Shown here piece by piece: positions 1 to 64,000 of a stretch of DNA of 64,000 bases; the stretch's first letter is position 1; the number at the start of each line of letters is the position of its first letter. The stretch covers positions 186,001 through 250,000 of the forward strand of contig JAIUOT010000017.1 of NCBI GenBank assembly GCA_020161015.1, in the 5' to 3' direction. The position numbers and the translations under genes were made by a program. Source of the DNA: Actinomycetota bacterium. GTDB taxonomy: Bacteria; Actinomycetota; Actinomycetes; Propionibacteriales; Propionibacteriaceae. Below the pieces are notes generated by a model. That model saw nothing but the letters and a program-made list of their open reading frames with translations, was not told the origin of the DNA and searched no databases.

Positions 1-760
1 TCAGGGCGATGGCCACGTTGCCCAGCGCGAGGCCGACGTCGATGCCCGACTTGAGCCCGACGATCAGGAACAGGATGGTGTTGGCCACCGAGTGCTCGAG
101 GCCGAGGAAGGCGAAGATGAAGACCGCGGTGATCATCGCCAGGGACTTGGTGAGGTCCTCCTTGATGAAGCCGTTGTAGACGAGCAGCATCGCCACGTTG
201 ATCATCAGGTTGCACAGGATCGCCCGGACGAGCAGGTCGGACCAGCCGAGCGGCCCGGCGGTCAGGTAGCCGAGCTTCACCGCGACCGCATGCTCCATCT
301 CGGCCAGCGCCGGCCCGCTGCCCAGCGTGCTGAACACCATGAGCACCGCGACGAGCAGGCCACCGAGGATGTTGCCGAGGTAGCACAACCCGAGCATCCG
401 GACGGCCCTGGGCCACTTCACCCGCTTGTAGTAGGCGCCGATCGAGGCGACCATCATGTTCGAGGTCAGCAGTTCGGACTTGGTGTAGTAGATGAACACC
501 AGCGCCCATCCGAAGACCAGGGCGCCGACCAGCTTGCCGATGCCGGTGAGCGGGTTTCCCCCCACCGAGAGGGCGGAGAAGGTCGCGACGACGCTGAAGT
601 ACGCGCCGTAGAACACCGCGATGAGGATGCCGGCGGTGCCGGCCCGCTGGAGGTAGCGGACGGCCAGCTGGCCGGACATCGCCGTCTTGGTCTCCAGCGC
701 CTCCAGAGCGGTGCTGATGAAGAACTTCCCGGGGAACAGCCGCTCGGTGTCGGTCGCCAT
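1..760 (-). CDS. Formate/nitrite transporter (FNT) family channel, 3' end outside window
   Basis: The reverse strand reads open from ATG at 760 to the window edge, giving 253 residues and no stop, so the C-terminus is cut off. It begins MATDTERLFPGKFF and then shows five or six hydrophobic segments. FNT hallmarks are visible: an ELLTSNMM stretch where the family has its LFTGN-like loop, and a C-N-L-M-I-N segment followed later by FLGLEHSVANT, matching the family's G-F-E-H-S-(V/I)-A-N motif. FNT proteins are pentameric inner-membrane channels for small monovalent anions such as formate, nitrite, lactate or hydrosulfide; the substrate cannot be read from sequence. The gene diverges from thrS across a 355-bp gap. 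The ATG has no strong Shine-Dalgarno sequence, only GGTTCTCCC before it. Confidence 0.88.
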   Translation of the reverse strand, partial: MATDTERLFPGKFFISTALEALETKTAMSGQLAVRYLQRAGTAGILIAVFYGAYFSVVATFSALSVGGNPLTGIGKLVGALVFGWALVFIYYTKSELLTSNMMVASIGAYYKRVKWPRAVRMLGLCYLGNILGGLLVAVLMVFSTLGSGPALAEMEHAVAVKLGYLTAGPLGWSDLLVRAILCNLMINVAMLLVYNGFIKEDLTKSLAMITAVFIFAFLGLEHSVANTILFLIVGLKSGIDVGLALGNVAIAL

Positions 761-1115
761 GGGAGAACCGTGCCAGAACTGCCGGTGCGGCGTCAGCCGT
801 CCCGCGCACCTGGGCCACCGCGGGTTTCCGGCCGCTCCCGGTCGGTCGCGCGGGGTCCCGAACGGTCACCGCGGGTTTCGGTGCGCTATCGGGCCTCTCC
901 GGCGGGCATTTGCGCGCCGAAACCCGCGGTGAAGCGGGGACGGCGACCTGAGCGTGGCGTAGGCGCGCCGAAACCCGCGGCGAGGCGCGGGGAGGGGCGG
1001 GGTGTGGACGCCCGTCGGGCCGCGGGGAGCGTGGCAGGGTGAAGACGGGCGCCCGGAAGGGGCAGAATGGTCGCCGGACCGGCACGTGGCCGGTCGCCGT
1101 CCGGAAGGAATCCCT
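761..1115. other. 355-bp divergent intergenic region between FNT gene and thrS
   Basis: No protein gene is convincing here. The central part (816-983) holds four copies of a CACCGCGGGTTTCGG-type repeat, two per orientation, annotated separately. The last bases (GGAAGGAA, 1103-1110) form the ribosome binding site that fixes the thrS GTG start. I looked for a T-box leader, which some thrS genes carry, and saw neither the conserved TGGN box nor a convincing terminator/antiterminator pair. Confidence 0.6.
816..983. repeat. Inverted repeat cluster, family A (four copies)
   Basis: A 15-21 bp unit occurs four times. Copies at 816-830 and 866-886 read CACCGCGGGTTTC(C/G)G. Copies at 912-932 and 963-983 are in reverse orientation and read GCGCGCCGAAACCCGCGG. 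The second and third copies form near-perfect 21-bp arms (one mismatch) around a 25-base loop, so a strong stem is possible. The unit lies upstream of both flanking genes, so it is not a simple terminator. It may be a dispersed REP-like element or a binding site. Confidence 0.7.
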
Positions 1116-3098
1116 GTGTCTGTCTCCCTCACCGTGGTGCGTCCCGAGTCGCGCGAACCCCGGGTGGTCGAGACGGGCACTACCGGCCTCGACCTGTTCG
1201 GCACCGACCGGACGGTGGTCGCCGCCCGGGTGAACGGCGTCGTCGTGGACCTGTCCGCGGAACTTCACGACGGCGACGAGGTCGAGCCCGTCCTCGCGTC
1301 GAGCGACGCGGGCCTGGCGATCGTGCGCCACTCCTGCGCGCACGTGACCGCCCAGGCGCTCCAGCGGCTGCACGCGGACGCCAAGCTGGGCATCGGGCCG
1401 CCGATCACCGACGGCTTCTACTACGACTTCGACGTGGCGCACCCGCTGACCCCCGAGGACCTGAAGGCGATCGAGAAGGTGATGTCCGGCATCGTCAAGG
1501 AGCGGCAGCGGTTCGTCCGGCGCGCCGTGACCGACGAGCAGGCCGCGGCCGAACTCGCGTCCGAGCCGTACAAGCTCGAACTGATCGGTCTCAAGGGGTC
1601 GGCCACCTCCACCGAGGGCGCCTCGGTCGAAGTGGGTGCCGGCGAGCTGACCATCTACGACAACGTCCGCGGGGACGGCACTGTGGCCTGGAAGGACCTG
1701 TGCCGCGGCCCGCACGTGCCGCACACCGGGTACCTCGGCAACGCCTGGTCGATCACCCGCAGCTCTGCGGCGTACTGGCGTGGCGACCAGCGCAACGCCC
1801 AGCTCCAGCGCGTGTACGGCACCGCGTGGGCCACCAAGGACGACCTCGTCGCCTACCAGAACCGGCTCGCCGAGGCCGCCCGGCGCGACCACCGCAAGCT
1901 GGGCGCCGAGCTCGACCTGTTCAGCTTCCCCGAGGAACTGGGCGCCGGTCTGCCGGTGTTCCACCCGAAGGGCGGGGTGATCAAGCGCGTGATGGAGGAC
2001 TACGTCCGCGAGGCCCACATCCGGGCCGGGTTCTCCTACGTCGGCACCCCGCACATCTCCAAGGAGGGGCTGTTCCACACCTCCGGGCACCTGCCGTACT
2101 ACGCCGACGGCATGTTCCCGCCGATGGACGACGATGGCCAGAACTACTACCTCAAGGCCATGAACTGCCCGATGCACAACCTGATCTTCAAGGGCAGGGG
2201 ACGCTCCTACCGTGAGCTGCCGCTGAGGTTCTTCGAGTTCGGCACCGTGTACCGCAACGAGAAGTCCGGCGTGCTCCAGGGGCTCACCCGGGTGCGGATG
2301 ATCACCCAGGACGACTCCCACTCCTACGTGATGGCCAGCCAGGCCGCGGACGAGGTCAAGCACCTGCTGCGCTTCATCACCGACCTGCTGGAGGACTTCG
2401 GCCTCGACGACTACTACCTCGAGCTGTCCACCCGCGACACCGAGGGCGCCAAGTCCACCAAGTTCATCGGCTCCGACGAGCAGTGGGAGAAGGCGACGGC
2501 GGTGCTCGAACAGGTCGGACGGGAATCCGGGCTCGACCTCGTCCCCGACCCGGGGGGCGCGGCCTATTACGGCCCCAAGATCTCGGTGCAGGCCAAGGAC
2601 GCCATCGGGCGCACCTGGCAGATGTCGACGATCCAGTACGACTTCAACCAGCCGGCCCGCTTCGGCCTCACCTACACCGGCCCGGACGGGCACCCGGCGG
2701 AGCCGGTGATGATCCACTCGGCCAAGTTCGGCTCGATCGAGAGGTTCATCGGCGTCCTGACCGAGCACTACGCCGGGGCGTTCCCTGCGTGGCTGTCGCC
2801 GGTGCAGGTGCTGGGCATCCCGGTCGCGGCGGAGTTCGAGCCGTACCTGGCCGACGTCGCCGCCCGCCTGACGGAGGCCGGCCTGCGGGTCGAGGTCGAC
2901 ACCTCCGACGACCGGTTCGGCAAGAAGATCCGCAACGCCCAGACCCAGAAGGTGCCGTTCATGCTCATCGCCGGCGAGCAGGACGTGGCCGCCGGCGCGG
3001 TGTCGTTCCGCTACCGCGACGGCAGCCAGAAGAACGGCATCGCTATCGACGCCGCGATCGAGGAGCTCGTCGCGGCGACCAGGCCGCCACGACGGTGA
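1116..3098 (+). CDS. thrS: Threonyl-tRNA synthetase
   Basis: Charges tRNA-Thr with threonine in the cytoplasm. The 660-residue protein has the full family order: an N-terminal TGS-like region (about 1-60), the editing (SAD) domain starting at HSCAH (72-76), a class II catalytic core and a C-terminal anticodon-binding domain. The three zinc ligands of the core are present as C in AMNCPMHN, H in TQDDSHSY and H in [14 protein letters not shown]. Motif 2 is [13 protein letters not shown] chose GTG 1116 because GGAAGGAA lies 5 bases before it; the frame stays open further upstream but that stretch is low-complexity and lacks a ribosome site. The stop overlaps the next gene's GTG (GTGA), so the HIT gene is probably translationally coupled. 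Confidence 0.97.
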
Positions 3099-3649
3099 CC
3101 GCGGACGCCCCGCTGGAGGACGCCGGGTCACTGCCCGGCGTCCCCGACGCGTTCCAGCGGCTCTGGACGCCGCACCGGATGGTCTACATCGCGGGGGAGA
3201 ACAAGCCGACCGACCCGTCGGAGGGCAGTTGCCCGTTCTGCCGTGCGCCGGGCCTGGACGACGCGGAGGGGCTGGTGGTCCACCGAGGCCGCGCGGTGTA
3301 CGCGGTGCTGAACCTCTACCCCTACTCTCCCGGGCACCTGCTGCTGTGTCCGTACCGCCACATCAGCGACTACACCGAGCTCAGCGCGGAGGAGTCGGCG
3401 GAGTTGTCCGCCTTCACCGCGCAGGCGATGACGGCGCTGCGCGCGGTGTCCGCGCCGGCCGGGTTCAACCTCGGGCTCAACCAGGGGGAGGTGGCCGGTG
3501 CCGGCATCGCGGCCCACCTCCACCTGCACGTCGTGCCGCGCTGGCGGGGGGACGCCAACTTCCTGCCGGTGGTCGCGCAGACCAAGGCCCTGCCCCAGCT
3601 GCTGGGGCAGACCCGCGAACTCCTCGCCGACGCGTGGAACGCGCTGTGA
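3095..3649 (+). CDS. HIT-family hydrolase/phosphorylase (Ap4A phosphorylase-like)
   Basis: 184 residues with the histidine triad [10 protein letters not shown] near the C-terminus and a CPFC zinc-knuckle pair near residue 46. Actinobacterial HIT proteins with the HxHxHxxPRW form, such as mycobacterial Rv2613c, are diadenosine tetraphosphate phosphorylases, and Rv2613c is also encoded next to thrS. Aminoacyl-tRNA synthetases make Ap4A as a side product, so the pairing makes metabolic sense. The start GTG at 3095 overlaps the thrS stop by four bases (GTGA). Function is inferred from the motif and the neighbour; substrate was not proven from sequence. Confidence 0.88.
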
Positions 3650-3677
3650 GCCCGTGGAGGGCCCTAAGCTGACCGGC

Positions 3678-4292
3678 ATGGCCGGAGAACCGTACGACAC
3701 CGAGAAGGTGCTGACGGTTCCCAACATCCTCAGCTTCATCCGCCTGGCCGGCGTCCCCCTGTTCCTGTGGCTGCTGCTCGAGCGGCAGTCGGACGTGTGG
3801 GCCGTCGTGGTGCTGGCCATCGGTGGGGCCACCGACTGGCTGGACGGGAAGCTCGCCCGCAGCTGGCACCAGCGCTCCCGGTTGGGCCAGGTTCTCGACC
3901 CGCTCGCCGACCGCCTCTACATCCTCGCCACGCTGATCGGCTTCGCGATGCGCGAGATCGTGCCGTGGTGGCTGGTGGTCCTGCTGGCGGCGCGGGACGT
4001 GCTGATGTTCACGACGATCTGGCCCTCGCTGCGCCGCCGCGGGTTCACCAGCCTGCCCGTCCATTTCCTCGGCAAGGCGGCGACCTTCGCGCTGCTGTAC
4101 GCCTTCCCGCTGGTGCTCCTCGGCACTGGCGACGACCTGTGGCACACGGTCGCGCGCGTGCTCGGCTGGGCGTGCGTGATCTGGGGCGCCGGCCTCTACT
4201 GGTGGTCGGGCCTGCTCTACATCGGACAGGGCGTGGACGTCATCCGCCGGTTCCCGCTCGAGGCCGGCCCAGCGGGCGACGAGGGCAACTGA
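3678..4292 (+). CDS. CDP-alcohol phosphatidyltransferase (PgsA2/cardiolipin-synthase type)
   Basis: 204-residue integral membrane enzyme that would move a phosphatidyl group from CDP-diacylglycerol to an alcohol in phospholipid synthesis. The family motif D-x2-D-G-x2-A-R-x8-G-x3-D-x3-D is intact (DWLDGKLARS, then GQVLDPLADR). About five hydrophobic helices surround it. The motif context (TDWLDG, LDPLADRLYI) looks like PGP-synthase or bacterial cardiolipin synthase of the CAP type rather than the phosphatidylinositol-phosphate synthase that follows thrS-HIT in mycobacteria. The next gene is gcvH, as in the Rv1822-Rv1832 region. ATG 3678 is the first Met before the hydrophobic domain. Exact acceptor alcohol unknown. 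Confidence 0.85.
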   Translation: MAGEPYDTEKVLTVPNILSFIRLAGVPLFLWLLLERQSDVWAVVVLAIGGATDWLDGKLARSWHQRSRLGQVLDPLADRLYILATLIGFAMREIVPWWLVVLLAARDVLMFTTIWPSLRRRGFTSLPVHFLGKAATFALLYAFPLVLLGTGDDLWHTVARVLGWACVIWGAGLYWWSGLLYIGQGVDVIRRFPLEAGPAGDEGN

Positions 4293-4358
4293 GCGGCGTC
4301 CCGGACGATACCCTTGTGCCAACGTGACGGCAGCCCGGCTGCCAGAAGGAGTACGTGC

Positions 4359-4739
4359 GTGTTCCCCGATGACCTTCGCTACACCAGCAAGCACGAGTGG
4401 GTTCGCCAGGGCGCCGGCAACTCCGTCCGCGTCGGCATCACCAGCTATGCCGCCGACGCGCTCGGCGACGTCGTCTACATCTCGCTCCCGCAGGTCGGCG
4501 AGGAGGTCGCCGCCGACGACGCGTGCGCAGAGGTCGAGTCGACCAAGAGCGTCTCCGACGTCTACTCGCCGGCCGGCGGCGTCGTCACCGCGGTCAACGA
4601 GCTGCTCAACGACTCCCCGGAGACCATCAACTCTGACCCTTACGGTGACGGTTGGATCTTCGAGCTGGAGCTCAGCGAGGCCGGCGAACTCGAGGATCTT
4701 CTGGACGCGGACGGCTACAGCGAGCTCGTCGAGGGCTAG
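4359..4739 (+). CDS. gcvH: Glycine cleavage system H protein
   Basis: Small lipoyl carrier that shuttles the aminomethyl group of glycine between the P, T and L proteins. 126 residues, the normal family size. The lipoylated lysine lies in VESTKSVSDVYSP, the classic H-protein motif, and the N-terminus carries the typical LRYTSKHEWV. The start is GTG 4359, set by AGAAGGAG at 4344-4351, seven bases upstream; a nearer GTG at 4355 is out of frame. The P protein (gcvP) is 2.5 kb downstream and a lipoamide dehydrogenase is at 30632; no gcvT was seen in the window. Confidence 0.97.
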   Translation: MFPDDLRYTSKHEWVRQGAGNSVRVGITSYAADALGDVVYISLPQVGEEVAADDACAEVESTKSVSDVYSPAGGVVTAVNELLNDSPETINSDPYGDGWIFELELSEAGELEDLLDADGYSELVEG

Positions 4740-4812
4740 GCTGAAGGTCAACCTGTCGTTGAGCCTCGATCGGGGGAGGGCTCGCTAGCCGAAGGCATGG
4801 AAGGTGGCCCAC

Positions 4813-5295
4813 ATGATGCAGTGCCCCGCGTGCGGTCATGAACTCTCCGAGGCGGTCAACTTCTGCCCGCACTGCGGTGCGAGCCTCGCGAAGATGTCTG
4901 GCGACACCACCCGGGTGATCCCGCCGGTCGTCGAGGAGTTCCAGATCGACGACCTCGCGCCGGACGATGCTGCCGCCATCGAGGCGCTGCCGTCCGGCTC
5001 GGCCCTGATGCTGGTGCTCAGGGGTGGCCAGACCGGTGCCCGCTACCTGATCGACGCCGACGTGGTCACCGCGGGACGGCACCCGCGCTGCGACATCTTC
5101 CTCGACGACATCACGGTCTCCCGCCACCACGCCCGCTTCACCCGCCGCGGTGGGCAGGTGTGGATCAGCGACGAGAACAGCCTCAACGGCACGTACGTCA
5201 ACAAGACCCTGATCGACGGCGAGGTGGCCCTGCGGCGGGGCGACGAGGTGCAGATCGGCAAGTTCCGCATGGTGTTCTTCGCCGGGCAGGACTGA
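4813..5295 (+). CDS. garA: FHA-domain regulator, GarA/OdhI type, with N-terminal zinc ribbon
   Basis: 160 residues. The C-terminal FHA domain is clear: GRHPRCDIFLDD, SRHHA, NGTYVN and the closing GDEVQIGKFRMVFF resemble mycobacterial GarA and corynebacterial OdhI, which bind and restrain 2-oxoglutarate-using enzymes when unphosphorylated and are switched by Ser/Thr kinases. A Thr-Thr pair (T32-T33, GDTTRVI) sits where those proteins carry their phosphorylated ETTS motif. The N-terminus differs: a four-Cys ribbon (CPAC at 4-7 and CPHC at 18-21) not present in GarA/OdhI as I know them. GGAAGG at 4799-4804 favours ATG 4813 over the upstream GTG 4804. Overlaps the next gene (TGATG). Confidence 0.9.
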   Translation: MMQCPACGHELSEAVNFCPHCGASLAKMSGDTTRVIPPVVEEFQIDDLAPDDAAAIEALPSGSALMLVLRGGQTGARYLIDADVVTAGRHPRCDIFLDDITVSRHHARFTRRGGQVWISDENSLNGTYVNKTLIDGEVALRRGDEVQIGKFRMVFFAGQD

Positions 5296-5996
5296 TGGCC
5301 CTCGGACTCCGCAGCATCGGCCAGGTCCTGGCCATCCTGAAACCGGACTTCGACGACGTCTCCATCTCCAAGATCCGCTTCCTCGAGTCCGAGGGACTGA
5401 TCTCGCCGGAGAGGGCACCGTCGGGGTACCGGCGCTACGCCGAGTCCGACATCGAACGCCTGCGCTACATCCTGCACGTCCAGAAGAACCACTACCTCCC
5501 GCTCAAGGTCATCCGCGAGCACCTCGACATGATGGACCGCGGCCAGGAGCCGCCCCCCCTGGGTGGACCGGGCCAGGGGGCCGCACCGGCGGTGGACGGC
5601 GTGGAGCAGGCCGCGGCGCTCGCCTCGCAGTCCCGCCCGCCCAAGCGGGCCATCCGGATCACCCGCCGCGAACTCATGGAACTCAGCGGGCTGAGCGAGC
5701 CGGCGCTCGCCGAGCTGGAGAAGCACGCGCTGGTCGTGCCGCGACGCGGCACCATCTACTACGGTCGCGACGCCCTCACCGTCGCGGTGATCTCCCGCAA
5801 GCTGGCCGCCTTCGGCATGGACGCCCGCCACCTGCGGGTGGTCAAGCAGGCCGCCGAGCGCGAGGTGGGGCTGATCGAGCAGGCGATCGCGCCGCACCTG
5901 CGCCGCAACCCGTCCAACCGGACGCTGCCCGCGGAGGTGATGCAGCTGGTGCTGCACGCCCACGCCGCGCTGCTGCGCTCCCAGCTCCCGCAGTGA
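5295..5996 (+). CDS. ftsR: MerR-family regulator, FtsR/Rv1828-like
   Basis: 233 residues with an N-terminal winged-helix MerR domain (about 5-75: ISKIRFLESEGLISPERAPSGYRRY) and a long C-terminal part with a second helix-turn-helix-like segment (RELMELSGLSEPALAELE). This architecture and its place directly after garA match Rv1828 of M. tuberculosis and FtsR of Corynebacterium glutamicum, an activator of the cell-division gene ftsZ. The start ATG overlaps the garA stop by one base, so the two are likely co-translated. There are no Cys clusters for metal sensing, which agrees with a non-metal role. Target genes here are not known. Confidence 0.85.
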   Translation: MALGLRSIGQVLAILKPDFDDVSISKIRFLESEGLISPERAPSGYRRYAESDIERLRYILHVQKNHYLPLKVIREHLDMMDRGQEPPPLGGPGQGAAPAVDGVEQAAALASQSRPPKRAIRITRRELMELSGLSEPALAELEKHALVVPRRGTIYYGRDALTVAVISRKLAAFGMDARHLRVVKQAAEREVGLIEQAIAPHLRRNPSNRTLPAEVMQLVLHAHAALLRSQLPQ

Positions 5997-6003
5997 GCGG
6001 CGC

Positions 6004-6507
6004 ATGCGCGAGGTGAGGGTGATCGAGATCCGTGTCTCCACCGGGGACGCCGCGCCGCTGGTCGTGCTGGCGGAGGTCGGCGGCGCCGGCCGGCTGCTGC
6101 CGATCTGGATGAGCCACGGCGGGGCGTCCGCGATCTTCACGGCGGCGGAGGAGCCCGACCCCGACCGTCCGAACATCCACGACCTGGCCTGGAAGCTCGC
6201 CGAGGCGGCGACCGACCCCGTCCAGTCGGTGCGCATCACCGCCTACGACGACGGGCAGTACTACGCAGAGCTGGTCTGCGGCGAGCAGCGCATCCCGTCG
6301 CGGCCCAGCGATGCGATCGCGCTGGCGTTGCGCCTCGGGTGTCCGATCGAGTGCGCGGACACCGTGCTGGAGGAGGTCGGGGTGCTGCCCGGGGACGGGG
6401 TGGGCGCCGCAGAGCCCGAGGAGGCCGAGGAGGAGGTCGAGCGGTTCCGGGAATTCCTCGACAGCGTCACCCCGGAGGACTTCACCGGCGACGAGAACCA
6501 ACCCTGA
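6004..6507 (+). CDS. Bifunctional nuclease family protein (DUF151)
   Basis: 167 residues. The DUF151 core is recognisable: LPIWMSHGGASAI (the I-G-x2-E/G-A-x-A-I region), the HDL segment and IPSRPSDAIALALR, matching actinobacterial Rv1829-type proteins. Plant and bacterial members have been reported with RNase/DNase activity, but the cellular role in actinobacteria is unclear. The acidic C-terminal tail (EPEEAEEEVERFREF) is typical of the actinobacterial branch. It follows the FtsR-like gene by seven bases and precedes a second MerR gene, the same order as in mycobacteria. Confidence 0.85.
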   Translation: MREVRVIEIRVSTGDAAPLVVLAEVGGAGRLLPIWMSHGGASAIFTAAEEPDPDRPNIHDLAWKLAEAATDPVQSVRITAYDDGQYYAELVCGEQRIPSRPSDAIALALRLGCPIECADTVLEEVGVLPGDGVGAAEPEEAEEEVERFREFLDSVTPEDFTGDENQP

Positions 6508-6556
6508 GGTAGCGGTTCAGACTCCGGTGCGTCGCGCGGCGCGGCGCGGCGTGTCG

Positions 6557-6594
6557 TTGACCCCCGTGTCGGCGGCGGATTACCGTCGTAATCC
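6557..6594 (+). promoter_or_regulatory. Promoter with perfect inverted-repeat operator before second merR gene
   Basis: TTGACC at 6557-6562 and TACCGT at 6581-6586 form a plausible -35/-10 pair with an 18-base spacer. The -10 lies inside a perfect inverted repeat, GGATTAC-CGTC-GTAATCC (6577-6594, 7-bp arms). A dyad covering the -10 just before a MerR-type gene suggests autoregulation by that protein. This is inference from position and symmetry. Confidence 0.55.
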
Positions 6595-6630
6595 CAACGA
6601 GGTGATTCCCGAACCCTAAGCGAGGCAGAG

Positions 6631-7182
6631 ATGAACGCTCAGCACCCGGTGCCGCCGGCCCAGGACCTGCTGTTCGACGGTGACTTCTCGCCGCTGCCCG
6701 AGGACCTCGGCTTCCGTGGCCCGGTCGCCTGCCGCGCGGCCGACATCACCTACCGCCAGCTCGACTACTGGGCCCGCACCGGCCTCGTCGTCCCGGAGAT
6801 CCGTGCCGCGGGCGGCTCGGGCACCCAGCGCCTCTACAGCTTCCGTGACCTGCTGATCCTGAAGGTCATCAAGCGACTCATCGACGCCGGCATCTCGCTG
6901 CAGCAGATCCGCACCGCGATCGAGCACCTGCGGGCACGCGGCGTGGAGGACCTCACCACCGTGACCCTGATGAGCGACGGGGTGTCGGTCTACGAGTGCA
7001 CCTCCGACGATCAGGTCGTCGACCTGCTGCGTGGGGGACAGGGCATGTTCGGCATCGCCCTCGGCGGGGTGTGGCGCGACATCGAGGGCACGCTCCAGGA
7101 GCTCCCGGCCGAGCGGGCCGAGGAGCCCACGCACGCCGACGACGAGCTCTCCCGCCGCCGTCGCGCCCGCGTCGCCGGCTGA
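6631..7182 (+). CDS. MerR-family regulator, Rv1830 (ResR/McdR)-like
   Basis: 183 residues. The N-terminal MerR helix-turn-helix (about 32-100) reads FRGPVACRAADITYRQLDYWARTGLV, then RLYSFRDLLILKVIKRLIDAGISLQQIRTAI. The C-terminal half is a compact domain with TLMSDGVSVYECTSDDQVVDLL, shared by Rv1830-type proteins, which in mycobacteria are linked to growth and division control. Position after the DUF151 gene and before gcvP matches that locus. It has its own candidate promoter and dyad operator just upstream (6557-6594), so it may be transcribed separately from ftsR. No effector-binding residues can be read. Confidence 0.85.
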   Translation: MNAQHPVPPAQDLLFDGDFSPLPEDLGFRGPVACRAADITYRQLDYWARTGLVVPEIRAAGGSGTQRLYSFRDLLILKVIKRLIDAGISLQQIRTAIEHLRARGVEDLTTVTLMSDGVSVYECTSDDQVVDLLRGGQGMFGIALGGVWRDIEGTLQELPAERAEEPTHADDELSRRRRARVAG

Positions 7183-7257
7183 CGCGCCCTCGCCGCGCTG
7201 CCCACGGTCGGTCGCTGGGGGGCAGGGGCGCCCCGCCGGGATAGGTTTGTTCCTGCC

Positions 7258-10110
7258 ATGGACGACTTCACCCGACGCCACCTGGGACCCGCGGAGGACG
7301 ATCGCGAGCAGATGCTCGCCACCCTCGGCTACGACTCCCTGGACGACCTGACCGACGCGGCCGTTCCGGCCGCGATCCGGCTCACCGAGCCGCTGCGGCT
7401 CCCCGCGGCCCGCTCCGAGGACGAGGTCCAGCGGCGACTCGCCGCCCTCGCCGCGCGCAACAACCCCGGCACAGCGATGATCGGGCTGGGGTACTCCGGC
7501 ACGATCACGCCGCCCGTGATCCGGCGCATGGTGCTGGAGAACCCGGCCTGGTACACCGCCTACACCCCGTACCAGCCCGAGATCAGCCAGGGCCGGCTCG
7601 AGGCGCTGGCCAACTTCCAGACGATGATCGCCGACCTGGCCGGGCTGCCGGTCGCCGGGGCGAGCCTGCTCGACGAGGCGACGGCCGTGGCCGAGGCGGT
7701 CGCGGTGGCCCACCGCGTGTCCCGAAAGGGCGGGGTCGTCGTGGTGGACGCCAACCTGCTGCCGCAGAGCCTCTCCGTCCTGCGCACCCGGTGCCTGGCG
7801 ACCGGGATCGAGATCGTGGTCGCCGAGGGCGATCTCGCCGACGCCGTCCGCGAGAACCAGGCGTTCGCCGTCGTCGTGCAGGTGCCCGGTGCCGACGGAC
7901 GCCTGCCGTCCGCCGCCGGCCTCACCGCGCTCGCGACGCTGGTCCACGACAACGGCGGCCAGGTGATCGCGGCCTGCGACCTGCTCGCCCTCACGCTGAT
8001 CGGCTCCCCGGGCGCCTGGGGCGTGGACATCGTCGTCGGCTCGGCCCAGCGCTTCGGCGTCCCGCTGTTCTACGGCGGCCCGCACGCCGGCTACATCGCG
8101 GTCCGTTCCGGCCTGGAGCGACAGCTTCCCGGCCGGATCGTGGGACTGAGCAAGGACGCCGACGGGACGCCCGCCTTCCGCCTCGCTCTGCAGACGCGCG
8201 AGCAGCACATCCGGCGCGAGAAGGCGACGTCGAACATCTGCACGGCGCAGGTCCTGCTCGCGGTGACCGCGGGCTTCTACGCCGTGCACCACGGCCCGGA
8301 CGGGCTCGCGGCCATCGCCACGACCGTCCACGACCGCGCCCGGAGGATCGCCGCGGCGCTGGTGGCGGGCGGCTACGGACTGGCGGGGGAGTCGTTCTTC
8401 GACACGATCACCGTGCACGCCCCCGGACGCGCGAGCGCGATCGTGGCGGCCGCCCGCGACGGCGGGGTCCACCTGCGCCTGGTGGACGACGACCACGTCG
8501 GCGTCAGCGTCGGCGAGGACACCACGGAGGAGGCCCTGGCAGCCGTCTGTGCCGCGTTCGGCGCCACCCTGGGCACAGAGGTGTTCGGCGGCCTGGGCGA
8601 CCACCGGCGCGAGCGTGACTACCTCACCCATCCGGTGTTCCACGCGTACCGCAGCGAGACCGAGCTGCTGCGCTACCTGCGCGGGCTGGCCGACCGCGAC
8701 TTCGCGCTCGACCGGGGCATGATCCCGCTCGGCTCGTGCACGCTCAAGCTCAACCCCGCGGCCGCCATGGAACCGATCAGCTACCCGGGCTTCGCCGGCC
8801 TGCACCCGTTCGTGCCCGAGGCGGACGCCGCCGGCTACACGGAGCTGATCGGCGAACTGTGCGACTGGCTGGCCGAGATCACCGGCTACGACCGGGTGAG
8901 CCTCCAGCCGAACGCGGGCAGCCAGGGCGAGTTCGCCGGGCTGATGGCGATCCGGTCCTACCACCTGGCCAATGGAGACGCCCACCGGACGGTCTGCCTG
9001 ATCCCTGCCTCGGCCCACGGGACGAACGCCGCGTCCGCGGTGATGGCCGGCATGCGGGTGGTGGTGGTCGGCACCGCCGCCGACGGCTCGGTCGACCTGG
9101 ACGACCTGCGGGCGCGCATCGCCCAGCACGCCGACGACCTCGCCGCGGTCATGGTCACCTATCCGTCCACCCACGGTGTCTTCGAGGAGACGATCACCGA
9201 GATCTGCCGCCTGGTGCACGAGGCTGGAGGTCAGGTGTACGTCGACGGTGCGAACCTCAATGCCATGTTGGGCCTCGCGCGTCCGGGCAGGTTCGGTGCG
9301 GACGTCAGCCACCTCAACCTCCACAAGACGTTCGCCATCCCGCACGGGGGCGGTGGCCCCGGGGTCGGGCCGGTGGCCGTCCGCGCGCATCTGGCGCCCT
9401 ACCTGCCCAACCACCCGCTGGTGCCGTCGGCCGGCCCGGCCGGGAGCTACGGACCGGTCAGCGCGGCCCCTTTCGGCTCGGCCGGCGTGCTGCCGATCAG
9501 CTGGGCGTTCGTGGCCCTGATGGGACCCGACGGGCTGCGGCTGGCGTCCCAGACGGCGATCCTCGCCGCCAACTACGTCGCGCGCAGGCTCTCCGGATCG
9601 TTCCCCGTGCTCTACACCGGAGCGGCCGGGCTGGTGGCGCACGAGTGCATCGTTGACCTGCGCGAGCTCACCCGGCAGACCGGCATCACCGTCGACGACG
9701 TCGCCAAGCGGCTCGTCGACTACGGGTTCCACGCGCCGACGATGAGCTTCCCGGTCGCGGGAACGCTGATGATCGAGCCGACGGAGTCGGAGTCGAAGGC
9801 AGAACTCGACCGCTTCTGCGACGCGATGATCTCGATCCGGCGCGAGATGGACCAGGTCGCCGCGGGTGACTGGCCGGCCGATGACAACCCCCTCCACAAC
9901 GCGCCCCACCCGGTCTCGCGGATCGCGTCCGACCAGTGGCCGCACCCCTACGGGCGGCAGCTCGCCGCGTACCCCGCCGGCCTTCGGACGGGACCGCTCG
10001 GCTCCGGCGGACGCGACAAGTACTGGCCGGCGGTCGCGCGGATCGACCAGGCCTTCGGTGACCGCAACCTGGTCTGCACCTGCCCGCCGGTGGCGAGTTA
10101 CGGGGAGTAG
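7258..10110 (+). CDS. gcvP: Glycine dehydrogenase (decarboxylating), P protein
   Basis: PLP enzyme that decarboxylates glycine and loads the aminomethyl group onto GcvH. The 950-residue single-chain form carries both homologous halves. The PLP lysine is K690 in [18 protein letters not shown], followed by the glycine-rich loop. Other conserved stretches are [21 protein letters not shown] and the N-terminal FTRRHLGP. There is almost no leader: TAGGTT at 7242-7247 could be a -10 box ten bases before the ATG, and I see no ribosome site, so a leaderless or near-leaderless transcript is possible. No glycine riboswitch fits in the 75-bp gap upstream. Confidence 0.97.
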
Positions 10111-10113
10111 CGG

Positions 10114-11208
10114 ATGAAGCCGATCCTCGAGTGGTGGGAGAAGATCTCGGCGCGGCCGCTCGTCGCCCATGTCCTGCGGGCGGTCGAGCGGTTCAACGTG
10201 CGCGGTGGCGTCCAGCTCGCCGCCGCGATCACCTACTTCTCGGTGCTGGCGCTGGTACCGATCCTGATGCTGCTGTTCTCGGTGCTGGGGTTCGCGACCA
10301 CGGTCTTCCGCCCCGAGTGGCTGGGAATGATCGAGGCCTGGATCAACACGAACTTCCCCGCTGACTCCCAGTTCGGGTCGGCCCTGCACGACGTCGTCCT
10401 GAGCGCGCTGACGGGCTGGGCGGGCTTCTTCGCCACCAGCCTCCTGATCTCGATCTGGATCGGATCGGGATGGCTGGGCAACACGAAGAGGGCCGTCCGC
10501 CTGCTGATGCGGGAGGACGTGGACAACCCCGGCAAGCAGCTGGTGATGCCGCTCGACATCCTTGCGAACTTCGCCGGGCTGCTCGGCGTCCTCGTCGGCC
10601 TGGTGGCGACCTTCGCCTCCTCGACGGTGGCCACCATCCTCGGCGGGACCGTCGGCGAGTGGCTGGGAGTGGGCGGCAGCGCGGGCTGGACGGCGCTCAT
10701 CCGGCTGGTGGGCGCGATGGTGTCGCTGGCGATCGGCGCTGTCGGCTTCCGGCTCCTGTTCGCGTGGTTCAGTCCCACCTGGATCCCCACGCACCTCGCG
10801 TGGGTGGGGGCCGGGATCGGCTCGGCGGGCCTGTTGGTGCTCCAGGCACTGGCCACCTACCTGTTCGGTGTCTTCTCGCGGAACCTGGGGATCGCGGTCT
10901 TCGGCTCGACTATCGTGCTGATGATCTTCCTCAACCTCTTCGCCACCCTGATCCTCTACATCGCCGCCTGGCTGGCCACGTCGGTGGCGCCCGAGCCGGC
11001 CGCGCCCGAGCTGCCCGCCGGCGATCCGATGGAACCGTCCGTGCCGGTCGAGAGCATGCCGGGCGAGCTCTACGTGTCCAGCGAGGTGGCCCGGCGCTCA
11101 CTCGGGATCGGGCTCGGGACCGGCTACGCGGTGGGTGCCGCCACCGGGCTCGGCATCGGCGCTGCGCTCGTCTCGCTCTTCTCCGCGCTGTTCGGACGGC
11201 GTCGATGA
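10114..11208 (+). CDS. YihY/BrkB-family membrane protein
   Basis: 364 residues with about six transmembrane helices in the YihY arrangement. The family signature is present in the first part: VRGGVQLAAAITYFSVLALVP, then IWIGSGWLGNTKRA, and the late segment FGSTIVLMIFLNLFATLILYIAAWLA. YihY was once called RNase BN but members are now regarded as membrane proteins of unclear, possibly transport, function. The C-terminus has an extra glycine-rich hydrophobic hairpin after a Pro/Glu-rich linker (about 290-364). It starts three bases after gcvP and its stop overlaps the next start (ATGA), so it is part of the same transcript. Confidence 0.85.
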   Translation: MKPILEWWEKISARPLVAHVLRAVERFNVRGGVQLAAAITYFSVLALVPILMLLFSVLGFATTVFRPEWLGMIEAWINTNFPADSQFGSALHDVVLSALTGWAGFFATSLLISIWIGSGWLGNTKRAVRLLMREDVDNPGKQLVMPLDILANFAGLLGVLVGLVATFASSTVATILGGTVGEWLGVGGSAGWTALIRLVGAMVSLAIGAVGFRLLFAWFSPTWIPTHLAWVGAGIGSAGLLVLQALATYLFGVFSRNLGIAVFGSTIVLMIFLNLFATLILYIAAWLATSVAPEPAAPELPAGDPMEPSVPVESMPGELYVSSEVARRSLGIGLGTGYAVGAATGLGIGAALVSLFSALFGRRR

Positions 11209-12359
11209 CCCGTCCCGCACGGCGTGGGCTGGTCGAGCCGTTCCACGTGATGGAGGTGGTGAAGGCTGCGTCCGCCCGCCAGCAGAGCCACGGCGACGCG
11301 ATCCTGCTCTGTGTCGGACAGCCGGGCACGCCGGCACCGCAGGCCGTCCGGGAGGCAGCCCGGGCAGCGATCGGGAACGAGGTCCTGGGCTACACGGTGT
11401 CGACGGGCGTCCCGGAACTGCGCTGGACGATCGCCACCGAGTACGCGCTGCGCTACGGCGTCGCCGTGGATCCTGAAGAGGTGCTGGTGACCACGGGGTC
11501 GTCCGCGGGCTTCCAGCTCGCGGTCCTCGCCGGCTTCGAGGCCGGCGACCTCGTCGCCATGACCCGCCCGGGGTATCCCGCCTACCGCAACACGCTGCTC
11601 ACCCTCGGGTGCCGGGTGCTCGACCTCGACGTCGGGCCGGACACGCGCTACCAGCCCACCACGACGATGCTGGACGCCCTGCCGGAGGTGCCCGCGGGCC
11701 TGGTGCTCGCCTCGCCGTCCAACCCCACCGGGACCATCATCGACCCCGACGAGCTCGCCGCGGTGGTGGCGTGGTGCCGGGCGAACGACTGCCTGCTCCT
11801 CAGCGACGAGATCTACCACGGCATCTCCTACGGACGCCGCTGCGCGAGCGCCCGGGAGTTCGGGGAGGGCGGGGTCGTCCTCGGCTCGGTGAGCAAGTAC
11901 CACTCGATGACCGGCTGGAGGCTCGGCTGGCTGCTCCTCCCCGAGCCGCTGCGACGTCCGGCCGAGCTGTTGCAGGGCAACCTGGCGATCTGTGCCCCGG
12001 CGGTCTCGCAGGCCGCGGCGATCGCGGCGTTCGGGCCCACGGCGAGGGCGGAGCTGGACGCGCACGTGGCGCGCTACGCCCGCAACCGCGAGTTGCTGCT
12101 GCGCCGGCTCCCCGAACTCGGCATCACCAGCTTCGCGCCGCCGGACGGCGCGTTCTACGCCTGGTGTGACGTCAGCCACCTCACGGAGGACTCCCGCCAG
12201 TGGTGCGCGGACGTCCTGGCCGCCACCGGCGTGGCGCTCGCCCCGGGCATCGACTTCGACCGTTCCCGGGGCCACCGGATGATGCGCCTCAGCTTCTGCG
12301 GCGACACCGCCGAACTCGACGAGGCCCTCGACCGCCTGGTCGCGCACCTCGTCCGCTGA
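11205..12359 (+). CDS. Class I/II PLP aminotransferase
   Basis: 384 residues of the fold-type I aminotransferase family. The Schiff-base lysine is K231 in SVSKYHSMTGWRLGW; ASPSNPTGT and LSDEIYHGI supply the Asn and Asp/Tyr that hold PLP; the substrate-carboxylate Arg is probably in RLSFCGD. Such enzymes are usually annotated as aspartate or alanine-type aminotransferases; substrate cannot be told from sequence. The ATG overlaps the yihY stop (ATGA). The 3' end faces the phosphofructokinase gene across a repeat-filled gap (12405-12492). Confidence 0.88.
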   Translation: MTRPARRGLVEPFHVMEVVKAASARQQSHGDAILLCVGQPGTPAPQAVREAARAAIGNEVLGYTVSTGVPELRWTIATEYALRYGVAVDPEEVLVTTGSSAGFQLAVLAGFEAGDLVAMTRPGYPAYRNTLLTLGCRVLDLDVGPDTRYQPTTTMLDALPEVPAGLVLASPSNPTGTIIDPDELAAVVAWCRANDCLLLSDEIYHGISYGRRCASAREFGEGGVVLGSVSKYHSMTGWRLGWLLLPEPLRRPAELLQGNLAICAPAVSQAAAIAAFGPTARAELDAHVARYARNRELLLRRLPELGITSFAPPDGAFYAWCDVSHLTEDSRQWCADVLAATGVALAPGIDFDRSRGHRMMRLSFCGDTAELDEALDRLVAHLVR

Positions 12360-12404
12360 CCGCCCGGTCAGGCGCCTTGCCTCCCGGTGCGTCCCACAAG
12401 ACGC

Positions 12405-12492
12405 CGAGGGCCAGCCTTGGCGTCGAGGGCCAGCCCCTGTGGACTGGCCCTCGACGCCAAGGCTGGCCCTCGCGCGGGAAGGCTGGCCCTCG
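12405..12492. repeat. Inverted repeat cluster, family B, between convergent genes
   Basis: Arms at 12405-12433 and 12444-12472 are perfect 29-bp reverse complements built from the unit GAGGGCCAGCC and its partner CTTGGCGTCGAGGG, with a 10-base loop. A third copy of AAGGCTGGCCCTCG follows at 12479-12492, ending just before the phosphofructokinase stop. The same unit recurs at 33763-33871. It is placed to act as a two-way terminator, but there is no T-run and the copy number suggests a dispersed REP-like element. Confidence 0.85.
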
Positions 12493-12495
12493 AAC

Positions 12496-13722
12496 TCAGT
12501 GCTCGGCGGGCTCCGCGGCGACCGGGGACGGCTGGCCGATCTCGGCGAGCAGGTCGAGGTACCACTGCTGGGAGATGTCGAACGGCTTGCCGCCCTTGAT
12601 CCGGTCGAACGCGATGACGCTGAGGACGTCGCCGTTCTCCTCGTCGTGCCCGACGACGCCGGGCTTGCCGGCCAGGGCGGAGTCGACAGCGAGGTCGGTC
12701 ATCGACTTGATCAGGGCGAGGTCGAAGGCGTTCGCGGCCGCGGAGCGGGAGTAGTAGCCCGACTTCTGGACGAGCACCTTCTCGGCGTTGAGCATCTTGG
12801 AGAACTGCTTGGCGAACCACTGGCCGGGGTTGATCCGCTCGAGGCGGATGTGGCCGAAGGCGTCGCGGGCGACCTCCTGGCCGGCCTTCTCCATCTCGGC
12901 GACGATGTCGGCGATGCCGGCGCCCTCGGAGAGGAAGATGTTCACGCAGCCGACCTCGTCCATGACCTTGATCAGGCGGGCGGCCTCGGCCTCGATGTCG
13001 ATGACGGCCTCGGGGACGAGGATCGCGTGCACGTCCCAGGCCTCCTTGGACAGGCCGATCTCCGGCAGCCACTCCACGCTCTCGACCCACTCGTGGTACT
13101 TGCGGGCGGTGGCGGCGGTGAGCCAGCCACAGTTGCGTCCCATGACCTCGTGGATGAGCAGGATGCGGGTGCCCGCGTTGTGCTCGGCCATCACGTTCTT
13201 GGCGAACCGGGCGCCCATCTCCGCGGCGGTGTCCGCGCCGAGGGACTGCCGGATCGGCACGACGTCGTTGTCGATGGTCTTGGGCAGGCCGACGACGGTG
13301 AGGCCGTAGTCGTGCTCGGCGAGGTACGCGGCCAGGTCGGCAGCCGTGGTGTTCGTGTCGTCGCCGCCGATGGTGTGCAGCACGTTGACACCGTCGGCAA
13401 CGAGCCGGTCCGCGGCAACCTTCAGCGGGTCGTCGCCCTCGGCGACCAGGCCGCGCTTGACGAGGTCCTTCGCGTTGGTGAGCTTCACCCGGGAGTTGCC
13501 GATCGGCGAGCCCCCGTAGGAGTGCAGCAGGGACGCCTTCGCGCGCACCTGGGGGGTGACCGTCAGGTAGTCACCGGTGAGGAGGCCCTGGTAGCCGTTC
13601 CGGTAGGCGATGATCTCGACCTCGGGAGCGAGAGCGGTGTACCGCTCGATCAGCCCGCCGATGGCGGACGACAGGCAGGGTGCGAAACCGCCGGCGGTGA
13701 GCAGGGCGACTTTCTGGACCAT
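12496..13722 (-). CDS. pfp: Pyrophosphate-dependent 6-phosphofructokinase
   Basis: Phosphorylates fructose 6-phosphate using PPi instead of ATP, reversibly, in glycolysis. 408 residues, close to the well-studied Propionibacterium freudenreichii enzyme. The diagnostic GGDD (119-122, IGGDDTN) has Asp where ATP-dependent enzymes have Gly, which marks PPi use. PKTIDNDV carries the catalytic TIDND motif and EVMGRNCGWL the substrate-binding MGR segment. ATG 13722 is chosen because TTGGAAG lies eight bases upstream on the reverse strand; the frame is open further but the extra residues look like leader. TACGCT (13771-13766) could be its -10. Confidence 0.95.
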   Translation of the reverse strand: MVQKVALLTAGGFAPCLSSAIGGLIERYTALAPEVEIIAYRNGYQGLLTGDYLTVTPQVRAKASLLHSYGGSPIGNSRVKLTNAKDLVKRGLVAEGDDPLKVAADRLVADGVNVLHTIGGDDTNTTAADLAAYLAEHDYGLTVVGLPKTIDNDVVPIRQSLGADTAAEMGARFAKNVMAEHNAGTRILLIHEVMGRNCGWLTAATARKYHEWVESVEWLPEIGLSKEAWDVHAILVPEAVIDIEAEAARLIKVMDEVGCVNIFLSEGAGIADIVAEMEKAGQEVARDAFGHIRLERINPGQWFAKQFSKMLNAEKVLVQKSGYYSRSAAANAFDLALIKSMTDLAVDSALAGKPGVVGHDEENGDVLSVIAFDRIKGGKPFDISQQWYLDLLAEIGQPSPVAAEPAEH

Positions 13723-13859
13723 CGTTATGGCTTCCAATCGTGTGCGCGTGGTGGTGAACGGGCCTAGCGTATCCAGACATCGCCCCGGTTCGGCTGTGCA
13801 CAACCGACGTGGAACGCCTGCGGCGGGAGCACAATGGGTCCCTCGGATCGGGGGTGGTC

Positions 13860-14252
13860 ATGCGGGAAGAGCGGGGCCTGTCGATGTCGGCGTTCGTCGC
13901 CGTCGTCGTGCTCGCGCTGCTGGTCGTCGCCGGCCTCGTGGTGGACGGTGGCGCCCAGGCGGTGGCCGCCCGCCGGGCAGAGCTGGTCGCCTCCGCCGCG
14001 GCGCGGGCCGCGGCGGACGAGACCGCGGCCGCACGCCTCGCCGGACGGGAGCCCGACGCCGGCGCCGCGATCGCGACCGCACAGCGGGTGCTCGCCGGCA
14101 GCGGTGACGTGACCGGCGAGGTCCGGCTCGTGGCGGGACGGGTCCGGGTGTCGACCACCACCACGGTCGAGCCGGTGTTCCTCAGCCTGATCGGCATCCA
14201 GCGCCTCGTCGGACGGGGCGCGGCCGAGGCCGACCTGGTGTCGAACCGCTAG
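13860..14252 (+). CDS. TadE/TadG-like protein, single N-terminal membrane helix
   Basis: 130 residues. It starts with EERGLSMSAFVAVVVLALLVVAGLVVDGGAQAVAA-type sequence, i.e. a charged RG followed by one hydrophobic helix and then an Ala-rich helix with ARRAELVASAAARAAADE. This is the usual look of actinobacterial TadE/TadG-like pseudopilin or helicase-associated Rv3654c-like proteins of Flp pilus loci. No other tad gene adjoins it, although a Flp pilin lies at 30205. GTG 13854 is an alternative start two codons upstream. It overlaps neither neighbour and diverges from the phosphofructokinase gene. Confidence 0.6.
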   Translation: MREERGLSMSAFVAVVVLALLVVAGLVVDGGAQAVAARRAELVASAAARAAADETAAARLAGREPDAGAAIATAQRVLAGSGDVTGEVRLVAGRVRVSTTTTVEPVFLSLIGIQRLVGRGAAEADLVSNR

Positions 14253-14287
14253 GGGAATGGCTGGGGACGCGGCGCGTTGTACTGCAC

Positions 14288-15307
14288 GTGAAGCGGATCG
14301 GATTCCTCTCCTTCGGCCACTGGTCCGGTGGCCACGGCTCCCACACGCGCTCGGCCGCGGATGCGCTGCTCCAGTCGATCGACCTGGCGGTCGCGGCGGA
14401 AGAGCTCGGCGCGGACGGCGCCTACGTGCGCGTCCACCACTTCGCGCGACAGCTCGCGTCACCGTTCCCGCTGCTCGCGGCGATGGGGGCGCGCACGAGC
14501 CGCATCGAGCTGGGCACCGCCGTGATCGACATGCGCTACGAGAACCCGCTCTACATGGCAGAGGACGCCGGCGCGGCCGACCTCATCTCGGGCGGGCGGC
14601 TCCAGCTGGGGATCAGCCGGGGATCGCCCGAGCAGGTCGTGGACGGCTACCGCTACTTCGGCTACGCCCCGCCGGAGGGCCAGACGGACGCGGACATGGC
14701 GCGCATGCACGCCGACGTGTTCCTGACCGTGCTGGAGGGCAAGGGCTTCGCCGAGCCGAACCCGCGTCCGATGTTTCCCAACCCGCCGGGACTGCTGCGG
14801 CTGGAACCGCACGCCCCGGGCCTGCGCGACCGCATCTGGTGGGGTGCGTCGTCCAACGCGACGGCGGTCTGGGCGGCTGAGCAGGGCATGCACCTGATGA
14901 GCTCGACCCTGAAGACCCACGAGTCGTCCGAACCGTTCCACGTCCAGCAGGCCGAGCAGGTGCGGCTGTTCCGTGAAGCCTGGGCTGCAGCCGGCCACGA
15001 CCGCGAGCCGCGGGTGTCGGTGAGCCGCAGCATCTTCCCGCTGGTGGACGACCGCGACCGGGCCTACTTCGGCGGGGAGGACTCCGCAGACCAGGTGGGC
15101 TGGATCGACGCGTCCACGCGCGCGATCTTCGGACGCAGCTTCGCCGCGGAGCCCGACGTCCTGGTCGAGCAGCTGCGCGAGGACGAGGCGATCGCCGCGG
15201 CGGACACGCTGTTGCTGACCGTGCCCAACCAGCTGGGGGTCGACTACAACGCCCACGTGATCGAGTCGGTCCTCACCCACGTGGCTCCGGCGCTCGGCTG
15301 GCGCTGA
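14288..15307 (+). CDS. LLM-class (luciferase-like) flavin-dependent oxidoreductase
   Basis: 339 residues with the bacterial luciferase-like TIM barrel: GFLSFGHWSG at the N-terminus, the EELGADGAYVRVHHF segment (usual E-x-x-G-x-D-x-x-W/V-x-x-E/H-H), TSRIELGTAV, and DLISGGRLQLGISRGSP, which holds the flavin-binding S-x-G-R-x-x-L-G-(I/V)-(G/S)-x-G motif. Enzymes of this class use FMN or F420 for oxidations of varied substrates. F420 versus FMN cannot be decided here. The GTG start follows the TadE-like gene by 35 bases with a weak ribosome site, so the two may or may not share a transcript. Confidence 0.82.
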   Translation: MKRIGFLSFGHWSGGHGSHTRSAADALLQSIDLAVAAEELGADGAYVRVHHFARQLASPFPLLAAMGARTSRIELGTAVIDMRYENPLYMAEDAGAADLISGGRLQLGISRGSPEQVVDGYRYFGYAPPEGQTDADMARMHADVFLTVLEGKGFAEPNPRPMFPNPPGLLRLEPHAPGLRDRIWWGASSNATAVWAAEQGMHLMSSTLKTHESSEPFHVQQAEQVRLFREAWAAAGHDREPRVSVSRSIFPLVDDRDRAYFGGEDSADQVGWIDASTRAIFGRSFAAEPDVLVEQLREDEAIAAADTLLLTVPNQLGVDYNAHVIESVLTHVAPALGWR

Positions 15308-15326
15308 CGCACCGGGGGCCGGTGGG

Positions 15327-16496
15327 CTAGACGCACTCCTCGTGGTGGTCGGGGCAGGCCCAGCCCTCGCTGAGGCTCCCGGCCATCCGGCGGACCCCCT
15401 CGACGACGAGTTCCGGCGCGCAGGCGAGGTTCACCCGGACCCACTGCCGGTGGCCCGAGGCGAAGTTCGCGCCCGGGGAGAACGCCACCCTGCCCGACTC
15501 GAGGAAGTGGCGGGCGGGAGCCGCCAGGCCGAGGTCGGTGCAGTCCAGCCACGCCAGGTAGGTGCCGGGCTGGGGCTCGTACCTCACCCCCGGCACCCGG
15601 GTGGCCAGTTCTGTGGCGAGCAGCCGCTTGTTGGCGGCCACCTCGACCATGAGTTCGTCCACCCAGTCCTGTGCGGAGACGAGCGCGGCGGTGTGCGCGA
15701 GGTTGGCCAGGTGGCCGGTGGACTGCTGGGCGAGCGGGGGCAGCTTCTGGAGCAGGGGAGTGGCCTCGGTGCCGGCGATGATCAGCCCGGCCTTGAACGC
15801 GGCGAGGTTCCACGTCTTGCCCGCGCTGGTGACCGACACCGCGCGCTCGCCCCCGGGGACGGTGAGCAGGGGCACGAACGTGGTGCCGGGGTCGACCAGC
15901 GGGGCGTGGATCTCGTCGACGACGACCTGGACGTCGTACCGCGCGGCGAGCTCCATGACGGCAGCCAGCTCCGCCGCGGTGTGGACGACGCCCGTCGGGT
16001 TGTGCGGCGAGCACAGCAGGTAGGCGCGGGGACGGTCGGGCCCGGCGAAGGCGGCTTCGAGCGTGGTCAGGTCGAGGCGTCCGGACGCCGCCAGTGGCGC
16101 CTCGGTGATCCTGCGGCGGTAGCCGGAGACCACCTGGCGGAACGGCGGGTAGACCGGCGGGTTGATCACGACGGCGTCCCCGGGGTCCGTCGACGCCTCC
16201 AGCACGGCGAGGATCGAGTTCATGACGTCGCCCGCCCGACGGGCCTGCGCAGCGGTGTCGAGCTCCCACGCCCACCGGGTGGCGGCCATCGCCGCGAAGG
16301 CCTCCGCGTACGCCGTGCCGTGGGGATACCCGGTGTCCCCGCGGGTGAGGGCCTCGCCGACCGCTGCGGCGACCGCCGGGTGGAGGGCGACGTCCATCTC
16401 GGCGACCCACATGGGCAGGACGTCGGGTGCGTAGGTGCGCCACTTCAGGCTCGTGCGGGATCGCAGGTGGTCCAGGGGCAGGGACAGCAGCGGCAT
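15327..16496 (-). CDS. MalY/PatB-type PLP enzyme (cystathionine beta-lyase-like)
   Basis: 389 residues of aminotransferase fold but with the MalY/PatB features: MWVAEMD near the N-terminus, LLCSPHNPTG, DEIHAPLV, the PLP lysine in SAGKTWNLAAFK and the tail motif TYLAWLDCTDLG. Such proteins cleave cystathionine or cysteine conjugates (C-S lyase); E. coli MalY also represses the maltose system, and a maltose-type operon lies 8 kb away, but no direct link is implied. ATG 16496 starts at the conserved region. A TAGATT box (16509-16504) ends seven bases before it, suggesting a leaderless message; further upstream codons are low-complexity. Confidence 0.82.
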   Translation of the reverse strand: MPLLSLPLDHLRSRTSLKWRTYAPDVLPMWVAEMDVALHPAVAAAVGEALTRGDTGYPHGTAYAEAFAAMAATRWAWELDTAAQARRAGDVMNSILAVLEASTDPGDAVVINPPVYPPFRQVVSGYRRRITEAPLAASGRLDLTTLEAAFAGPDRPRAYLLCSPHNPTGVVHTAAELAAVMELAARYDVQVVVDEIHAPLVDPGTTFVPLLTVPGGERAVSVTSAGKTWNLAAFKAGLIIAGTEATPLLQKLPPLAQQSTGHLANLAHTAALVSAQDWVDELMVEVAANKRLLATELATRVPGVRYEPQPGTYLAWLDCTDLGLAAPARHFLESGRVAFSPGANFASGHRQWVRVNLACAPELVVEGVRRMAGSLSEGWACPDHHEECV

Positions 16497-16626
16497 GCCC
16501 GGCAATCTAGCCCTTCGCCGGCACCGGGAGGCATCCGGCCCGCCGGGAGCGAGACCGGCCGCGCGACCGGCGGGCCGACCCGCCGACCGCCCACGTCGGG
16601 CACCGTCCGCGACTAGGCTCGACGCC

Positions 16627-17250
16627 ATGGCTCGCTACTTCGACGTGCATCCCGACAACCCCCAGCCGAGGGCCCTGGCGCAGGTCGCGGAGATCCTGCG
16701 CGGCGGCGGGCTCGTTGCCTATCCGACCGACTCCGGCTACGCCCTGGGCTGCGGCCTGGGCAACAGGGAAGGCCTCGAGCGGATCCGCAGCCTCCGGCGC
16801 CTGGACGACAAGCACCACTTCACGCTGGTCTGCAGCGAATTCGCCCAGCTCGGCCAGTACGTGCAGATGAACAACGACGTCTTCCGCGCGGTGAAGGCCG
16901 CCACGCCGGGCGCGTACACCTTCATCCTGACGGCCACGCGCGAGGCGCCGAAGGTGATGCTGCACCCGAAGAAGCGGACGGTCGGCGTCCGGGTTCCCCG
17001 GCACACGACCGCCCTGGCGCTGCTCCACACGCTGGGCGAGCCGCTGATGTCCTCCACGCTGATCCTGCCGGGGGAGACTGAGCCGATGACCGACGGCTGG
17101 CAGGTGAACGACGAGCTGGGCGCCCAGCTGGACGCCGTCCTGGACTCGGGCGACTGCGGGCTGGAGCCGACCACCATCGTGGACCTCTCCGGCGACGAGG
17201 TGGAGATCACCCGGTACGGCGCCGGCGACCCCGAGCCGTTCGAGGCCTGA
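16627..17250 (+). CDS. Sua5/YciO/YrdC-domain protein, YciO branch
   Basis: 207 residues. The motifs PTDSGYALGC, KRTVGVRVPRH, GEPLMSSTLILPG and GLEPTTIVDLS follow E. coli YciO closely rather than TsaC/Sua5, the tRNA threonylcarbamoyladenosine synthases. The RNA/ATP-binding fold is the same, but YciO proteins have weak or uncertain TsaC activity, so I do not call this tsaC. ATG 16627 follows the divergent MalY-type gene by 130 bp. It ends 26 bp from the activase stop, so the two genes converge. Confidence 0.85.
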   Translation: MARYFDVHPDNPQPRALAQVAEILRGGGLVAYPTDSGYALGCGLGNREGLERIRSLRRLDDKHHFTLVCSEFAQLGQYVQMNNDVFRAVKAATPGAYTFILTATREAPKVMLHPKKRTVGVRVPRHTTALALLHTLGEPLMSSTLILPGETEPMTDGWQVNDELGAQLDAVLDSGDCGLEPTTIVDLSGDEVEITRYGAGDPEPFEA

Positions 17251-17276
17251 GGGGACGCCAGGCTGATCGCTCGCCG

Positions 17277-20200
17277 TCAGCTCTCGACGAGGGCTGCGGC
17301 GCCGGCCGGGGTGGAGTCCCGGGTGGCCACGTCGCCGGCCCGGTGCGCGCCGGCCACCACCAGCTTGATCCGGTTGAGCTGGTTCACCTCGCTCGCGCCG
17401 GGGTCGTAGTCGATCGACGTGATGTTCGCGTGCGGGTAGAGCCTGCGCAGCTCGCGGAACATGCCCTTGCCGACCACGTGGTTGGGCAGGCAGGCGAACG
17501 GCTGGGCGCAGATGATGTTCGGGGTGCCGGACTCGATCAGTTCCATCATCTCCGCGGTGAGCAGCCAGCCCTCGCCGGCGGTGGTGCCGAGGGAGACGAC
17601 GTTGCGGGCCCGCTGAGCCATGGTCGCGAGGTCGGCCTGCACGGTGAACTTGCCGCCACACCGCGCGAGCGCGCGGTTGGCCGGGGCCTGGTACTGCTCG
17701 ACCAGCCACAGCCCGACCTTCTTGGCGTGCCGGGACTTCTCCCCGATCCCGAGGTGGTGCCACTTCCAGTCGCCGGTGTAGAGCATCTGGCCGAAGAACT
17801 CCAGGAGCCCGGGCAACACGGCCTCGCACCCCTCGTCCTCGATCACCTGGACGGCGTGGTTGTTGGCGTCGGGGTGGAACTTCACCAGGATCTCGCCCAC
17901 CAGGCCCACCCGCGGGCGCCGGGGCACGTCCCGCAGCGGGAGCGCGTCGAAGGCGGCCACCAGGTGGTCGATGATCCAGCCGTACCCGACGCGGCGTCCG
18001 AGAGTGGGGGAGTAGCCGTTGTGGGTGAAGAAGTCCTGGCAGATCGCGTCCCAGCGGCGGTAGAGCGCCTGTGCCGCGCCCGGTTCCCGCTCGTAGGGAC
18101 GCACGCGCAGCAGGACCGTCTGCAGCAGGTCGCCCAGCACGAGGGCCTGGATGCCCCGGTGCACGAGCGCGGGACCGAGCGTGAACCCGGGGTTCTCCTC
18201 GAACCCCTGGGCGCTGACCGCGACCACCGGAACCTGCGGGAAGCCGGCATCGGCCAGGCCCTTGCGCAGCAGTCCGGCGTAGTTCGTGGCGCGGCACATC
18301 CCCCCGGTCTGGGTGATCGCGACGCTGGAGTTGGCCGGATCCGCGCCGCCGGTGAGGAACGCGTTGACCAGTTGCCCGACCACCATGATCGCGGGGTAGC
18401 AGGCGTCGTTGTTCACGTACTTGAGTCCCACCTCGACATCTTCGGGCGTCGTGCGGTCCAGCAGTTGCACGCGGTAGCCGAACCGTCGCAGGACCGCGAC
18501 GGCGAAACGGAAGTGGATGGGTGCCATCTGGGGGACGTAGACCGTGTGTGTGCGGCGGGCCTCCGCCGTGAAGACCGCACGGGTCGCCGGCGTGGCGGCG
18601 GTGTCGATGTCGGCGCTGGCCAGTTCGCCACCGGCGCGGCGCTGGGCGGTGGCCGCCTTGAGCGAGCGCAGCCGGATCCGGGCTGCGCCGAGGTTGGAGA
18701 CCTCGTCGATCTTGAGGACGGTGTGGACGTCGCCGGCGGCCTCGAGGATCTCCTGCACCTGGTCGGTGGTGATCGCGTCGACCCCGCACCCGAACGAGTT
18801 CAGCTGGACCAGCTGGAGCCGCGGCTCGGGGGCCGTTGCCGCCGCCGCCTCGTAGAGGCGGGTGTGGTAGGCCCACTGGTCCCGCACCCGCAGGGGACGG
18901 GAGACCCGTGGCGCGTCGATCACGCTGTTCTCGGTGAGCACCGCCATCCCGAGACCGGTGATGAGCTCCGGGATGCCGTGGTTGATCTCCGGGTCGAGGT
19001 GGTAGGGGCGCCCGGCCAGGACGATGCCGCGCCCGCCGTGCTCGACGAGCCAGTCCAGCGCGCGGCGTCCCTCCGCACGGATGTCGGCCTTCACCCGCGC
19101 GTCCTCGGCGTAGCCCGCCTCCACCGCGTCCCTGGCCTCGGCGAGGCTCACGTCGAAGTCCTCGAAGACCTCGACCAGCCGCTGGGCGAGGTGGGCCGGC
19201 TCGTTCAGGTTCAGGAACGGGTCGAGGTAGCGGATCCCGGGCTCCCGGAGCCGCGGGACGTTCTTCTCCAGCACCTGGGGGTAGAAGGCGACGATCGGGC
19301 AGTTGAAGTGGTTGTCGGCGTCCGCGAACTGCCGCTGTTCGAAGGGGACGCACGGGTAGAAGATCGTCCGCACGCCTCGGTCGAGCAGGTTCTCCAGGTG
19401 CCCGTGGGCGAGTTTGGCTGGGTAGCACACGTTCTCCGACGGGATGGACTCCGCACCGGCGGCGAGGGTCTCGTGGCCCGAGCGGCCGGAGAGGACGACA
19501 CGGAAGCCCAGTCGCGACAGCACGGTGAACCAGAACGGGTAGTTCTCGTACATGTTGAGCACCCGGGGGATGCCGATGTCGCCCCTCGTGGCCGCGGCGC
19601 CGGTGAGGCGGCGGTAGCCGAACACGCGCTGGTAGGTGTAGGCGTAGAGGTTCGGCAGCTCCGACGTCCGCGCGACCCTCGCCGTGCCGGCGGCGCCCCG
19701 CTCGCAGCGGTTGCCGGACACGTGCCGCGTCCCGTCGGAGAAGGTGGAGACGGTGAGCTGGCAGTGGTTCTGGCACAGGCGGCAGGTGTCCAGGGCGGTC
19801 TCGATCCCGAACGCGTCGAGCTCGTCGGTGCCCAGCAGCTCCGAGCGCGTACCCGGTGCGAAGGCCGCCTTCGCGGCCAGCGCGGCGCCGAGCGCCCCCA
19901 TCAGGCCGGCGATGTCGGGACGCACGACCGTCGTCCCGGTCAGCAGCTCGAAGGCGCGCAGCACCGCGTCGTTGAGGAAGGTCCCGCCCTGCACGACCAC
20001 GCGCTCGCCGAGCTGGGACGCGTCCTTGAGCCGGATCACCTTGTAGAGGGCGTTGCGTACTACGGAGTATGACAGGCCGGCGGAGATGTCCCCGACGTCC
20101 GCTCCCTCCTTCTGCGCCTGCTTCACCGACGAGTTCATGAAGACCGTGCACCTGCTGCCCAGGTCCACCGGCTGGGCCGAGGCCAGGGCCGAGCGGGCGA

Positions 20201-21605
20201 AGGCTGCGACGTCGGTGCCCATGGTCTCGGCGAAGGTCTGGAGGAACGAGCCGCAGCCGGACGAGCAGGCCTCGTTCACCGCGATCGAGTCGACGGCGCC
20301 GTTGCGGACCCTCAGGTACTTCATGTCCTGCCCGCCGATGTCGATGACCGAGGTGACCCCGGGGCAGACGTGCTCGGCCGCCCGGTAGTGCGCCATCGTC
20401 TCGACCTCGCCGTCGTCGACGCGCAACGCCGCCCGGATCAGGTCCTCGCCGTAGCCGGTGACGCACGCGCGTCCCAGCCACGCGGACGCGGGCAGTCCCG
20501 CGCGCACCTCGCGCACGATCCCCACGGCGGCGGACACGGGGTCGCCGCGGTTGGACGCGTAGTGGGAGTACCGCACGACGTCGTCGGCGTCGAGGAGGAC
20601 GGCCTTGATCGTGGTGGATCCGGCGTCGATCCCCAGGAAGCACGCCCCGGTGGCGGCGGCCAGCTCGCCGCGGGGGACGGCGGTCGTGGCGTGCCGGGCG
20701 TCGAACTCCCGCCGTTCGTCCTCGTCCGCGAACAGCGGACGGAGGTGGCTGCGGGTGAGGGTGAGGCTGGTCCTGCGATCGACCCCCGCCAGCAGGTCCG
20801 CCGCCGGGCGGGGCGTCCCGTCGGCGAGCATCGCGGCGCCGATCGCGACGAACAGCTGGGCGTCCGGAGGCGTGGTGAAGCTCGACACCTGACCGGCCAG
20901 TGCCCGGCGGTAGGCCTCCCGCAGCTGGGGCAGGAAGTGCAGCGGGCCGCCGAGGAACACGAGGTTCCCGCGGATCGGGTTGCCGGCGGCGAGCCCCGAG
21001 ATGGTCTGCAGTGCGACGGCCTGGAACACCGAGGCGGCAAGGTCGGCGTGCGCGGCACCCTGGTTGAGCAACGGCTGGAGGTCGGACTTGGCGAACACGC
21101 CGCAGCGGGAGGCGATCGGGTAGAGGTTCTCGTAGCGGGAGGCGAGGTCGTCCAGGCCGGCGGCGTCGGTGTGCAGCAGCGTGGCCATCTGGTCGACGAA
21201 GGCGCCGGTGCCCCCCGCGCACGTACCGTTCATGCGCTGCTCGGGCACCGGGGTCAGGTAGGTGATCTTCGCGTCCTCCCCGCCGAGCTCGATCACCACG
21301 TCCGTGCCCGGGACCAGTGCCCGGACCGCCTCCGTGCTCGCGATCACCTCCTGGACGAACGGCAGGCCGGCGAGCTGGGCCACCTGGACCCCGCCGGAGC
21401 CGGTGACCGCCGCGGCGAGCGGGTCCTCGCCGAACCGCTCCGCGACCGCGGCCAGCAGGCTGCGCAGCTCGCCGCGCACGTCGGCGTTGTGCCGCCGGTA
21501 GTCGCGGAAGACAGCCTGGCGCCCGCGGAGCACGACCGCCTTGACGGTGGTCGAGCCGATGTCGAGGCCCAGGCGCAGGGAGGGCATGAGGCCATCGTGC
21601 CCCAT
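17277..21605 (-). CDS. Large acyl-CoA dehydratase activase fusion (BcrAD/BadFG + DUF2229 + HgdB-like)
   Basis: 1,442 residues containing two ASKHA-type activase domains in tandem. The first (about 8-300) has LDIGSTTVKAV and NGTCAGGTGAFVDQ; the second (about 325-600) has GIDAGSTTIKAV and NEACSSGCGSF. The Cys in CAGGTG/RCGVF and CSSGCGS/RCTVF are those that bind the bridging [4Fe-4S] cluster in HgdC/BcrA activases. A Cys-rich link (CRLCQNHC, then RCERG) leads into a DUF2229 region and a C-terminal part resembling 2-hydroxyglutaryl-CoA dehydratase subunits (SENVCYPAK, NSFGCGVD, NDACYPAI). Activases use ATP to push electrons onto dehydratases or benzoyl-CoA reductases in anaerobes; no such partner is encoded nearby. 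M7 (21587) is an equal start choice. Confidence 0.88.
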   Translation of the reverse strand: MGHDGLMPSLRLGLDIGSTTVKAVVLRGRQAVFRDYRRHNADVRGELRSLLAAVAERFGEDPLAAAVTGSGGVQVAQLAGLPFVQEVIASTEAVRALVPGTDVVIELGGEDAKITYLTPVPEQRMNGTCAGGTGAFVDQMATLLHTDAAGLDDLASRYENLYPIASRCGVFAKSDLQPLLNQGAAHADLAASVFQAVALQTISGLAAGNPIRGNLVFLGGPLHFLPQLREAYRRALAGQVSSFTTPPDAQLFVAIGAAMLADGTPRPAADLLAGVDRRTSLTLTRSHLRPLFADEDERREFDARHATTAVPRGELAAATGACFLGIDAGSTTIKAVLLDADDVVRYSHYASNRGDPVSAAVGIVREVRAGLPASAWLGRACVTGYGEDLIRAALRVDDGEVETMAHYRAAEHVCPGVTSVIDIGGQDMKYLRVRNGAVDSIAVNEACSSGCGSFLQTFAETMGTDVAAFARSALASAQPVDLGSRCTVFMNSSVKQAQKEGADVGDISAGLSYSVVRNALYKVIRLKDASQLGERVVVQGGTFLNDAVLRAFELLTGTTVVRPDIAGLMGALGAALAAKAAFAPGTRSELLGTDELDAFGIETALDTCRLCQNHCQLTVSTFSDGTRHVSGNRCERGAAGTARVARTSELPNLYAYTYQRVFGYRRLTGAAATRGDIGIPRVLNMYENYPFWFTVLSRLGFRVVLSGRSGHETLAAGAESIPSENVCYPAKLAHGHLENLLDRGVRTIFYPCVPFEQRQFADADNHFNCPIVAFYPQVLEKNVPRLREPGIRYLDPFLNLNEPAHLAQRLVEVFEDFDVSLAEARDAVEAGYAEDARVKADIRAEGRRALDWLVEHGGRGIVLAGRPYHLDPEINHGIPELITGLGMAVLTENSVIDAPRVSRPLRVRDQWAYHTRLYEAAAATAPEPRLQLVQLNSFGCGVDAITTDQVQEILEAAGDVHTVLKIDEVSNLGAARIRLRSLKAATAQRRAGGELASADIDTAATPATRAVFTAEARRTHTVYVPQMAPIHFRFAVAVLRRFGYRVQLLDRTTPEDVEVGLKYVNNDACYPAIMVVGQLVNAFLTGGADPANSSVAITQTGGMCRATNYAGLLRKGLADAGFPQVPVVAVSAQGFEENPGFTLGPALVHRGIQALVLGDLLQTVLLRVRPYEREPGAAQALYRRWDAICQDFFTHNGYSPTLGRRVGYGWIIDHLVAAFDALPLRDVPRRPRVGLVGEILVKFHPDANNHAVQVIEDEGCEAVLPGLLEFFGQMLYTGDWKWHHLGIGEKSRHAKKVGLWLVEQYQAPANRALARCGGKFTVQADLATMAQRARNVVSLGTTAGEGWLLTAEMMELIESGTPNIICAQPFACLPNHVVGKGMFRELRRLYPHANITSIDYDPGASEVNQLNRIKLVVAGAHRAGDVATRDSTPAGAAALVES

Positions 21606-21618
21606 CGAAGGGGATCGC

Positions 21619-21649
21619 GAGGGCCGGGTTCGCGGATCGACTGGCCCTC
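21619..21649. repeat. Degenerate family B inverted repeat
   Basis: GAGGGCC (21619-21625) and GGCCCTC (21643-21649) face each other across 17 bases. They match the ends of the longer family B elements at 12405 and 33763 but lack the middle part. The right half overlaps the stop codon of the sulfite-oxidase-like gene. It could end that transcript before the activase gene. Confidence 0.5.
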
Positions 21650-23135
21650 AGGCCACGTCGACGTCGACCACGTGGTAGCCGGTCGGGCCGTCGGGCAGGA
21701 CCCCCTGGACCGCGGCCGGCTGTGGCACCCCGGACCCGTCGAACGCGCGGGCGGCGAGCCGGTGGCGCCCGCTGGTCGCGTTCCACGGCAGGTACCACTG
21801 CCGCCAGTAGTCGAGGCCGACGTCCGGGCCGAGCCGGGCGTCCTGCCACGGCCCGCCGTCCACCTGGACCTGCACGCGGCTCACGCCCCGGTGTGTCGCC
21901 CAGGCGACACCGGCGACGACCGTCGCCCCGGCGAGGATGCGCCCGGTGGGGGTGTCGAGGCGGGTCGCGGTCTTGACCGGCGCCTGCTCCGCCCAGCCCC
22001 GGGTGGTCCAGTACGCCTGTTCGGCGGCGAAGGTGGTGACCGTGAGCCGGGTCAGCCACTTGGTTGCGCCCACGTACCCGTACAGGCCGGGCGTCACCAG
22101 GCGGGCGGGGAAGCCGTGCTCCGGGGTGAGCGGACGTCCGTCCATGGCGATCGCGACCATCGCGTCCCGCCCGTCGAGCAGGACGGCGAGGGGGGTGCTG
22201 GCGGTGAAGCCGTCGGTGGAGGCGCTGAGCACCTGGTCGGCACCGGGGGACGGCTGGGCGCGGGCGAGCAGGTCGGCCACCCGGACGCCGGTCCAGCGCG
22301 TGCTGCCGCAGTAGGGTCCGCCGATCTCGTTGGAGACGCAGGTGAGGGTGATGTCCCGCTCGATCATCGGCAGCGCCAGCAGCTCGTCCCAGGACAGCGA
22401 GAACGGGCGGGCCACCATGCCGGTGACGTCGAGCCGCCAGGCCCCCGGGTCGAGCTGGGGCACGAGCAGGGCGGTGTCGATCCGGTAGAAGTCCTTCACC
22501 GGCGTGCGCAGCGGCGTCACCCCGGCGACGGTCGCCTCCAGTCCTGCCGGCAGCGGGGGAGCCGGGGTCGCAGCGGACGGCAGGGTGACCCCGGCCGGCG
22601 GCCGGCCCCCGGCCCCGCTGAAGGTCGCCGTGACAGCCGCAGCGGCCACCCCCGCGCCCGCGGTGAGCACCAGGCGGCGGTCGGGGCCGGCGTGGTCCGG
22701 CGGGTGCGACAGCGTGGACGCCCTGCGGTGGTGCCACCGGAGGATCCCCGCGGCCACCAGCGCGGCGGCCAGGCTGGGCAGGAAGGCGAGCGGCCCGGCG
22801 TCCGGACGGGTGAGCGCCGCGGCGATGCCGGTCGCGCCGAGGAGGGCAGCGGTCAGGTCGCCCAGCGGCCGCCACCGGCGAGAGCCCAGCCCGGCGAGCA
22901 CGCCGAGAACGCCGACGGCGAGGGCGACCACGGCCACGAGAACGGCCTTGTCCGCCGTCCCCAGGGTGGACGCCGCCCACTCCTTCAGCGCCGGGGGTGC
23001 CAGGTCGATCACCGCGGAGCCGACCGCGACCAACGGGGCCGAACCGGGCGCGACGAGCGCGCCGAGCACCTGGCCCGCAGCGAGGCCCGCGCCGGCGGCG
23101 GTGAGCCCGGCGAGGCCGCTGTCGAGGCGGGTCAC
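21648..23135 (-). CDS. Membrane-anchored sulfite-oxidase-like molybdopterin enzyme
   Basis: 495 residues. The first ~135 contain four hydrophobic helices, a linker follows, then a further hydrophobic stretch (about 154-173) before the catalytic domain. The molybdenum ligand is C266 in LTCVSNEIGGPYCGS, the sulfite-oxidase-family motif, and the C-terminal dimerisation domain (VQVQVDGGPWQDARLG to YHVVDVDVA) is of the Mo-co oxidoreductase type. Actinobacterial proteins of this plan are of unknown substrate; sulfite or other oxyanion/sulfoxide is possible. It would act on the outer face of the membrane. Start is GTG 23135. No molybdopterin-synthesis gene is nearby. Confidence 0.85.
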   Translation of the reverse strand: MTRLDSGLAGLTAAGAGLAAGQVLGALVAPGSAPLVAVGSAVIDLAPPALKEWAASTLGTADKAVLVAVVALAVGVLGVLAGLGSRRWRPLGDLTAALLGATGIAAALTRPDAGPLAFLPSLAAALVAAGILRWHHRRASTLSHPPDHAGPDRRLVLTAGAGVAAAAVTATFSGAGGRPPAGVTLPSAATPAPPLPAGLEATVAGVTPLRTPVKDFYRIDTALLVPQLDPGAWRLDVTGMVARPFSLSWDELLALPMIERDITLTCVSNEIGGPYCGSTRWTGVRVADLLARAQPSPGADQVLSASTDGFTASTPLAVLLDGRDAMVAIAMDGRPLTPEHGFPARLVTPGLYGYVGATKWLTRLTVTTFAAEQAYWTTRGWAEQAPVKTATRLDTPTGRILAGATVVAGVAWATHRGVSRVQVQVDGGPWQDARLGPDVGLDYWRQWYLPWNATSGRHRLAARAFDGSGVPQPAAVQGVLPDGPTGYHVVDVDVA

Positions 23136-23204
23136 CGGGCCAGTATCCCCGCGCCAGACGGGCCGTCCGGCGGCGGGGGAGTGGGCACTGTTGCCCAGGA
23201 GGGC

Positions 23205-24242
23205 CTAGTGGCGTGCGGCGTGCGTGGACGCGCGCACGATCAGCTCGGGCCGGAAGAGCAGCTCGGTGCGCGGTCCGGGATTGCCGTCCATCTCCCCGAG
23301 CATCGCGGCGACCACCGCCTGGCACATCGCGCCCACGGGCTGGTGGACGGTGGTCAGCGGCGGGTCGACGAAGGCGATCAGCGGGGAGTCGTCGTAGCCG
23401 ATCACCGAGACGTCCTCTGGCACGGAGAGCCCCTTGCCACGCACGCCCCGGATCGCCCCCAGCGCCATCAGGTCCGACCCGCACACCAGAGCGGTATGGC
23501 CGGACTCGACCAGGCGCTCGGCTGCGGCGTGTCCCCCCTCGAGGGTGTACAGCGTGCGGAAGATGTGGGGCTCGGGGTCGTCGATGCCCAGGTGGTCGGC
23601 CAGGGCCGTGCCGAACGAGGCGATCTTCCGCTGCGCGGGCACCAGCCTGTCCGGGCCGATCACCAGTCCGACGCGGGTGTGCCCGAGGGAGGCCAGGTGG
23701 CGGATCGCACTGTCCATGCCGGCCGCCTCGTCGGTGGCGACGAACGTGCCGTCCACCCCGGGCGCCCAGCCGTTGACGAAGGCGAGCGGGATGCCCCGTC
23801 CGCGCAGGTCGTGGTAGCGGTCGAGGGACGCGGAGGAGTCGGCGTGCAGGCCGGAGACGAAGATGATCCCGGAGACGCCCTGGCCGAGCAGCAGCTCGAT
23901 CGACTCGTCCTCGGTCGTGCCGCCGGGGGACTGCGTGCACAGCAGGGGGGTGTACCCGTGCTGGGACAGCCGGGACTCCAGGCCCTGCGCGAAGGCGGGG
24001 AAGATCGGGTTGTTGAGCTCGGGAACGACCACGCCCACCAGTCCGCTGGTCTTGTGCCGCAGGATCGCGGGGCGTGCGTAGCCCAGCATGTCGAGGGCTG
24101 CCAGCACCGAGCCGCGGACCTCGTCGCCCACGCCCGGCTTCCCGTTGAGGACCCGGGAGACCGTGGCGGTGCTCACGCCGGACAGTTCCGCGATGTCGAG
24201 CAACCGGGGCTTGGACGCCCCCGTTGCGCGCTTGTGTGCCAT
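23205..24242 (-). CDS. LacI-family transcriptional regulator of the adjacent sugar ABC operon
   Basis: 345 residues. The N-terminal LacI helix-turn-helix reads LLDIAELSGVSTATVSRVLNGKPGVGDEVR, with the hinge helix AALDMLGYARPA; the rest is a periplasmic-binding-protein-like effector domain (VGVVVPELNNPIFPAFAQGLE, FVATDEAAGMDSAIRHLASLGH, CGSDLMALGAIRG). It is transcribed away from the malE-like gene with twin TTGCGCAA sites in the shared gap, so it very likely represses that operon and perhaps itself, with a maltooligosaccharide or related sugar as inducer. GGAGCAAG before ATG 24242 is the ribosome site. The name malR would be reasonable but is inferred. Confidence 0.88.
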   Translation of the reverse strand: MAHKRATGASKPRLLDIAELSGVSTATVSRVLNGKPGVGDEVRGSVLAALDMLGYARPAILRHKTSGLVGVVVPELNNPIFPAFAQGLESRLSQHGYTPLLCTQSPGGTTEDESIELLLGQGVSGIIFVSGLHADSSASLDRYHDLRGRGIPLAFVNGWAPGVDGTFVATDEAAGMDSAIRHLASLGHTRVGLVIGPDRLVPAQRKIASFGTALADHLGIDDPEPHIFRTLYTLEGGHAAAERLVESGHTALVCGSDLMALGAIRGVRGKGLSVPEDVSVIGYDDSPLIAFVDPPLTTVHQPVGAMCQAVVAAMLGEMDGNPGPRTELLFRPELIVRASTHAARH

Positions 24243-24302
24243 CTTGCTCCGTTCCCGACTGCATCGTCGCGGCAGAAACGTATCGGATCAGGGGAGGTCC
24301 CT

Positions 24303-24372
24303 GTAACCGTTATCATCTCGACTCGGTAACGATTGCGCAATGCGTTGCGCAAATCCTGCAACGCGGTACTAC
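24303..24372 (+). promoter_or_regulatory. Operator/promoter region of the sugar ABC operon
   Basis: Two identical 8-bp palindromes TTGCGCAA lie at 24333-24340 and 24345-24352, 12 bp centre to centre. A longer dyad, CGTTA (24308-24312) facing TAACG (24327-24331), lies just upstream, along with a direct repeat GTAAC (24303, 24326). TTGCGC (24345-24350) and TACTAC (24367-24372) could be the -35 and -10 with a 16-base spacer, so a LacI-type repressor bound to the palindromes would block polymerase. Confidence 0.6.
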
Positions 24373-24430
24373 GCTGCCGGTACACAGCCGCCTCCCTCGG
24401 CGGTCGATGCCATCAACGAAGAGGAGCATG

Positions 24431-25672
24431 ATGCGAAGGAGCATCGTCAGTCTTGGAGTCGTCACCGCGATCGTGGCGCTCAGTGCATGTTCAACCACGC
24501 CCGCCGCACCGTCGTCCAGCGCGCCCGCGTCGCCGGCGTCCAGCGCCGCGGCCGACTACAGCGGCACCACCCTGACGGTGTGGGTCGACGACACGCGACT
24601 CGCGGCGACCCAGGCGGCGGCGAAGGCGTTCGAGACCGCCACCAAGGCCAAGGTCGAGCTCGTCAAGAAGAACTTCGCAGACATCCAGGCCGACTTCACC
24701 TCCCAGGTGCCCACCGGCAAGGGCCCGGACGTGACGATCGGTGCACACGACTGGCTGGGCAACCTGATCCAGAACGGCGTGGTTGCCCCGATCGAGCTCG
24801 GCGACAAGGCCGGCGAGTTCGCCCCGGTGGCGATCCAGGCCTTCACCCAGGACGGCCAGGTGTACGGCGTCCCGTACGCGATCGAGAACATCGGCCTGAT
24901 CCGCAACACCAAGCTGGCCCCGGAGGCCCCGGCGACGTGGGACGACGCCCTCGCCGCCGGCAAGAAGGCCGGCACGAAGTACCCGATCCTGCTCCAGCTG
25001 GGCACGACGGGCGACCCCTACACGGCCTACCCGCTGCAGACCTCCTTCGGCGCCCCGGTGTTCACCCAGAACGCGGACGGCTCCTACACCAGCGAGCTCG
25101 CCATGGGCGGCGCCAACGGTGAGAAGTTCGCCCAGTGGCTCGCCGACCAGGGCAAGTCGGGCGTGCTCGACACCGCCATCACCTACGACATCGCGGTGGA
25201 CGCCTTCGCCAAGGGCAAGTCGCCGTTCATCATCGGCGGCCCCTGGATGCTCGAGAAGTTCAAGGGCCTCGACCTGGCGATCGACGCGATCCCGTCCGCC
25301 GGGGGCCAGAAGGCCTCGCCGTTCGTGGGCGTCCAGGGCTTCTTCATCTCGTCGAAGTCGGCCAACCCGATCGTGGCCAACGACTTCCTGACCAACTACA
25401 TCGCCACCACCGACGTGCAGTACTCCATGTACGAGGCGGGGCAGCGCACGCCGGCCCTGACCAGCGCGGCGGAGAAGGCGGCCGGCGACACGCTCACCGC
25501 CGGCTTCGCGAAGGTGGCCGCGGACGCGGTGCCGATGCCGTCGATCCCCGAGATGGCCTCCGTGTGGACGTTCTGGGGCGTGACGGAGGCGAACATCGTC
25601 TCCGGCAAGCAGCAGCCGGTCGCCGGGTGGCAGAAGATGATCTCCGACATCCAGGCGAAGATCAAGAAGTAG
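24431..25672 (+). CDS. malE: Sugar ABC transporter solute-binding lipoprotein (MalE-like)
   Basis: 413 residues. The N-terminus is a lipoprotein signal peptide with lipobox LSAC (Cys20), then an Ala/Ser/Pro linker. The mature part fits the maltose/maltodextrin-binding branch: LTVWVDDTRLAATQAAAKAFE, GKGPDVTIGAHDWLG, VPYAIENIGLIRN and KSPFIIGGPWMLEKFKG. It would capture maltooligosaccharides outside the membrane and deliver them to the two permeases encoded next. GAGGAG (24421-24426) favours ATG 24431 over the adjacent ATG 24428. Divergent from the LacI gene. Sugar specificity is inferred from family resemblance. Confidence 0.88.
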   Translation: MRRSIVSLGVVTAIVALSACSTTPAAPSSSAPASPASSAAADYSGTTLTVWVDDTRLAATQAAAKAFETATKAKVELVKKNFADIQADFTSQVPTGKGPDVTIGAHDWLGNLIQNGVVAPIELGDKAGEFAPVAIQAFTQDGQVYGVPYAIENIGLIRNTKLAPEAPATWDDALAAGKKAGTKYPILLQLGTTGDPYTAYPLQTSFGAPVFTQNADGSYTSELAMGGANGEKFAQWLADQGKSGVLDTAITYDIAVDAFAKGKSPFIIGGPWMLEKFKGLDLAIDAIPSAGGQKASPFVGVQGFFISSKSANPIVANDFLTNYIATTDVQYSMYEAGQRTPALTSAAEKAAGDTLTAGFAKVAADAVPMPSIPEMASVWTFWGVTEANIVSGKQQPVAGWQKMISDIQAKIKK

Positions 25673-25682
25673 GTTGTCGCCG

Positions 25683-25708
25683 GGGGGCGCCGAGGGATCG
25701 GCGCCCCC
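25683..25708 (+). terminator. malE-malF intercistronic GC hairpin
   Basis: GGGGGCGCC (25683-25691) and GGCGCCCCC (25700-25708) form a 9-bp all-GC stem with an 8-base loop, 11 bases after the malE stop. There is no U-run. Such a hairpin can protect the upstream message or partly stop transcription, giving more binding protein than permease, as known for E. coli malE-malF. Confidence 0.6.
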
Positions 25709-25736
25709 TGCCGCACACCCGCATCCACCGACGATC

Positions 25737-27338
25737 ATGACTGATCTGATGGAACCGGCGGTCGGCGAGACCGCACCCGTGCAGAAGAAGGCCTGGAGCT
25801 CACGCGAGTTCGGTGTGGGGTTCGTGGTCAAGCTGTTCCTGATGGCGCTGGTGAACGCGCTGGGCATCTTCATCCTGCTGGCGGCCTGGCGCGAGGGTTC
25901 GTGGGCGGTCTTCGGCGCCATGCTGGTGATCCTGCTCGCGCTCGACTGGGTGTACTTCTCGCGCCGGCACACGCTGCCGGCCAAGTACATCGCCCCGGGC
26001 GTGGTCTTCCTGCTGGTGTTCCAGGTCTTCGTGATCCTGTACACCGCCTACATCTCGTTCACCAACTACGGCGACGGGCACAACCTCGACAAGGAACAGG
26101 CGATCGCCTCGATCCTGTCCCAGAACGAGAAGCGGGTGGAGGGTTCGGCCGCCTACCCGCTGACCGTCGTGTACCGCGGCGAGGAGCTCGGCTTCGCCAT
26201 CGTCGACAACGGCACCGTGAAGGTCGGCACGGCCACGCAGGCGCTCGAGCCGGCTCCCGGGGCGACCCTGGCCGGCAAGCGGGTGACGGCGGTTCCCGGC
26301 TACACGATCGCCACGCAGCAGCAGGTCTTCAGCAACCAGGCTGCCGTGACCAGCCTCCGCGTCCCGTTCAGTGCGAACGCCGCCGACGGCTCGATCCGCA
26401 CCCAGAACGGCACCACGGGCTACCTCTACACGTCGGTGTTCGTCTACGACGCCAACGCCGGCACCATGACCGACACGGCGTCCGGCACGGTCTACACCGC
26501 GAACGACCGCGGCCAGTTCGTCTCGGCCGACGGCAAGTCGCTGGCGACCGGCTGGCGCGTGGCGGTGGGGTTCGAGAACTTCACCAAGGCGGTGACCGAC
26601 GAGCAGTACGCGGGCCCGTTCTTCCGGGTCCTGGCGTGGAACCTCGCCTTCGCGCTGTTGTCGGTGCTCACCACGTTCCTGCTGGGCCTGTTCCTGGCCA
26701 TCGTCATGAACGAGGAGAAGGTGCGCGGCCGCAAGATCTACCGCACGCTCCTGCTCCTGCCCTACGCGCTTCCGGGCTTCCTCTCGGCGCTGATCTGGTC
26801 GGGTCTGCTCAACACGAAGTTCGGCTTCGTCAACCAGGTCATCCTCGGCGGGGCGGAGATCCCGTGGCTGGACGACCCGTGGCTGGCGCGGCTGTCCGTC
26901 CTCGGGGTGAACCTGTGGCTGGGCTTCCCGTACATGTTCCTGGTGGCCACGGGAGCCCTCCAGGCACTGCCGGCGGACATCAAGGAGGCCGCGAAGGTGG
27001 ACGGCGCCGGCCCGGTGCGCACCTGGCTGTCGGTGACGGGGCCGCTGGTGCTGATCACCACGGCGCCGCTGCTGATCGCCAGCTTCGCGTTCAACTTCAA
27101 CAACTTCACCCTGATCTACATGCTCACCAAGGGCGGGCCGCGCTTCGGGGACACGTCCGCCCCCATCGGTGCGACCGACCTGCTGATCACGATGGTCTAC
27201 TCGATCTCGGGCGTGGACGGCTCCGCGCCGAAGAACTACGGCCTGGCCAGTGCGTTGTCGATCGTGATCTTCGTGCTCGTCGCGGTGATCGCCGGTCTCG
27301 GCTTCCGCCAGACCCGCAAGCTGGAGGAGGTGCTCTGA
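25737..27338 (+). CDS. malF: Sugar ABC transporter permease (MalF-like)
   Basis: 533 residues, with the large periplasmic loop between the second/third and later helices (about 115-290) that marks MalF among sugar permeases. The cytoplasmic EAA loop that docks the ATPase reads IKEAAKVDGAGPVRTWLSVTGPL near residue 420. About eight transmembrane helices. The long insert has repeated Gly/Thr-rich beta-like sequence (YVLTVVYRGEE-like, TGYLYTSVFVYDANAG). ATG 25737 lies 64 bases after malE, behind the hairpin, with only a weak ribosome site. It overlaps malG by one base (TGATG). Confidence 0.9.
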   Translation: MTDLMEPAVGETAPVQKKAWSSREFGVGFVVKLFLMALVNALGIFILLAAWREGSWAVFGAMLVILLALDWVYFSRRHTLPAKYIAPGVVFLLVFQVFVILYTAYISFTNYGDGHNLDKEQAIASILSQNEKRVEGSAAYPLTVVYRGEELGFAIVDNGTVKVGTATQALEPAPGATLAGKRVTAVPGYTIATQQQVFSNQAAVTSLRVPFSANAADGSIRTQNGTTGYLYTSVFVYDANAGTMTDTASGTVYTANDRGQFVSADGKSLATGWRVAVGFENFTKAVTDEQYAGPFFRVLAWNLAFALLSVLTTFLLGLFLAIVMNEEKVRGRKIYRTLLLLPYALPGFLSALIWSGLLNTKFGFVNQVILGGAEIPWLDDPWLARLSVLGVNLWLGFPYMFLVATGALQALPADIKEAAKVDGAGPVRTWLSVTGPLVLITTAPLLIASFAFNFNNFTLIYMLTKGGPRFGDTSAPIGATDLLITMVYSISGVDGSAPKNYGLASALSIVIFVLVAVIAGLGFRQTRKLEEVL

Positions 27339-28231
27339 TGGCCGCGACAGCGAAGGCGATCGCGCCCGCCGAGCGACGCAGGATGACGCCGCGGAAGTGG
27401 CTGAGCCACCTCGGGTGGCGGCACCTGGTGGGCCTGGTCGCGGTGGTCTACGCCGCGTTCCCCGTGGTGTACGTGATGTCCGCGTCCCTGACGACCGACG
27501 GGACGCTGACCGGCTCCAACCAGCTGTTCCAGACGATCTCGGGGGCGAACTTCGCGGCTCTCAACGCGACGAAGTTCTGGGCATGGATGGGCAACACCCT
27601 GGCGATCGCTGTCGCGACGGCGATCGGCACGGTGGTGATGGGAGCCGCGGCGGCGTACGCGTTCTCGCGCTTCCGTTTCACCGGACGCCGCACGGGGCTG
27701 ACCAGCCTGCTGATCATCCAGATGTTCCCGCAGGTGCTCGCGTTCGTCGCGATCTTCCTGCTCCTGCTCACGCTCGGCGAGGTCGTGCCTGCGCTGGGCC
27801 TGGACTCCCGGCTCGCGCTGATCATGGTCTACCTGGGCGGAGCGCTGGGGGCGAACACCTTCCTGATGTACGGGTTCTTCAACTCCGTGCCGATGGAGAT
27901 CGACGAGGCGGCCAAGATCGACGGCGCCACGCACGCCCAGACCTACTGGACGATCGTGCTGCCGCTGGTCGTGCCGATTCTCGCCGTGGTGTCGCTGCTG
28001 AGCTTCATCTCGTCGTTTGCGGAATTCGTCGTGGCGCGGGTCGTGCTCCAGACGGAGGAGAACTGGACGCTGGCGGTCGGGCTCTACAGCATGGTGTCGT
28101 CGCAGAAGGACGCGAACTGGGGCCTGTTCGCCGCCGGGGCCGTCGTCGCGGCGCTGCCCGTCCTGCTGCTGTTCCTCTTCCTCCAGCGCTACATCGTGTC
28201 CGGCCTCACCGCGGGAGCGGTCAAGGGCTGA
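27338..28231 (+). CDS. malG: Sugar ABC transporter permease (MalG-like)
   Basis: 297 residues with six transmembrane helices and the EAA motif IDEAAKIDGATHAQTYWTIVLPL. Typical MalG features include the N-terminal helix after HLGWRHLVGLV and the FPVVYVMSASL segment. It pairs with MalF as the channel. No ATPase gene follows: the next gene is a convergent CPBP protein, so the importer must share a general MsiK/MalK-type ATPase encoded elsewhere, as is common in actinobacteria. Start overlaps the malF stop. Confidence 0.9.
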   Translation: MAATAKAIAPAERRRMTPRKWLSHLGWRHLVGLVAVVYAAFPVVYVMSASLTTDGTLTGSNQLFQTISGANFAALNATKFWAWMGNTLAIAVATAIGTVVMGAAAAYAFSRFRFTGRRTGLTSLLIIQMFPQVLAFVAIFLLLLTLGEVVPALGLDSRLALIMVYLGGALGANTFLMYGFFNSVPMEIDEAAKIDGATHAQTYWTIVLPLVVPILAVVSLLSFISSFAEFVVARVVLQTEENWTLAVGLYSMVSSQKDANWGLFAAGAVVAALPVLLLFLFLQRYIVSGLTAGAVKG

Positions 28232-28261
28232 GCACGGGGGAGCGGTCACCCGGCTTCGCTA

Positions 28262-28304
28262 CGGGCGCTGTGTCGGACGGTCTCTGACACCGACCGAGCG
28301 CCCC
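28262..28304. terminator. Stem-loop between convergent malG and CPBP genes
   Basis: GGGCGCT (28263-28269) pairs with AGCGCCC (28297-28303); smaller complementary pieces (TGTC/GACA) lie inside. It sits in the 89-bp gap between two convergent genes and could end both transcripts. No T-run is seen, so efficiency is uncertain. Confidence 0.45.
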
Positions 28305-28320
28305 GTCCAGGGGAGTGCGT

Positions 28321-29040
28321 CTAGAGGCCGAGGGCCACCGGCAGCAGGAAGAGCACGCCCATCGCCCAGATCACGTGCGTGATCACCGGCGCGAGGACGC
28401 CGCCGGTGACGCGGCGCTGGAGGCCCACCACCACGCCGACGAGGGCGGCGGAGAGCACCATCACCGGCAGTCCGGTCGGAATCGTCGTGAGGGCGTAGAC
28501 GAGCGTCGTGACGAGCATCGCCTGGCGTCCGCCCACAGCCGCGTACAACGCGCCACGGAAGAACAGCTCCTCGCCGATCGCATTCAGCAGGGTGAGCAGC
28601 ACGACGACCGGGAGGAAGCTGAAGTAGGACGGCACGAGCAGGACGGCCAGCTGGTCGCGCAGGGCCGGCACGGGGCTGGCGAGGGCTGCGACGCCGAGGA
28701 AGAGGCCCAGCAGAAGGAGCCCGAGGATGACGGCCTGGAGGATCCCGCGGCTCGCGCGCTGCCCGTCCCTGCTGTTCGCGCTGCCGAGGTAGAGCTTGCC
28801 CGACAGCAGTCCGCCGACGATCCAGGTGACGGCCAGGGCGAGCGTTGCCGCGTAGTACGCGGGGTTGCCGGGGGACAGCCGAAGGCTCCAGGCCAGCATG
28901 AACGAGCCGACGGCGAGCGTCACCGAGGAGATCCAGCGCCGCTGGACCAGGGCCTCCGCGGACTCCTCGTGGTCCCGGTCCACCCGGTCGACGAGAGCGG
29001 CGCGGAAGAACGCCCGCAGCTCGGTGACAGGGTTGATCAC
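28321..29040 (-). CDS. CPBP-family intramembrane protease-like protein
   Basis: 239 residues with about seven to eight transmembrane helices. The CPBP (CAAX protease/bacteriocin-processing) motif 1 is clear: GEELFFRGALYA gives E-E-x-x-x-R. Motif 3 is ITHVIWAMG with its His. Motif 2, normally F-x-x-x-H, reads LVYALTT and lacks the His, so catalysis may be altered or lost. GTG 29040 is chosen because GAAGGA lies eight bases upstream on the reverse strand; the frame is open to an ATG at 29085 without a ribosome site. Substrate unknown. Confidence 0.78.
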   Translation of the reverse strand: MINPVTELRAFFRAALVDRVDRDHEESAEALVQRRWISSVTLAVGSFMLAWSLRLSPGNPAYYAATLALAVTWIVGGLLSGKLYLGSANSRDGQRASRGILQAVILGLLLLGLFLGVAALASPVPALRDQLAVLLVPSYFSFLPVVVLLTLLNAIGEELFFRGALYAAVGGRQAMLVTTLVYALTTIPTGLPVMVLSAALVGVVVGLQRRVTGGVLAPVITHVIWAMGVLFLLPVALGL

Positions 29041-29188
29041 AGTACTGATCCTTCGCTCGGGGCGCCGGGGGGCACTGGGCGACATGCTAGTGGTCCGGGA
29101 CCGGCCGTCCCGGAAGGTGGGGGAGCGGACGCGCGGGACGTCGTGTCGGAGGCCCTCCGGTGAGCCCGCAGCGGCGGAAGGGACGCTC

Positions 29189-29671
29189 TCACGGCGCCTC
29201 CGAGCACAAGTCGGCCAGCACGACGTCGGGCCGGAGCCCCGCGAGGTCGGCGGCGGCGAGCTCGACCGACACCTCGGGCAGCCCGCTGCCGCAGTAGAGG
29301 ACCGGATGTCCCAGCAGGCTGCGATCGAGCACGAGCGTGGCCCGGGGATCGTCACAGGCGGGCGTCACTCCGCCCGGCTCCATGCCGAGGACGGCGAGGG
29401 TCTCTGTCCCGGCCGGACGCAGCGACGTGCGGGGGACGCCGAGCGCGCGGGCCAGGTTGCCGTACCGCAGGCGGGCCCGTCCGGGGATCGCGGCGAGCAC
29501 GATCCGTCCGTCGGGCAGGGTGAATGCCAGCGTCTTGGCGGAGGTGTCCACGTCGAGCCCGGTGAGGTGCAGCTCCGACTCGGTGCGTGCCGGCGGGTGC
29601 TCGTGCAGGCGGTGCGCCACACCGGCACGGGCGAGGACGGTGGCGGCGACGGGGGTGCGTGCGCTGGTCAC
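29189..29671 (-). CDS. YbaK/EbsC-family aminoacyl-tRNA deacylase-like protein
   Basis: 160 residues. The YbaK fold is recognisable from HRLHEHPPARTE at the N-terminus, the lysine in TSAKTLAFTLPDG (equivalent to the catalytic-site Lys of YbaK), LVLDRSLLGHPVLYCGSG and the GGVTP segment. Family members remove wrongly attached amino acids from tRNA, in E. coli YbaK Cys-tRNA(Pro). Start is GTG 29671. It stands alone between the CPBP gene and the small Cys/His protein gene. Confidence 0.82.
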   Translation of the reverse strand: MTSARTPVAATVLARAGVAHRLHEHPPARTESELHLTGLDVDTSAKTLAFTLPDGRIVLAAIPGRARLRYGNLARALGVPRTSLRPAGTETLAVLGMEPGGVTPACDDPRATLVLDRSLLGHPVLYCGSGLPEVSVELAAADLAGLRPDVVLADLCSEAP

Positions 29672-29739
29672 AGCAAGGAGTGTGCCCGATCCACGCTCAG
29701 CGGGGACCGGGCACCGGACAGTCGTGCGTCAGATGGGGC

Positions 29740-30084
29740 TCAGAAGGAGCGGACGTGCACGGGGACCGCGGTGAGTCCGCCGGGGATCGGCGACCAGGCC
29801 GGACGCGCGGGCGCCACCGGCGTCGGCGCGGGTGCGGGGGCCTCGTCATAGACGACGACGCCCTGGTACTCGGGGTGGCAGCGAAGGACGTGCTCGACGC
29901 CCAGTGCGCGGCTGTGGAAACGGTCGTCGCAGGCGGCGCAGATGAAGCGTTCGTCGGTCTGGATCACACGGTCCAGCCAACGGTCGAACCGGGCGACCAG
30001 CTGGGTGAGGCTCATCTCTTGCGTCCGATCAGTGGGGGGCTTCAGGGGACCGGCGAGGCTCGGGGGAACCTCTTGAAGTGTCAT
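29740..30084 (-). CDS. Small protein with one C2H2-like Cys/His cluster, unknown function
   Basis: 114 residues. The middle has CAACDDRFHSRALGVEHVLRCH, which spaces two Cys and two His like a single zinc finger. Before it is an amphipathic helix (LTQLVARFDRWLDRVIQTDE) and after it a Pro/Ala-rich tail. I do not recognise a family. AAGGAG four bases before ATG 30084 fixes the start. It lies directly downstream of the Flp pilin gene on the same strand (120-bp gap), so a link to pilus formation or its control is possible but unsupported. Confidence 0.6.
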   Translation of the reverse strand: MTLQEVPPSLAGPLKPPTDRTQEMSLTQLVARFDRWLDRVIQTDERFICAACDDRFHSRALGVEHVLRCHPEYQGVVVYDEAPAPAPTPVAPARPAWSPIPGGLTAVPVHVRSF

Positions 30085-30204
30085 AATGCTCCTTATCGGA
30101 CAACCTGGGGGGTTCTCCGGCAAGGCTTCTTCCGCCTGCCGCCGGCGTGTGGGGCTCCCGGTGTTCGCGAGCGTCCCGGGCCGTTGGCCTGCGGGTGTTC
30201 GGGC

Positions 30205-30366
30205 TTACGGACTGAAGGTCGAGAAGAAGGTTGCCACCGGGGTGAACAGGCCCTGGGTGCCGATACCCAGTGCCGCGACGCCCACGATGACCACGGCGGC
30301 GATGAAGGCGACGAAGATGCCGTATTCAACGGCGGTCGCCCCGCGCTCCGAGTTCCATTTCCTCAC
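30205..30366 (-). CDS. Flp/Fap-type type IVb pilin
   Basis: 53 residues: a short basic leader (VRKWNSERG), then ATAVEYGIFVAFIAAVV, a hydrophobic helix and a short tail ending FSTFSP. The G|ATAVEY site matches prepilin cleavage in Flp pilins, with Glu at +5 and Tyr at +6 of the mature protein. The frame has a TAG three codons before the GTG, so the start is forced. TAGTAT (30378-30373) ends six bases upstream, so the transcript would begin at the GTG itself: a leaderless gene. No TadA/B/C assembly genes adjoin it; a TadE/G-like gene lies at 13860. Confidence 0.82.
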   Translation of the reverse strand: MRKWNSERGATAVEYGIFVAFIAAVVIVGVAALGIGTQGLFTPVATFFSTFSP

Positions 30367-30372
30367 CCCTCG

Positions 30373-30378
30373 ATACTA
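30373..30378 (-). promoter_or_regulatory. -10 element of the Flp pilin gene
   Basis: TAGTAT on the reverse strand followed by six bases (CGAGGG) and the GTG start. A start site seven bases after the -10 coincides with the G of GTG. A TTTTCA at about -35 is weak. The AGGGG touching the start codon is too close to serve as a normal ribosome site, which also favours leaderless initiation. Confidence 0.5.
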
Positions 30379-30443
30379 ATGCACCGACCATTGCCATGAA
30401 AAGCCCGTTTTCGCTAGTGAATAGGGCATTTTGAGCGACATTC

Positions 30444-30517
30444 TGTCCCCCTCAGGGGCGACATTTCCCCGATTTTGTCCCCCGTGGGGAGGACATTTGT
30501 CCCCCGTGAGGAGGACA
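30444..30517. repeat. Three 20-bp near-palindromes, family C
   Basis: Copies at 30444-30463, 30476-30495 and 30498-30517 follow TGTCCCCCnTnnGGnGGACA, for example TGTCCCCCGTGGGGAGGACA. Each can fold on itself and the last two are separated by only two bases. They lie in the 265-bp gap between lipoamide dehydrogenase (3' end) and the Flp pilin gene (5' end). Array spacing is irregular, so this is not a CRISPR. They may be regulator sites or dispersed hairpins. Confidence 0.65.
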
Positions 30518-30555
30518 CGGCCCTGCAGCGCTCGTCCGCCCGCTCCGGACGCACG

Positions 30556-30597
30556 ACAGCCCCGCCGCCACCGGTCTCCCGGGTGCGATGGGGCTGT
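30556..30597 (-). terminator. Candidate terminator after lipoamide dehydrogenase
   Basis: ACAGCCCC (30556-30563) and GGGGCTGT (30590-30597) form an 8-bp stem 35 bases beyond the lpd stop, with shorter complementary pieces (CCACCGG/CCGGGTG) in the loop. No U-run. Confidence 0.4.
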
Positions 30598-30631
30598 GGG
30601 TGGTGGCCGGTCCAGGGCCGGCCGGGCATTC

Positions 30632-32029
30632 CTACAGGTTGATCATGTGTCCCGCGATGCCCTCCACGGCCTCCTTGAGGGCCTCGGAAAGGCTCGGGTG
30701 CGCGTGAATGTTGCGTCCGACCTCGTCCGCGGTGAGGTCCCACTGCTGGGCCAGCGTGAGCTCGGGGAGCAACTCGGACACGTCCGGGCCGATCATGTGG
30801 GCGCCCAGGATCTCGTTGTAGCGGGCGTCCGCGACGACCTTGACGAAGCCGGTGGCATCGCCCAGGCCGTGCGCCTTGCCGTTGGCGCTGAACGGGAACT
30901 TGGCGACCTTCACCTCGTAGCCGCGCTCGGCGGCCTGGGCCTCGGTGTAGCCGAACGAGCCGATCTGCGGCTGGCAGTACGTCGCGCGCGGGATCATGTC
31001 GTAGTTGATCGGCATGGTCTCGGCCCCGGCGATGGTCTCCGCGGCCACGACGCCCTGGGCTTCCGCGGTGTGGGCGAGCATCAGCTTCATCGTGACGTCG
31101 CCGATGGCGTAGATGCCCGCGACGTTCGTGCGCATGTAGTCGTCGATCGCGATGGCCCCGCGCTCGGTGAGGGCGACCCCGGTGTTCTCCAGCCCGTAGC
31201 CGGTCGTCCGCGGGGCGAAGCCGAGGGACTGGAGCACGCGCTCGGCCTCCAGCACCTGCCCCTCTCCCCCACCGGCCGGGCTGACCCGCACCCGCACTCC
31301 GTCGGAGTGCTCCTCGATGCCGTCCACCTTCGTGGAGGTCAGCACCTTCACGCCGAGCTTCTTGTACGCCTTGAGCAGCTCGGCCGCGACCTCGGGGTCC
31401 TCGTTGGGAACCATGCGGTCGAAGTACTCCACGATGGTGACGTCCACGCCGTAGTTGGCGAGGACGTAGGCGAACTCGGTGCCGATCGCGCCCGCGCCGC
31501 AGATCACGATCGAACTGGGCAGGCGGTCGGAGAGGATCTGCTCCTCGTAGGTGAACACCCGATCGCTGCGCTGGGTTCCCGGCAGCATCTTCGTGGTGGC
31601 GCCGACGGCGATGATGCAGTCGTCGAAGGTGATCGTGTCCTCGCCGTTGTCGGTGGTGACCGCGATCGTCCGGGCGTCGGTGAAGGTACCCCAGCCGTTG
31701 ATCTCGGTGATCTTGTTCTTCCTCATCAGGAAGTGGACGCCCTTCACCATGCGGTCCGACACCGCCCGGCTGCGGTCGAAGGCGGCCTTGAAGTTGAACC
31801 GCACCTCGCCCTCGATGCCGAAGGTCGACGCCTCCTTGGTGAAGATGTGGGCGAGTTCTGCGTTCCGCAGCAGGGCCTTGGTCGGGATGCAGCCGACGTT
31901 CAGGCACACACCGCCCCACCACTGCTTCTCGATGACGGCGACGCTCTTGCCCAGCTGGGCCGCACGGATCGCAGCGACATAACCCCCCGGACCGGCACCG
32001 AGGACGACGACATCGAAGTGTTGGGTCAT
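30632..32029 (-). CDS. lpdA: Dihydrolipoamide dehydrogenase (E3)
   Basis: FAD enzyme that reoxidises lipoamide in 2-oxoacid dehydrogenases and the glycine cleavage system. 465 residues. The N-terminal FAD motif is [14 protein letters not shown]; the redox disulfide is C42-C47 in [13 protein letters not shown]; a second Rossmann motif [17 protein letters not shown] binds NAD; and the C-terminal active-site pair His-Glu lies in [16 protein letters not shown] 32029 follows AAGGTGA by six bases. It stands alone rather than in a dehydrogenase operon, so it may serve several complexes, including the GcvH/GcvP encoded at 4359-10110. Divergent from the HTH-MurA gene. Confidence 0.95.
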
Positions 32030-32151
32030 GATGGTCACCTTAACCGACCGGGGCGAGCGTTGTCGGGGCGTCGCCGGGTGCCGGTCGGGGTATTGCTGCA
32101 CATCCCCCGGGGCCCGCGCGGGACGGCAACTCCTGCGGCCGGACTCGGCGT

Positions 32152-32166
32152 TCATATCCCATATGA
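32152..32166 (+). promoter_or_regulatory. Inverted-repeat operator before the HTH-MurA gene
   Basis: TCATAT-CCC-ATATGA is a perfect 6-bp-arm dyad, 15 bases before the GTG start and overlapping where a -10 (TATGAG/GAGATA) would lie. AT-rich sequence is striking in this GC-rich window. Its position just upstream of a gene encoding an XRE helix-turn-helix suggests autoregulation. Confidence 0.55.
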
Positions 32167-32181
32167 GATAAGGTGCGTGGC

Positions 32182-33708
32182 GTGGCAGACCTCCTCCCGA
32201 GCAGCATCGGCACCCTGATCCGGGACGCGCGCAAGCAGCGCGGCCTGACCCAGCAGGAACTGGCGGACGTGCTGGGCACCTCGCAGAGCGCGGTGCACCG
32301 GATCGAGTCCGGCGGGCAGAACCTGAGCCTGGAGATGATCAACCGGATCGCCGGCGCCCTGGACTCCCCGCTCATCCACGCGGGTCCCGCCGGACCCACG
32401 CACCTGCGCATCCACGGCCCGGTGACGCTGCACGGCTCGATCGCCGTCCGCTCGTCGAAGAACGCGGCGGTGGCCCTGCTGTGCGCGTCCCTGATCAACC
32501 ACGGCCGGACCGTGCTGCGCGGGATCGCCCAGATCGAGGAGGTCAACCGGATCCTCGAGGTGCTCACCAGCATCGGCGTCCGGGCCACCTGGTCGGCGGA
32601 CAAGTCCGAGCTGGAGCTGGTGCGTCCGGCCCGGCTCGATCTCGCCCGGATGCACGCGGAAGCCGCGCGCCGGACGCGCTCGATCATCATGTTCCTCGGC
32701 CCCCTCCTGCACTCCGAGGACGCGTTCGACCTCCCCTATGCCGGCGGCTGCAACCTCGGCGCCCGCACCGTCACCCCGCACCTCCAGGCGCTGCGCCACT
32801 TCGGGCTGACCGTCCGCACCACGCAGGGCCTCTACCACGCGGAGGTGCACCCGACGCCGGAGGCGGACAGGCGCATCACCCTCACCGAGCGCGGCGACAC
32901 CGTCACCGAGAATGTGCTGATGGCCGCGGCCCAGTTCCCCGGGCGCACGGAGATCCGCAACGCCTCGAGCAACTACATGGTCCAGGACCTGTGCTTCTTC
33001 CTCGCCGAGCTCGGCGTGCGGATCGAGGGCATCGGCACCACGACGCTCACCGTGCACGGGCTGGACCGGATCGAGGCGGACGTCGCGTTCTCCCCCTCCG
33101 AGGACCCGATCGAGGCCATGAGCCTGATCACGGCGGCCATCGTCACCGGCTCGGAACTGACCGTGCAGCGCGCGCCGATCGAGTTCCTCGACATCGAGCT
33201 GGCGATCCTGTCCGAGATGGGCCTGGACTACACGCTCAGCCCCGAGTACCGCTCCGACAACGGCCAGACGCGGCTGGTGGACATCACCGTCCGCCCGTCG
33301 GTCCTGCATGCTGCGGCCGACAAGATCCACCCGATGCCGTTCCCCGGGCTGAACATCGACAACCTGCCGTTCTTCGCGGTGATCGCCGCGGTGGCGGAGG
33401 GCCGGACGATGATCCACGACTGGGTCTACGAGAACCGGGCGATCCACCTCGTCGAGCTCAACAAGCTCGGCGCGGACGTCCAGCTGCTCGACCCGCACCG
33501 GATCGTGGTGACCGGCCCGACGCGCTGGCGCGGGCAGGAGCTGATCTGCCCGCAGGCGCTGCGTCCGGCCGTGTGCCTGCTGCTGGCGGCGCTGGCCGCG
33601 CGCGGGACGAGCGTGCTGCGCGACGTGTACGTGATCAACCGCGGCTACGAGGACCTGCCCAACCGTCTCAACGCCCTCGGCGCGCGGATCGACGTCTTCA
33701 AGGACTGA
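32182..33708 (+). CDS. XRE helix-turn-helix fused to MurA-like UDP-GlcNAc 1-carboxyvinyltransferase
   Basis: 508 residues. Positions 8-60 are an XRE/Cro-type DNA-binding domain ([30 protein letters not shown]). From about 73 on the protein has the EPSP-synthase-like fold of MurA, which adds enolpyruvate to UDP-GlcNAc in the first committed step of peptidoglycan synthesis. Key MurA residues are kept: K93 in [11 protein letters not shown]190 in GGCNLGAR (equivalent of the PEP-binding, fosfomycin-target Cys115) and Asp in LNIDNLPFF. The DVHI-type Asp after the Cys loop is changed (TVTPHL). GATAAGG sets GTG 32182 as the start; GTG 32173 is possible. It may be an active second MurA, a regulator, or both. 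Confidence 0.85.
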
Positions 33709-33762
33709 GCCAGGGCCTGGTCACCCCCGGGCGGCATGGGTCCCCCGGCTCCACCCTTTCGC

Positions 33763-33871
33763 CGAGGGCCAGCCTTGACGCCGAGGGCTCGCTCCCTGGT
33801 GCTGGCCCTCGACCTCAAGGCTGGCCCTCGCGAACGGGGGCTGGCCCTCACGCGGGGAGGCTGGCCCTCAT
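33763..33871. repeat. Inverted repeat cluster, family B, second full site
   Basis: CGAGGGCCAGCCTTGACG (from 33763) pairs with the segment ending CAAGGCTGGCCCTCG (33804-33830), giving 26-bp arms with two mismatches. Two more copies of GGCTGGCCCTCA follow at 33839-33850 and 33859-33870. It matches the 12405-12492 element almost base for base and, like it, fills the gap between two convergent genes. Confidence 0.85.
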
Positions 33872-33912
33872 GCTCCGGGGGTGACCCCGCGGGGAGCGGG
33901 CGGTGGCGGCGC

Positions 33913-34395
33913 TCAGGGGTGGTCGGGCGGCGGCGGGATGGACGCCAGGCCGGGTGCCCGTCCGGGCCACACCAGCAGGACGCGACAGGGGGCGTGGTCG
34001 ACGACGAAACGGGTGTGCCGGTCGAGGCTGCGGGGTCCCAGGCGGGACAGGTCGCCGTCCCTGGCCAGCACCAGCAGGTCGGCGTCCGTCGCCGCGGCCG
34101 TCACCTCCCTCTCGACGCGGCCGGTGCGCAGTTCCACCTGGGCCGGGCGTCCGAGGCGGCCGGCTGCGGCGTCGAGCATCGCCCGCGTCGCCTCCTCCGC
34201 GATCGCCGTGACCCGTGCACCGGGGTCGCGACCGGCGCCACGTCCCCACAGGCCGGTGCGCGCACCGGAGACCTGGGCGGCGACGTCGCCGGGCACCGCA
34301 GCCAGCAGGCGCACCTCGGCGTCGGGGAAGAGGTCCGTGACAGCGTCCACGCACGCCGGCCAGGTGGCCTCGGTGATCCAGACCAGAACCTTCAC
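33913..34395 (-). CDS. Universal stress protein (UspA) domain protein
   Basis: 160 residues. Starts VKVLVWITEATWPACVDAVTDLF and ends with the Usp nucleotide-binding signature region LLVLARDGDLSRLGPRSLDRHTRFVVDHAPCRVLLVW, although the usual G-x2-G-x9-G-(S/T) spacing is loosened (DGDLSRLGPRSLDRHT), so ATP binding is uncertain. GTG 34395 overlaps the transporter stop (GTGA), meaning the two proteins are translated together. Usp proteins encoded with a transporter often bind and regulate it. That role is inferred here. Confidence 0.75.
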   Translation of the reverse strand: MKVLVWITEATWPACVDAVTDLFPDAEVRLLAAVPGDVAAQVSGARTGLWGRGAGRDPGARVTAIAEEATRAMLDAAAGRLGRPAQVELRTGRVEREVTAAATDADLLVLARDGDLSRLGPRSLDRHTRFVVDHAPCRVLLVWPGRAPGLASIPPPPDHP

Positions 34396-35654
34396 AGTGC
34401 ACCTCCGAACAGTTGGACCGACGCCCACAGCGCCAGGACAGAGACGACGATGGCGACCGGCGTCGCCAGCAGCCCCAGCAGGGTGAACTCCCCCAGCGGC
34501 GCCTCGTGGTCGTGCGCGTGCACGATCCGGCGCCACAGCAGCGTGGCCAGCGACCCCACGTAGGTGAGGTTCGGGCCGACGTTCACCCCGATCAGGACGG
34601 CGAGGACCGGCCCCACTCCCCCACCGGTGGCCAGCGGGAGCAGGATCAGCACCGCCGGTAGGTTGTTCACGAGGTTCGCCAGCACCGCGGCCAGACCGGC
34701 CCACCACAGCAGAGCGACGAGGGAGTCGTCGCCGGGGACGAGGTGGGCCATCGCGTCGGCGAGACCGTTGTCGACCACCGCCTTCACCACGATCCCCAGC
34801 GAGAGGACGAAGGCGAGGAAGGGCAGGTTGAGCGCGCCGGCCACCTCGGGGACGCGGGCCTGGCCGCGACGGACGGCCCGCACCGCGAGCACGAGGGCGC
34901 CGACCGCCGCCACCCACGCCACCTCCACCCCGGCCAGCGACGCGACGACGAAGCCGAGCAGGGTGAGGGCGAGCACCGTCGCGCTGAACCGCGGCAGCGC
35001 CACCTCGTCGGACGCGGCAACCCCCGCGCCCGCGGAGACCGTCAGGTCGCCGGCGAAGTACCAGCGGAAGGCGAGGTACTCCACCACGAGGACGGCGAGC
35101 CACGGCAGCAGCATCACCAGGCCGAACTGGACGAAGCCGATGCCCAGGGCGGTCATAGCGAGCAGGTTCGTCAGGTTCGACACCGGCAGCAGGAGCGAGC
35201 CACCGTTGGCCAGGTGGGTGCACGCGTAGACGTGCGGACGCGGCCGGACGCCGACCCGGGCGGCCGTGGCGAAGACCACCGGGGTGAGCAGGACGACCGT
35301 GGCGTCCAGGCTGAGGACGGCCGTCGTGATGGCGGCGACGGCGAAGACCAGCAGGAGCAGGCGGTGCGGCTCGCCGCGGCTGCGGCGGGCCATGAACTGC
35401 CCGGCCCACTCGAACAGCCCGTCGCGGGCGCACAACTCGCTGAGCACGAGGACCGCCGCCAGGAACCCCACCACCGGGAGGAGTTGGGCGGTCTCCTCGG
35501 CAGCCTGCGACCAGCCGAGCCCCCCGGTGAGCAGGACGACGGCCGCGGCCGGCACGGCGGCGACCGCCTCCGGCAGGCCGCGGGGCCGGATGACGGCGAA
35601 CGCCAGGACGGCGACCAGGAGGACCGCCGCGAGGGCTTCGGCGCCGGGCGACAT
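34392..35654 (-). CDS. ArsB/NhaD-superfamily (SLC13-like) ion transporter
   Basis: 420 residues with ten or more transmembrane helices. The ion-transporter pattern is visible: an early FAVIRPRGLPEA region, SLDATVVLLTPVVFATA (the D-x-T/A-x-x-L-L-T-P motif), LANGGSLLLPVSNLTNLLA (G-S/N-L-x-x-P-x-S-N-x-x-N) and the second-half repeat VNNLPAVLILLP and GVNVGPNLTYVGSLATLLW. These are shared by arsenite exporters, NhaD and related anion/Na+ transporters. There is no arsR, arsC or arsA nearby, so arsenite is only one possibility. Coupled to the downstream Usp gene by a GTGA overlap. Confidence 0.8.
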   Translation of the reverse strand: MSPGAEALAAVLLVAVLAFAVIRPRGLPEAVAAVPAAAVVLLTGGLGWSQAAEETAQLLPVVGFLAAVLVLSELCARDGLFEWAGQFMARRSRGEPHRLLLLVFAVAAITTAVLSLDATVVLLTPVVFATAARVGVRPRPHVYACTHLANGGSLLLPVSNLTNLLAMTALGIGFVQFGLVMLLPWLAVLVVEYLAFRWYFAGDLTVSAGAGVAASDEVALPRFSATVLALTLLGFVVASLAGVEVAWVAAVGALVLAVRAVRRGQARVPEVAGALNLPFLAFVLSLGIVVKAVVDNGLADAMAHLVPGDDSLVALLWWAGLAAVLANLVNNLPAVLILLPLATGGGVGPVLAVLIGVNVGPNLTYVGSLATLLWRRIVHAHDHEAPLGEFTLLGLLATPVAIVVSVLALWASVQLFGGAL

Positions 35655-35657
35655 GGC

Positions 35658-36512
35658 CTAGCGCAACCGCTCCACGTCGAAGTGGAAGTCGGGGGCGACG
35701 AGCTGCTCCTGCGCCTGCACGAGCAGCAGTTCCGCCGAGCCGGCCTCGGTGGTCGCCTTCAACAGCGAGTACACCGCGTCGGCGGTGCGTCCCATCGCCT
35801 GCCCGACGTCGTCGCCCTCGAGGTGGTGGGCGAGGAAGAGGGCGGCGGTCAGGTCGCCGGACCCGGTGAAGTTCCGCTCCAGCCGCGGCGTGATCACCTG
35901 CCAGGCGCCGTCGGCGGTCACCGCGAGCATCCGGATCTCCTCCGGGTGGTCGCCTTCCAGCACGGTCGAGGTGACCAGCACGACGTCGGGCCCCTTCTCC
36001 CGCAGCGCGTCCGCGGCGTCCAGCACCTCGGCGACGCTGGTCGTGGTGCGCCCGGTGAGGAAGTCGAGCTCGAAGTGGTTGGGGGTGACGATCTGGGCCG
36101 CGGGCACGACCTTGTCGCGCATGAACTCCGGGATGCCGGGGCGCACGTAGATCCCGCGGCCCACGTCGCCGATCACCGGGTCGCAGCAGTACACGGCGCG
36201 GGGGTTGCGCTCACGCACGAGGTCGACGGCTCGGAGCACCTCGGCGCCGACCGCTTCCGCACCCTGGTAGCCCGACAGCACGGCGTCGACCCGGCCCAGC
36301 ACGCCCCGCTCGTCGATGCCGGTCACCACCTCTGCGATGTCGGACGCGGCCAGCAGCGGCCCCCGCCACGCGCCGTACCCGGTGTGGTTGGAGAAGTGGA
36401 CGGTGATCACCGGCCAGACCTCGACCCCGACGCGCATGAGCGGGAAGGTCGCCGCACTGTTGCCGACGTGGCCGTAGGCCACCGAGGACTGGATGGAGAG
36501 GATCGTGGTCAC
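35658..36512 (-). CDS. pdxY: Pyridoxal kinase, PdxY type
   Basis: Phosphorylates pyridoxal in vitamin B6 salvage. 284 residues from GTG 36512. The PdxY pattern is followed throughout: TTILSIQSSVAYGHVGNSAATFPL, HFSNHTGYGAW, DAVLSGYQGAEAVG, YCCDPVIGDVGRGIYV, TPNHFELDFLTG and the catalytic-base motif FTGSGDLTAALFLAHHL. GTG 36512 aligns with the E. coli start; an ATG at 36575 adds 21 residues and also lacks a ribosome site. The stop lies three bases before the ArsB-like start, so the transcript may continue into the transporter pair. Confidence 0.92.
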   Translation of the reverse strand: MTTILSIQSSVAYGHVGNSAATFPLMRVGVEVWPVITVHFSNHTGYGAWRGPLLAASDIAEVVTGIDERGVLGRVDAVLSGYQGAEAVGAEVLRAVDLVRERNPRAVYCCDPVIGDVGRGIYVRPGIPEFMRDKVVPAAQIVTPNHFELDFLTGRTTTSVAEVLDAADALREKGPDVVLVTSTVLEGDHPEEIRMLAVTADGAWQVITPRLERNFTGSGDLTAALFLAHHLEGDDVGQAMGRTADAVYSLLKATTEAGSAELLLVQAQEQLVAPDFHFDVERLR

Positions 36513-36586
36513 GGCGACATTCAACACGCCGCGTGGGGTTTGGGCGAGCCGTGGGCCGCGCGGCGGGATGGACATAGAGTGCAGCC

Positions 36587-37369
36587 GTGCAGCGCCGTCA
36601 CCATCCGTACCTGGCGAGCGGGTTCGCCGCGATGGCGCACCGCGGCGGCTGGGTCACCCCCGACGACGTGCCGCGGGAGAACACGGCCTACGCCTTCCGC
36701 AGGGCGGTGGAACTCGGCTACCGCTACCTCGAGCTCGACGTGCACGGCACCGTGGACGGGCGGCTGGCGGTGTTCCACGACGAGGTGCTCGACCGGGTCA
36801 CCGACGCCAGCGGAGCCATCGGCGACCACACCTGGGCGGAGCTGGCCGGCGTCCGGATCGGGGGCATGGACCCCATCCCGCTGCTGGAGGAGCTGCTGGA
36901 GGAGTTCGGGTCCACGTTCCTGAACATCGACATCAAGGACGACCGCTCCGTGGCGCCGCTGGTGGACGTGCTGCGCCGCTTCGGCGCTACCGACAGGGTG
37001 TGCGTCGGGTCGTTCTCCGGAGCGCGCCTGGCCGCGTTCCGGCGCGCCGCCCCGGAGGTGCTCACCTCGGTCACCCCCGGCGGGGTGGCGTGGGCGACGC
37101 ACGCCTTCGGCCTGCGCCGCCTGCGGCTGGACAGGGGCGCCGCCTTCCAGATCCCCGTCCGCGACGAGCGCACGCCGCTGGAGCTCGTGCGTGCCGACGT
37201 GCTGCGGGTGGCGCACGCCACCGGCCGCGTCGTCCACGTGTGGACGGTCAACGACGAGGCGGAGATGAACCGCCTGATCGACCTCGGGGTCGACGGGCTG
37301 GTCAGCGACGACATCACCACCCTGAAGAGGGTCCTGGTGGCCAGAGGACTGTGGGAGGGCGCGGCATGA
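36587..37369 (+). CDS. Glycerophosphodiester phosphodiesterase family protein (cytoplasmic)
   Basis: 260 residues with no signal peptide. The GDPD motifs are present: MAHRGGW, ENTAYAFRRAVELGYRYLELDVHGTVDG (catalytic Glu and Asp) and LAVFHDEVLDRVT (catalytic His). Later LNIDIKDD and HVWTVNDEAEMNRLIDLGVDGLVSDD close the TIM barrel. It would split glycerophosphodiesters to glycerol-3-phosphate and an alcohol. GTG 36587 starts 11 bases from the alternative pdxY start, so the two genes share a divergent promoter region. Its stop overlaps the transporter start (ATGA). Confidence 0.88.
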   Translation: MQRRHHPYLASGFAAMAHRGGWVTPDDVPRENTAYAFRRAVELGYRYLELDVHGTVDGRLAVFHDEVLDRVTDASGAIGDHTWAELAGVRIGGMDPIPLLEELLEEFGSTFLNIDIKDDRSVAPLVDVLRRFGATDRVCVGSFSGARLAAFRRAAPEVLTSVTPGGVAWATHAFGLRRLRLDRGAAFQIPVRDERTPLELVRADVLRVAHATGRVVHVWTVNDEAEMNRLIDLGVDGLVSDDITTLKRVLVARGLWEGAA

Positions 37370-38700
37370 GGAGCACGAGGGAACAGCGGGCCTGGTACTG
37401 GTACGACTGGGCGAACTCGGCCTTCTACACCACCACGGCGACGGTGCTGATCAGCCCGTACCTGGTCAGCCTCGCCACCAACGCGGCCTGTCCGGACGTC
37501 GGCTCCGGGCAGTGCAGCCGCCCGGTGCTGCTGCTCGGCCTGGTGCCCGTCCTTCCGGGCGCGCTGCCGTCCCTGCTGGCCACGCTCAGCACCCTGATCT
37601 CTGCCGTCGTGCTGCTGTTCGTCGGGGCCGCTGCCGACCGTTCCGCCCACCCGCACCGCTGGCTGGGCGCGACGGCCTGGCTCGGCGCCGCGGCCGGGTC
37701 GCTGATGTTCTTCCTCATGGGGTCGAACTGGGAGCTGGGCGCCTGGTTGATGGTGATCAGCCTGATCGCCTTCGGCGCGTCCATCGTCGTCTACGACTCG
37801 ATGCTGGTGCGGATCGCGGGTCCCGACGAGCGGGACCGGGTCTCCAGCCGCGGCTGGGCCTGGGGCTACGTCGGCGGCGGCCTGCTGCTGGCGCTGAACT
37901 TCGCCCTGATGAGCTTCTACCCCGCCCTCGGCATCGACAAGGCGATGGCGGTGCGGATCAGCCTGCTGTCGGCGGGCCTGTGGTGGGCCGGCTTCACGTT
38001 CATCCCCGTGCTGGGGTTGCGCTCGCTGCCCCGGGAGGTGCCGGTGGAGGTCGCGCGGCGCAACCCGTTCCGGCAGCTGGCCGCCACCTTCGCGGAGATG
38101 CGCCACTACCCGCAGACGCTGGCGTTCCTGCTCGCGTTCCTGTTCTACAACGACGGCATCCAGACGGTGATCGTGTCCTCCAGCGTCTACGCGATCCGCG
38201 AGCTGGGCATCGAGGAGAACCTCGTGCTGGCCACCTTCCTGCTGACGCAGTTCGTCGCCATCCTCGGCGCGCTCGGGTTCGGGTGGGTCGCGGCGCGGAT
38301 CGGGGCGAAGCGGACGGTGCTGATCGGCATCGGCATCTGGCTGGTGGTCGTGCTGGTCGGGTTCGGGATCCCGTCCGGTGTCGTCGGCGCGCTCTTCGGA
38401 CTCGGTGCGGCCATCGGGCTGGTGATGGGCGGCACCCAGGCGCTGTCCCGCTCGATGTACAGCCAGCTGATCCCCGCCGGGCGGGAGTCGGAGTACTTCA
38501 GCTTCTACCAGGCGATGGAGCGCGGCACGAGCTGGCTGGGCACGCTCGCGTTCGGCCTGGTGTTCCAGTTCACCCAGTCCTACCGGCTGGCGCTGGTGGC
38601 GCTGGTGGTGTTCTTCCTCGTCGGCGGCGCGTTGCTGGCGAGGGTCGACATGCGCAAGGGAATCACCGACGCCGGGAACGTGTTGCCCAAGGTGTTGTGA
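37366..38700 (+). CDS. UMF1/Atg22-like MFS transporter
   Basis: 444 residues, twelve transmembrane helices. The N-terminal EQRAWYWYDWANSAFYTTTATVLISPYL is the hallmark of the UMF1 (Vacuole effluxer Atg22-like) family. Further signs are ERDRVSSRGWAWGYVGGGLLLALN and GGTQALSRSMYSQLIPAGRESEYFSFY. Substrates of bacterial members are unknown; the yeast homologue exports amino acids. Translational coupling with the GDPD (ATGA at 37366) suggests it may move a product or substrate of that enzyme. Confidence 0.85.
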   Translation: MRSTREQRAWYWYDWANSAFYTTTATVLISPYLVSLATNAACPDVGSGQCSRPVLLLGLVPVLPGALPSLLATLSTLISAVVLLFVGAAADRSAHPHRWLGATAWLGAAAGSLMFFLMGSNWELGAWLMVISLIAFGASIVVYDSMLVRIAGPDERDRVSSRGWAWGYVGGGLLLALNFALMSFYPALGIDKAMAVRISLLSAGLWWAGFTFIPVLGLRSLPREVPVEVARRNPFRQLAATFAEMRHYPQTLAFLLAFLFYNDGIQTVIVSSSVYAIRELGIEENLVLATFLLTQFVAILGALGFGWVAARIGAKRTVLIGIGIWLVVVLVGFGIPSGVVGALFGLGAAIGLVMGGTQALSRSMYSQLIPAGRESEYFSFYQAMERGTSWLGTLAFGLVFQFTQSYRLALVALVVFFLVGGALLARVDMRKGITDAGNVLPKVL

Positions 38701-38786
38701 CGGCACCGCCCGTCCCGGGTACCCGGGGGTTGCGGCCCCGAGCGGTTTTGGGGACGCTGGCTAGCGTGGCAACGGAGGGAGACACC

Positions 38787-39122
38787 ATGGCTGATCGTGC
38801 ACTGAGGGGATCCGGGCTCGGATCCAAGAGCCACGCCGACCCGAGCGGCGTGGAGCTCGCGCCGCGCCAGGAGGTCGGCTTCGACTGCCCGAAGGACCAC
38901 CACTTCACCGTGGTCTTCTCCGAGGAGGCGGACCTGCCGACGACGTGGGAGTGCCCGCGCTGCGGTGAGGTGGCCCGACGCTCCGACGGCGCGGAACCGG
39001 AGGTCAAGGAGACCAAGGCGCCCCGCACCCACTGGGACATGCTCCGCGAGCGCCGCTCGATCGAGGAGCTGGAGGACCTGCTCGCCGAACGCCTGGGCGA
39101 GATCCGCGGCGAGGACCGCTGA
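38787..39122 (+). CDS. rbpA: RNA polymerase-binding protein RbpA
   Basis: Actinobacteria-specific general transcription factor that binds the primary sigma factor and RNA polymerase and stabilises open promoter complexes. 111 residues. It begins MADRALRGSGLGSKS, the usual RbpA start, followed by the zinc-binding core (FDCPKDHHFTVVFS and WECPRCG, Cys/His ligands) and the C-terminal sigma-interaction helix THWDMLRERRSIEELEDLLAERL. GGAGGGA at 38774-38780 is the ribosome site. A CCCGGGTACCCGGG palindrome lies between the MFS stop and rbpA and may separate the two transcripts. Confidence 0.97.
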   Translation: MADRALRGSGLGSKSHADPSGVELAPRQEVGFDCPKDHHFTVVFSEEADLPTTWECPRCGEVARRSDGAEPEVKETKAPRTHWDMLRERRSIEELEDLLAERLGEIRGEDR

Positions 39123-39163
39123 CGGTTCCCGGACGCGGGTGAGGGGTCACGGGCGCCCCGGGG

Positions 39164-39700
39164 TCAGTCCTCGATCTCCCCGCTGATCACGCGCGGCTCC
39201 TGCGTGCCCGTTCCGGGCGCGGCGTCCGGCTGCTCGACCGTCTCTCCCCTGACCACCGTGTCGGGGCTGAACCGTGCCCGCATCACGCCGAGGTCGAGGC
39301 CCTGCCTCGCGGCGTGGCGGGCGACGACGAAGCCGATCAGGCGCCGGGCGAGGGGCCGCGTCCACGGCAGCAGGCAGACCAGGCCGACCAGGTCGGTGAC
39401 GAAGCCGGGCAGGATGAGCATGAGGCCACCGACGAGCACCAGGGCGGCGTCGGCGAGCTGGCCGCTGGGCATGCGTCCGGTCTCGTAGGCGTCGACGAGC
39501 GCGCGCCAGGCCTTGCTGCCCTCCCGCAGCATGAGCCAGGTGCCGAGCACCGCCTCGGCGAGGAGGATCGCGAGCGTGGGCAGCACGCCGATCCGGGTGC
39601 CGACGGTGGTCAGCAGCCACACCTCCGCTACGGAGACCAGGACGAAACCGGCGACGAGCAGGGGCAGCAGCCACCGCCGGGCGCGGCGGGGCGCCGTCAC
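39164..39700 (-). CDS. fxsA: FxsA-family membrane protein
   Basis: 178 residues. Three to four hydrophobic segments match the FxsA layout: LLVAGFVLVSVAEVWLLTTVGTRIG, PTLAILLAEAVLGTWLMLREGSKAWRAL and DAALVLVGGLMLILPGFVTDLVGLVCLLPWTR. The last two carry the family's LP-G-F-x-T-D-x-x-G-x-x-x-L-x-P motif. In E. coli FxsA overexpression excludes phage T7 when F plasmid PifA is present; its normal job is unknown. GTG 39700 overlaps the stop of the mannosyltransferase gene (GTGA), so it belongs to the lnt-ppm transcript. Confidence 0.88.
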   Translation of the reverse strand: MTAPRRARRWLLPLLVAGFVLVSVAEVWLLTTVGTRIGVLPTLAILLAEAVLGTWLMLREGSKAWRALVDAYETGRMPSGQLADAALVLVGGLMLILPGFVTDLVGLVCLLPWTRPLARRLIGFVVARHAARQGLDLGVMRARFSPDTVVRGETVEQPDAAPGTGTQEPRVISGEIED

Positions 39701-40575
39701 GAGCGCGCTCCCCCGGCCTTCCGCTGCTCGAGCCAGCGGGACACGCGCCCACGCAGTCGACCCACCGCGCGGCCGGCGTCGGAGGCGGCGTTCTTCGCCG
39801 CCGGGCCCACGGTGTCGGCCACCCGCCCTGCCGCGTCCCTGGCCTGCCCGAGGCGGTAGGTGACACCCCAGCGGGTGGTCAGCAGCATGGCCTCTGCGAC
39901 GATCGCGCCGCTCATCTTGGAGTCGCCGTACTCCCGCTCGATGAAGGTGATCGGCACCTCGGCGACCGTGAAGCCGTTGCGCAGCGCCCGCCACACGAGG
40001 TCGACCTGGAAGCCGTACCCGGCGGCCTCGACGCCGTCGAGGTCGATGCCGCGCAGCGTGTTGGCCCGCCAGGCGGTGAATCCGCCGGTGGCGTCCTTCA
40101 CGCGCAGGCCGAGCATCAGCCGCGTCCAGAGGTTGCCTCCCCGGGAGAGGAGCTCGCGGTGCAGCGGCCAGCCCTTCGTCGCGCCGCCACGCACGTAGCG
40201 GGAGCCCTTCACGGCGTCCGCGGTGCGCAGGCGTTCGAGCATGGCCGGCAGGTGCTCGGGCTGGTGCGACCCGTCCGCGTCGTGCTCGACGAGCACGTCG
40301 TAGCCCTCGTTCAGGCCCCAGCGGAAGCCGGCGATGTAGGCCGCGCCGAGGCCCTCCTTGCCCTTGCGGTGGAGCACGTGGATGTGGTCGTCGGACGCGG
40401 CGAGCTCGTCGGCGAGCCGACCCGTCCCGTCCGGGGAGTTGTCGTCGGCGACGAGGATGTGCGCCGTGGGTACCGCCGCCCGGATCCTGCCGGTGATCGG
40501 ACGCAGGTTCTCCGATTCGTTGTAGGTCGGGATGATGACGAGCACTCGCTCAAGCGACGCTGCCGAGTCGGCCAT
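39697..40575 (-). CDS. ppm: Polyprenol-phosphate mannosyltransferase (GT2)
   Basis: 292 residues. The GT2 domain occupies about 1-240: RVLVIIPTYNESENL, ILVADDNSPDGTG, VLVEHDADGSHQPE (acidic metal motif) and ITFIEREYGDSKMSG. This is the dolichol/polyprenol-phosphate-mannose synthase pattern; in actinobacteria the product feeds lipoarabinomannan or protein mannosylation outside the membrane. The C-terminal ~50 residues form a basic Ala/Arg helix unlike the catalytic domain. SD GGAGAAGA precedes ATG 40575. Its start overlaps the end of lnt by 26 bases; in M. tuberculosis the two are one polypeptide (Ppm1). Confidence 0.92.
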   Translation of the reverse strand: MADSAASLERVLVIIPTYNESENLRPITGRIRAAVPTAHILVADDNSPDGTGRLADELAASDDHIHVLHRKGKEGLGAAYIAGFRWGLNEGYDVLVEHDADGSHQPEHLPAMLERLRTADAVKGSRYVRGGATKGWPLHRELLSRGGNLWTRLMLGLRVKDATGGFTAWRANTLRGIDLDGVEAAGYGFQVDLVWRALRNGFTVAEVPITFIEREYGDSKMSGAIVAEAMLLTTRWGVTYRLGQARDAAGRVADTVGPAAKNAASDAGRAVGRLRGRVSRWLEQRKAGGARS

Positions 40576-42136
40576 TCTCTTCTCCAGGTGACGGTGCGGA
40601 TCTGCCCATTCTGCCCCATGCGAGAGTGAGCCCGAGGCCGAGGAGCGACAGGACGACGATCGCGAGCTCGAGGGCGGGGGCGAGCCAGGTGGCGGGGGTG
40701 AGGCCCGTGCGCTCGGGGAGGGTGACCACCCCGGAGGCGCCCACGTGCTCGGGGCCGGTGAAGGCCACCGAGCCGTCGGCGTTGATCAGGCCCGACACCC
40801 CGCTCGTGGTGACGACCAGCATTTCGCGGCGCAGTTCCATCGCCCGCGCGCGGGTGATCGCGAACTGCTGCTCGATCTGGCCGGTGCCCTGGTACATGGC
40901 GTTGCTGGACTGGACAAGGATGAGCTGGCCGCCGTGCCGGACGGTGTCGTACGCGAAGTCGTCGTAGACCAGGTCGTAGCAGACCATGATGCCCAGGGTG
41001 GTCCCGCGCCCGTCGGGCAGGGTGACCGGCAGCGCCCCCGGCACCATCCCGGGCACCGACTGGGCGCCGACGTAGGCCAGCTCGGGGACCAGCGGCAGCA
41101 GCAGGGAGCGGTACGGCACGAACTCGCCGAACGGCACGATGCCGCGCTTGACGTAGCGCGCCAGTTCGCCCTGCTCCGGGTCCCACCACAGGGACGCGGT
41201 CTGTCGTTCGTCGGGTCCGGGGCCGTCGAGGATCGCGCCGAACAGGATCGGGACGCCCAGCCGGGCAGCGGTCGAGCGGATCAGGGTTCCGGTCTGGGCG
41301 TCGCGGTAGGGATCCATGTCCGTGGTGTTCTCCGGGAACACCACGAAGTCGGGGGCCGGCAGCTCTCCGGCGTCCACCTTGTCGCGCAGACGGCCGGCCT
41401 CCGCAGCGTGGTTGCGCGTGATCGTCCGAGGCTCGCCCAGGCCGTAGACGCCGCCGCCCGGCGCGCCACCCTGCACCCAACCCACGTTCGCCGTGCCCAC
41501 CTGGGCCCCGGCGGGGACGAGTCCGCCGGCCGCGGAGAGCACGGCGGCCGCGGCCAGCCCGGCGATCGCGACCACGCCGCGCCGGCGCGTCCAGCGCTGG
41601 AGCAGCCAGACCGCACCCTGCGCGACCAGTGACGTGAGGAACGACAACCCGGCCACGCCGACCAGGGGCAGCACCCCGGCGAGCGGGGAGTCGACCATCG
41701 CGTAGCCCAGCCGCATCCAGCCGAACCCGGTGAACGGGAACCGGGCGAAGGTGAACTCCACGGCAACCCAGCAGCCCGCGGCGAGCAGGGGCCACCACGG
41801 CAGGCGGGAGGCCACCTTCAGCAGGCCGCCCAGGACGCCGTAGAAGACCGCCTCGACCATCACCAGGCCGACCATCGCCTGGACGAAGATGACCTGCATC
41901 CAGCCGACGCCGAGCAGGAGGAACCCGACTCCCCAGGCGTACCCCAGACCGATCGCCCCGGGGACCCGCCGGGCGGCGAGCACGACGATGGTGAGCCCGG
42001 CCACGCCGAGCGGGGTGAGCGGCCACCAGCCATGGGGCTGGAACCCGAGGGCTGCGAGGGCGCCGCAGACGAGGGCGATCGCCGTCCGCAGGGCACCAGG
42101 CATGCCCGCCAGCCGATCGATCACGCAGCGAACCAT
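40550..42136 (-). CDS. lnt: Apolipoprotein N-acyltransferase
   Basis: 528 residues: six to eight N-terminal transmembrane helices (to about 195), a nitrilase-type catalytic domain facing outward, then a last helix near 495. The catalytic triad is visible as Glu in FVVFPENTTD, Lys in RYVKRGIVPFGEFVPYR and Cys in IMVCYDLVYDDF. It adds the third acyl chain to lipoproteins such as the ones encoded at 24431 and 62117. It heads the lnt-ppm-fxsA transcript. ATG 42136 is used; M12 is an alternative. Confidence 0.92.
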   Translation of the reverse strand: MVRCVIDRLAGMPGALRTAIALVCGALAALGFQPHGWWPLTPLGVAGLTIVVLAARRVPGAIGLGYAWGVGFLLLGVGWMQVIFVQAMVGLVMVEAVFYGVLGGLLKVASRLPWWPLLAAGCWVAVEFTFARFPFTGFGWMRLGYAMVDSPLAGVLPLVGVAGLSFLTSLVAQGAVWLLQRWTRRRGVVAIAGLAAAAVLSAAGGLVPAGAQVGTANVGWVQGGAPGGGVYGLGEPRTITRNHAAEAGRLRDKVDAGELPAPDFVVFPENTTDMDPYRDAQTGTLIRSTAARLGVPILFGAILDGPGPDERQTASLWWDPEQGELARYVKRGIVPFGEFVPYRSLLLPLVPELAYVGAQSVPGMVPGALPVTLPDGRGTTLGIMVCYDLVYDDFAYDTVRHGGQLILVQSSNAMYQGTGQIEQQFAITRARAMELRREMLVVTTSGVSGLINADGSVAFTGPEHVGASGVVTLPERTGLTPATWLAPALELAIVVLSLLGLGLTLAWGRMGRSAPSPGEENGRLGSVA

Positions 42137-42213
42137 ACCGGGCCGGTGGGAACCTCCCGCGCCGCGGCCCCTGCGGCGCTGACAAGCGGCGCCCCGTACG
42201 GCAGCATGGGGCG

Positions 42214-43119
42214 ATGGCCGAACCCCGTCTGCTGCTGTTCGACACCGCGTCGCTCTACTTCCGGGCGTTCCACGGCGTGCCGACCACCCTCCGGTCGCCG
42301 GACGGGCGTCCGGTCAACGCGGTGCGGGGGTTGCTGGACTTCCTCGCCCGGTTCATCACCGACTACGCGCCCACGCAGGTCGCCTGCTGCTGGGACGACG
42401 CGTGGCGTCCGGCCTGGCGGGTGGCCCTGCTCCCGTCCTACAAGGCGCACCGCGTCGCCTACCGCGACGTCGAGCAGGTGCCGGAGGAGCTCGTCGCACA
42501 GGTGCCCCTGATCCGCGAGGTGCTGGCCGCCCTCGGCCTCGTCGTGGTGGGCGCGCCCGACTGCGAGGCCGACGACGTGATCGGGACGCTCGCGACCGCC
42601 TCCGCCGTGCCGACCGACATCGTCACCGGCGACCGCGACCTGTTCCAGCTCGTCGACGACGACCGGTCGGTCCGCGTGCTGTACGTCGGCCGCGGCGTGG
42701 CGAACCACGACCGGGTGGACGCGGACTGGCTGCGCGCGAAGTACGGCATCGACGGCGCCGGCTACGTCGACTTCGCCGTGTTGCGAGGCGACCCGTCGGA
42801 CGGGCTGCCGGGCGTGGCGGGCATCGGCGAGAAGACGGCGGCACGCCTGGTGGCCGACCACCGGGACCTCGCGGGGATCATGGGGGCCGCCACGTCCGGG
42901 CGGCTCTCCCCCACCCTCACGGCACGCCTCGCCGCGGCCGTCGGATACCTGGGTCCCGCGCAGGAGGTAGTGGCCGTTCGGACCGACGTCCCGCTGCCGC
43001 CGCTGGAACTCACTCTGCCGAGGACGCCGGCCGACCCGCAGCGTTTCGCCGACCTCACCGACCTGCTGGGCCTCGGCGGGAGCGCCGAGCGCATCGTCGC
43101 GGCGCTCGCCCGCGGCTGA
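42214..43119 (+). CDS. 5'-3' exonuclease (PolI N-domain/FEN-like)
   Basis: 301 residues. Stand-alone version of the DNA polymerase I 5'-nuclease domain: LLLFDTASLYFRAFHG, VACCWDDAWRPAWRVALLPSYKAHR, DCEADDVIGTLA, DIVTGDRDLFQLVDD and the helix-hairpin-helix VLRGDPSDGLPGVAGIGEKTAARLV. The Asp cluster that holds two metal ions is intact. Actinobacteria often carry such a paralogue beside full polA; it can process Okazaki fragments. Diverges from lnt by 77 bp and ends 17 bp from metW. Confidence 0.92.
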   Translation: MAEPRLLLFDTASLYFRAFHGVPTTLRSPDGRPVNAVRGLLDFLARFITDYAPTQVACCWDDAWRPAWRVALLPSYKAHRVAYRDVEQVPEELVAQVPLIREVLAALGLVVVGAPDCEADDVIGTLATASAVPTDIVTGDRDLFQLVDDDRSVRVLYVGRGVANHDRVDADWLRAKYGIDGAGYVDFAVLRGDPSDGLPGVAGIGEKTAARLVADHRDLAGIMGAATSGRLSPTLTARLAAAVGYLGPAQEVVAVRTDVPLPPLELTLPRTPADPQRFADLTDLLGLGGSAERIVAALARG

Positions 43120-43136
43120 CGGACCGGGCCGTCAGC

Positions 43137-43730
43137 TCAGCCGGCGCGCAGCACGTAGACGGCCGACCCGCCGGTGATGTTGGCGAGCCGGTCGCTGGGC
43201 AGCGGCCGTCCCGTGGGGTGCAGCACGATCCGCTGCTCGATGACCAGCCCGAGTCGCGCGAACAGCTCCTCGAGCTCGACGAGGGTGGTGTGCCGCAGGT
43301 TCGGGGTGTCGTACCAGGCGTGCGGGATCTCCCGCGACATCGGCATGCGGCCGCGCAGCAGGCGCAGCCGGTGGCGCCAGTAGCCGAAGTTGGGCACCGA
43401 CACGATCAGGCGCCGGCCGATGCGCTCCATGTGCTTGAGCACCTCCACCGGGCGGTGCAGCGTCTGGACCGTCCGCGAGAGCACCACCACGTCGTAGGAG
43501 TGGTCGGCGAAGTCGGCCAGTTCGGAGTCGAGGTCGAGCTCGATCACCGGCACGCCCGCTGAGATCGCTGCCAGCACCAGCGGCGGGTCGATCTCCACGC
43601 CGGTGCCGCGACAGCCGTGCTCCGCGATGAGCTCGGCCAGCAACTCTCCGGAGCCGCAGCCGAGGTCGAGCACGCGGCTGCCGGAAGGGATGAGGCCTGC
43701 GACCAGGCCGAGGTCGGGACGCAGGGTCAT
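43137..43730 (-). CDS. metW: MetW-family methyltransferase-like protein
   Basis: 197 residues. SAM-binding fold with VLDLGCGSGELLAELI and the MetW-specific stretches GTGVEID, DVVVLSRTVQTLHRP, VSVPNFGYWRHRLRLLRGRMPMS, WYDTPNLRHTT. MetW is encoded with MetX in many proteobacteria and some actinobacteria and helps homoserine O-acyltransferase in methionine synthesis, though its reaction is unsettled. ATG 43730 overlaps the metX stop (ATGA), showing the two are translated together. Confidence 0.92.
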   Translation of the reverse strand: MTLRPDLGLVAGLIPSGSRVLDLGCGSGELLAELIAEHGCRGTGVEIDPPLVLAAISAGVPVIELDLDSELADFADHSYDVVVLSRTVQTLHRPVEVLKHMERIGRRLIVSVPNFGYWRHRLRLLRGRMPMSREIPHAWYDTPNLRHTTLVELEELFARLGLVIEQRIVLHPTGRPLPSDRLANITGGSAVYVLRAG

Positions 43731-44875
43731 CGCCGGACCTCCTTCAGCGCGCGGTCGAGGTAGGCCCGCAGGGTCGCGTGGTACGGCTCGACGGCCAGCA
43801 GGAACGAGTCGTGGCCCCACGTCGAGGGGATCTCCCGGAACGTCACCGGCTGGCCGGCGCGTTCCAGCGTCCGCACGATGCGGCGGGAGTGGTCGGTCCC
43901 GAACCGCCAGTCCGTGGCGAAGGAGAGCACCAGCCACTTCACCGCGCGGTCGCCCACGCGGGCGAGGGCCTCCGGGTCGGCGAACGGGTCGAAGTAGTCC
44001 ATCACCCGCGTGAGGTAGAGGTAGCTCAACGCGTCGAACCGCTCCAGGAACGCCTGCCCCTGGTGGTCGAGGTAGCTCTCGACGGCGAAGTCGATGCCGA
44101 AGCCGGGCTCGTGCGCGTCCGGGTGCGGCTGGCGTCCGAACTTCTCGGTGAGCGCGTCCTCGGACAGGTAGGTGATGTGGGCCATCATCCGGGCGATCGA
44201 CAGGCCCGTGTCGGGGTTGACGCCGGCGGCCGTGTACGCCCCGTCCACGAAGTGGGGGTCGGCCATGATCGCACGCCGGGCGACGGCGGAGAAGGCGATG
44301 TTCTGCGCGGTGAGCCTGCTCGAGGCGGCGATCACGACGGCGTTCGCGACCTCTTCGGGGTGGTCGAGCGCCCACTGGAGCACCTGCATGCCGCCGAGCG
44401 AGCCGCCGAGGGCCGCCAGCAACCGACCGATGCCCAGGTGCCGCAGGAGCGCCCGGTGCACCTCGACGAGGTCGCGCATCATCAGCACGGGGAAGTCGAG
44501 CCCGTACGCGGCGCCGGTGGCGGGATTGGTCGAGGAGGGGCCGGTGCTGCCCTGGCAGCCACCGATCAGGTTCGCGCAGACGACGAAGAAGCGGTCGGTG
44601 TCCAGCGGCTTGCCGGGGCCGATCAGGTTGTCCCACCAGCCCGGGCGGGTGGCACCCTCGTGGAAACCGGCCGCGTGCGCGTCCCCGGTGAGCGCGTGGC
44701 AGATGAAGACGGCGTTGTCGGCGGCCGGCGAGAGGGTGCCGTAGGTCTCGTATGCGACGTCCACCGGGCCGAGCGTGCCGCCGCGCTCCAGGTGGAGGGG
44801 CTCCTCGCCGGTGAACAGGCGCACGGACCGGGTGCTGACCAGGCCGACGGACCCGGTTCCCGGCTTCGCTTGCAT
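43727..44875 (-). CDS. metX: Homoserine O-acetyltransferase
   Basis: Alpha/beta-hydrolase-fold enzyme that activates homoserine for methionine synthesis. 382 residues. Nucleophile motif GGSLGGMQVLQWA; preceding NLIGGCQGSTGPSS is the MetX signature; catalytic Asp and His are in SFATDWRF and IPSTWGHDSFL. Acetyl versus succinyl donor cannot be settled by eye. AAGAGG repeats before ATG 44875 supply ribosome sites. Forms a two-gene unit with metW; no metY or riboswitch is visible upstream. Confidence 0.93.
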   Translation of the reverse strand: MQAKPGTGSVGLVSTRSVRLFTGEEPLHLERGGTLGPVDVAYETYGTLSPAADNAVFICHALTGDAHAAGFHEGATRPGWWDNLIGPGKPLDTDRFFVVCANLIGGCQGSTGPSSTNPATGAAYGLDFPVLMMRDLVEVHRALLRHLGIGRLLAALGGSLGGMQVLQWALDHPEEVANAVVIAASSRLTAQNIAFSAVARRAIMADPHFVDGAYTAAGVNPDTGLSIARMMAHITYLSEDALTEKFGRQPHPDAHEPGFGIDFAVESYLDHQGQAFLERFDALSYLYLTRVMDYFDPFADPEALARVGDRAVKWLVLSFATDWRFGTDHSRRIVRTLERAGQPVTFREIPSTWGHDSFLLAVEPYHATLRAYLDRALKEVRR

Positions 44876-44980
44876 CCTCTTGGTCCTCTTCCCACGCGCT
44901 CGGCGGGCTCACTATAGCCGCGTCGGGTGGCACGTCCCCGACGTGGAACAATGGCGTGGCACGCAGCGAAAGGGCGAGTG

Positions 44981-45448
44981 ATGAGCGAATTGGCTGACCG
45001 GATGCAGGCCGACCTGGTGGCGGCGATGAAGGCCAGGGACGACCTCGTCCGCTCGACGCTGAGGATGGCGATGACCGCGATCAAGAACGAGGAGGTCGCC
45101 GGGGCCGAGGCCCGCGAGCTCTCCGACAACGAGGTGCTCGGCGTACTCAACCGTGAGGTGGCCAAGCGCCGCGACTCGGCCGAGGCCTACACCGCCGGCA
45201 ACCGTCCCGAGCTGGCCGAGAAGGAACTGGCAGAGGTCGAGGTGCTCCAGCGCTACCTGCCCGCCGCGCTGTCCGACGCAGAACTCGACGCCATCGTCGC
45301 CGAGGAGGTCGCCGCCGCGGCGGCCCAGGCCGGCGAGGCGCTCACCATGCGCCAGATGGGCCTGGTCATCAAGGCCGTGAACGCCCGCGCCGCCGGACGC
45401 GCCGAGGGCGCCAAGGTCGCCGCGAAGGTGAAGGCCGCGCTCAGCTAG
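44981..45448 (+). CDS. GatB/YqeY-domain protein
   Basis: 155 residues. The whole protein is a YqeY domain: LADRMQADLVAAMKARDDLVRSTLRMAMTAIKNEEV, then EVLGVLNREVAKRRDSAEAY and LQRYLPAALSDAEL, ending AGRAEGAKVAAKVKAAL. The fold resembles the tRNA-binding tail of GatB, but the role of the free protein is not established. ATG 44981 follows AAAGGG. Diverges from metX and ends 46 bp before a perfect 50-bp palindrome. Confidence 0.9.
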   Translation: MSELADRMQADLVAAMKARDDLVRSTLRMAMTAIKNEEVAGAEARELSDNEVLGVLNREVAKRRDSAEAYTAGNRPELAEKELAEVEVLQRYLPAALSDAELDAIVAEEVAAAAAQAGEALTMRQMGLVIKAVNARAAGRAEGAKVAAKVKAALS

Positions 45449-45493
45449 CCCCTCGCCCTCCCGGCGTCCGCCGCCCCTCCCCCGTTCCCGCTG

Positions 45494-45543
45494 CCGATCG
45501 CAACTCTCGCTACCGGAATTCCGGTAGCGAGAGTTGCGATCGG
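45494..45543. repeat. Perfect 50-bp palindrome, family D, between convergent genes
   Basis: Positions 45494-45518 are the exact reverse complement of 45519-45543 with no loop; the centre is GAATTC (45516-45521). The left arm begins CCGATCGCAACTCTCGC. It lies between the YqeY stop and the MFS stop, so it could act on both transcripts, but it lacks T-runs and a loop. Perfect symmetry of this length suggests recent origin or selection, for example a REP-like or transposable element end. Confidence 0.9.
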
Positions 45544-45577
45544 GGGCAAACGTGGGCCTGGGGGCGGGAGCCGCGGG

Positions 45578-46840
45578 TCAGGCGGGGCGGTAGCGCCAGA
45601 AGGCGGGGACGGCGGCCGCCACGGCCAGGGTGAGGACGATCACCAGGAGGCCGCCGCCGCCGATGGCCCAGGCCGTGCCCACGAGGCCGGCGGCGTAGCC
45701 GTGGAGGACATCGGCGATCCGGGGGCCGCCGGCCACCACCACGATGAACACGCCCTGGAGGCGGCCGCGCACGGCGTCGTCGGCGGCGGCCTGGAGCATC
45801 GACTGCCGGAACGCTGCGGACGCCATGTCTGCGGCGCCCCCGACCACGAGGAACGAGACCGCTGCCACCAGCATCGGCAGCTGCCAGCGTCCGGCGAGGG
45901 CGACGGCGGCCCCGAGCCCGGCGATCGCCGCGCCCCAGACCAGGATGCAGAGCACGACCGCCCGTCCCTGCCGGGTGACGCGGGGCAACCACCCCGAGAA
46001 CACGCCCCCCAGCACCGAGCCGATCGGGATCGCCGCCATCAGCCAGGCGAACTCCGTCCCGCCCTCGATGGGTCCACCGAAGGCGACGTGGGCCACTTCC
46101 GGGGCCAGCGCCCGCGGCATGCCGAAGATCATCGCGACGAGGTCGACGACGAACGAGGTGAGCAGGATGGGGTGGCCGCGCAGGTAGGCGAAGCCGTCCA
46201 CGACCGAGCGCAGGCCGGGTGATCCCACCCGGTTCTCCACGGGCAACCCGGGCAGGCGCCAGACGGCGGACAGCGTCGCGAACAGCGTGAGGGTGTCGAT
46301 GAGGTAGAGCCAGCTGTAGCCGACGACGGGGATCAGCGCGCCACCGACCATCGGCCCGGCGATCGCCCCGGCCATCATCACCGTCATGTTCAGCGAGTTC
46401 GCGGCGGGCAGCTGTTCGACCGGCAGCAGGCGGGGCAGGACGGCGCTGCGCGTGGGCTGGTTCACCCCGAAGAACGCCTGCTGGAGGGCGAAGAGGCCCA
46501 GCATCACCCACACGTTGCGCAGGTCCAGGGCCGCCTGGAGCCAGAACAGCCCGCTGGTGACGATCAGCCCGACCGTGGTGACCTGGAGCAGGAGGCGCCG
46601 GTCGAAGTGGTCCGCGAGGGCGCCGCCCCACAGTCCGAACACCACCAGCGGCACGAGCCCGAACAGGCCGGTCAGCCCGACGTACCCGGAGTCGCCGGTG
46701 ATCGCGTAGATCTGTGCCGGCACGGCCACGACGGTCAGCTGCGCGCCGATCACCGTGATGATGTTGGCCCGCCACAGCCGGCGGAAGGGCGCGTTGGCGA
46801 GGGGCGCGGTGTCCGCGAAGAGTCCCCTGATGCCTGCCAC
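45578..46840 (-). CDS. MFS transporter, EntS/DHA3-like
   Basis: 420 residues and twelve helices. The start FRRLWRANIITVIGAQLTVVAVPAQIY and the loop GGALADHFDRRLLLQ match the DHA3/EntS branch (drug or siderophore efflux). A central Pro/Arg-rich loop (LPGLPVENRVGSPGLRSVVDGFAYLR) precedes the second half. Substrate unknown. Start is GTG 46840, eleven bases beyond the ThpR stop at 46852, so it follows the HdeD-ThpR pair on the same strand. Confidence 0.85.
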   Translation of the reverse strand: MAGIRGLFADTAPLANAPFRRLWRANIITVIGAQLTVVAVPAQIYAITGDSGYVGLTGLFGLVPLVVFGLWGGALADHFDRRLLLQVTTVGLIVTSGLFWLQAALDLRNVWVMLGLFALQQAFFGVNQPTRSAVLPRLLPVEQLPAANSLNMTVMMAGAIAGPMVGGALIPVVGYSWLYLIDTLTLFATLSAVWRLPGLPVENRVGSPGLRSVVDGFAYLRGHPILLTSFVVDLVAMIFGMPRALAPEVAHVAFGGPIEGGTEFAWLMAAIPIGSVLGGVFSGWLPRVTRQGRAVVLCILVWGAAIAGLGAAVALAGRWQLPMLVAAVSFLVVGGAADMASAAFRQSMLQAAADDAVRGRLQGVFIVVVAGGPRIADVLHGYAAGLVGTAWAIGGGGLLVIVLTLAVAAAVPAFWRYRPA

Positions 46841-46851
46841 GACCGCGGAGC

Positions 46852-47415
46852 CTAGCCGAGCGGCCCGGCGAGCCGGTGCTCCCGGAGCGTCCGGTACCCG
46901 GCGCCGCCGGGGAGCGAGCGCGAGTGGACGAGGCTGAACCCGTCGACTGTCCAGGCCTGCGGAGGGAGGGCGTCAAGGACGCGCAGCCACCGGGTGGCGG
47001 ACGCCGGACGGGTCCGGGCGAGGGTGAGGTGCGGACGGAAGCGCCCGCCGTCGACCTCGACGCCGCACCCGGCGACGGCCGTGCGGCAGCGGCCGGCGAG
47101 GCGGGCGAGCGGGTCGGAGCCCTCGCGGACGCCCAGCCAGAGCGCCTTGGCGTGGTCGGGATCGGGGAAGGCGCCGGCTCCGGCCACGACGACCTCGAAC
47201 GGCGGGGTCCGCTCCGCCACCGCGTCCAGGGCCTCGGCGAGCGCGTCCAGGCGCGTCTCGGGGACGGCCGGCATGAAGGCGCACGTCACGTGCCAGCTCT
47301 CCGGCAGCGTCCAGCGCAGCGACGGGTCGGCATCGCGCCGGGGTTCGAGAAGCGTGTCCCAGGCCGCCACCACCGGCGGGGGCGGCAGGACGGCCACGAA
47401 CAGGCGCAGGCTCAC
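46852..47415 (-). CDS. thpR: RNA 2',3'-cyclic phosphodiesterase (ThpR/LigT)
   Basis: 187 residues of the 2H phosphoesterase superfamily. The two H-x-T/S motifs are HVTCAFM and HLTLAR, about 90 residues apart as expected. LRLFVAVLPPPPV is the typical start. It opens 2',3'-cyclic phosphates at RNA ends; the cellular role is unclear. GTG 47415 overlaps the stop of the HdeD-like gene (GTGA). Confidence 0.88.
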   Translation of the reverse strand: MSLRLFVAVLPPPPVVAAWDTLLEPRRDADPSLRWTLPESWHVTCAFMPAVPETRLDALAEALDAVAERTPPFEVVVAGAGAFPDPDHAKALWLGVREGSDPLARLAGRCRTAVAGCGVEVDGGRFRPHLTLARTRPASATRWLRVLDALPPQAWTVDGFSLVHSRSLPGGAGYRTLREHRLAGPLG

Positions 47416-47981
47416 GACAGCAGTTGCAGCAGCTCGTCCCGGTTGCGACGGAGCTGGACGGCGCCGAAGACCATGACGGCCCCGGCGGCGAGCATGAACA
47501 CGCCCACCGTGACCGCGAGGAAGGCCGCGCCGGGGTCGGGGTTGACCAGGAAGTACAGGCCCAGCAGCGCGGTGATCGCTCCCGAGATGAGCACCCACAG
47601 CCAGCTGCGCTGGCCGGTCGAGCGCAGCTGAATCGCGAGCGCCACCTGGAACAGGCCGACCACGAGCGCCCACATGGCGAGGAAGATCACGATGACCGCG
47701 GCGAGGGTCTGGGGACGCGCGATCGCCAGCAGGCCGAGCAGGATCCCCGCGATGCCCTCGAACAGGATCCAGCCCCAGCTGGTGCCCCGGAAGAAGATGC
47801 CGGTGCCGAGCGCGACGATGCCGTCGATGAGGCTGAAGACGCCGAAGACGGTGAAGAAGGCCTGGACGGTCACCCCCGGCCACAGGATGGCCACCAGTCC
47901 GAGGGCGATGGCCAGCACGCCCCGCAGCAGGTTCAGCCACCACAGCCTCGAGACGAGGGACTCCGGGGTGGTCGTGCTCAT
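47412..47981 (-). CDS. HdeD/DUF308-family membrane protein
   Basis: 189 residues with six hydrophobic helices in three repeats of the DUF308 unit (RGVLAIALGLVAILWPGVTVQAF, EGIAGILLGLLAIARPQTLAAV, SGAITALLGLYFLVNPDP). HdeD helps acid resistance in E. coli; actinobacterial homologues are uncharacterised. GGAGCAGTTC precedes ATG 47981. First gene of a three-gene run with thpR and the MFS transporter. Confidence 0.88.
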   Translation of the reverse strand: MSTTTPESLVSRLWWLNLLRGVLAIALGLVAILWPGVTVQAFFTVFGVFSLIDGIVALGTGIFFRGTSWGWILFEGIAGILLGLLAIARPQTLAAVIVIFLAMWALVVGLFQVALAIQLRSTGQRSWLWVLISGAITALLGLYFLVNPDPGAAFLAVTVGVFMLAAGAVMVFGAVQLRRNRDELLQLLS

Positions 47982-48139
47982 GAACTGCTCCTTCCGTGCG
48001 CGTCTTCCGGGAGTCTAGGGCGTCACCCTGCACCTGCGGTCACGCATTTGCCCAAGCCATGCACGAATGCGCACGTTTCAGGTGCATGATGGCAGCCGCG
48101 TGAAAGCGTAGGACAGACCCCTGACGCCCGGAGCACCAC

Positions 48140-49033
48140 ATGCCACCACGGAACTGGCCGCGTTTCGCCGGCCTGGCGGCGCTGTGGGGTGCCTCGATGG
48201 TGGCGCTGTGGATCGCTGTCGGCGGGCTCGGCTGGGCCCTCGCCGCGGTGCTGCAGTGCCTGGTTGTGGCGGCCACCGTCACCCTCGCGTCGCGAGGCGC
48301 CGGCGCCCGCGTGCGGCTGGGCGGGCCGGCCGTCCCCGTGCTGGTCACCGCGCTGGCGCTCGCCGTCCAGTCGGCCGGGCTCGCGGTGGCCCTGGGACGC
48401 CTGGGCGTGGCGCCGGCAGTGCTCGTGCTCAGCGCGATGCCGCTGTTCGCGGCCCTCACCGGGCAGGTCTGGGGCATCGACCGGATCACGGGCGTCACGG
48501 CGGCGGGGCTGGGCGTGGGCTTCCTCGGGTTGCTCTTCGTGGTGGCCTTTCCCGCGGACGGGGACTCCTGGGCCTTCATCACCGGCGTCCTGTGCGGACT
48601 CGCCAGTGCGCTGGCGGCCGCCTTCGTCAGCCGCTACGGGCCGCGCCGCCTCGGGGCGGATCCGGGACGGGCGGTGACCGCCAACCTGCTCGCCGCAGCC
48701 GTGCTCTCGCCCTGGCTCGTGGTGTCGGGCATCGGCATGCCCGGCGTCGGGGAGGTCGCGGCGCTCGGGCTGATCGCCCTTGCCGCCGTGGGCATCGCAC
48801 CGATCCTCATCGTGCCGCCGCGCGATGCCGCGGCCGCCCGCTTCACCAGCGGGGTGAAGCTCACCGGCATGGTCCTGGCCCTCGGCGTGGGGCTGGTGGC
48901 CCTGGGCGACCGGCTGACCGCCCTGCAGGTGGTCGGCGCGGTCCTCGTGCTGTGCGGCACGCTCCTGGTGAGCGCGCTGCTGCCGCCCCGGTTGGTCAGG
49001 CGGTGGCGGTCTTCGGGCGCCCCCCGGGCCTGA
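48140..49033 (+). CDS. EamA/DMT-family transporter
   Basis: 297 residues, about ten transmembrane helices arranged as two EamA repeats. The second repeat ends with GDRLTALQVVGAVLVLCGTLLVSALLPPR, the common EamA close (G-E/D-x-L-x-x-x-Q-x-x-G-x-x-L-I-x-x-G). The first repeat has ALAVQSAGLAVALGRLGVAPAVLVLSAMPLFAAL. Substrate, likely a metabolite or amino acid, cannot be predicted. It is followed 17 bases later by the AI-2E family gene. Confidence 0.8.
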   Translation: MPPRNWPRFAGLAALWGASMVALWIAVGGLGWALAAVLQCLVVAATVTLASRGAGARVRLGGPAVPVLVTALALAVQSAGLAVALGRLGVAPAVLVLSAMPLFAALTGQVWGIDRITGVTAAGLGVGFLGLLFVVAFPADGDSWAFITGVLCGLASALAAAFVSRYGPRRLGADPGRAVTANLLAAAVLSPWLVVSGIGMPGVGEVAALGLIALAAVGIAPILIVPPRDAAAARFTSGVKLTGMVLALGVGLVALGDRLTALQVVGAVLVLCGTLLVSALLPPRLVRRWRSSGAPRA

Positions 49034-49050
49034 GGCCCTACGCTGCTCGC

Positions 49051-50292
49051 ATGGCCGATACCGAGCAGACGAGGGCCGACCTGGCCGACCCCTCCGCCGA
49101 CGGCGCGGACGGTGCGTCCCGCGTCCCCTTCCCCGCCCCCACGCCGACGGGCGGGACGCCTGTGCCCACCCCCGCCCCCGTGCCGACCGGCACGCCCGCG
49201 GCGCCCACCTCCCGTGTCAGCCGGGTGTTCGTCGATTTCGGGCACCCCTTCGTCTGGGGCTTCACCGCGACCGTCGGCGGGCTCGTCGCCTGGTCGCTCG
49301 CGGGGGCGATGGCGTCGCTGTCCACCGTTCTGGTGTCGGTCGGCGCCGCGCTGTTCATCGCCATGGCCCTCGATCCCATGGTCCGCTGGCTGGAGGGCCA
49401 CGGGATGTCCCGGGGCCTGAGCATCGCCGTGGTGTTCGTCGTGTTCTCGCTGGCCTTCGGAGCGGTGATCGCGCTGATCGTCCCGACCGCCGTCGTGCAG
49501 ATCTCCCAGTTCGCGTCCGCCGTGCCCGGCTACATCTCCGACCTCCAGAACGCCGCGTGGTTCAAGAACCTCGTCGCGGCCAGCGGGCAGAGCGACATCT
49601 ACCAGAACCTGCTGAACCAGGCGCGTGCGTGGCTGTCCAACCCGGCCAACCTGCTCGCCATCGGCGGCGGGGCGCTCGCGGTGGGCACCGGGGTCGTGAA
49701 CGCGGTCTCCGGCACCCTGATCGTGCTGGTCCTGACGCTGTACTTCCTGGCCTCGCTGCGCACGATGATGCACGCGATGACCCGGCTCGCCCCGGCACAC
49801 GCGCGCGCGCAGCTGGGCGAGATCACCGAGCAGATCACCGAGTCGGTCGGCGGCTACGTCTCCGGCATGGCGATCCTGGCGTTCTTCAACGCGGTGTTCT
49901 CGTTCATCCTGCTCACGGTGCTCGGCGTCCCGTTCGCCGCACTGCTCGCCTTCCTCGCCCTGCTGATCACGATGATCCCGATGGTCGGGCCGGCGCTGTT
50001 CTGGATCCTCGCGACCAGCGTCTCGCTGTTCCACTCCTGGTGGATCGGACTGATCTTCGCCGCGGTCTACTTCGCCTACATGCAGGTCGAGGCCTACGTG
50101 ATGACCCCGCGGGTGATGACGAAGGCCGTCGACATCCCGGGCTCCCTCGTCCTGATCGGCGCCATGGTCGGTGGCACCCTGCTGGGCCTGCTCGGCGCGC
50201 TGGTGGCGGTGCCGGTGACGGCGTCGCTGCTGATGATCGTGAACAAGGTCTATGTGCCAAGGCAGGACGAGAAGCTGGTGCGCTGGGGGTGA
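49051..50292 (+). CDS. AI-2E family (TqsA/PerM-like) membrane protein
   Basis: 413 residues. A cytoplasmic Pro/Thr-rich N-tail (about 25-65: PAPTPTGGTPVPTPAPVP) precedes eight helices of the AI-2E transporter family. The central soluble loop contains VPGYISDLQNAAWFKNLV, and the late motif ITMIPMVGPALFWILATSVSLFHSWWIGLIFAAVYFAYMQVEAYVMTPRVM is the conserved core (usual Q-x-x-E-x-x-x-x-x-P-x-x-M). Members export signals or act as Na+/H+ antiporters; role here unknown. Confidence 0.88.
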   Translation: MADTEQTRADLADPSADGADGASRVPFPAPTPTGGTPVPTPAPVPTGTPAAPTSRVSRVFVDFGHPFVWGFTATVGGLVAWSLAGAMASLSTVLVSVGAALFIAMALDPMVRWLEGHGMSRGLSIAVVFVVFSLAFGAVIALIVPTAVVQISQFASAVPGYISDLQNAAWFKNLVAASGQSDIYQNLLNQARAWLSNPANLLAIGGGALAVGTGVVNAVSGTLIVLVLTLYFLASLRTMMHAMTRLAPAHARAQLGEITEQITESVGGYVSGMAILAFFNAVFSFILLTVLGVPFAALLAFLALLITMIPMVGPALFWILATSVSLFHSWWIGLIFAAVYFAYMQVEAYVMTPRVMTKAVDIPGSLVLIGAMVGGTLLGLLGALVAVPVTASLLMIVNKVYVPRQDEKLVRWG

Positions 50293-50364
50293 TCGGGCGC
50301 CCTGTGCGGGTACAGGGCCTTGCGGCGCGGTCGTAGCCTGAACCCGAGACCGAGGAGGCGCACG

Positions 50365-51261
50365 ATGCAGTTGGGCATGGTCGGACTGGGACGCATGGGC
50401 GGCAACATGGCCGAGAGGCTGCGCGCCGCGGGCCACGACGTGGTCGGCTACGACACCAACCCCGAACTCTCGCAGGTGCCCGACCTGGCGGGCCTGGTCG
50501 AGCGGCTCACGGACAGCCCGCGCGTGGTGTGGGTCATGGTGCCGGTGCAGTTCCTCGACCAGGTGCTGGACGACCTCGGCGCACTGCTGTCCGAGGGCGA
50601 CATCGTCATCGACGGCGGCAACAGCCGGTGGACCGGCGACGCACCCAGGGCGGAGAAGCTCGACGCGCGCGGCGTCCGCTTCATCGACTGCGGTGTCTCC
50701 GGCGGCGTGTGGGGCACGGAGTACGGCTACGCCCTGATGTGTGGAGGCGACGCTGCGGACGTGGCCGTCGTGCAGCCGGTCTTCGACGCGCTGAAGCCCG
50801 CCGGCGAGCACGGCTTCGTGCACGCCGGCTCCCATGGTGCCGGTCACTTCGCGAAGATGGTCCACAACGGCATCGAGTACGCGATGATGCAGGCCTACGC
50901 CGAGGGCTGGGAACTCCTGGAGAAGGCGGACGTCGTGACCGACGTCCCGGCGGTGTTCGACAGCTGGCGCGAGGGCACCGTCATCCGGTCCTGGCTGCTC
51001 GACCTCATCGCGCGAGCCCTGGCCGACGACCCGGGCCTGGAGCGGATCCGCGGCTACGCCGACGACTCCGGCGAGGGCCGCTGGACCGTCGACGCCGCCA
51101 TCGACCTCGGCGTGCCGGTGCCGGCCCTCACCGCCGCGCTGTTCGCCCGGTTCGTCTCACGCCAGGACGAGTCGCCGGCCATGAAGCTCGTGGCGGCGAT
51201 GCGCCAGCAGTTCGGCGGCCATGCCGTGCAGTCCGAGTCGCCGGACGTTGCCGCGGTCTGA
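50365..51261 (+). CDS. gnd: 6-phosphogluconate dehydrogenase (short, YqeC/GndA type)
   Basis: Oxidative decarboxylation of 6-phosphogluconate to ribulose 5-phosphate in the pentose phosphate pathway. 298 residues, the short class that lacks most of the C-terminal tail of the E. coli enzyme. Rossmann motif GMVGLGRMGGNMAERL; DGGNSRWTGD; FIDCGVSGGVWGTEYGYALMCGG; catalytic Lys in HFAKMVHNGIEYAMMQAYAEG. Short enzymes are often NAD-preferring, but cofactor is not decided by sequence reading: after the glycine motif the strand end is VVGYDTNPE, with Asp rather than the NADP-type Arg. GAGGAGG precedes ATG 50365. Confidence 0.92.
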   Translation: MQLGMVGLGRMGGNMAERLRAAGHDVVGYDTNPELSQVPDLAGLVERLTDSPRVVWVMVPVQFLDQVLDDLGALLSEGDIVIDGGNSRWTGDAPRAEKLDARGVRFIDCGVSGGVWGTEYGYALMCGGDAADVAVVQPVFDALKPAGEHGFVHAGSHGAGHFAKMVHNGIEYAMMQAYAEGWELLEKADVVTDVPAVFDSWREGTVIRSWLLDLIARALADDPGLERIRGYADDSGEGRWTVDAAIDLGVPVPALTAALFARFVSRQDESPAMKLVAAMRQQFGGHAVQSESPDVAAV

Positions 51262-51267
51262 GCCGCG

Positions 51268-51792
51268 TCAGGCGGTGTGGTCGCCGCCGTCCTCCCCGCG
51301 GCGGGCCCTGTTCTGCTGCAGCCGGGCCTGGAAAAGGCTCACGAGCGAGGCGACGAAGGCCAGGTTGAAGGCCATCTGGACGGTGACCACCGCGCGGGCC
51401 GCCTGCCCCGTGGCCGACACGTCGCCGAAGCCCACCGTGGACACCGTGGCCATCGACAGGTACAGCGCGTCCAGGCGTGTCGCGAGGCCGGTGAACTGGC
51501 CGGGGTCGGACACCGCGAGCAGGAAGTACACGGAGGCGAAGCTGACCAGGGCGACCTCGAGGATGAGCGCCAGGTGCACCAGTTGCAGTCGCTTCTCGGC
51601 GCGGCGCAGCTCGTCCACGGTCACCCACGCCACGAGCGCGAGGCCGGCGAGGCTTGCCACGATGCCGGCCATGAACCCGATCGGGGCGTCCTCGCTGACC
51701 GGCGAGAGGAAGTAGATCACCAGGACCGCCACCGGCAGCGCCACGCGGTTCAGCCAGGGGCGGCGCAGGCCCGTCCCCGCGTCCGCGCTCAC
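51268..51792 (-). CDS. Small potassium-channel protein with TVGFGD filter
   Basis: 174 residues. Three hydrophobic helices (about 15-31, 39-58, 75-94), then a pore loop with the K+ selectivity filter TVGFGD (119-124) and a last helix (132-153). Two extra helices before the pore pair distinguish it from a minimal two-TM channel. The short C-terminal tail is basic (QARLQQNRARRGED) with no RCK domain. Start GTG 51792 overlaps the alcohol dehydrogenase stop (GTGA). The link to a dehydrogenase is not understood. Confidence 0.85.
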   Translation of the reverse strand: MSADAGTGLRRPWLNRVALPVAVLVIYFLSPVSEDAPIGFMAGIVASLAGLALVAWVTVDELRRAEKRLQLVHLALILEVALVSFASVYFLLAVSDPGQFTGLATRLDALYLSMATVSTVGFGDVSATGQAARAVVTVQMAFNLAFVASLVSLFQARLQQNRARRGEDGGDHTA

Positions 51793-52826
51793 CGGAGGCC
51801 CACCTGCGCGACCACCATGCCCCCGGTCCCGGACGGGTGGTCCATGGCCGCCAGTTCCGCCCCGGCGTCGGCGAGCCCGACGACGCGGCCCAGCAGCGGC
51901 CGCGGGTCGAGGGTGCCCCCGGCGATCAGGTCGAGCATGGCGGGATAGTCGCGGGCGGCCATCCCGTGGCAGCCGGCGAGGCGGAGCTCGCGGGACACCA
52001 CGAGGTCCCAGGGCAGCGGCGTGGCGAGGTGCTCGCCGAACATCAGGCCCACCTGGAGGTGGCGTCCCCTGCGCCGCAGCCCGCGGATGGACGCGGTTGC
52101 CGTGGCGGCAGAGCCGAGGGCGTCCATCGAGACGTGGGCGCCGCCTCCCGTGCGGGCGACCACGGCGTCCACGGGGTCCGCACCGACCGGCACGGGCCAC
52201 GCCCCGAGTGCCTCGGCGCGCGCGAGGGCGTCGCCGGAGACGTCGAGCGCCAGCACGCGCGCCCCGAGCGCGACACCGATCTGGACCGCGGACAGGCCCA
52301 CGCCACCGCAGCCGTGGACGGCGAGCCACTCCCCTTCGGTCAGGCCGGCCTGGGTGGTGAGGGCGTGGTAGGCGGTCGCGAACCGGCACCCCAGGCTGGC
52401 TGCGGTGACTGCGTCGATGGTGTCGGGCAGGCGCACGAGATTGAAGTCGGCGGCCGGCACGGCGACGTACTCGGCGAAGGACCCGGGCCCGGTGAAGCCG
52501 GGCTGGGTCTGCGCGGGGCAGACCTGCGCCTGGCCGGCCAGGCACCACTCGCAGCGTCCGCAGCCGTTGACGAACGGGACGGTGACCCGCTCCCCCACGG
52601 CGAAGTCGCGGACGTCCGGTCCGACCTCAGCAACCACCCCGGCGAACTCGTGGCCGGGGATGTGCGGGAGCGCCACCGGGTCGTGTCCGCGCCACGCGTG
52701 CCAGTCCGACCGGCACACCCCGGTGGCTTCCACGGCGATCACGGCCCCGTCGGCCGGGCAGGCCGGCTCGGGGACGTCGAGGAGTTCGGGCATCGTCCCG
52801 ATCGAGGAGTAGACCACTGCGCGCAC
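51789..52826 (-). CDS. Zinc-dependent medium-chain alcohol dehydrogenase
   Basis: 345 residues. Catalytic-zinc ligands in GVCRSDWHAW and GHEFAG; structural-zinc cysteines in NGCGRCEWCLAGQAQVC; Rossmann motif VHGCGGVGLSAVQIGVALGARVLALDVS, where the Asp after the second strand suggests NAD(H). Oxidises or reduces an unknown alcohol/aldehyde. GTG 52826 start. Co-transcribed with the K+ channel through the GTGA overlap. Confidence 0.9.
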   Translation of the reverse strand: MRAVVYSSIGTMPELLDVPEPACPADGAVIAVEATGVCRSDWHAWRGHDPVALPHIPGHEFAGVVAEVGPDVRDFAVGERVTVPFVNGCGRCEWCLAGQAQVCPAQTQPGFTGPGSFAEYVAVPAADFNLVRLPDTIDAVTAASLGCRFATAYHALTTQAGLTEGEWLAVHGCGGVGLSAVQIGVALGARVLALDVSGDALARAEALGAWPVPVGADPVDAVVARTGGGAHVSMDALGSAATATASIRGLRRRGRHLQVGLMFGEHLATPLPWDLVVSRELRLAGCHGMAARDYPAMLDLIAGGTLDPRPLLGRVVGLADAGAELAAMDHPSGTGGMVVAQVGLR

Positions 52827-52909
52827 GGGAGCGTTCTACCAGACCGGGCGGCCCCCGACGTGACGGTGCCGACGGGCGAGCCCTGGCCACCGGGGAGCCC
52901 CGGCGGGCC

Positions 52910-53560
52910 TCACTCCCCCGTGTCGCCGGCGTCGTGTGAGGAGTGTCGGCGCGCGAGGACGATGGCGTCCTCCAGTTCGGCCGGCTGCCCGTCCGGGCCG
53001 GTGGCGGACCGCTGGCGCGTCTCGGCCACCAGCGCCTCCCACTCCGTCGGGTGCAGCCCGAGGGCCTCCAGCTCCTCCTCGGGGGTGTGGAAGTCGTGGT
53101 GGTGGCTGTCCAGCGCGGTCGCCCACGGCGGGGGTGCGGCGTGGGTCACCAGGAGCAGGTAGCCGCCCGGCGCGACCGCCCCGGCGGCCCTGCGCAGGAT
53201 CTCGTCGCGCGGCAGCTCGACCGGCGACTGCAGGAAGAAGGCGCTGACCAGGTCGAACGTCCCGCCCGGGGACCACTCGGCCAGGTCCTGGGCGACCCAG
53301 GTGATGCGGTCTGCGGGGACGCCGAGGTCGGCGGCCGCGGCCCGTCCCCGCTCGACGGCGGTGGTGGAGATGTCGACGGCCGTCACCCGCCAGCCCTGCT
53401 GCGCGAGCCACACGGCGTCCCCGCCCTCACCGCAGCCCAGGTCCAGCGCCGTACGCGGGGCGAAGCCGGAGACGAGGTCGACCAGTACCTGGTTGGCCCG
53501 TCCCGACCAGACCTGCGGCCTGCTCGCGTAGCGTTCCTCCCAGAACTGCACCGCACCCAT
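52910..53560 (-). CDS. Class I SAM-dependent methyltransferase
   Basis: 216 residues. Begins FWEERYASRPQVWSGRANQVLVDLV, then the SAM motif TALDLGCGEGGDAVWLAQQGWRVTAVDISTTAVERG and APGGYLLLVTHA. The FW-x-x-R-Y and W-S-G-x-x-N opening is shared with TehB/thiopurine-type methyltransferases that detoxify small molecules. Substrate unknown. AGGAGAACC precedes ATG 53560. It diverges from the RyR-domain gene. Confidence 0.85.
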   Translation of the reverse strand: MGAVQFWEERYASRPQVWSGRANQVLVDLVSGFAPRTALDLGCGEGGDAVWLAQQGWRVTAVDISTTAVERGRAAAADLGVPADRITWVAQDLAEWSPGGTFDLVSAFFLQSPVELPRDEILRRAAGAVAPGGYLLLVTHAAPPPWATALDSHHHDFHTPEEELEALGLHPTEWEALVAETRQRSATGPDGQPAELEDAIVLARRHSSHDAGDTGE

Positions 53561-53726
53561 GGTTCTCCTCCCTCACTGGCCGCCCATCGTACGGCGCGTC
53601 CGGGCTGTCCTCCGCGCCGTGCGGCGCGCGTGACACGAAGCAGCAATTGAGCCCCGTCCCGTGCCCTGCGCCCGGCCCGGCCGCCACGGCTATCGTGAGG
53701 CCGACACCACGGCCGGCGGAGGTTCG

Positions 53727-56123
53727 ATGGGTCCCGACAGCGCACAGTCGCGGCGGTGGGGAGCGGTGACCGTCGTCGCTGTCGCCTGCCACGCCGTCCT
53801 GCAGGCCTGGCTGGTGGTGGCGGCACTGTCCCCGGGCCTCCTCGCGTCCGTCCCGGAACCCCTGGCCTGGATCGCCCGGCCGGGCTCGGTCGGGGCGATG
53901 TCCGTCGTCCTCGGGGTGGGCGCGCTGGCCTTCGGCCTGGTGGTGGCGACGCGCTGGAAGGCCTCCGCGCGGGTGCCGTTCCTGCTGTCGGCCTGGAGCG
54001 CGGGGACGGCCGTGCCGCTGGCTGTCGCCGCCTACCTCCCGTGCACCGGCGACGGCCCACCCCTGTGGGACGCGCTCAGCAACGCCTTCGCGCTGTTCCT
54101 CGGCTCGTTCGAGCAACCCTTCGGGCCCGGTCAGGCCTGCGCCTATCCGACCCCGCTGGCCCTCCAGGTCGCCCGGCTGCTCGCGATCCTGGCCACCCTC
54201 AGTGGAGCGACGTCCGTGCTCTTCTCGGTCTCCCGCTCGCAGCTCGACCGGCTGGCCGCCCTGCGCGCGCGCCGCCTGGTGGCGGTGGTGGGGGCGGACG
54301 TGTCGTCGTGGCCGCTCGTGCAGCACGTCGCCCGCTCGGCCGGACGCGGCGTGCGGACCGTCCTGCTCACCGGCGAGCCCGAGGCCCACGCCCGGGCGGC
54401 CCCGAGCGACGGCGTGCTGGTGTGGCGCACCCCCGGCGACGACCCGCTCGCCCTGCGGGACGGGTTCCCGTGGAGGCGGGCGGTCCGGTGCTACCTGCTG
54501 GCCCCCGACGGGGGCGCCAATCGCGCGCTCGCCCGCCAGTTGCGCGAGGCACTGCCGCCCGGCGTGCCCGGATCCCCGCGGCTGCCGGTCGTCGCCCGGA
54601 TCGACGACCCGTGGCACGCCGACGACTTCCGGCGTGGGTCCATCGGCGACGCGCGCGTGGTGTTCGACGCGGTCGGCACGCACGAGTCCACCGCCGGGCT
54701 CCTCGTGGAGCGGATCCGGAGTGTGCCGGAGGTCACCGACCTCCTGCTGGTCGGCGAGGGCGCGCTGGCGCTGGCGGTCCTGGCAGAGCTGTCGCAGGCC
54801 GGTCGCGAGGCCCGGTACCTCGACGGCGCCGCGGTCCTCCCGCGGGTGCGGCTGTTCGGACCCGGCGCCGCCGACCTCCTCGCCGACCACCGGGTGCGAC
54901 AGGGGCGGTTCGCCTCCGACCCGGTGGCCGTCGACGTGGCGTCGGGCGAGGCGTCGCTCGACGATCTGGAGCCCGCTCTCGCCGGTGTCGGCGCGGCCGG
55001 CGGGCGCGCCGTCGTCGTGGTGGCACAGGAGGGGTCGAGACTCGGGACGAGGCTCTCCGTCCGGCACCCGGAGCTGTCGGTGTTCGAGCTCGCGCAGGGC
55101 GCCGGGGAGCTCGGCGGGGCGGAGTCGGCGGCCGGTGGCCTGGTCGAGTTCGCCCTGGCCCTCGCCCCGTCCACCGGCAGGGGCGCGGACGCCTGGGAGC
55201 GCGCCGCGCGGGCCGTCCACGAGCGCTACCGCCGGCGCTTCCCGAGCGCCGCCCACGCGAGCCCGTGGGAGGAACTGCCGGAGTTCTACCGGGAGTCGAA
55301 CCGCCGGCAGCTGTCGAGCATCCTGGACGGCATGGTGGCGCTCGGCCGCACGTGGTCCCCCGCCTCCCCGGAGGACACCCCGTTCGACGAGGCGCGCATC
55401 ACCTCGGGCGAGGAGGAGGACCGGATCGCCGAGGGGTCGCGGCTGTTCCAGCTCTCCGAGCAGGAGGTGGCCGCCCTCGCCGCCGCCGAGCACGAGTCGT
55501 GGCGCGCGCACCACCTCGCCGAGGGGTGGCGCCAGGGGCCGCGCCGGGACGATGATGCGCGGCGGCACCCCGACCTGTGCGGCTGGGAGGAGCTCACGGA
55601 GGCCTCGCGGCGCAAGACCATGGCCGGAGTCGTCGACACGCTGTTCCGGCTGCGCGCACTGGGCTACCGGGCCGTGCCCGCGGGGCCGGCCGTGGGCTGG
55701 GCGCGCTACCGCCGGGTGGGCGAGGTGCAGGCGTCCCGGTTGGACCGGCACCACTCCTGGCGGTCGACGGACGGCGCGGAACTGGCCGGCGTCCCCGGTG
55801 ACTGGCTGGTGACCGACCCGTCGGGAGGGACGCGGACGGTGACGGACGCCAGCTTCCGCGCGACCCACGAGCACGATCGGGGTGACACCTGGCGCCGCAC
55901 CGGCGTCGTCGAGGCCCGTCCCGTCCTTCCGGGCGAGCGCGTCGACACGCAGGAGGGTCCAGTCGTTGCACGAGGCCCGGGGTGGGTCCTGCGGGACGGG
56001 GACGGGCACGCCTGGGTCGTCGGGGAGGAACACTTCCGGGCCGCCTACGCCCCCGCCGGCCCCGCGCCCGCGGTCAGCGCTGGGCCAGCCACTCCTCCAG
56101 GCGGGACGGGTACGCGGTCATGA
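53727..56123 (+). CDS. Membrane protein with TrkA-N-like, RyR and PGDYG-like domains
   Basis: 798 residues. Four hydrophobic helices in 12-168. Then two Rossmann-like segments: RRLVAVVGADVSSWPLVQHVARS (183-205) and VTDLLLVGEGALALAVLAELSQAG (336-359), giving a TrkA-N/RCK look. A RyR-type domain at about 577-650 has EHESWRAHHLAEGW, RRHPDLCGWEELTEASRRKTM and LFRLRALGYR. The C-terminus has two copies of a PGDYG-like unit (AGVPGDWLVTDPSGG... and ARGPGWVLRDGDG...). GGCGGAGG sets ATG 53727. The 3' end overlaps the TIR-GDPD gene by 50 bp. Such parts are typical of channel-like or conflict-system sensors; function is inferred only. Confidence 0.75.
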   Translation: MGPDSAQSRRWGAVTVVAVACHAVLQAWLVVAALSPGLLASVPEPLAWIARPGSVGAMSVVLGVGALAFGLVVATRWKASARVPFLLSAWSAGTAVPLAVAAYLPCTGDGPPLWDALSNAFALFLGSFEQPFGPGQACAYPTPLALQVARLLAILATLSGATSVLFSVSRSQLDRLAALRARRLVAVVGADVSSWPLVQHVARSAGRGVRTVLLTGEPEAHARAAPSDGVLVWRTPGDDPLALRDGFPWRRAVRCYLLAPDGGANRALARQLREALPPGVPGSPRLPVVARIDDPWHADDFRRGSIGDARVVFDAVGTHESTAGLLVERIRSVPEVTDLLLVGEGALALAVLAELSQAGREARYLDGAAVLPRVRLFGPGAADLLADHRVRQGRFASDPVAVDVASGEASLDDLEPALAGVGAAGGRAVVVVAQEGSRLGTRLSVRHPELSVFELAQGAGELGGAESAAGGLVEFALALAPSTGRGADAWERAARAVHERYRRRFPSAAHASPWEELPEFYRESNRRQLSSILDGMVALGRTWSPASPEDTPFDEARITSGEEEDRIAEGSRLFQLSEQEVAALAAAEHESWRAHHLAEGWRQGPRRDDDARRHPDLCGWEELTEASRRKTMAGVVDTLFRLRALGYRAVPAGPAVGWARYRRVGEVQASRLDRHHSWRSTDGAELAGVPGDWLVTDPSGGTRTVTDASFRATHEHDRGDTWRRTGVVEARPVLPGERVDTQEGPVVARGPGWVLRDGDGHAWVVGEEHFRAAYAPAGPAPAVSAGPATPPGGTGTRS

Positions 56124-57867
56124 TGATGTCCGGGTGCTGCGCGGTGAACGTCGCCCACTGGGCGGGGTCGTTGAGCACCCACACCATCACCTTCACACCG
56201 ATGGCCTGGAGCTGCCGGAGGTAGGACGGGGTCGCCACACCCTGCTCCACGCCCACGGCCCACAGCCCTTCGTCCGCCAGCGACGCTGCCGGGACCTGTC
56301 GGCCAGAGACGAACAGCATCCGCTTGTACTCGGGGGCTGCCCGGGCGACGTCATCGAGCCACTCGCGCGAGAACGACGTGATCACGGTCCGCTCACGCAG
56401 GCCGTAGCGGACCGGCGCGGCCAGGAACTCCTCGCGCTGCGCGGTGGTCTGGGCGGTCTTGACCTCGAGGAACACCATGGCGTTCCCGCTGGCGGCGGCG
56501 ATCCCCTCCAGGGTCGGGTCGAGCCGCGGCACGGGGTACTGCGCGGGGTCGGTGGAGGTCGGCTTGGACTTGCAGAGCCGGTTCAGGTCCTTCCAGGTCG
56601 TCCGGGACACGCGCACCGCTGTGCCACCGCAGTCCAGCCCCTTGGTGGCCTGTTCGTCGTGCACGAGGACGGCGACGCCGTCGGAGGTGAAGCGGACGTC
56701 GGTCTCCACCGAGAACCCGTCGGCCGCTGCAGCCTCCATCGCCTGCTGGGTCTCGAACTGGTGCTTCTCCAGCCCTCCGCGATGGGCGAGGATCATCGGC
56801 ACGGCCGCGTCGCCGCCGGAGGCCGGGCTGGGCGTGTTGGTGGCCGGGACCGTTGCGGTGGCCGGGGCCGATGCCGCCGGTGAGGGGGTCGCCGCCGCGA
56901 CGGGCGTACCACGGGGCCACAGGACGACGGCGGCGGCGACGAGCACGAGCACCGCCACCGCCGCGCCCACCAGGACGAGCACCCGGGGACGGCCGGGTGC
57001 TGCGGGGCTCCCCGCCTGCGGCGACGATCCGCCGAGGGGCCGGACGGGCACGGCACCATCGGGCTGTGCGTCCGGTGGTGCCGGCGCCGGGTCCGGGGGC
57101 GGGCCGAAGACCGGGAGCGCGGGGCGAGTCGTCGCGGAAGGTGCCGCCGTTGGTGGTGTGGTCGATGGCGGTGTCGCCGACGGGGGTGTGTCCGGGGCGG
57201 GCGGTGCCTCCTCCCGGGCCGGGGTGCGCGCGTCCCCACCCGGAGGGTCGGAGGCCGTTGGCGCCGCGTCTGGCGGAGGCGCGGACGGCGCTGCCGGCCC
57301 GGGCGCGACGACCGGCACCACGGCGGGCGGCCGGACCGCGGGCGCGTCCGGGGGCGGGACGGCCGGTGCCGCCTCGGGGAGCCGGGCAGCCGTCCCGGTA
57401 CCCATGGTCGCGGCGAGGGTGGCGAGGAGCCGGTCGGTGTTGAAGCCGACGGGGCTGATCTCGACCGCCTGGCGGCGGGTGAGGGGCAGCAGGTCGGGCG
57501 GGAGCTCGTCCGCCTGTGGCATCGCCGCGCCGTCGACCAGGATCGGGACGACGCGCACGCCGCGGGTGAGCGCGGCGGTGAGCTCGAGGCGGACGAAGTC
57601 GTCGGGGTCGTCGAGCCTGCGCCGTCCCCGCGCGTCGGTCATGGTGGCCCACCGGTTGCCGATGAGGGCGAGCAGGACGTCGCACGCGGCGACGGCGTCG
57701 GTGATCCGCTCCACGAAGTCGTCGCCGGGGTCGATGTCGTCGACGTCCTTGAAGACCGACCCCGCGCCGAAGCGGGCGACGAGCACCTCGTAGAGCTGCC
57801 GGGCCGGCCAGGCCGTCTCCTGGCGCCGGTAGCTGATGAAGATCTTGCCCTGCCTGCCCTCCGGCAC
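56074..57867 (-). CDS. TIR domain - transmembrane helix - GDPD fusion
   Basis: 597 residues. Residues 7-155 are a bacterial TIR domain (KIFISYRRQETAWPARQLYEVL, VFKDVDDIDPGDDF, NRW, DDFVRLELTAAL); E95 is the candidate NAD-cleaving Glu. A 135-residue Pro/Ala linker leads to one transmembrane helix (about 295-317). Outside would be a glycerophosphodiester phosphodiesterase domain (355-597): LAHRGG, VETDVRFTSDGVAVLVHD (E388, D390, H403), VFLEVK and MVWVLND; the usual P-E-N-T is QFET. No N-terminal signal, so the TIR part stays in the cytoplasm. GGAGGAAGGGG before GTG 57867 sets the start. I know no characterised protein of this plan. Confidence 0.85.
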   Translation of the reverse strand: MPEGRQGKIFISYRRQETAWPARQLYEVLVARFGAGSVFKDVDDIDPGDDFVERITDAVAACDVLLALIGNRWATMTDARGRRRLDDPDDFVRLELTAALTRGVRVVPILVDGAAMPQADELPPDLLPLTRRQAVEISPVGFNTDRLLATLAATMGTGTAARLPEAAPAVPPPDAPAVRPPAVVPVVAPGPAAPSAPPPDAAPTASDPPGGDARTPAREEAPPAPDTPPSATPPSTTPPTAAPSATTRPALPVFGPPPDPAPAPPDAQPDGAVPVRPLGGSSPQAGSPAAPGRPRVLVLVGAAVAVLVLVAAAVVLWPRGTPVAAATPSPAASAPATATVPATNTPSPASGGDAAVPMILAHRGGLEKHQFETQQAMEAAAADGFSVETDVRFTSDGVAVLVHDEQATKGLDCGGTAVRVSRTTWKDLNRLCKSKPTSTDPAQYPVPRLDPTLEGIAAASGNAMVFLEVKTAQTTAQREEFLAAPVRYGLRERTVITSFSREWLDDVARAAPEYKRMLFVSGRQVPAASLADEGLWAVGVEQGVATPSYLRQLQAIGVKVMVWVLNDPAQWATFTAQHPDIIMTAYPSRLEEWLAQR

Positions 57868-58052
57868 TGGGGCCCCTTCCTCCCAGGGAGGTTGTCGCCA
57901 TGCTAGGCCGGGAACGCCGCCGTCCGACGGTGGCAATTTGGCACCCGGGCAGTGTGGTCGACGCGAGGCGAGCGTCCTCCGGCGCCGGACGACGGGTGGG
58001 CGTAGGGTGCGAAGTGACCCCCGGGACTCGCGGGCGGCGGAAGGAGCGGGCC

Positions 58053-58658
58053 ATGCAACCCTCGATCGTGATCAACCGCGAGTACGGCAGCGGCGGGCGC
58101 GAGGTGGGCCGGCTGATCAGCGAGCGGACCGGCATGCGGTTCTACGACACGCTGATCCTCCAGGAGGCTGCCAGCCGCCGGGGCCTGCCCGCGGACCTGC
58201 TGTCGAGCTTCGACGAGCGCATCGCCACCGGCCAGTTCTTCGACCTGTCGATCATCGGCGGGTCGGACCCGGAGACCTACTCGCTGCCCTTCCGCATGTA
58301 CGCGGCGATCGCCGAGGTCGTGACCGAGGCCGCCCAGACCGCTCCGGCCGTGTTCATCGGACGCTGCGCCGACCAGATCCTGCGCGACGCGAACCTCCGC
58401 TTCCGGAACGTCTTCATCTACAGCACCGACCTGGAGCGGAAGATCGAGCGCGCGGTCGAGGTGGACGGGGTGGCGCGCAAGGACGCGGAGCGCCACATCG
58501 CACGGATGGACAAGGCCCGCGTGCGCTACCAGCAGTTCCTCACCGGGACGCGACTGGGCGACTACCGCACCTACGACCTGTGCCTGAACACCGGTCGCCT
58601 GGGCTACGCGACGTGCGCCGACATCATCCTGGCCGCGGACGCCGGCGCCCCGTCCTGA
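58053..58658 (+). CDS. Cytidylate-kinase-like family protein
   Basis: 201 residues. P-loop INREYGSGGREVGRLISERTGMRFYDTLIL is the Cytidylate_kin2 version of the Walker A region (GSGGREVG in place of GxxGxGKS). FIGRCADQIL, LERKIERAVEVDGVARKDAERHIARMDKARVRYQQFLTG and the DLCLNTGRLG end are family-typical. Such proteins are probable nucleotide kinases with unknown substrate. AAGGAG precedes ATG 58053. Upstream it diverges from the TIR-GDPD gene by 185 bp. Confidence 0.85.
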   Translation: MQPSIVINREYGSGGREVGRLISERTGMRFYDTLILQEAASRRGLPADLLSSFDERIATGQFFDLSIIGGSDPETYSLPFRMYAAIAEVVTEAAQTAPAVFIGRCADQILRDANLRFRNVFIYSTDLERKIERAVEVDGVARKDAERHIARMDKARVRYQQFLTGTRLGDYRTYDLCLNTGRLGYATCADIILAADAGAPS

Positions 58659-58707
58659 GCGACCCGGGAACCGCCCGCTCGCTGCCCCGGGCGAGCAGAA
58701 TGGCACC

Positions 58708-59181
58708 ATGAACATCATCGACAACGGTCCCCTGCCCAACGTCTTCGACCTGGAGGCGGCGACGGTCGAGAACACCACCTACCGGACGGTCGCCTGGACC
58801 GGGAGGTACCTCCAGGTGACCCTGATGTCGATCCCGCCCGGCTCGTCCATCGGGCTCGAGGTGCACCCGGAGACCGACCAGTTCGTGCGGATCGACGCGG
58901 GTCGCGGGCAGGTGCTGATGGGTCCCGCGGAGGACGACCTCAGCTTCCGCGCCGACGTGAGTGACGGCTGGAGCGTCCAGGTTCCCGCCGGCAGCTGGCA
59001 CGACATCGTCAACACCGGCGAGGAGGACCTGCGCCTCTACGTCGTCTACGCGCCGTCGCACCACGCGTCCGGCATCGTGCAGCAGACCTCCGCGGACGCC
59101 GAGCGCGACGAGGAGTCCGGCCGCGACGAGCCGCCGTCCTGGACGGTCCAGCCCTCGGCGCCGAGGGACGAGAAGGCCTGA
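58708..59181 (+). CDS. Cupin-domain protein
   Basis: 157 residues. Single cupin barrel: motif 1 SIGLEVHPETDQFVRIDAGRGQVLMG, motif 2 VPAGSWHDIVNTGEEDLRLYVVYAP. Metal ligands would be His in VHPETDQF and WHDI with Glu/Gln. The acidic C-terminal tail is probably disordered. Reaction unknown. Ends two bases before the convergent 59184 gene. Confidence 0.82.
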   Translation: MNIIDNGPLPNVFDLEAATVENTTYRTVAWTGRYLQVTLMSIPPGSSIGLEVHPETDQFVRIDAGRGQVLMGPAEDDLSFRADVSDGWSVQVPAGSWHDIVNTGEEDLRLYVVYAPSHHASGIVQQTSADAERDEESGRDEPPSWTVQPSAPRDEKA

Positions 59182-59183
59182 TC

Positions 59184-59423
59184 TCAGGCCGCTGATCGGT
59201 CGAGGACGAACGCCGCGACGTCGTCCAGCATCTCGACCAGGTGTTCGGGTTGGCCCGTCCACACCTGCCGGGAGGTGGGCAGGCCGGCGAGGATCATCGA
59301 CGCGGTGAGGTCGTCGATCGCCATCCCGCGGGGCGCGGGGCGCAGTGCGATGGCGCGGGCCCGCTCCCGCTGTTCCGGGCTGAGCCCGTCCCACCACGTC
59401 TGGAGCGCGCGTGCATCGGCCAT
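59184..59423 (-). CDS. Small conserved-looking protein, unknown function
   Basis: 79 residues: MADARALQTWWDGLSPEQRERARAIA-type start, then PRGMAIDDLTASMILAGLP and a helical end HLVEMLDDVAAFVLDRSAA. Mostly helical, soluble, no Cys. I do not recognise it. ATG 59423 is the start with typical coding composition; upstream codons look random. It converges on the cupin gene with two bases between stops. Confidence 0.55.
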   Translation of the reverse strand: MADARALQTWWDGLSPEQRERARAIALRPAPRGMAIDDLTASMILAGLPTSRQVWTGQPEHLVEMLDDVAAFVLDRSAA

Positions 59424-59540
59424 GCGCTGATTGTGGCCGCAGCGCGACCCCCTCGTGAGGTGCGAACGGTGGGCGGACGCCTCCCGGTGCGTCCAGAGCT
59501 GGAACCGGCGGCTCACTCGCCCCGGTGGTGCCCGCGAGGG

Positions 59541-60581
59541 CTAGTGGTCGTGGCGGTGGTGGGCGTCCGGGTAGTGGGGATGGGCGTGGCTGAGCTCGGC
59601 GTGCTCATGGGGGTGCCGGTGCCCGCGGCTGGTGACCGGCGGGGCATCCGGGCCGTGGAGGTGGTCGTGGTGGCCGTCGTCGTGGGTGTGCCAGTGGTCG
59701 TGGGTGAGCGCGGGGTGGGTGTGCTCGTGGACGTGGCGCTCGCGCAGGTGAAGCCAGACCCCGACACCCATCAGGGCCCCGGCCACCAGGAGGGGCACGG
59801 TGACGGGGTCGCCCAGCGCGACGGCGAGCACGGCACCGAAGAAGGGGGCGACGGAGAAGTAGGCGCCGGCGCGGGCGGTGCCGAGGTGGCGCAGGGCGAC
59901 GATGAACAACGTGAGGCTGACGCCGTAGGCGATGAAGCCGACGCCGGCGGCGGCAGCGATGTTGGCGGCGGCGGGGAGGGTGGACCCGAGCAGGAGGGCG
60001 AGCACGAGGTTGGTGGGCCCGGCGACCAGTCCCTTGACCGCGGCCAGCCAGGTGGCGTCGGTCAGCGACACCTTGCGGGTGAGGTTGTTGTCGATCGCCC
60101 AGCCCAGGCAGGCGCCCAGGACGGCGAGCCCGGCCCAGGGCGAGCCGAGCTCGACACCCATCGGGACGACGAGCACCACCGCGCCGGCGACGATCGCGAG
60201 CATGCCGAGCGCGACCCAGCGGTCGACGTTCTCACGGAACACGACCCAGGCGATGAGTGCGGTGAAGACGCCTTCGGCGTTGAGCAGCAGCGACGCCCCC
60301 GTCGCCGGGAGCTGGGTGAGGCCGACCATCAACAGCACCGGGGCGAGGACGCCGCCGAACACGACGGCGCCGGCCAGGGGCAGGCGGTCAGCGCGCGGCA
60401 GGCGGACGCGTTCTGCCCGCCGGGCCAGACGCCAGGCGGCCAGGCCGAGCCCGGAACCGGTGTAGAGCAGCCCGGCGAGCATCCACGGGCTCACCGCACC
60501 CAGCAGGAGCTTCGCGACCGGGGCGCCCGCGCCGAACAGGAGGGCAGCCACCAGGGCTGCGCGGACTCCCGCGTTGCGCAT
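59541..60581 (-). CDS. EamA/DMT transporter with histidine-rich C-terminal tail
   Basis: 346 residues: ten hydrophobic helices in two EamA repeats (about 1-280), then a tail whose last 64 residues contain 23 His (for example HVHEHTHPALTHDHWH and GHRHPHEHAELSHAHPH). Such tails bind divalent metals such as Ni, Co or Zn and are common in metal exporters of other families, so this DMT member may move or sense a metal. The tail is cytoplasmic if the usual N-in/C-in topology holds. GAGGAGG five bases before ATG 60581 sets the start. Confidence 0.82.
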   Translation of the reverse strand: MRNAGVRAALVAALLFGAGAPVAKLLLGAVSPWMLAGLLYTGSGLGLAAWRLARRAERVRLPRADRLPLAGAVVFGGVLAPVLLMVGLTQLPATGASLLLNAEGVFTALIAWVVFRENVDRWVALGMLAIVAGAVVLVVPMGVELGSPWAGLAVLGACLGWAIDNNLTRKVSLTDATWLAAVKGLVAGPTNLVLALLLGSTLPAAANIAAAAGVGFIAYGVSLTLFIVALRHLGTARAGAYFSVAPFFGAVLAVALGDPVTVPLLVAGALMGVGVWLHLRERHVHEHTHPALTHDHWHTHDDGHHDHLHGPDAPPVTSRGHRHPHEHAELSHAHPHYPDAHHRHDH

Positions 60582-60637
60582 CCGGGCCTCCTCTCGTGGG
60601 CCGAGTCGACTCATCCGGCGTCCGGCGGATCACCAAC

Positions 60638-61150
60638 CTAGCGGTCCGGGGTCAGCAGCTTCGCCATGGCGAACTCGTCCACCGGGGTGCCATCGAGGAT
60701 CAGGGAGTGGCGCCGCAGGCCCTCCTCGACGTAGCCGCAACGCCGGTAGAGCCCGATCGCCGCGGCGTTGTGGGTCATCACGGTGAGTTCGAGGCGGGCG
60801 ACGCCACGCTCGGTCGCCCACCGGTCGACGGCCTCGAGCAGGCGGCGTCCCCAGCCGCTGCCCCGGGCCTCCTCCAGCAGGCCGATCACCACGTAGGCGC
60901 TGTGCCGGCTGCGCCGGAACGGCCCCCGCTCGGCATGGACGAAGCCGAGGGCCCTGAGCCCGTCGAAGACGACCAGGTAGCAGTGGTGGTCCGGATGGAG
61001 GACGGAGAGCCACTCCTGGAGCAGGCGGGGGTCCTCGGAACGCTCCCCCGGCTCGAGCATCATCGTGCTGTTCTCGCGGTCGAGCTCGCACAGCATGCGC
61101 GTGACCGCTTCCGCCTCTTCAGGGGCCGGGATGCGGATCGTCGGGTTCAC
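60638..61150 (-). CDS. GNAT-family N-acetyltransferase
   Basis: 170 residues. Acetyl-CoA motif A is GLLEEARGSGWGRRLLEAVDRWATERGVARLELTV (V/I-x-x-x-x-R-G-x-G-x-G/A type: R-G-S-G-W-G), then THNAAAIGLYRRCGYVEEG. Starts at GTG 61150 with ILP-like N-terminus VNPTIRIPAPEEAEAVTRML. Substrate unknown. Ends 57 bases from the EamA start. Confidence 0.88.
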   Translation of the reverse strand: MNPTIRIPAPEEAEAVTRMLCELDRENSTMMLEPGERSEDPRLLQEWLSVLHPDHHCYLVVFDGLRALGFVHAERGPFRRSRHSAYVVIGLLEEARGSGWGRRLLEAVDRWATERGVARLELTVMTHNAAAIGLYRRCGYVEEGLRRHSLILDGTPVDEFAMAKLLTPDR

Positions 61151-61300
61151 CAGACGATTGTCCCCGCCTGCGATCCCGTCCGGGCCGCGTCGCGCGAAGT
61201 CGGAGCAGTCGCCCTTCGGGCGGTCAGCGGCGGCGCGCAATTCTGCGCGGTGACCCCACACGGGCGCGCCACTAGCCTCCAGCGCAGGGGGGGTTGTCAC

Positions 61301-62104
61301 GTGGCGTCGCCTGAGGAGACCGCAGCCGGGGACGGGCCGGCACCGCACGCCTCGACGACGGCCGGGTCGGCGCCGCAGCGTCGCCGGCTGGTCGCCAGGA
61401 CGGTCACGATCACGGCCGTGGTCACCTTCGTCGCCACCCAGCTGGCGGGCTGGGCGATCAGCCGCGTCGCCGACAGTGTCGCGGGCGCGGCCACGCCCGC
61501 CCTGTCGGTGGAGTCGTCCGGCCCGATCGTGAGCCCGTGGGACGTGACGATCCCGCAGTCGCCGGACGAGGTGGCCGGCGCGTTGGTCCGCCCGGAGACG
61601 ATCGCGCGGTGGGCGTTGAACCAGGGTGGCGGACCGTCCAACCGCGTCCGGATCGAGCTGGTCGTGAGCGGCACCAGGGATCGCGCCGTCCTGCTCGAGG
61701 GGATCAGTGCGACCGACGTCGACTGCGCCACGCCGCCGGCCTGGACGGCGATCGCGGCCACCGTCGGCGGCGAGGTTCCGGTGCGCGAGGTGGAGATCGA
61801 CCTCGATGCGGGACGGACGCAGGGGACGCCGAAGGCCGACCCGTCGTTCGGGGAGGAGTTCCGCTTCCCGCTTCAGGTGTCCTCCACCAGCCTGGAGTTC
61901 TTCACCGTCACCATCCGGAGCACCTCCGCAGACTGCCGGTTCCGGCTCCGCGTCGACTTCCGTGACGGCGGCACGCGCGGCAGCCAGCTGGTCGACGACG
62001 GCGGCCGGCCGTTCCGGGTGATCTCGCCCCGCTCGGCGGCGGCCCACATGGAGTGGCACGCCACCGAGGGCGGGCTGTGGACACCGACGAAGGTCGTCGC
62101 CTGA
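61301..62104 (+). CDS. Single-pass membrane-anchored protein, unknown function
   Basis: 267 residues. A cytoplasmic tail of about 35 residues ends QRRRLVAR, followed by one helix (TVTITAVVTFVATQLAGWAIS) and an extracytoplasmic domain rich in beta-like segments (VRIELVVSGTRDRAVLLEGISATDV, EVEIDLDAG, FRFPLQVSSTSLEFFTVTIRSTS, FRLRVDF). Two Cys (DVDCATPP and SADCRFRL) could pair. No recognised family. GTG 61301 follows a G-rich run. The metallopeptidase gene begins 12 bases after its stop, so they form an operon. Confidence 0.65.
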   Translation: MASPEETAAGDGPAPHASTTAGSAPQRRRLVARTVTITAVVTFVATQLAGWAISRVADSVAGAATPALSVESSGPIVSPWDVTIPQSPDEVAGALVRPETIARWALNQGGGPSNRVRIELVVSGTRDRAVLLEGISATDVDCATPPAWTAIAATVGGEVPVREVEIDLDAGRTQGTPKADPSFGEEFRFPLQVSSTSLEFFTVTIRSTSADCRFRLRVDFRDGGTRGSQLVDDGGRPFRVISPRSAAAHMEWHATEGGLWTPTKVVA

Positions 62105-62116
62105 GAGGAGGAACCC

Positions 62117-63277
62117 GTGCGCAGGTCGATCGCAGCCCTGGGCGGCGGCATGGTGCTGAGCTGCCTGCTCACCGCGTGTGCTGACCCGGTCTCGGCGCCG
62201 TTCACCCCGGACTCCGCGACCCAACAGCTGGTCACCCAGACCCAGACGGCGCTGGAGTCGTACTGGTCCGGGCAGCTGGCGACGTTCAGCGGTGCGCCGT
62301 TCGAGGCGCCCACGCGGATCGTGTTCTACGACGACGAGCACGAGCCGGTGGTCGAGGGCTGCGCCCTGGCGCCGGGCGACTGGAAGGGGAACTCGTTCTA
62401 CTGCCCCGGTGACGGGGTGCTCTACCTCAACCCCGACCTGTTCGCGGCGCTGGCGGACCAGCTGAAGACCCCGGCGCTGGGCGGGGTGGTCGTCCACGCC
62501 CACGAGTTCGGCCACCACCTCGCGGAGGTGGACGGGGCGAGCTTCGTCACCCCGACGATCGGCGGTGAGCTGCAGTCGGACTGCTACGCGGGGGTGTTCC
62601 TCTCCGCGGTCCAGGACGGCGACGTGGCGTTGCCTGCGCTGGGCGACTTCGACCTGTACGACGCCATGCAGACGATCCGCCGTCTCGGGACGGAGGGCGT
62701 CGACTGGGACGACCACCTGACCTGGTTCGCCGAGGGTGCGCACGGAGGGCCGGCCGAACGGGCGTACGCGATGGCGCTCGGCGTGATCAGCAAGGATCCC
62801 CGCCTGTGCCAGGCCTACGAACTGACCGCGCCGATCGACACGATCAGTGTCGGTGCCTTCCGGTTCACCCCTCCCCCGGCCACGACCGACACGGTCTTCG
62901 GCCAGGTGCACCTGATGCGGTCGCAGGCCTTCCCCGACCTGATGCTGACGGTGTCGCCCCGGCAGGTGCGACCCGGACCCGCCGGCCCGGCGCTGGACGG
63001 GCTGGTGCCGGCCTACTTCGGCGGGGTTCCCGCGGAGCGCATCGGAGCTGTCGAGGACTTCGTCACCATGGACGGGCTCACCTCGGCGAGCCAGCGGTAC
63101 CAGCAGGACACGGCGGCCGGCCCGAGGCACGGCGTGCTGGTGCTGGCCACGCGCGGGACGGGGACGTCCATCCTGCTGGACTTCAGCGCCGTCGGGCCCA
63201 GCCCCGCCGACGACGGGTGGGAGCAGCTGGGCGACGCGGCGTTCGCGTCGCTGTGGGGCGTCTACTTCGACGGCTGA
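62117..63277 (+). CDS. Lipoprotein with neutral zinc metallopeptidase-like domain
   Basis: 386 residues. Lipoprotein signal with lipobox LTAC (Cys21). The protease motif is VVHAHEFGHHLAE, giving H-E-x-x-H, followed by GGELQSDCYAGVF, the Glu/Asp-bearing second motif of YpfJ-type putative neutral zinc metallopeptidases. FYCPGDGVLYLNPDLF is also family-typical. The C-terminal third (from about 250) is a separate domain with no recognised motif. GAGGAGG precedes GTG 62117. Acts outside the membrane; target unknown, perhaps with the preceding anchored protein. Confidence 0.82.
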   Translation: MRRSIAALGGGMVLSCLLTACADPVSAPFTPDSATQQLVTQTQTALESYWSGQLATFSGAPFEAPTRIVFYDDEHEPVVEGCALAPGDWKGNSFYCPGDGVLYLNPDLFAALADQLKTPALGGVVVHAHEFGHHLAEVDGASFVTPTIGGELQSDCYAGVFLSAVQDGDVALPALGDFDLYDAMQTIRRLGTEGVDWDDHLTWFAEGAHGGPAERAYAMALGVISKDPRLCQAYELTAPIDTISVGAFRFTPPPATTDTVFGQVHLMRSQAFPDLMLTVSPRQVRPGPAGPALDGLVPAYFGGVPAERIGAVEDFVTMDGLTSASQRYQQDTAAGPRHGVLVLATRGTGTSILLDFSAVGPSPADDGWEQLGDAAFASLWGVYFDG

Positions 63278-63386
63278 TCCGTACCGGTGCGGGTGCCCGC
63301 GTGTATCGGGCCACGAAACCGCAAAGAGGCCCGAACCTGCCAAACGCGGGTCCAGACGTCCTCGATGTCCTGAGACATTACACAGT

Positions 63387-63459
<73 letters not shown>

Positions 63460-63648
63460 TTCTTCAGTTGTCGGCCCTGTGAGGCCCGGCTGGACACTGT
63501 ACTACGAATCGCGGGCGGCTCGCGCCACCGCGTCCCGAGGGGCAGTTCCCCGGTCTTCCGGCGCGCTCGACCGGCGCGTCCTACCCTGAGTGGTGACCCG
63601 AACGGACGCCGCAGGCGGCGTGCCCTGGGTGGAGAAGAGGAGAGGGCA

Positions 63649-64000
63649 GTGAAGCTCGCGGAGGCAGCCCAGTCGTTCCTTGCCGGCAAGCGGATCGCGG
63701 TCACGGGCGTGTCCCGCAACCCGCAGGGCCACGGCAGCAACACCGTCTACGACCGGCTCGTGGACCGTGGCTACGAGGTGTTCGCCATCAACCCCCACGC
63801 AGAGACCATCGGCGGACGGCCCGCCTACCCGGACCTCGCGTCGGTCCCCGGCGGCGTGGACGCGGTCGTCATCGGCACCCGTCCCGAGCACGCCATGAAC
63901 ACGGTCAAGCAGGCCGTCGACCTCGGCGTCACGAAGGTCTGGATGCACCGCTCGGTGGACGCCGGCAGCGTCTCCCCCGAGGCGGTCGCCTACGGGCGCG
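63649..64000 (+). CDS. CoA-binding domain protein (YccU-like), 3' end outside window
   Basis: 117 residues are visible from GTG 63649, preceded by GAGGAGAGGG. Rossmann-type CoA-binding domain: FLAGKRIAVTGVSRNPQGHGSNTVYDRLVDRGYEVFAINPHAETIGG, then YPDLASVPGGVDAVVIGTRPEHAMNTVKQAVDLGVTKVWMHRSVD. Typical proteins are about 135-140 residues and bind CoA; function is poorly known. The frame runs off the window edge. Confidence 0.88.
   Translation, partial: MKLAEAAQSFLAGKRIAVTGVSRNPQGHGSNTVYDRLVDRGYEVFAINPHAETIGGRPAYPDLASVPGGVDAVVIGTRPEHAMNTVKQAVDLGVTKVWMHRSVDAGSVSPEAVAYGR

What the first reader, a model, noticed from the sequence alone, without database searches (positions are those of the whole stretch)
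56074..57867. TIR domain fused through a membrane helix to an extracytoplasmic phosphodiesterase
Seen: N-terminal TIR motifs with E95, a 135-residue Pro/Ala linker, one transmembrane helix, then a GDPD domain keeping His362, Glu388, Asp390 and His403. Known: bacterial TIR domains often cleave NAD+ or make signal nucleotides in anti-phage defence; GDPDs split glycerophosphodiesters. Inference: a receptor that links lipid or teichoic-acid breakdown products outside to NAD-based signalling inside, or the reverse. I know of no described system with this domain order.
Basis: partly seen in the sequence, partly recalled or inferred. Interest (0 to 1): 0.86.

Follow-up and report, generated by a model that had tools for sequence, protein, structure and literature searches.

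The report
Cell-surface TIR receptor with channel partner
A bacterial membrane protein that joins a TIR signalling domain inside the cell to an enzyme domain outside sits beside a channel-like gene carrying ryanodine-receptor repeats, and because such TIR and ryanodine-receptor genes are neighbours in other actinobacteria too, the two probably form a surface-receptor-to-membrane signalling system.

Summary
The fusion is real and lies on the minus strand (57867 to 56074, 597 aa): TIR, Pro/Ala linker, one TM helix, GDPD, with E95, H362, E388, D390 and H403 present. Two congeners keep the same order; a third relative has it frame-broken. The larger finding lies next door: the convergent neighbour (53727-56123, +) has four TM segments, an RCK-like middle and tandem ryanodine-receptor (RyR, PF02026) repeats. 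A TIR gene lies within 6 kb of this type of RyR gene in 12 of 14 genomes examined (chance expectation 0.13). In a Mycobacterium-like genus, 50 of 56 genomes with a TIR-TM-PknH_C-like TIR also have the RyR gene, within 800 bp in 46. The TIR's other domains vary (GDPD, PknH_C, unnamed, nSTAND1-WD40); the TIR/RyR pairing stays. A 2026 preprint shows phage RyR domains binding or cleaving TIR-made 2'/3'cADPR; the window's RyR keeps the ligand residues but lacks the catalytic Asp. Best reading: an outside cue acts through the ectodomain on the TIR, which makes an ADP-ribose messenger read by the RyR repeats of a membrane protein. It works like Thoeris with an outward-facing receptor. Enzyme activity, ligand and ion flux are untested, and one relevant 2025 preprint could not be read.

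The parts
56074..57867 (-). TIR - Pro/Ala linker - TM - GDPD receptor gene, 597 aa, GTG start at 57867
57397..57849 (-). TIR domain (about residues 7-157), E95 intact
56983..57396 (-). Pro/Ala-rich linker (about residues 158-295)
   Evidence: length and sequence not conserved
56920..56982 (-). single TM helix (residues 296-316)
   Evidence: hydropathy only
56077..56805 (-). GDPD domain with H362, E388, D390, H403 and LEVK; two cysteines (413, 432) kept in 3 of 3 orthologues
53727..56123 (+). partner gene: four TM segments, RCK-like middle, tandem RyR repeats; likely ATG start 53727 (open from GTG 53661); its 3' end overlaps the receptor gene by 50 bp, convergent
53772..54233 (+). TM region of the partner: averaged hydrophobic segments 38-56, 77-95, 105-123, 173-191 (GTG numbering), with a loop between the last two that holds C128 and C160
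54249..55160 (+). RCK-like middle region (limits approximate)
   Evidence: profile comparison; TrkA_N in only 1 of 13 members of this type
55182..55364 (+). RyR repeat 1 (weak)
55446..55682 (+). RyR repeat 2 (PF02026, E 1.1e-12), H611, W614, H636; Thr653 where RyDEP has catalytic D117

Best explanation
The protein is the receptor half of a two-gene signalling system. The GDPD domain outside the membrane reads a cue by binding or cleaving a glycerophosphodiester (inferred). The signal passes the single TM helix and assembles or frees the cytosolic TIRs (inferred). The TIR turns NAD+ into an ADP-ribose-type messenger such as a cADPR isomer (inferred from family and intact Glu). The messenger is bound by the tandem RyR repeats of the neighbouring four-TM, RCK-like membrane protein and changes its pore or its clustering (inferred). 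Shown here: the domain anatomy; recurrent TIR/RyR gene pairing; change of the TIR's other domains while the pairing stays; conserved RyR ligand residues; no Asp at the RyDEP catalytic position in 12 of 13 proteins of this RyR type, which favours a sensor over a hydrolase.
For: RyR gene beside TIR gene in the window, G001 and G005 although G005 has another ectodomain. 12 of 14 four-TM-type RyR genomes examined have a TIR within 6 kb, against 0.13 expected from genome TIR counts; these TIR calls were then checked with Pfam, over the cut-off in each one scanned (G001 by its 82% identity to the window). In 198 genomes of a Mycobacterium-like genus: RyR 72, TIR 56, both 50; 46 of the 50 within 800 bp, 40 of them same strand with TIR downstream. 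RyR family. Phage RyR domains bind or hydrolyse 2'/3'cADPR (PMC13232231, parts 1-2 of 6 and passages). Ligand residues. RCK/channel relation. TIR fold closest to SARM1.
Against: No activity or binding is shown. In the window the genes are convergent, so not co-transcribed. G002 has the TIR-GDPD gene (and a second TIR-TM gene) but no RyR hit (88% complete MAG). G009 and G069 have the RyR gene without an adjacent TIR; G069's TIR-GDPD is broken. 22 of 72 RyR genomes in the Mycobacterium-like genus lack the TIR that I searched with. The two-TM RyR relatives show almost no TIR adjacency: 2 of the other 29 neighbourhoods. No TVGYG-type filter in the loop; TrkA_N is found in only 1 of 13 four-TM proteins. 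The single-sequence model of the partner is worthless (pLDDT 41).
Confidence: 0.58

Rival explanations
1. The RyR protein is a brake rather than an effector: the TIR is a NADase or messenger maker, and the RyR protein soaks up the messenger or senses NAD+/ADPR to protect the cell.
For: Known phage RyR-domain proteins are sponges or hydrolases of the messenger.
Against: A soluble sponge needs no TM and RCK-like parts; the catalytic Asp is missing in 12 of 13.
Confidence: 0.17
2. The TIR works as a scaffold and assembles with the partner directly, without a nucleotide messenger; the GDPD is a tethered enzyme or binding module.
For: TIR domains are also scaffolds (PMC7075850, abstract in listing).
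Against: E95 is invariant in the 6 aligned TIRs, the nearest solved fold is the NADase SARM1, and RyR domains are nucleotide binders in the one studied case.
Confidence: 0.13
3. TIR-GDPD and the RyR protein are unrelated neighbours; the fusion is a stand-alone NADase or an envelope phosphodiesterase with a TIR anchor.
For: Convergent genes in the window; G002 has the fusion without an RyR hit.
Against: Pairing across genomes that persists when the ectodomain changes.
Confidence: 0.07

Closest known systems
Thoeris (TIR ThsB + ThsA effector; TM-macro ThsA nearest)
   Same: Two genes: a TIR and a nucleotide-reading membrane effector; TM-macro ThsA binds ADPR-type nucleotides (PMC11204291, abstract and passages).
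   Different: Reader domain is RyR, not SLOG or macro; the TIR is membrane-bound with an outside domain; no defence function tested.
RyDEP and phage RyR-domain sponges (PMC13232231)
   Same: PF02026 domain with the His, Trp and His ligand residues.
   Different: Those are phage counter-defence proteins; this one is a cellular membrane protein with tandem repeats, usually without the catalytic Asp.
Animal ryanodine receptors and cADPR signalling
   Same: Tandem RyR repeats on a membrane protein; single-sequence match to RyR1 at 5e-14.
   Different: Different TM part (RCK-channel-like), far smaller; direct cADPR gating unproven in either.
Receptor Ser/Thr kinases of actinobacteria (PknH type)
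   Same: Cytosolic output, Pro-rich linker, one TM, outside domain; relatives use the PknH_C ectodomain.
   Different: TIR stands where the kinase would be.
Toll-like receptors
   Same: TIR inside, one TM, ligand domain outside.
   Different: Opposite N/C order and no LRR; no homology of the whole is claimed.

Membership tests
TIR domain, NADase branch | TIR family profile and fold | tested here: met
   Pfam 43.7 bits over cut-off 28; model pLDDT 81.5, best solved matches SARM1 TIR
TIR domain, NADase branch | catalytic Glu | tested here: met
   E95 aligns with the SARM1 Glu and is invariant in 6 aligned TIRs
TIR domain, NADase branch | NAD+ cleavage or cyclisation | not testable with these tools
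   needs an enzyme assay
GDPD (PF03009) | family profile | tested here: met
   77.8 bits, cut-off 23.6
GDPD (PF03009) | His, Glu, Asp, His of the active site | tested here: met
   H362, E388, D390, H403 present and kept in G001 and G002
Thoeris | TIR gene paired with an effector gene | tested here: met
   pairing with the RyR gene
Thoeris | described effector type (SIR2-SLOG or TM-macro ThsA) | tested here: not met
   window partner has RyR and no SIR2, SLOG or macro hit in Pfam; no PADLOC hit
Thoeris | anti-phage activity | not testable with these tools
   needs a phage challenge
RyR domain (PF02026) of the cADPR-binding kind | family profile and His, Trp, His ligand residues | tested here: met
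   48.5 bits, cut-off 27.4; H611, W614, H636
RyDEP glycosidase | catalytic Asp (D117) | tested here: not met
   Thr653 in the window protein by the RyR1 alignment; 12 of 13 of this type lack it by ungapped count
RCK channel | TM pore followed by RCK domains | tested here: inconclusive
   homologous over 533 columns to a two-TM RyR family that has TrkA_N in 14 of 14, but TrkA_N is seen directly in only 1 of 13 four-TM members
K+ channel | TVGYG-type filter | tested here: not met
   absent from the TM3-TM4 loop as read
Toll-like receptor | LRR ectodomain and C-terminal TIR | tested here: not met
   no LRR hit; TIR is N-terminal

The most novel reading that the evidence does not exclude
Actinobacteria carry a modular surface-receptor pathway, ectodomain-TM-TIR to a cADPR-type messenger to an RyR-gated channel: a bacterial parallel, perhaps a source, of animal cADPR/ryanodine-receptor signalling, with GDPD, PknH_C and other ectodomains as exchangeable inputs.
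Probability: 0.42. Interest if true: 0.95.

Novelty: new variant of a known kind. Interest (0 to 1): 0.83.

Why it matters
In the texts I could search, TIR messengers and RyR domains meet only through phage counter-defence (PMC13232231). A recurrent cellular TIR/RyR gene pair would give the RyR domain a native bacterial partner, would make the old question whether cADPR acts directly on RyR repeats testable in a small protein, and would show TIRs used in bacteria as outward-facing receptors whose ectodomains are exchanged like those of receptor kinases.

Tried and rejected
Rejected: artefact of joined genes (same intact fusion in two congeners); a gene on the + strand (in-frame stop); a spurious TIR hit.

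Led nowhere: the partner was not found in phages or viral contigs, and in plasmids only once, in Rhodococcus. The single-sequence model of the partner failed (pLDDT 41). Two-TM RyR relatives, many in genomes with 10-40 TIRs, show almost no adjacency, so the pairing claim is limited to the four-TM type plus G293 and G294.

Literature: ten searches (listings seen) gave no paper that describes a bacterial TIR/RyR gene pair. Find-only looks at two eLife surveys (PMC7159879, PMC8195603) and a review (PMC12948488) showed no bacterial RyR passage. Yirmiya et al. [quoted passage not shown] Two earlier papers that I looked up as possible predecessors are not held either.

Limits of the counts: neighbourhoods of 43 of 55 RyR genomes were examined. 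The TIR profile had been seeded by eye with sequences from some of the same loci, so I checked these TIRs with Pfam. The profile scan scored at most 9 candidates a genome. The motif scan requires H..W and misses the G252 protein. The 72 RyR genomes include fragments and decayed copies. In one search one place per genome was used; for G480 and G537 I entered the RyR piece beside the TIR, not the best-scoring piece, and with the best pieces 44 instead of 46 of 50 would lie within 800 bp. Chance and Fisher figures ignore relatedness.

Full report
Observation. The open frame is on the minus strand, 57867 to 56074, 597 aa from a GTG with a good ribosome-binding site. Pfam puts TIR_2 at 9-120 and GDPD at 362-587, both over the curated cut-offs. 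The TIR model (five sequences, pLDDT 81.5, pTM 0.80) has SARM1 TIR chains as best solved matches; a sequence search of the PDB also lists SARM1 first (2e-5).

Is the fusion real? With the GDPD part, 60 relatives gave two close matches besides the window, G001 and G002 of the same genus, 64-67% identical; every other match has E of 1.3e-16 or weaker and at most 46% identity, the highest over short stretches. With the TIR part, 7 of 96 genomes match, the window's included. G001 and G002 have the complete order TIR, linker, TM, GDPD. G069, another genus of the family, has it split between frames. TIR and GDPD are conserved while the linker is not, as expected of two working domains on a tether. 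In G005 the TIR (69% identical) is followed by linker, TM and a different ectodomain that Pfam does not name.

Topology. Basic residues lie just before the TM in the orthologues (PRRSRR in G001, RPSRR in G002, GRPR in the window), and two GDPD cysteines (413, 432) are kept in 3 of 3. Both favour TIR inside and GDPD outside; this is inference from sequence.

The neighbour. The gene converging on the receptor gene (53727 or 53661 to 56123, +) is conserved beside the TIR gene in G001 (62% identical) and G005 (51%, cut by the contig end), although G005's ectodomain differs. Pfam: RyR, PF02026, 1.1e-12, and RyR in 13 of 13 members of its alignment. phmmer finds animal RyR1 at 5e-14 and PDB entries named 'putative ryanodine receptor' at 2e-8 to 4e-8. 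Averaged hydropathy shows four TM segments, and 12 of 13 members have two cysteines in the TM3-TM4 loop. A profile comparison with two-TM RyR relatives covers loop, TM, middle region and RyR repeats (533 columns, probability 100, E 5e-43). Those relatives have TrkA_N in 14 of 14 and match TrkA-domain and potassium-channel structures. In the four-TM type itself TrkA_N is seen in only 1 of 13. So the partner belongs with RCK-channel-like proteins by profile; that it conducts ions is inferred, and there is no TVGYG-type filter.

Does the pair mean anything? In 96 relatives RyR is found in 5; 4 of these 5 are among the 7 with a TIR match. In 394 genomes of the class RyR is found in 51. I examined 43 of the 55 RyR genomes' neighbourhoods (and the window). 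Fourteen have the four-TM type; 12 of these have a TIR within 6 kb: the window, G001, G005, G098, G142, G158, G173, G252, G319, G336, G384, G423; G009 and G069 do not. With the TIR_2 counts of those genomes chance predicts 0.13. The TIRs pass Pfam's cut-off in each one scanned. G142, G158 and G173 have one TIR_2 match each in the whole genome. Of the other 29 neighbourhoods only G293 (TIR gene about 30 bp away) and G294 (about 5 kb) have one.

The largest test. G384's genus is Mycobacterium-like: its TIR proteins end in PknH_C (4 of 4 scanned with an intact frame), and tblastn of one against plasmids hit 23 records, 22 of them Mycobacterium or Mycolicibacterium, the 15 listed through the ectodomain. 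In 198 genomes of it the RyR protein is in 72 (E 1e-20) and the TIR in 56 (E 1e-10); 50 have both (Fisher p 9e-23). In 46 of the 50 they lie within 800 bp: 40 on one strand with TIR downstream, mostly 85-240 bp on, and 6 divergent; in 4 they are on other contigs (for G480 and G537 I used the RyR piece beside the TIR, and with the best-scoring pieces it would be 44). 22 RyR genomes lack this TIR; the three that I looked at have other TIRs nearby: G098 and G142 TIR-nSTAND1-WD40, G252 TIR-nSTAND1. Six TIR genomes lack the RyR hit.

A named relative, Rhodococcus qingshengii plasmid NZ_CP054208.1, has the RyR protein next to a DUF4062 protein, with two annotated TIR proteins in the same stretch, one over and one just under Pfam's cut-off. 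DUF4062 is reported to be a TIR-like NADase (PMC13174449, passages).

What the RyR repeats may bind. PMC13232231 (May 2026 preprint; parts 1 and 2 of 6 and passages read) reports that phage RyR-domain proteins bind 2'cADPR and 3'cADPR: one hydrolyses them with H75 and D117; six of eight homologues bound but the others did not hydrolyse; [quoted passage not shown] In repeat 2 of the window protein H611, W614 and H636 match, and T653 stands where animal RyR has the Asp. Of 13 four-TM-type proteins reached by the motif scan, all have the second His and 12 lack the Asp (Thr, Ala or Asn); G319 has it (ungapped count, least sure in the Mycobacterium-like ones). Most two-TM relatives keep it. So the TIR-associated type looks like a binder. 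The nucleotide is unknown.

Mechanism. The constant core is TIR plus RyR membrane protein; the inputs vary (GDPD, PknH_C, an unnamed ectodomain, or nSTAND1-WD40). The simplest account is input, TIR, ADP-ribose messenger, RyR, membrane. In the window's branch the input is a GDPD with its catalytic residues intact, so substrate turnover or product binding could be the trigger. I put the odds that TIR and RyR genes form one system at about 0.9 and those of the whole mechanism at about 0.58.

Against known kinds. It works like Thoeris but fails the test of a described effector type and was not tested for defence. It is laid out like a receptor kinase with a TIR in the kinase's place. It recalls animal cADPR and ryanodine-receptor signalling. 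Ten literature searches found no description of the pair, but one highly relevant 2025 preprint is not held, so novelty is claimed with that reserve.

Host. From genome sizes in its order I guess Propionibacteriaceae; that rests on no name and is inference only.

Noticed in passing
window 51268 to about 51650, - strand: C-terminal part of an open frame with an Ion_trans_2 hit (1.6e-12) and a TVGFGD filter motif: a small two-TM K+ channel about 4.4 kb from the receptor gene; not seen as part of the pair.
   Followed up: partly
L044 (G002:C137) 1500-2687 +: A second TIR - linker - TM protein with an ectodomain that Pfam does not name, in a genome with no RyR hit.
   Followed up: partly
L155 (NZ_CP054208.1) 125-17920: Plasmid stretch with RyR membrane protein, DUF4062 protein, two TIR proteins, WD40, PASTA and VWA genes: looks like a conflict-system cluster.
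   Followed up: partly
G537 and G572 (Mycobacterium-like genus, 3.3 Mb, one contig each): Matches to both RyR and TIR genes interrupted by several stops, side by side: decayed copies of the pair.
   Followed up: no
L125 (G252) 6217-7356 and L150 (G098) 4126-5157: Patatin-like open frames ('GGGVRG', 'GGTSTG' read by eye) close to the RyR and TIR genes.
   Followed up: no
L114-L149, RyR proteins of family f21: A two-TM RyR class with TrkA_N, mostly keeping the Asp, lives in genomes with many TIRs but not beside them.
   Followed up: partly
G000:C61:13128-13412 (L007) and G000:C50:18430-18720 (L009): The window's genome has two further TIR_2 matches; neither was studied.
   Followed up: no
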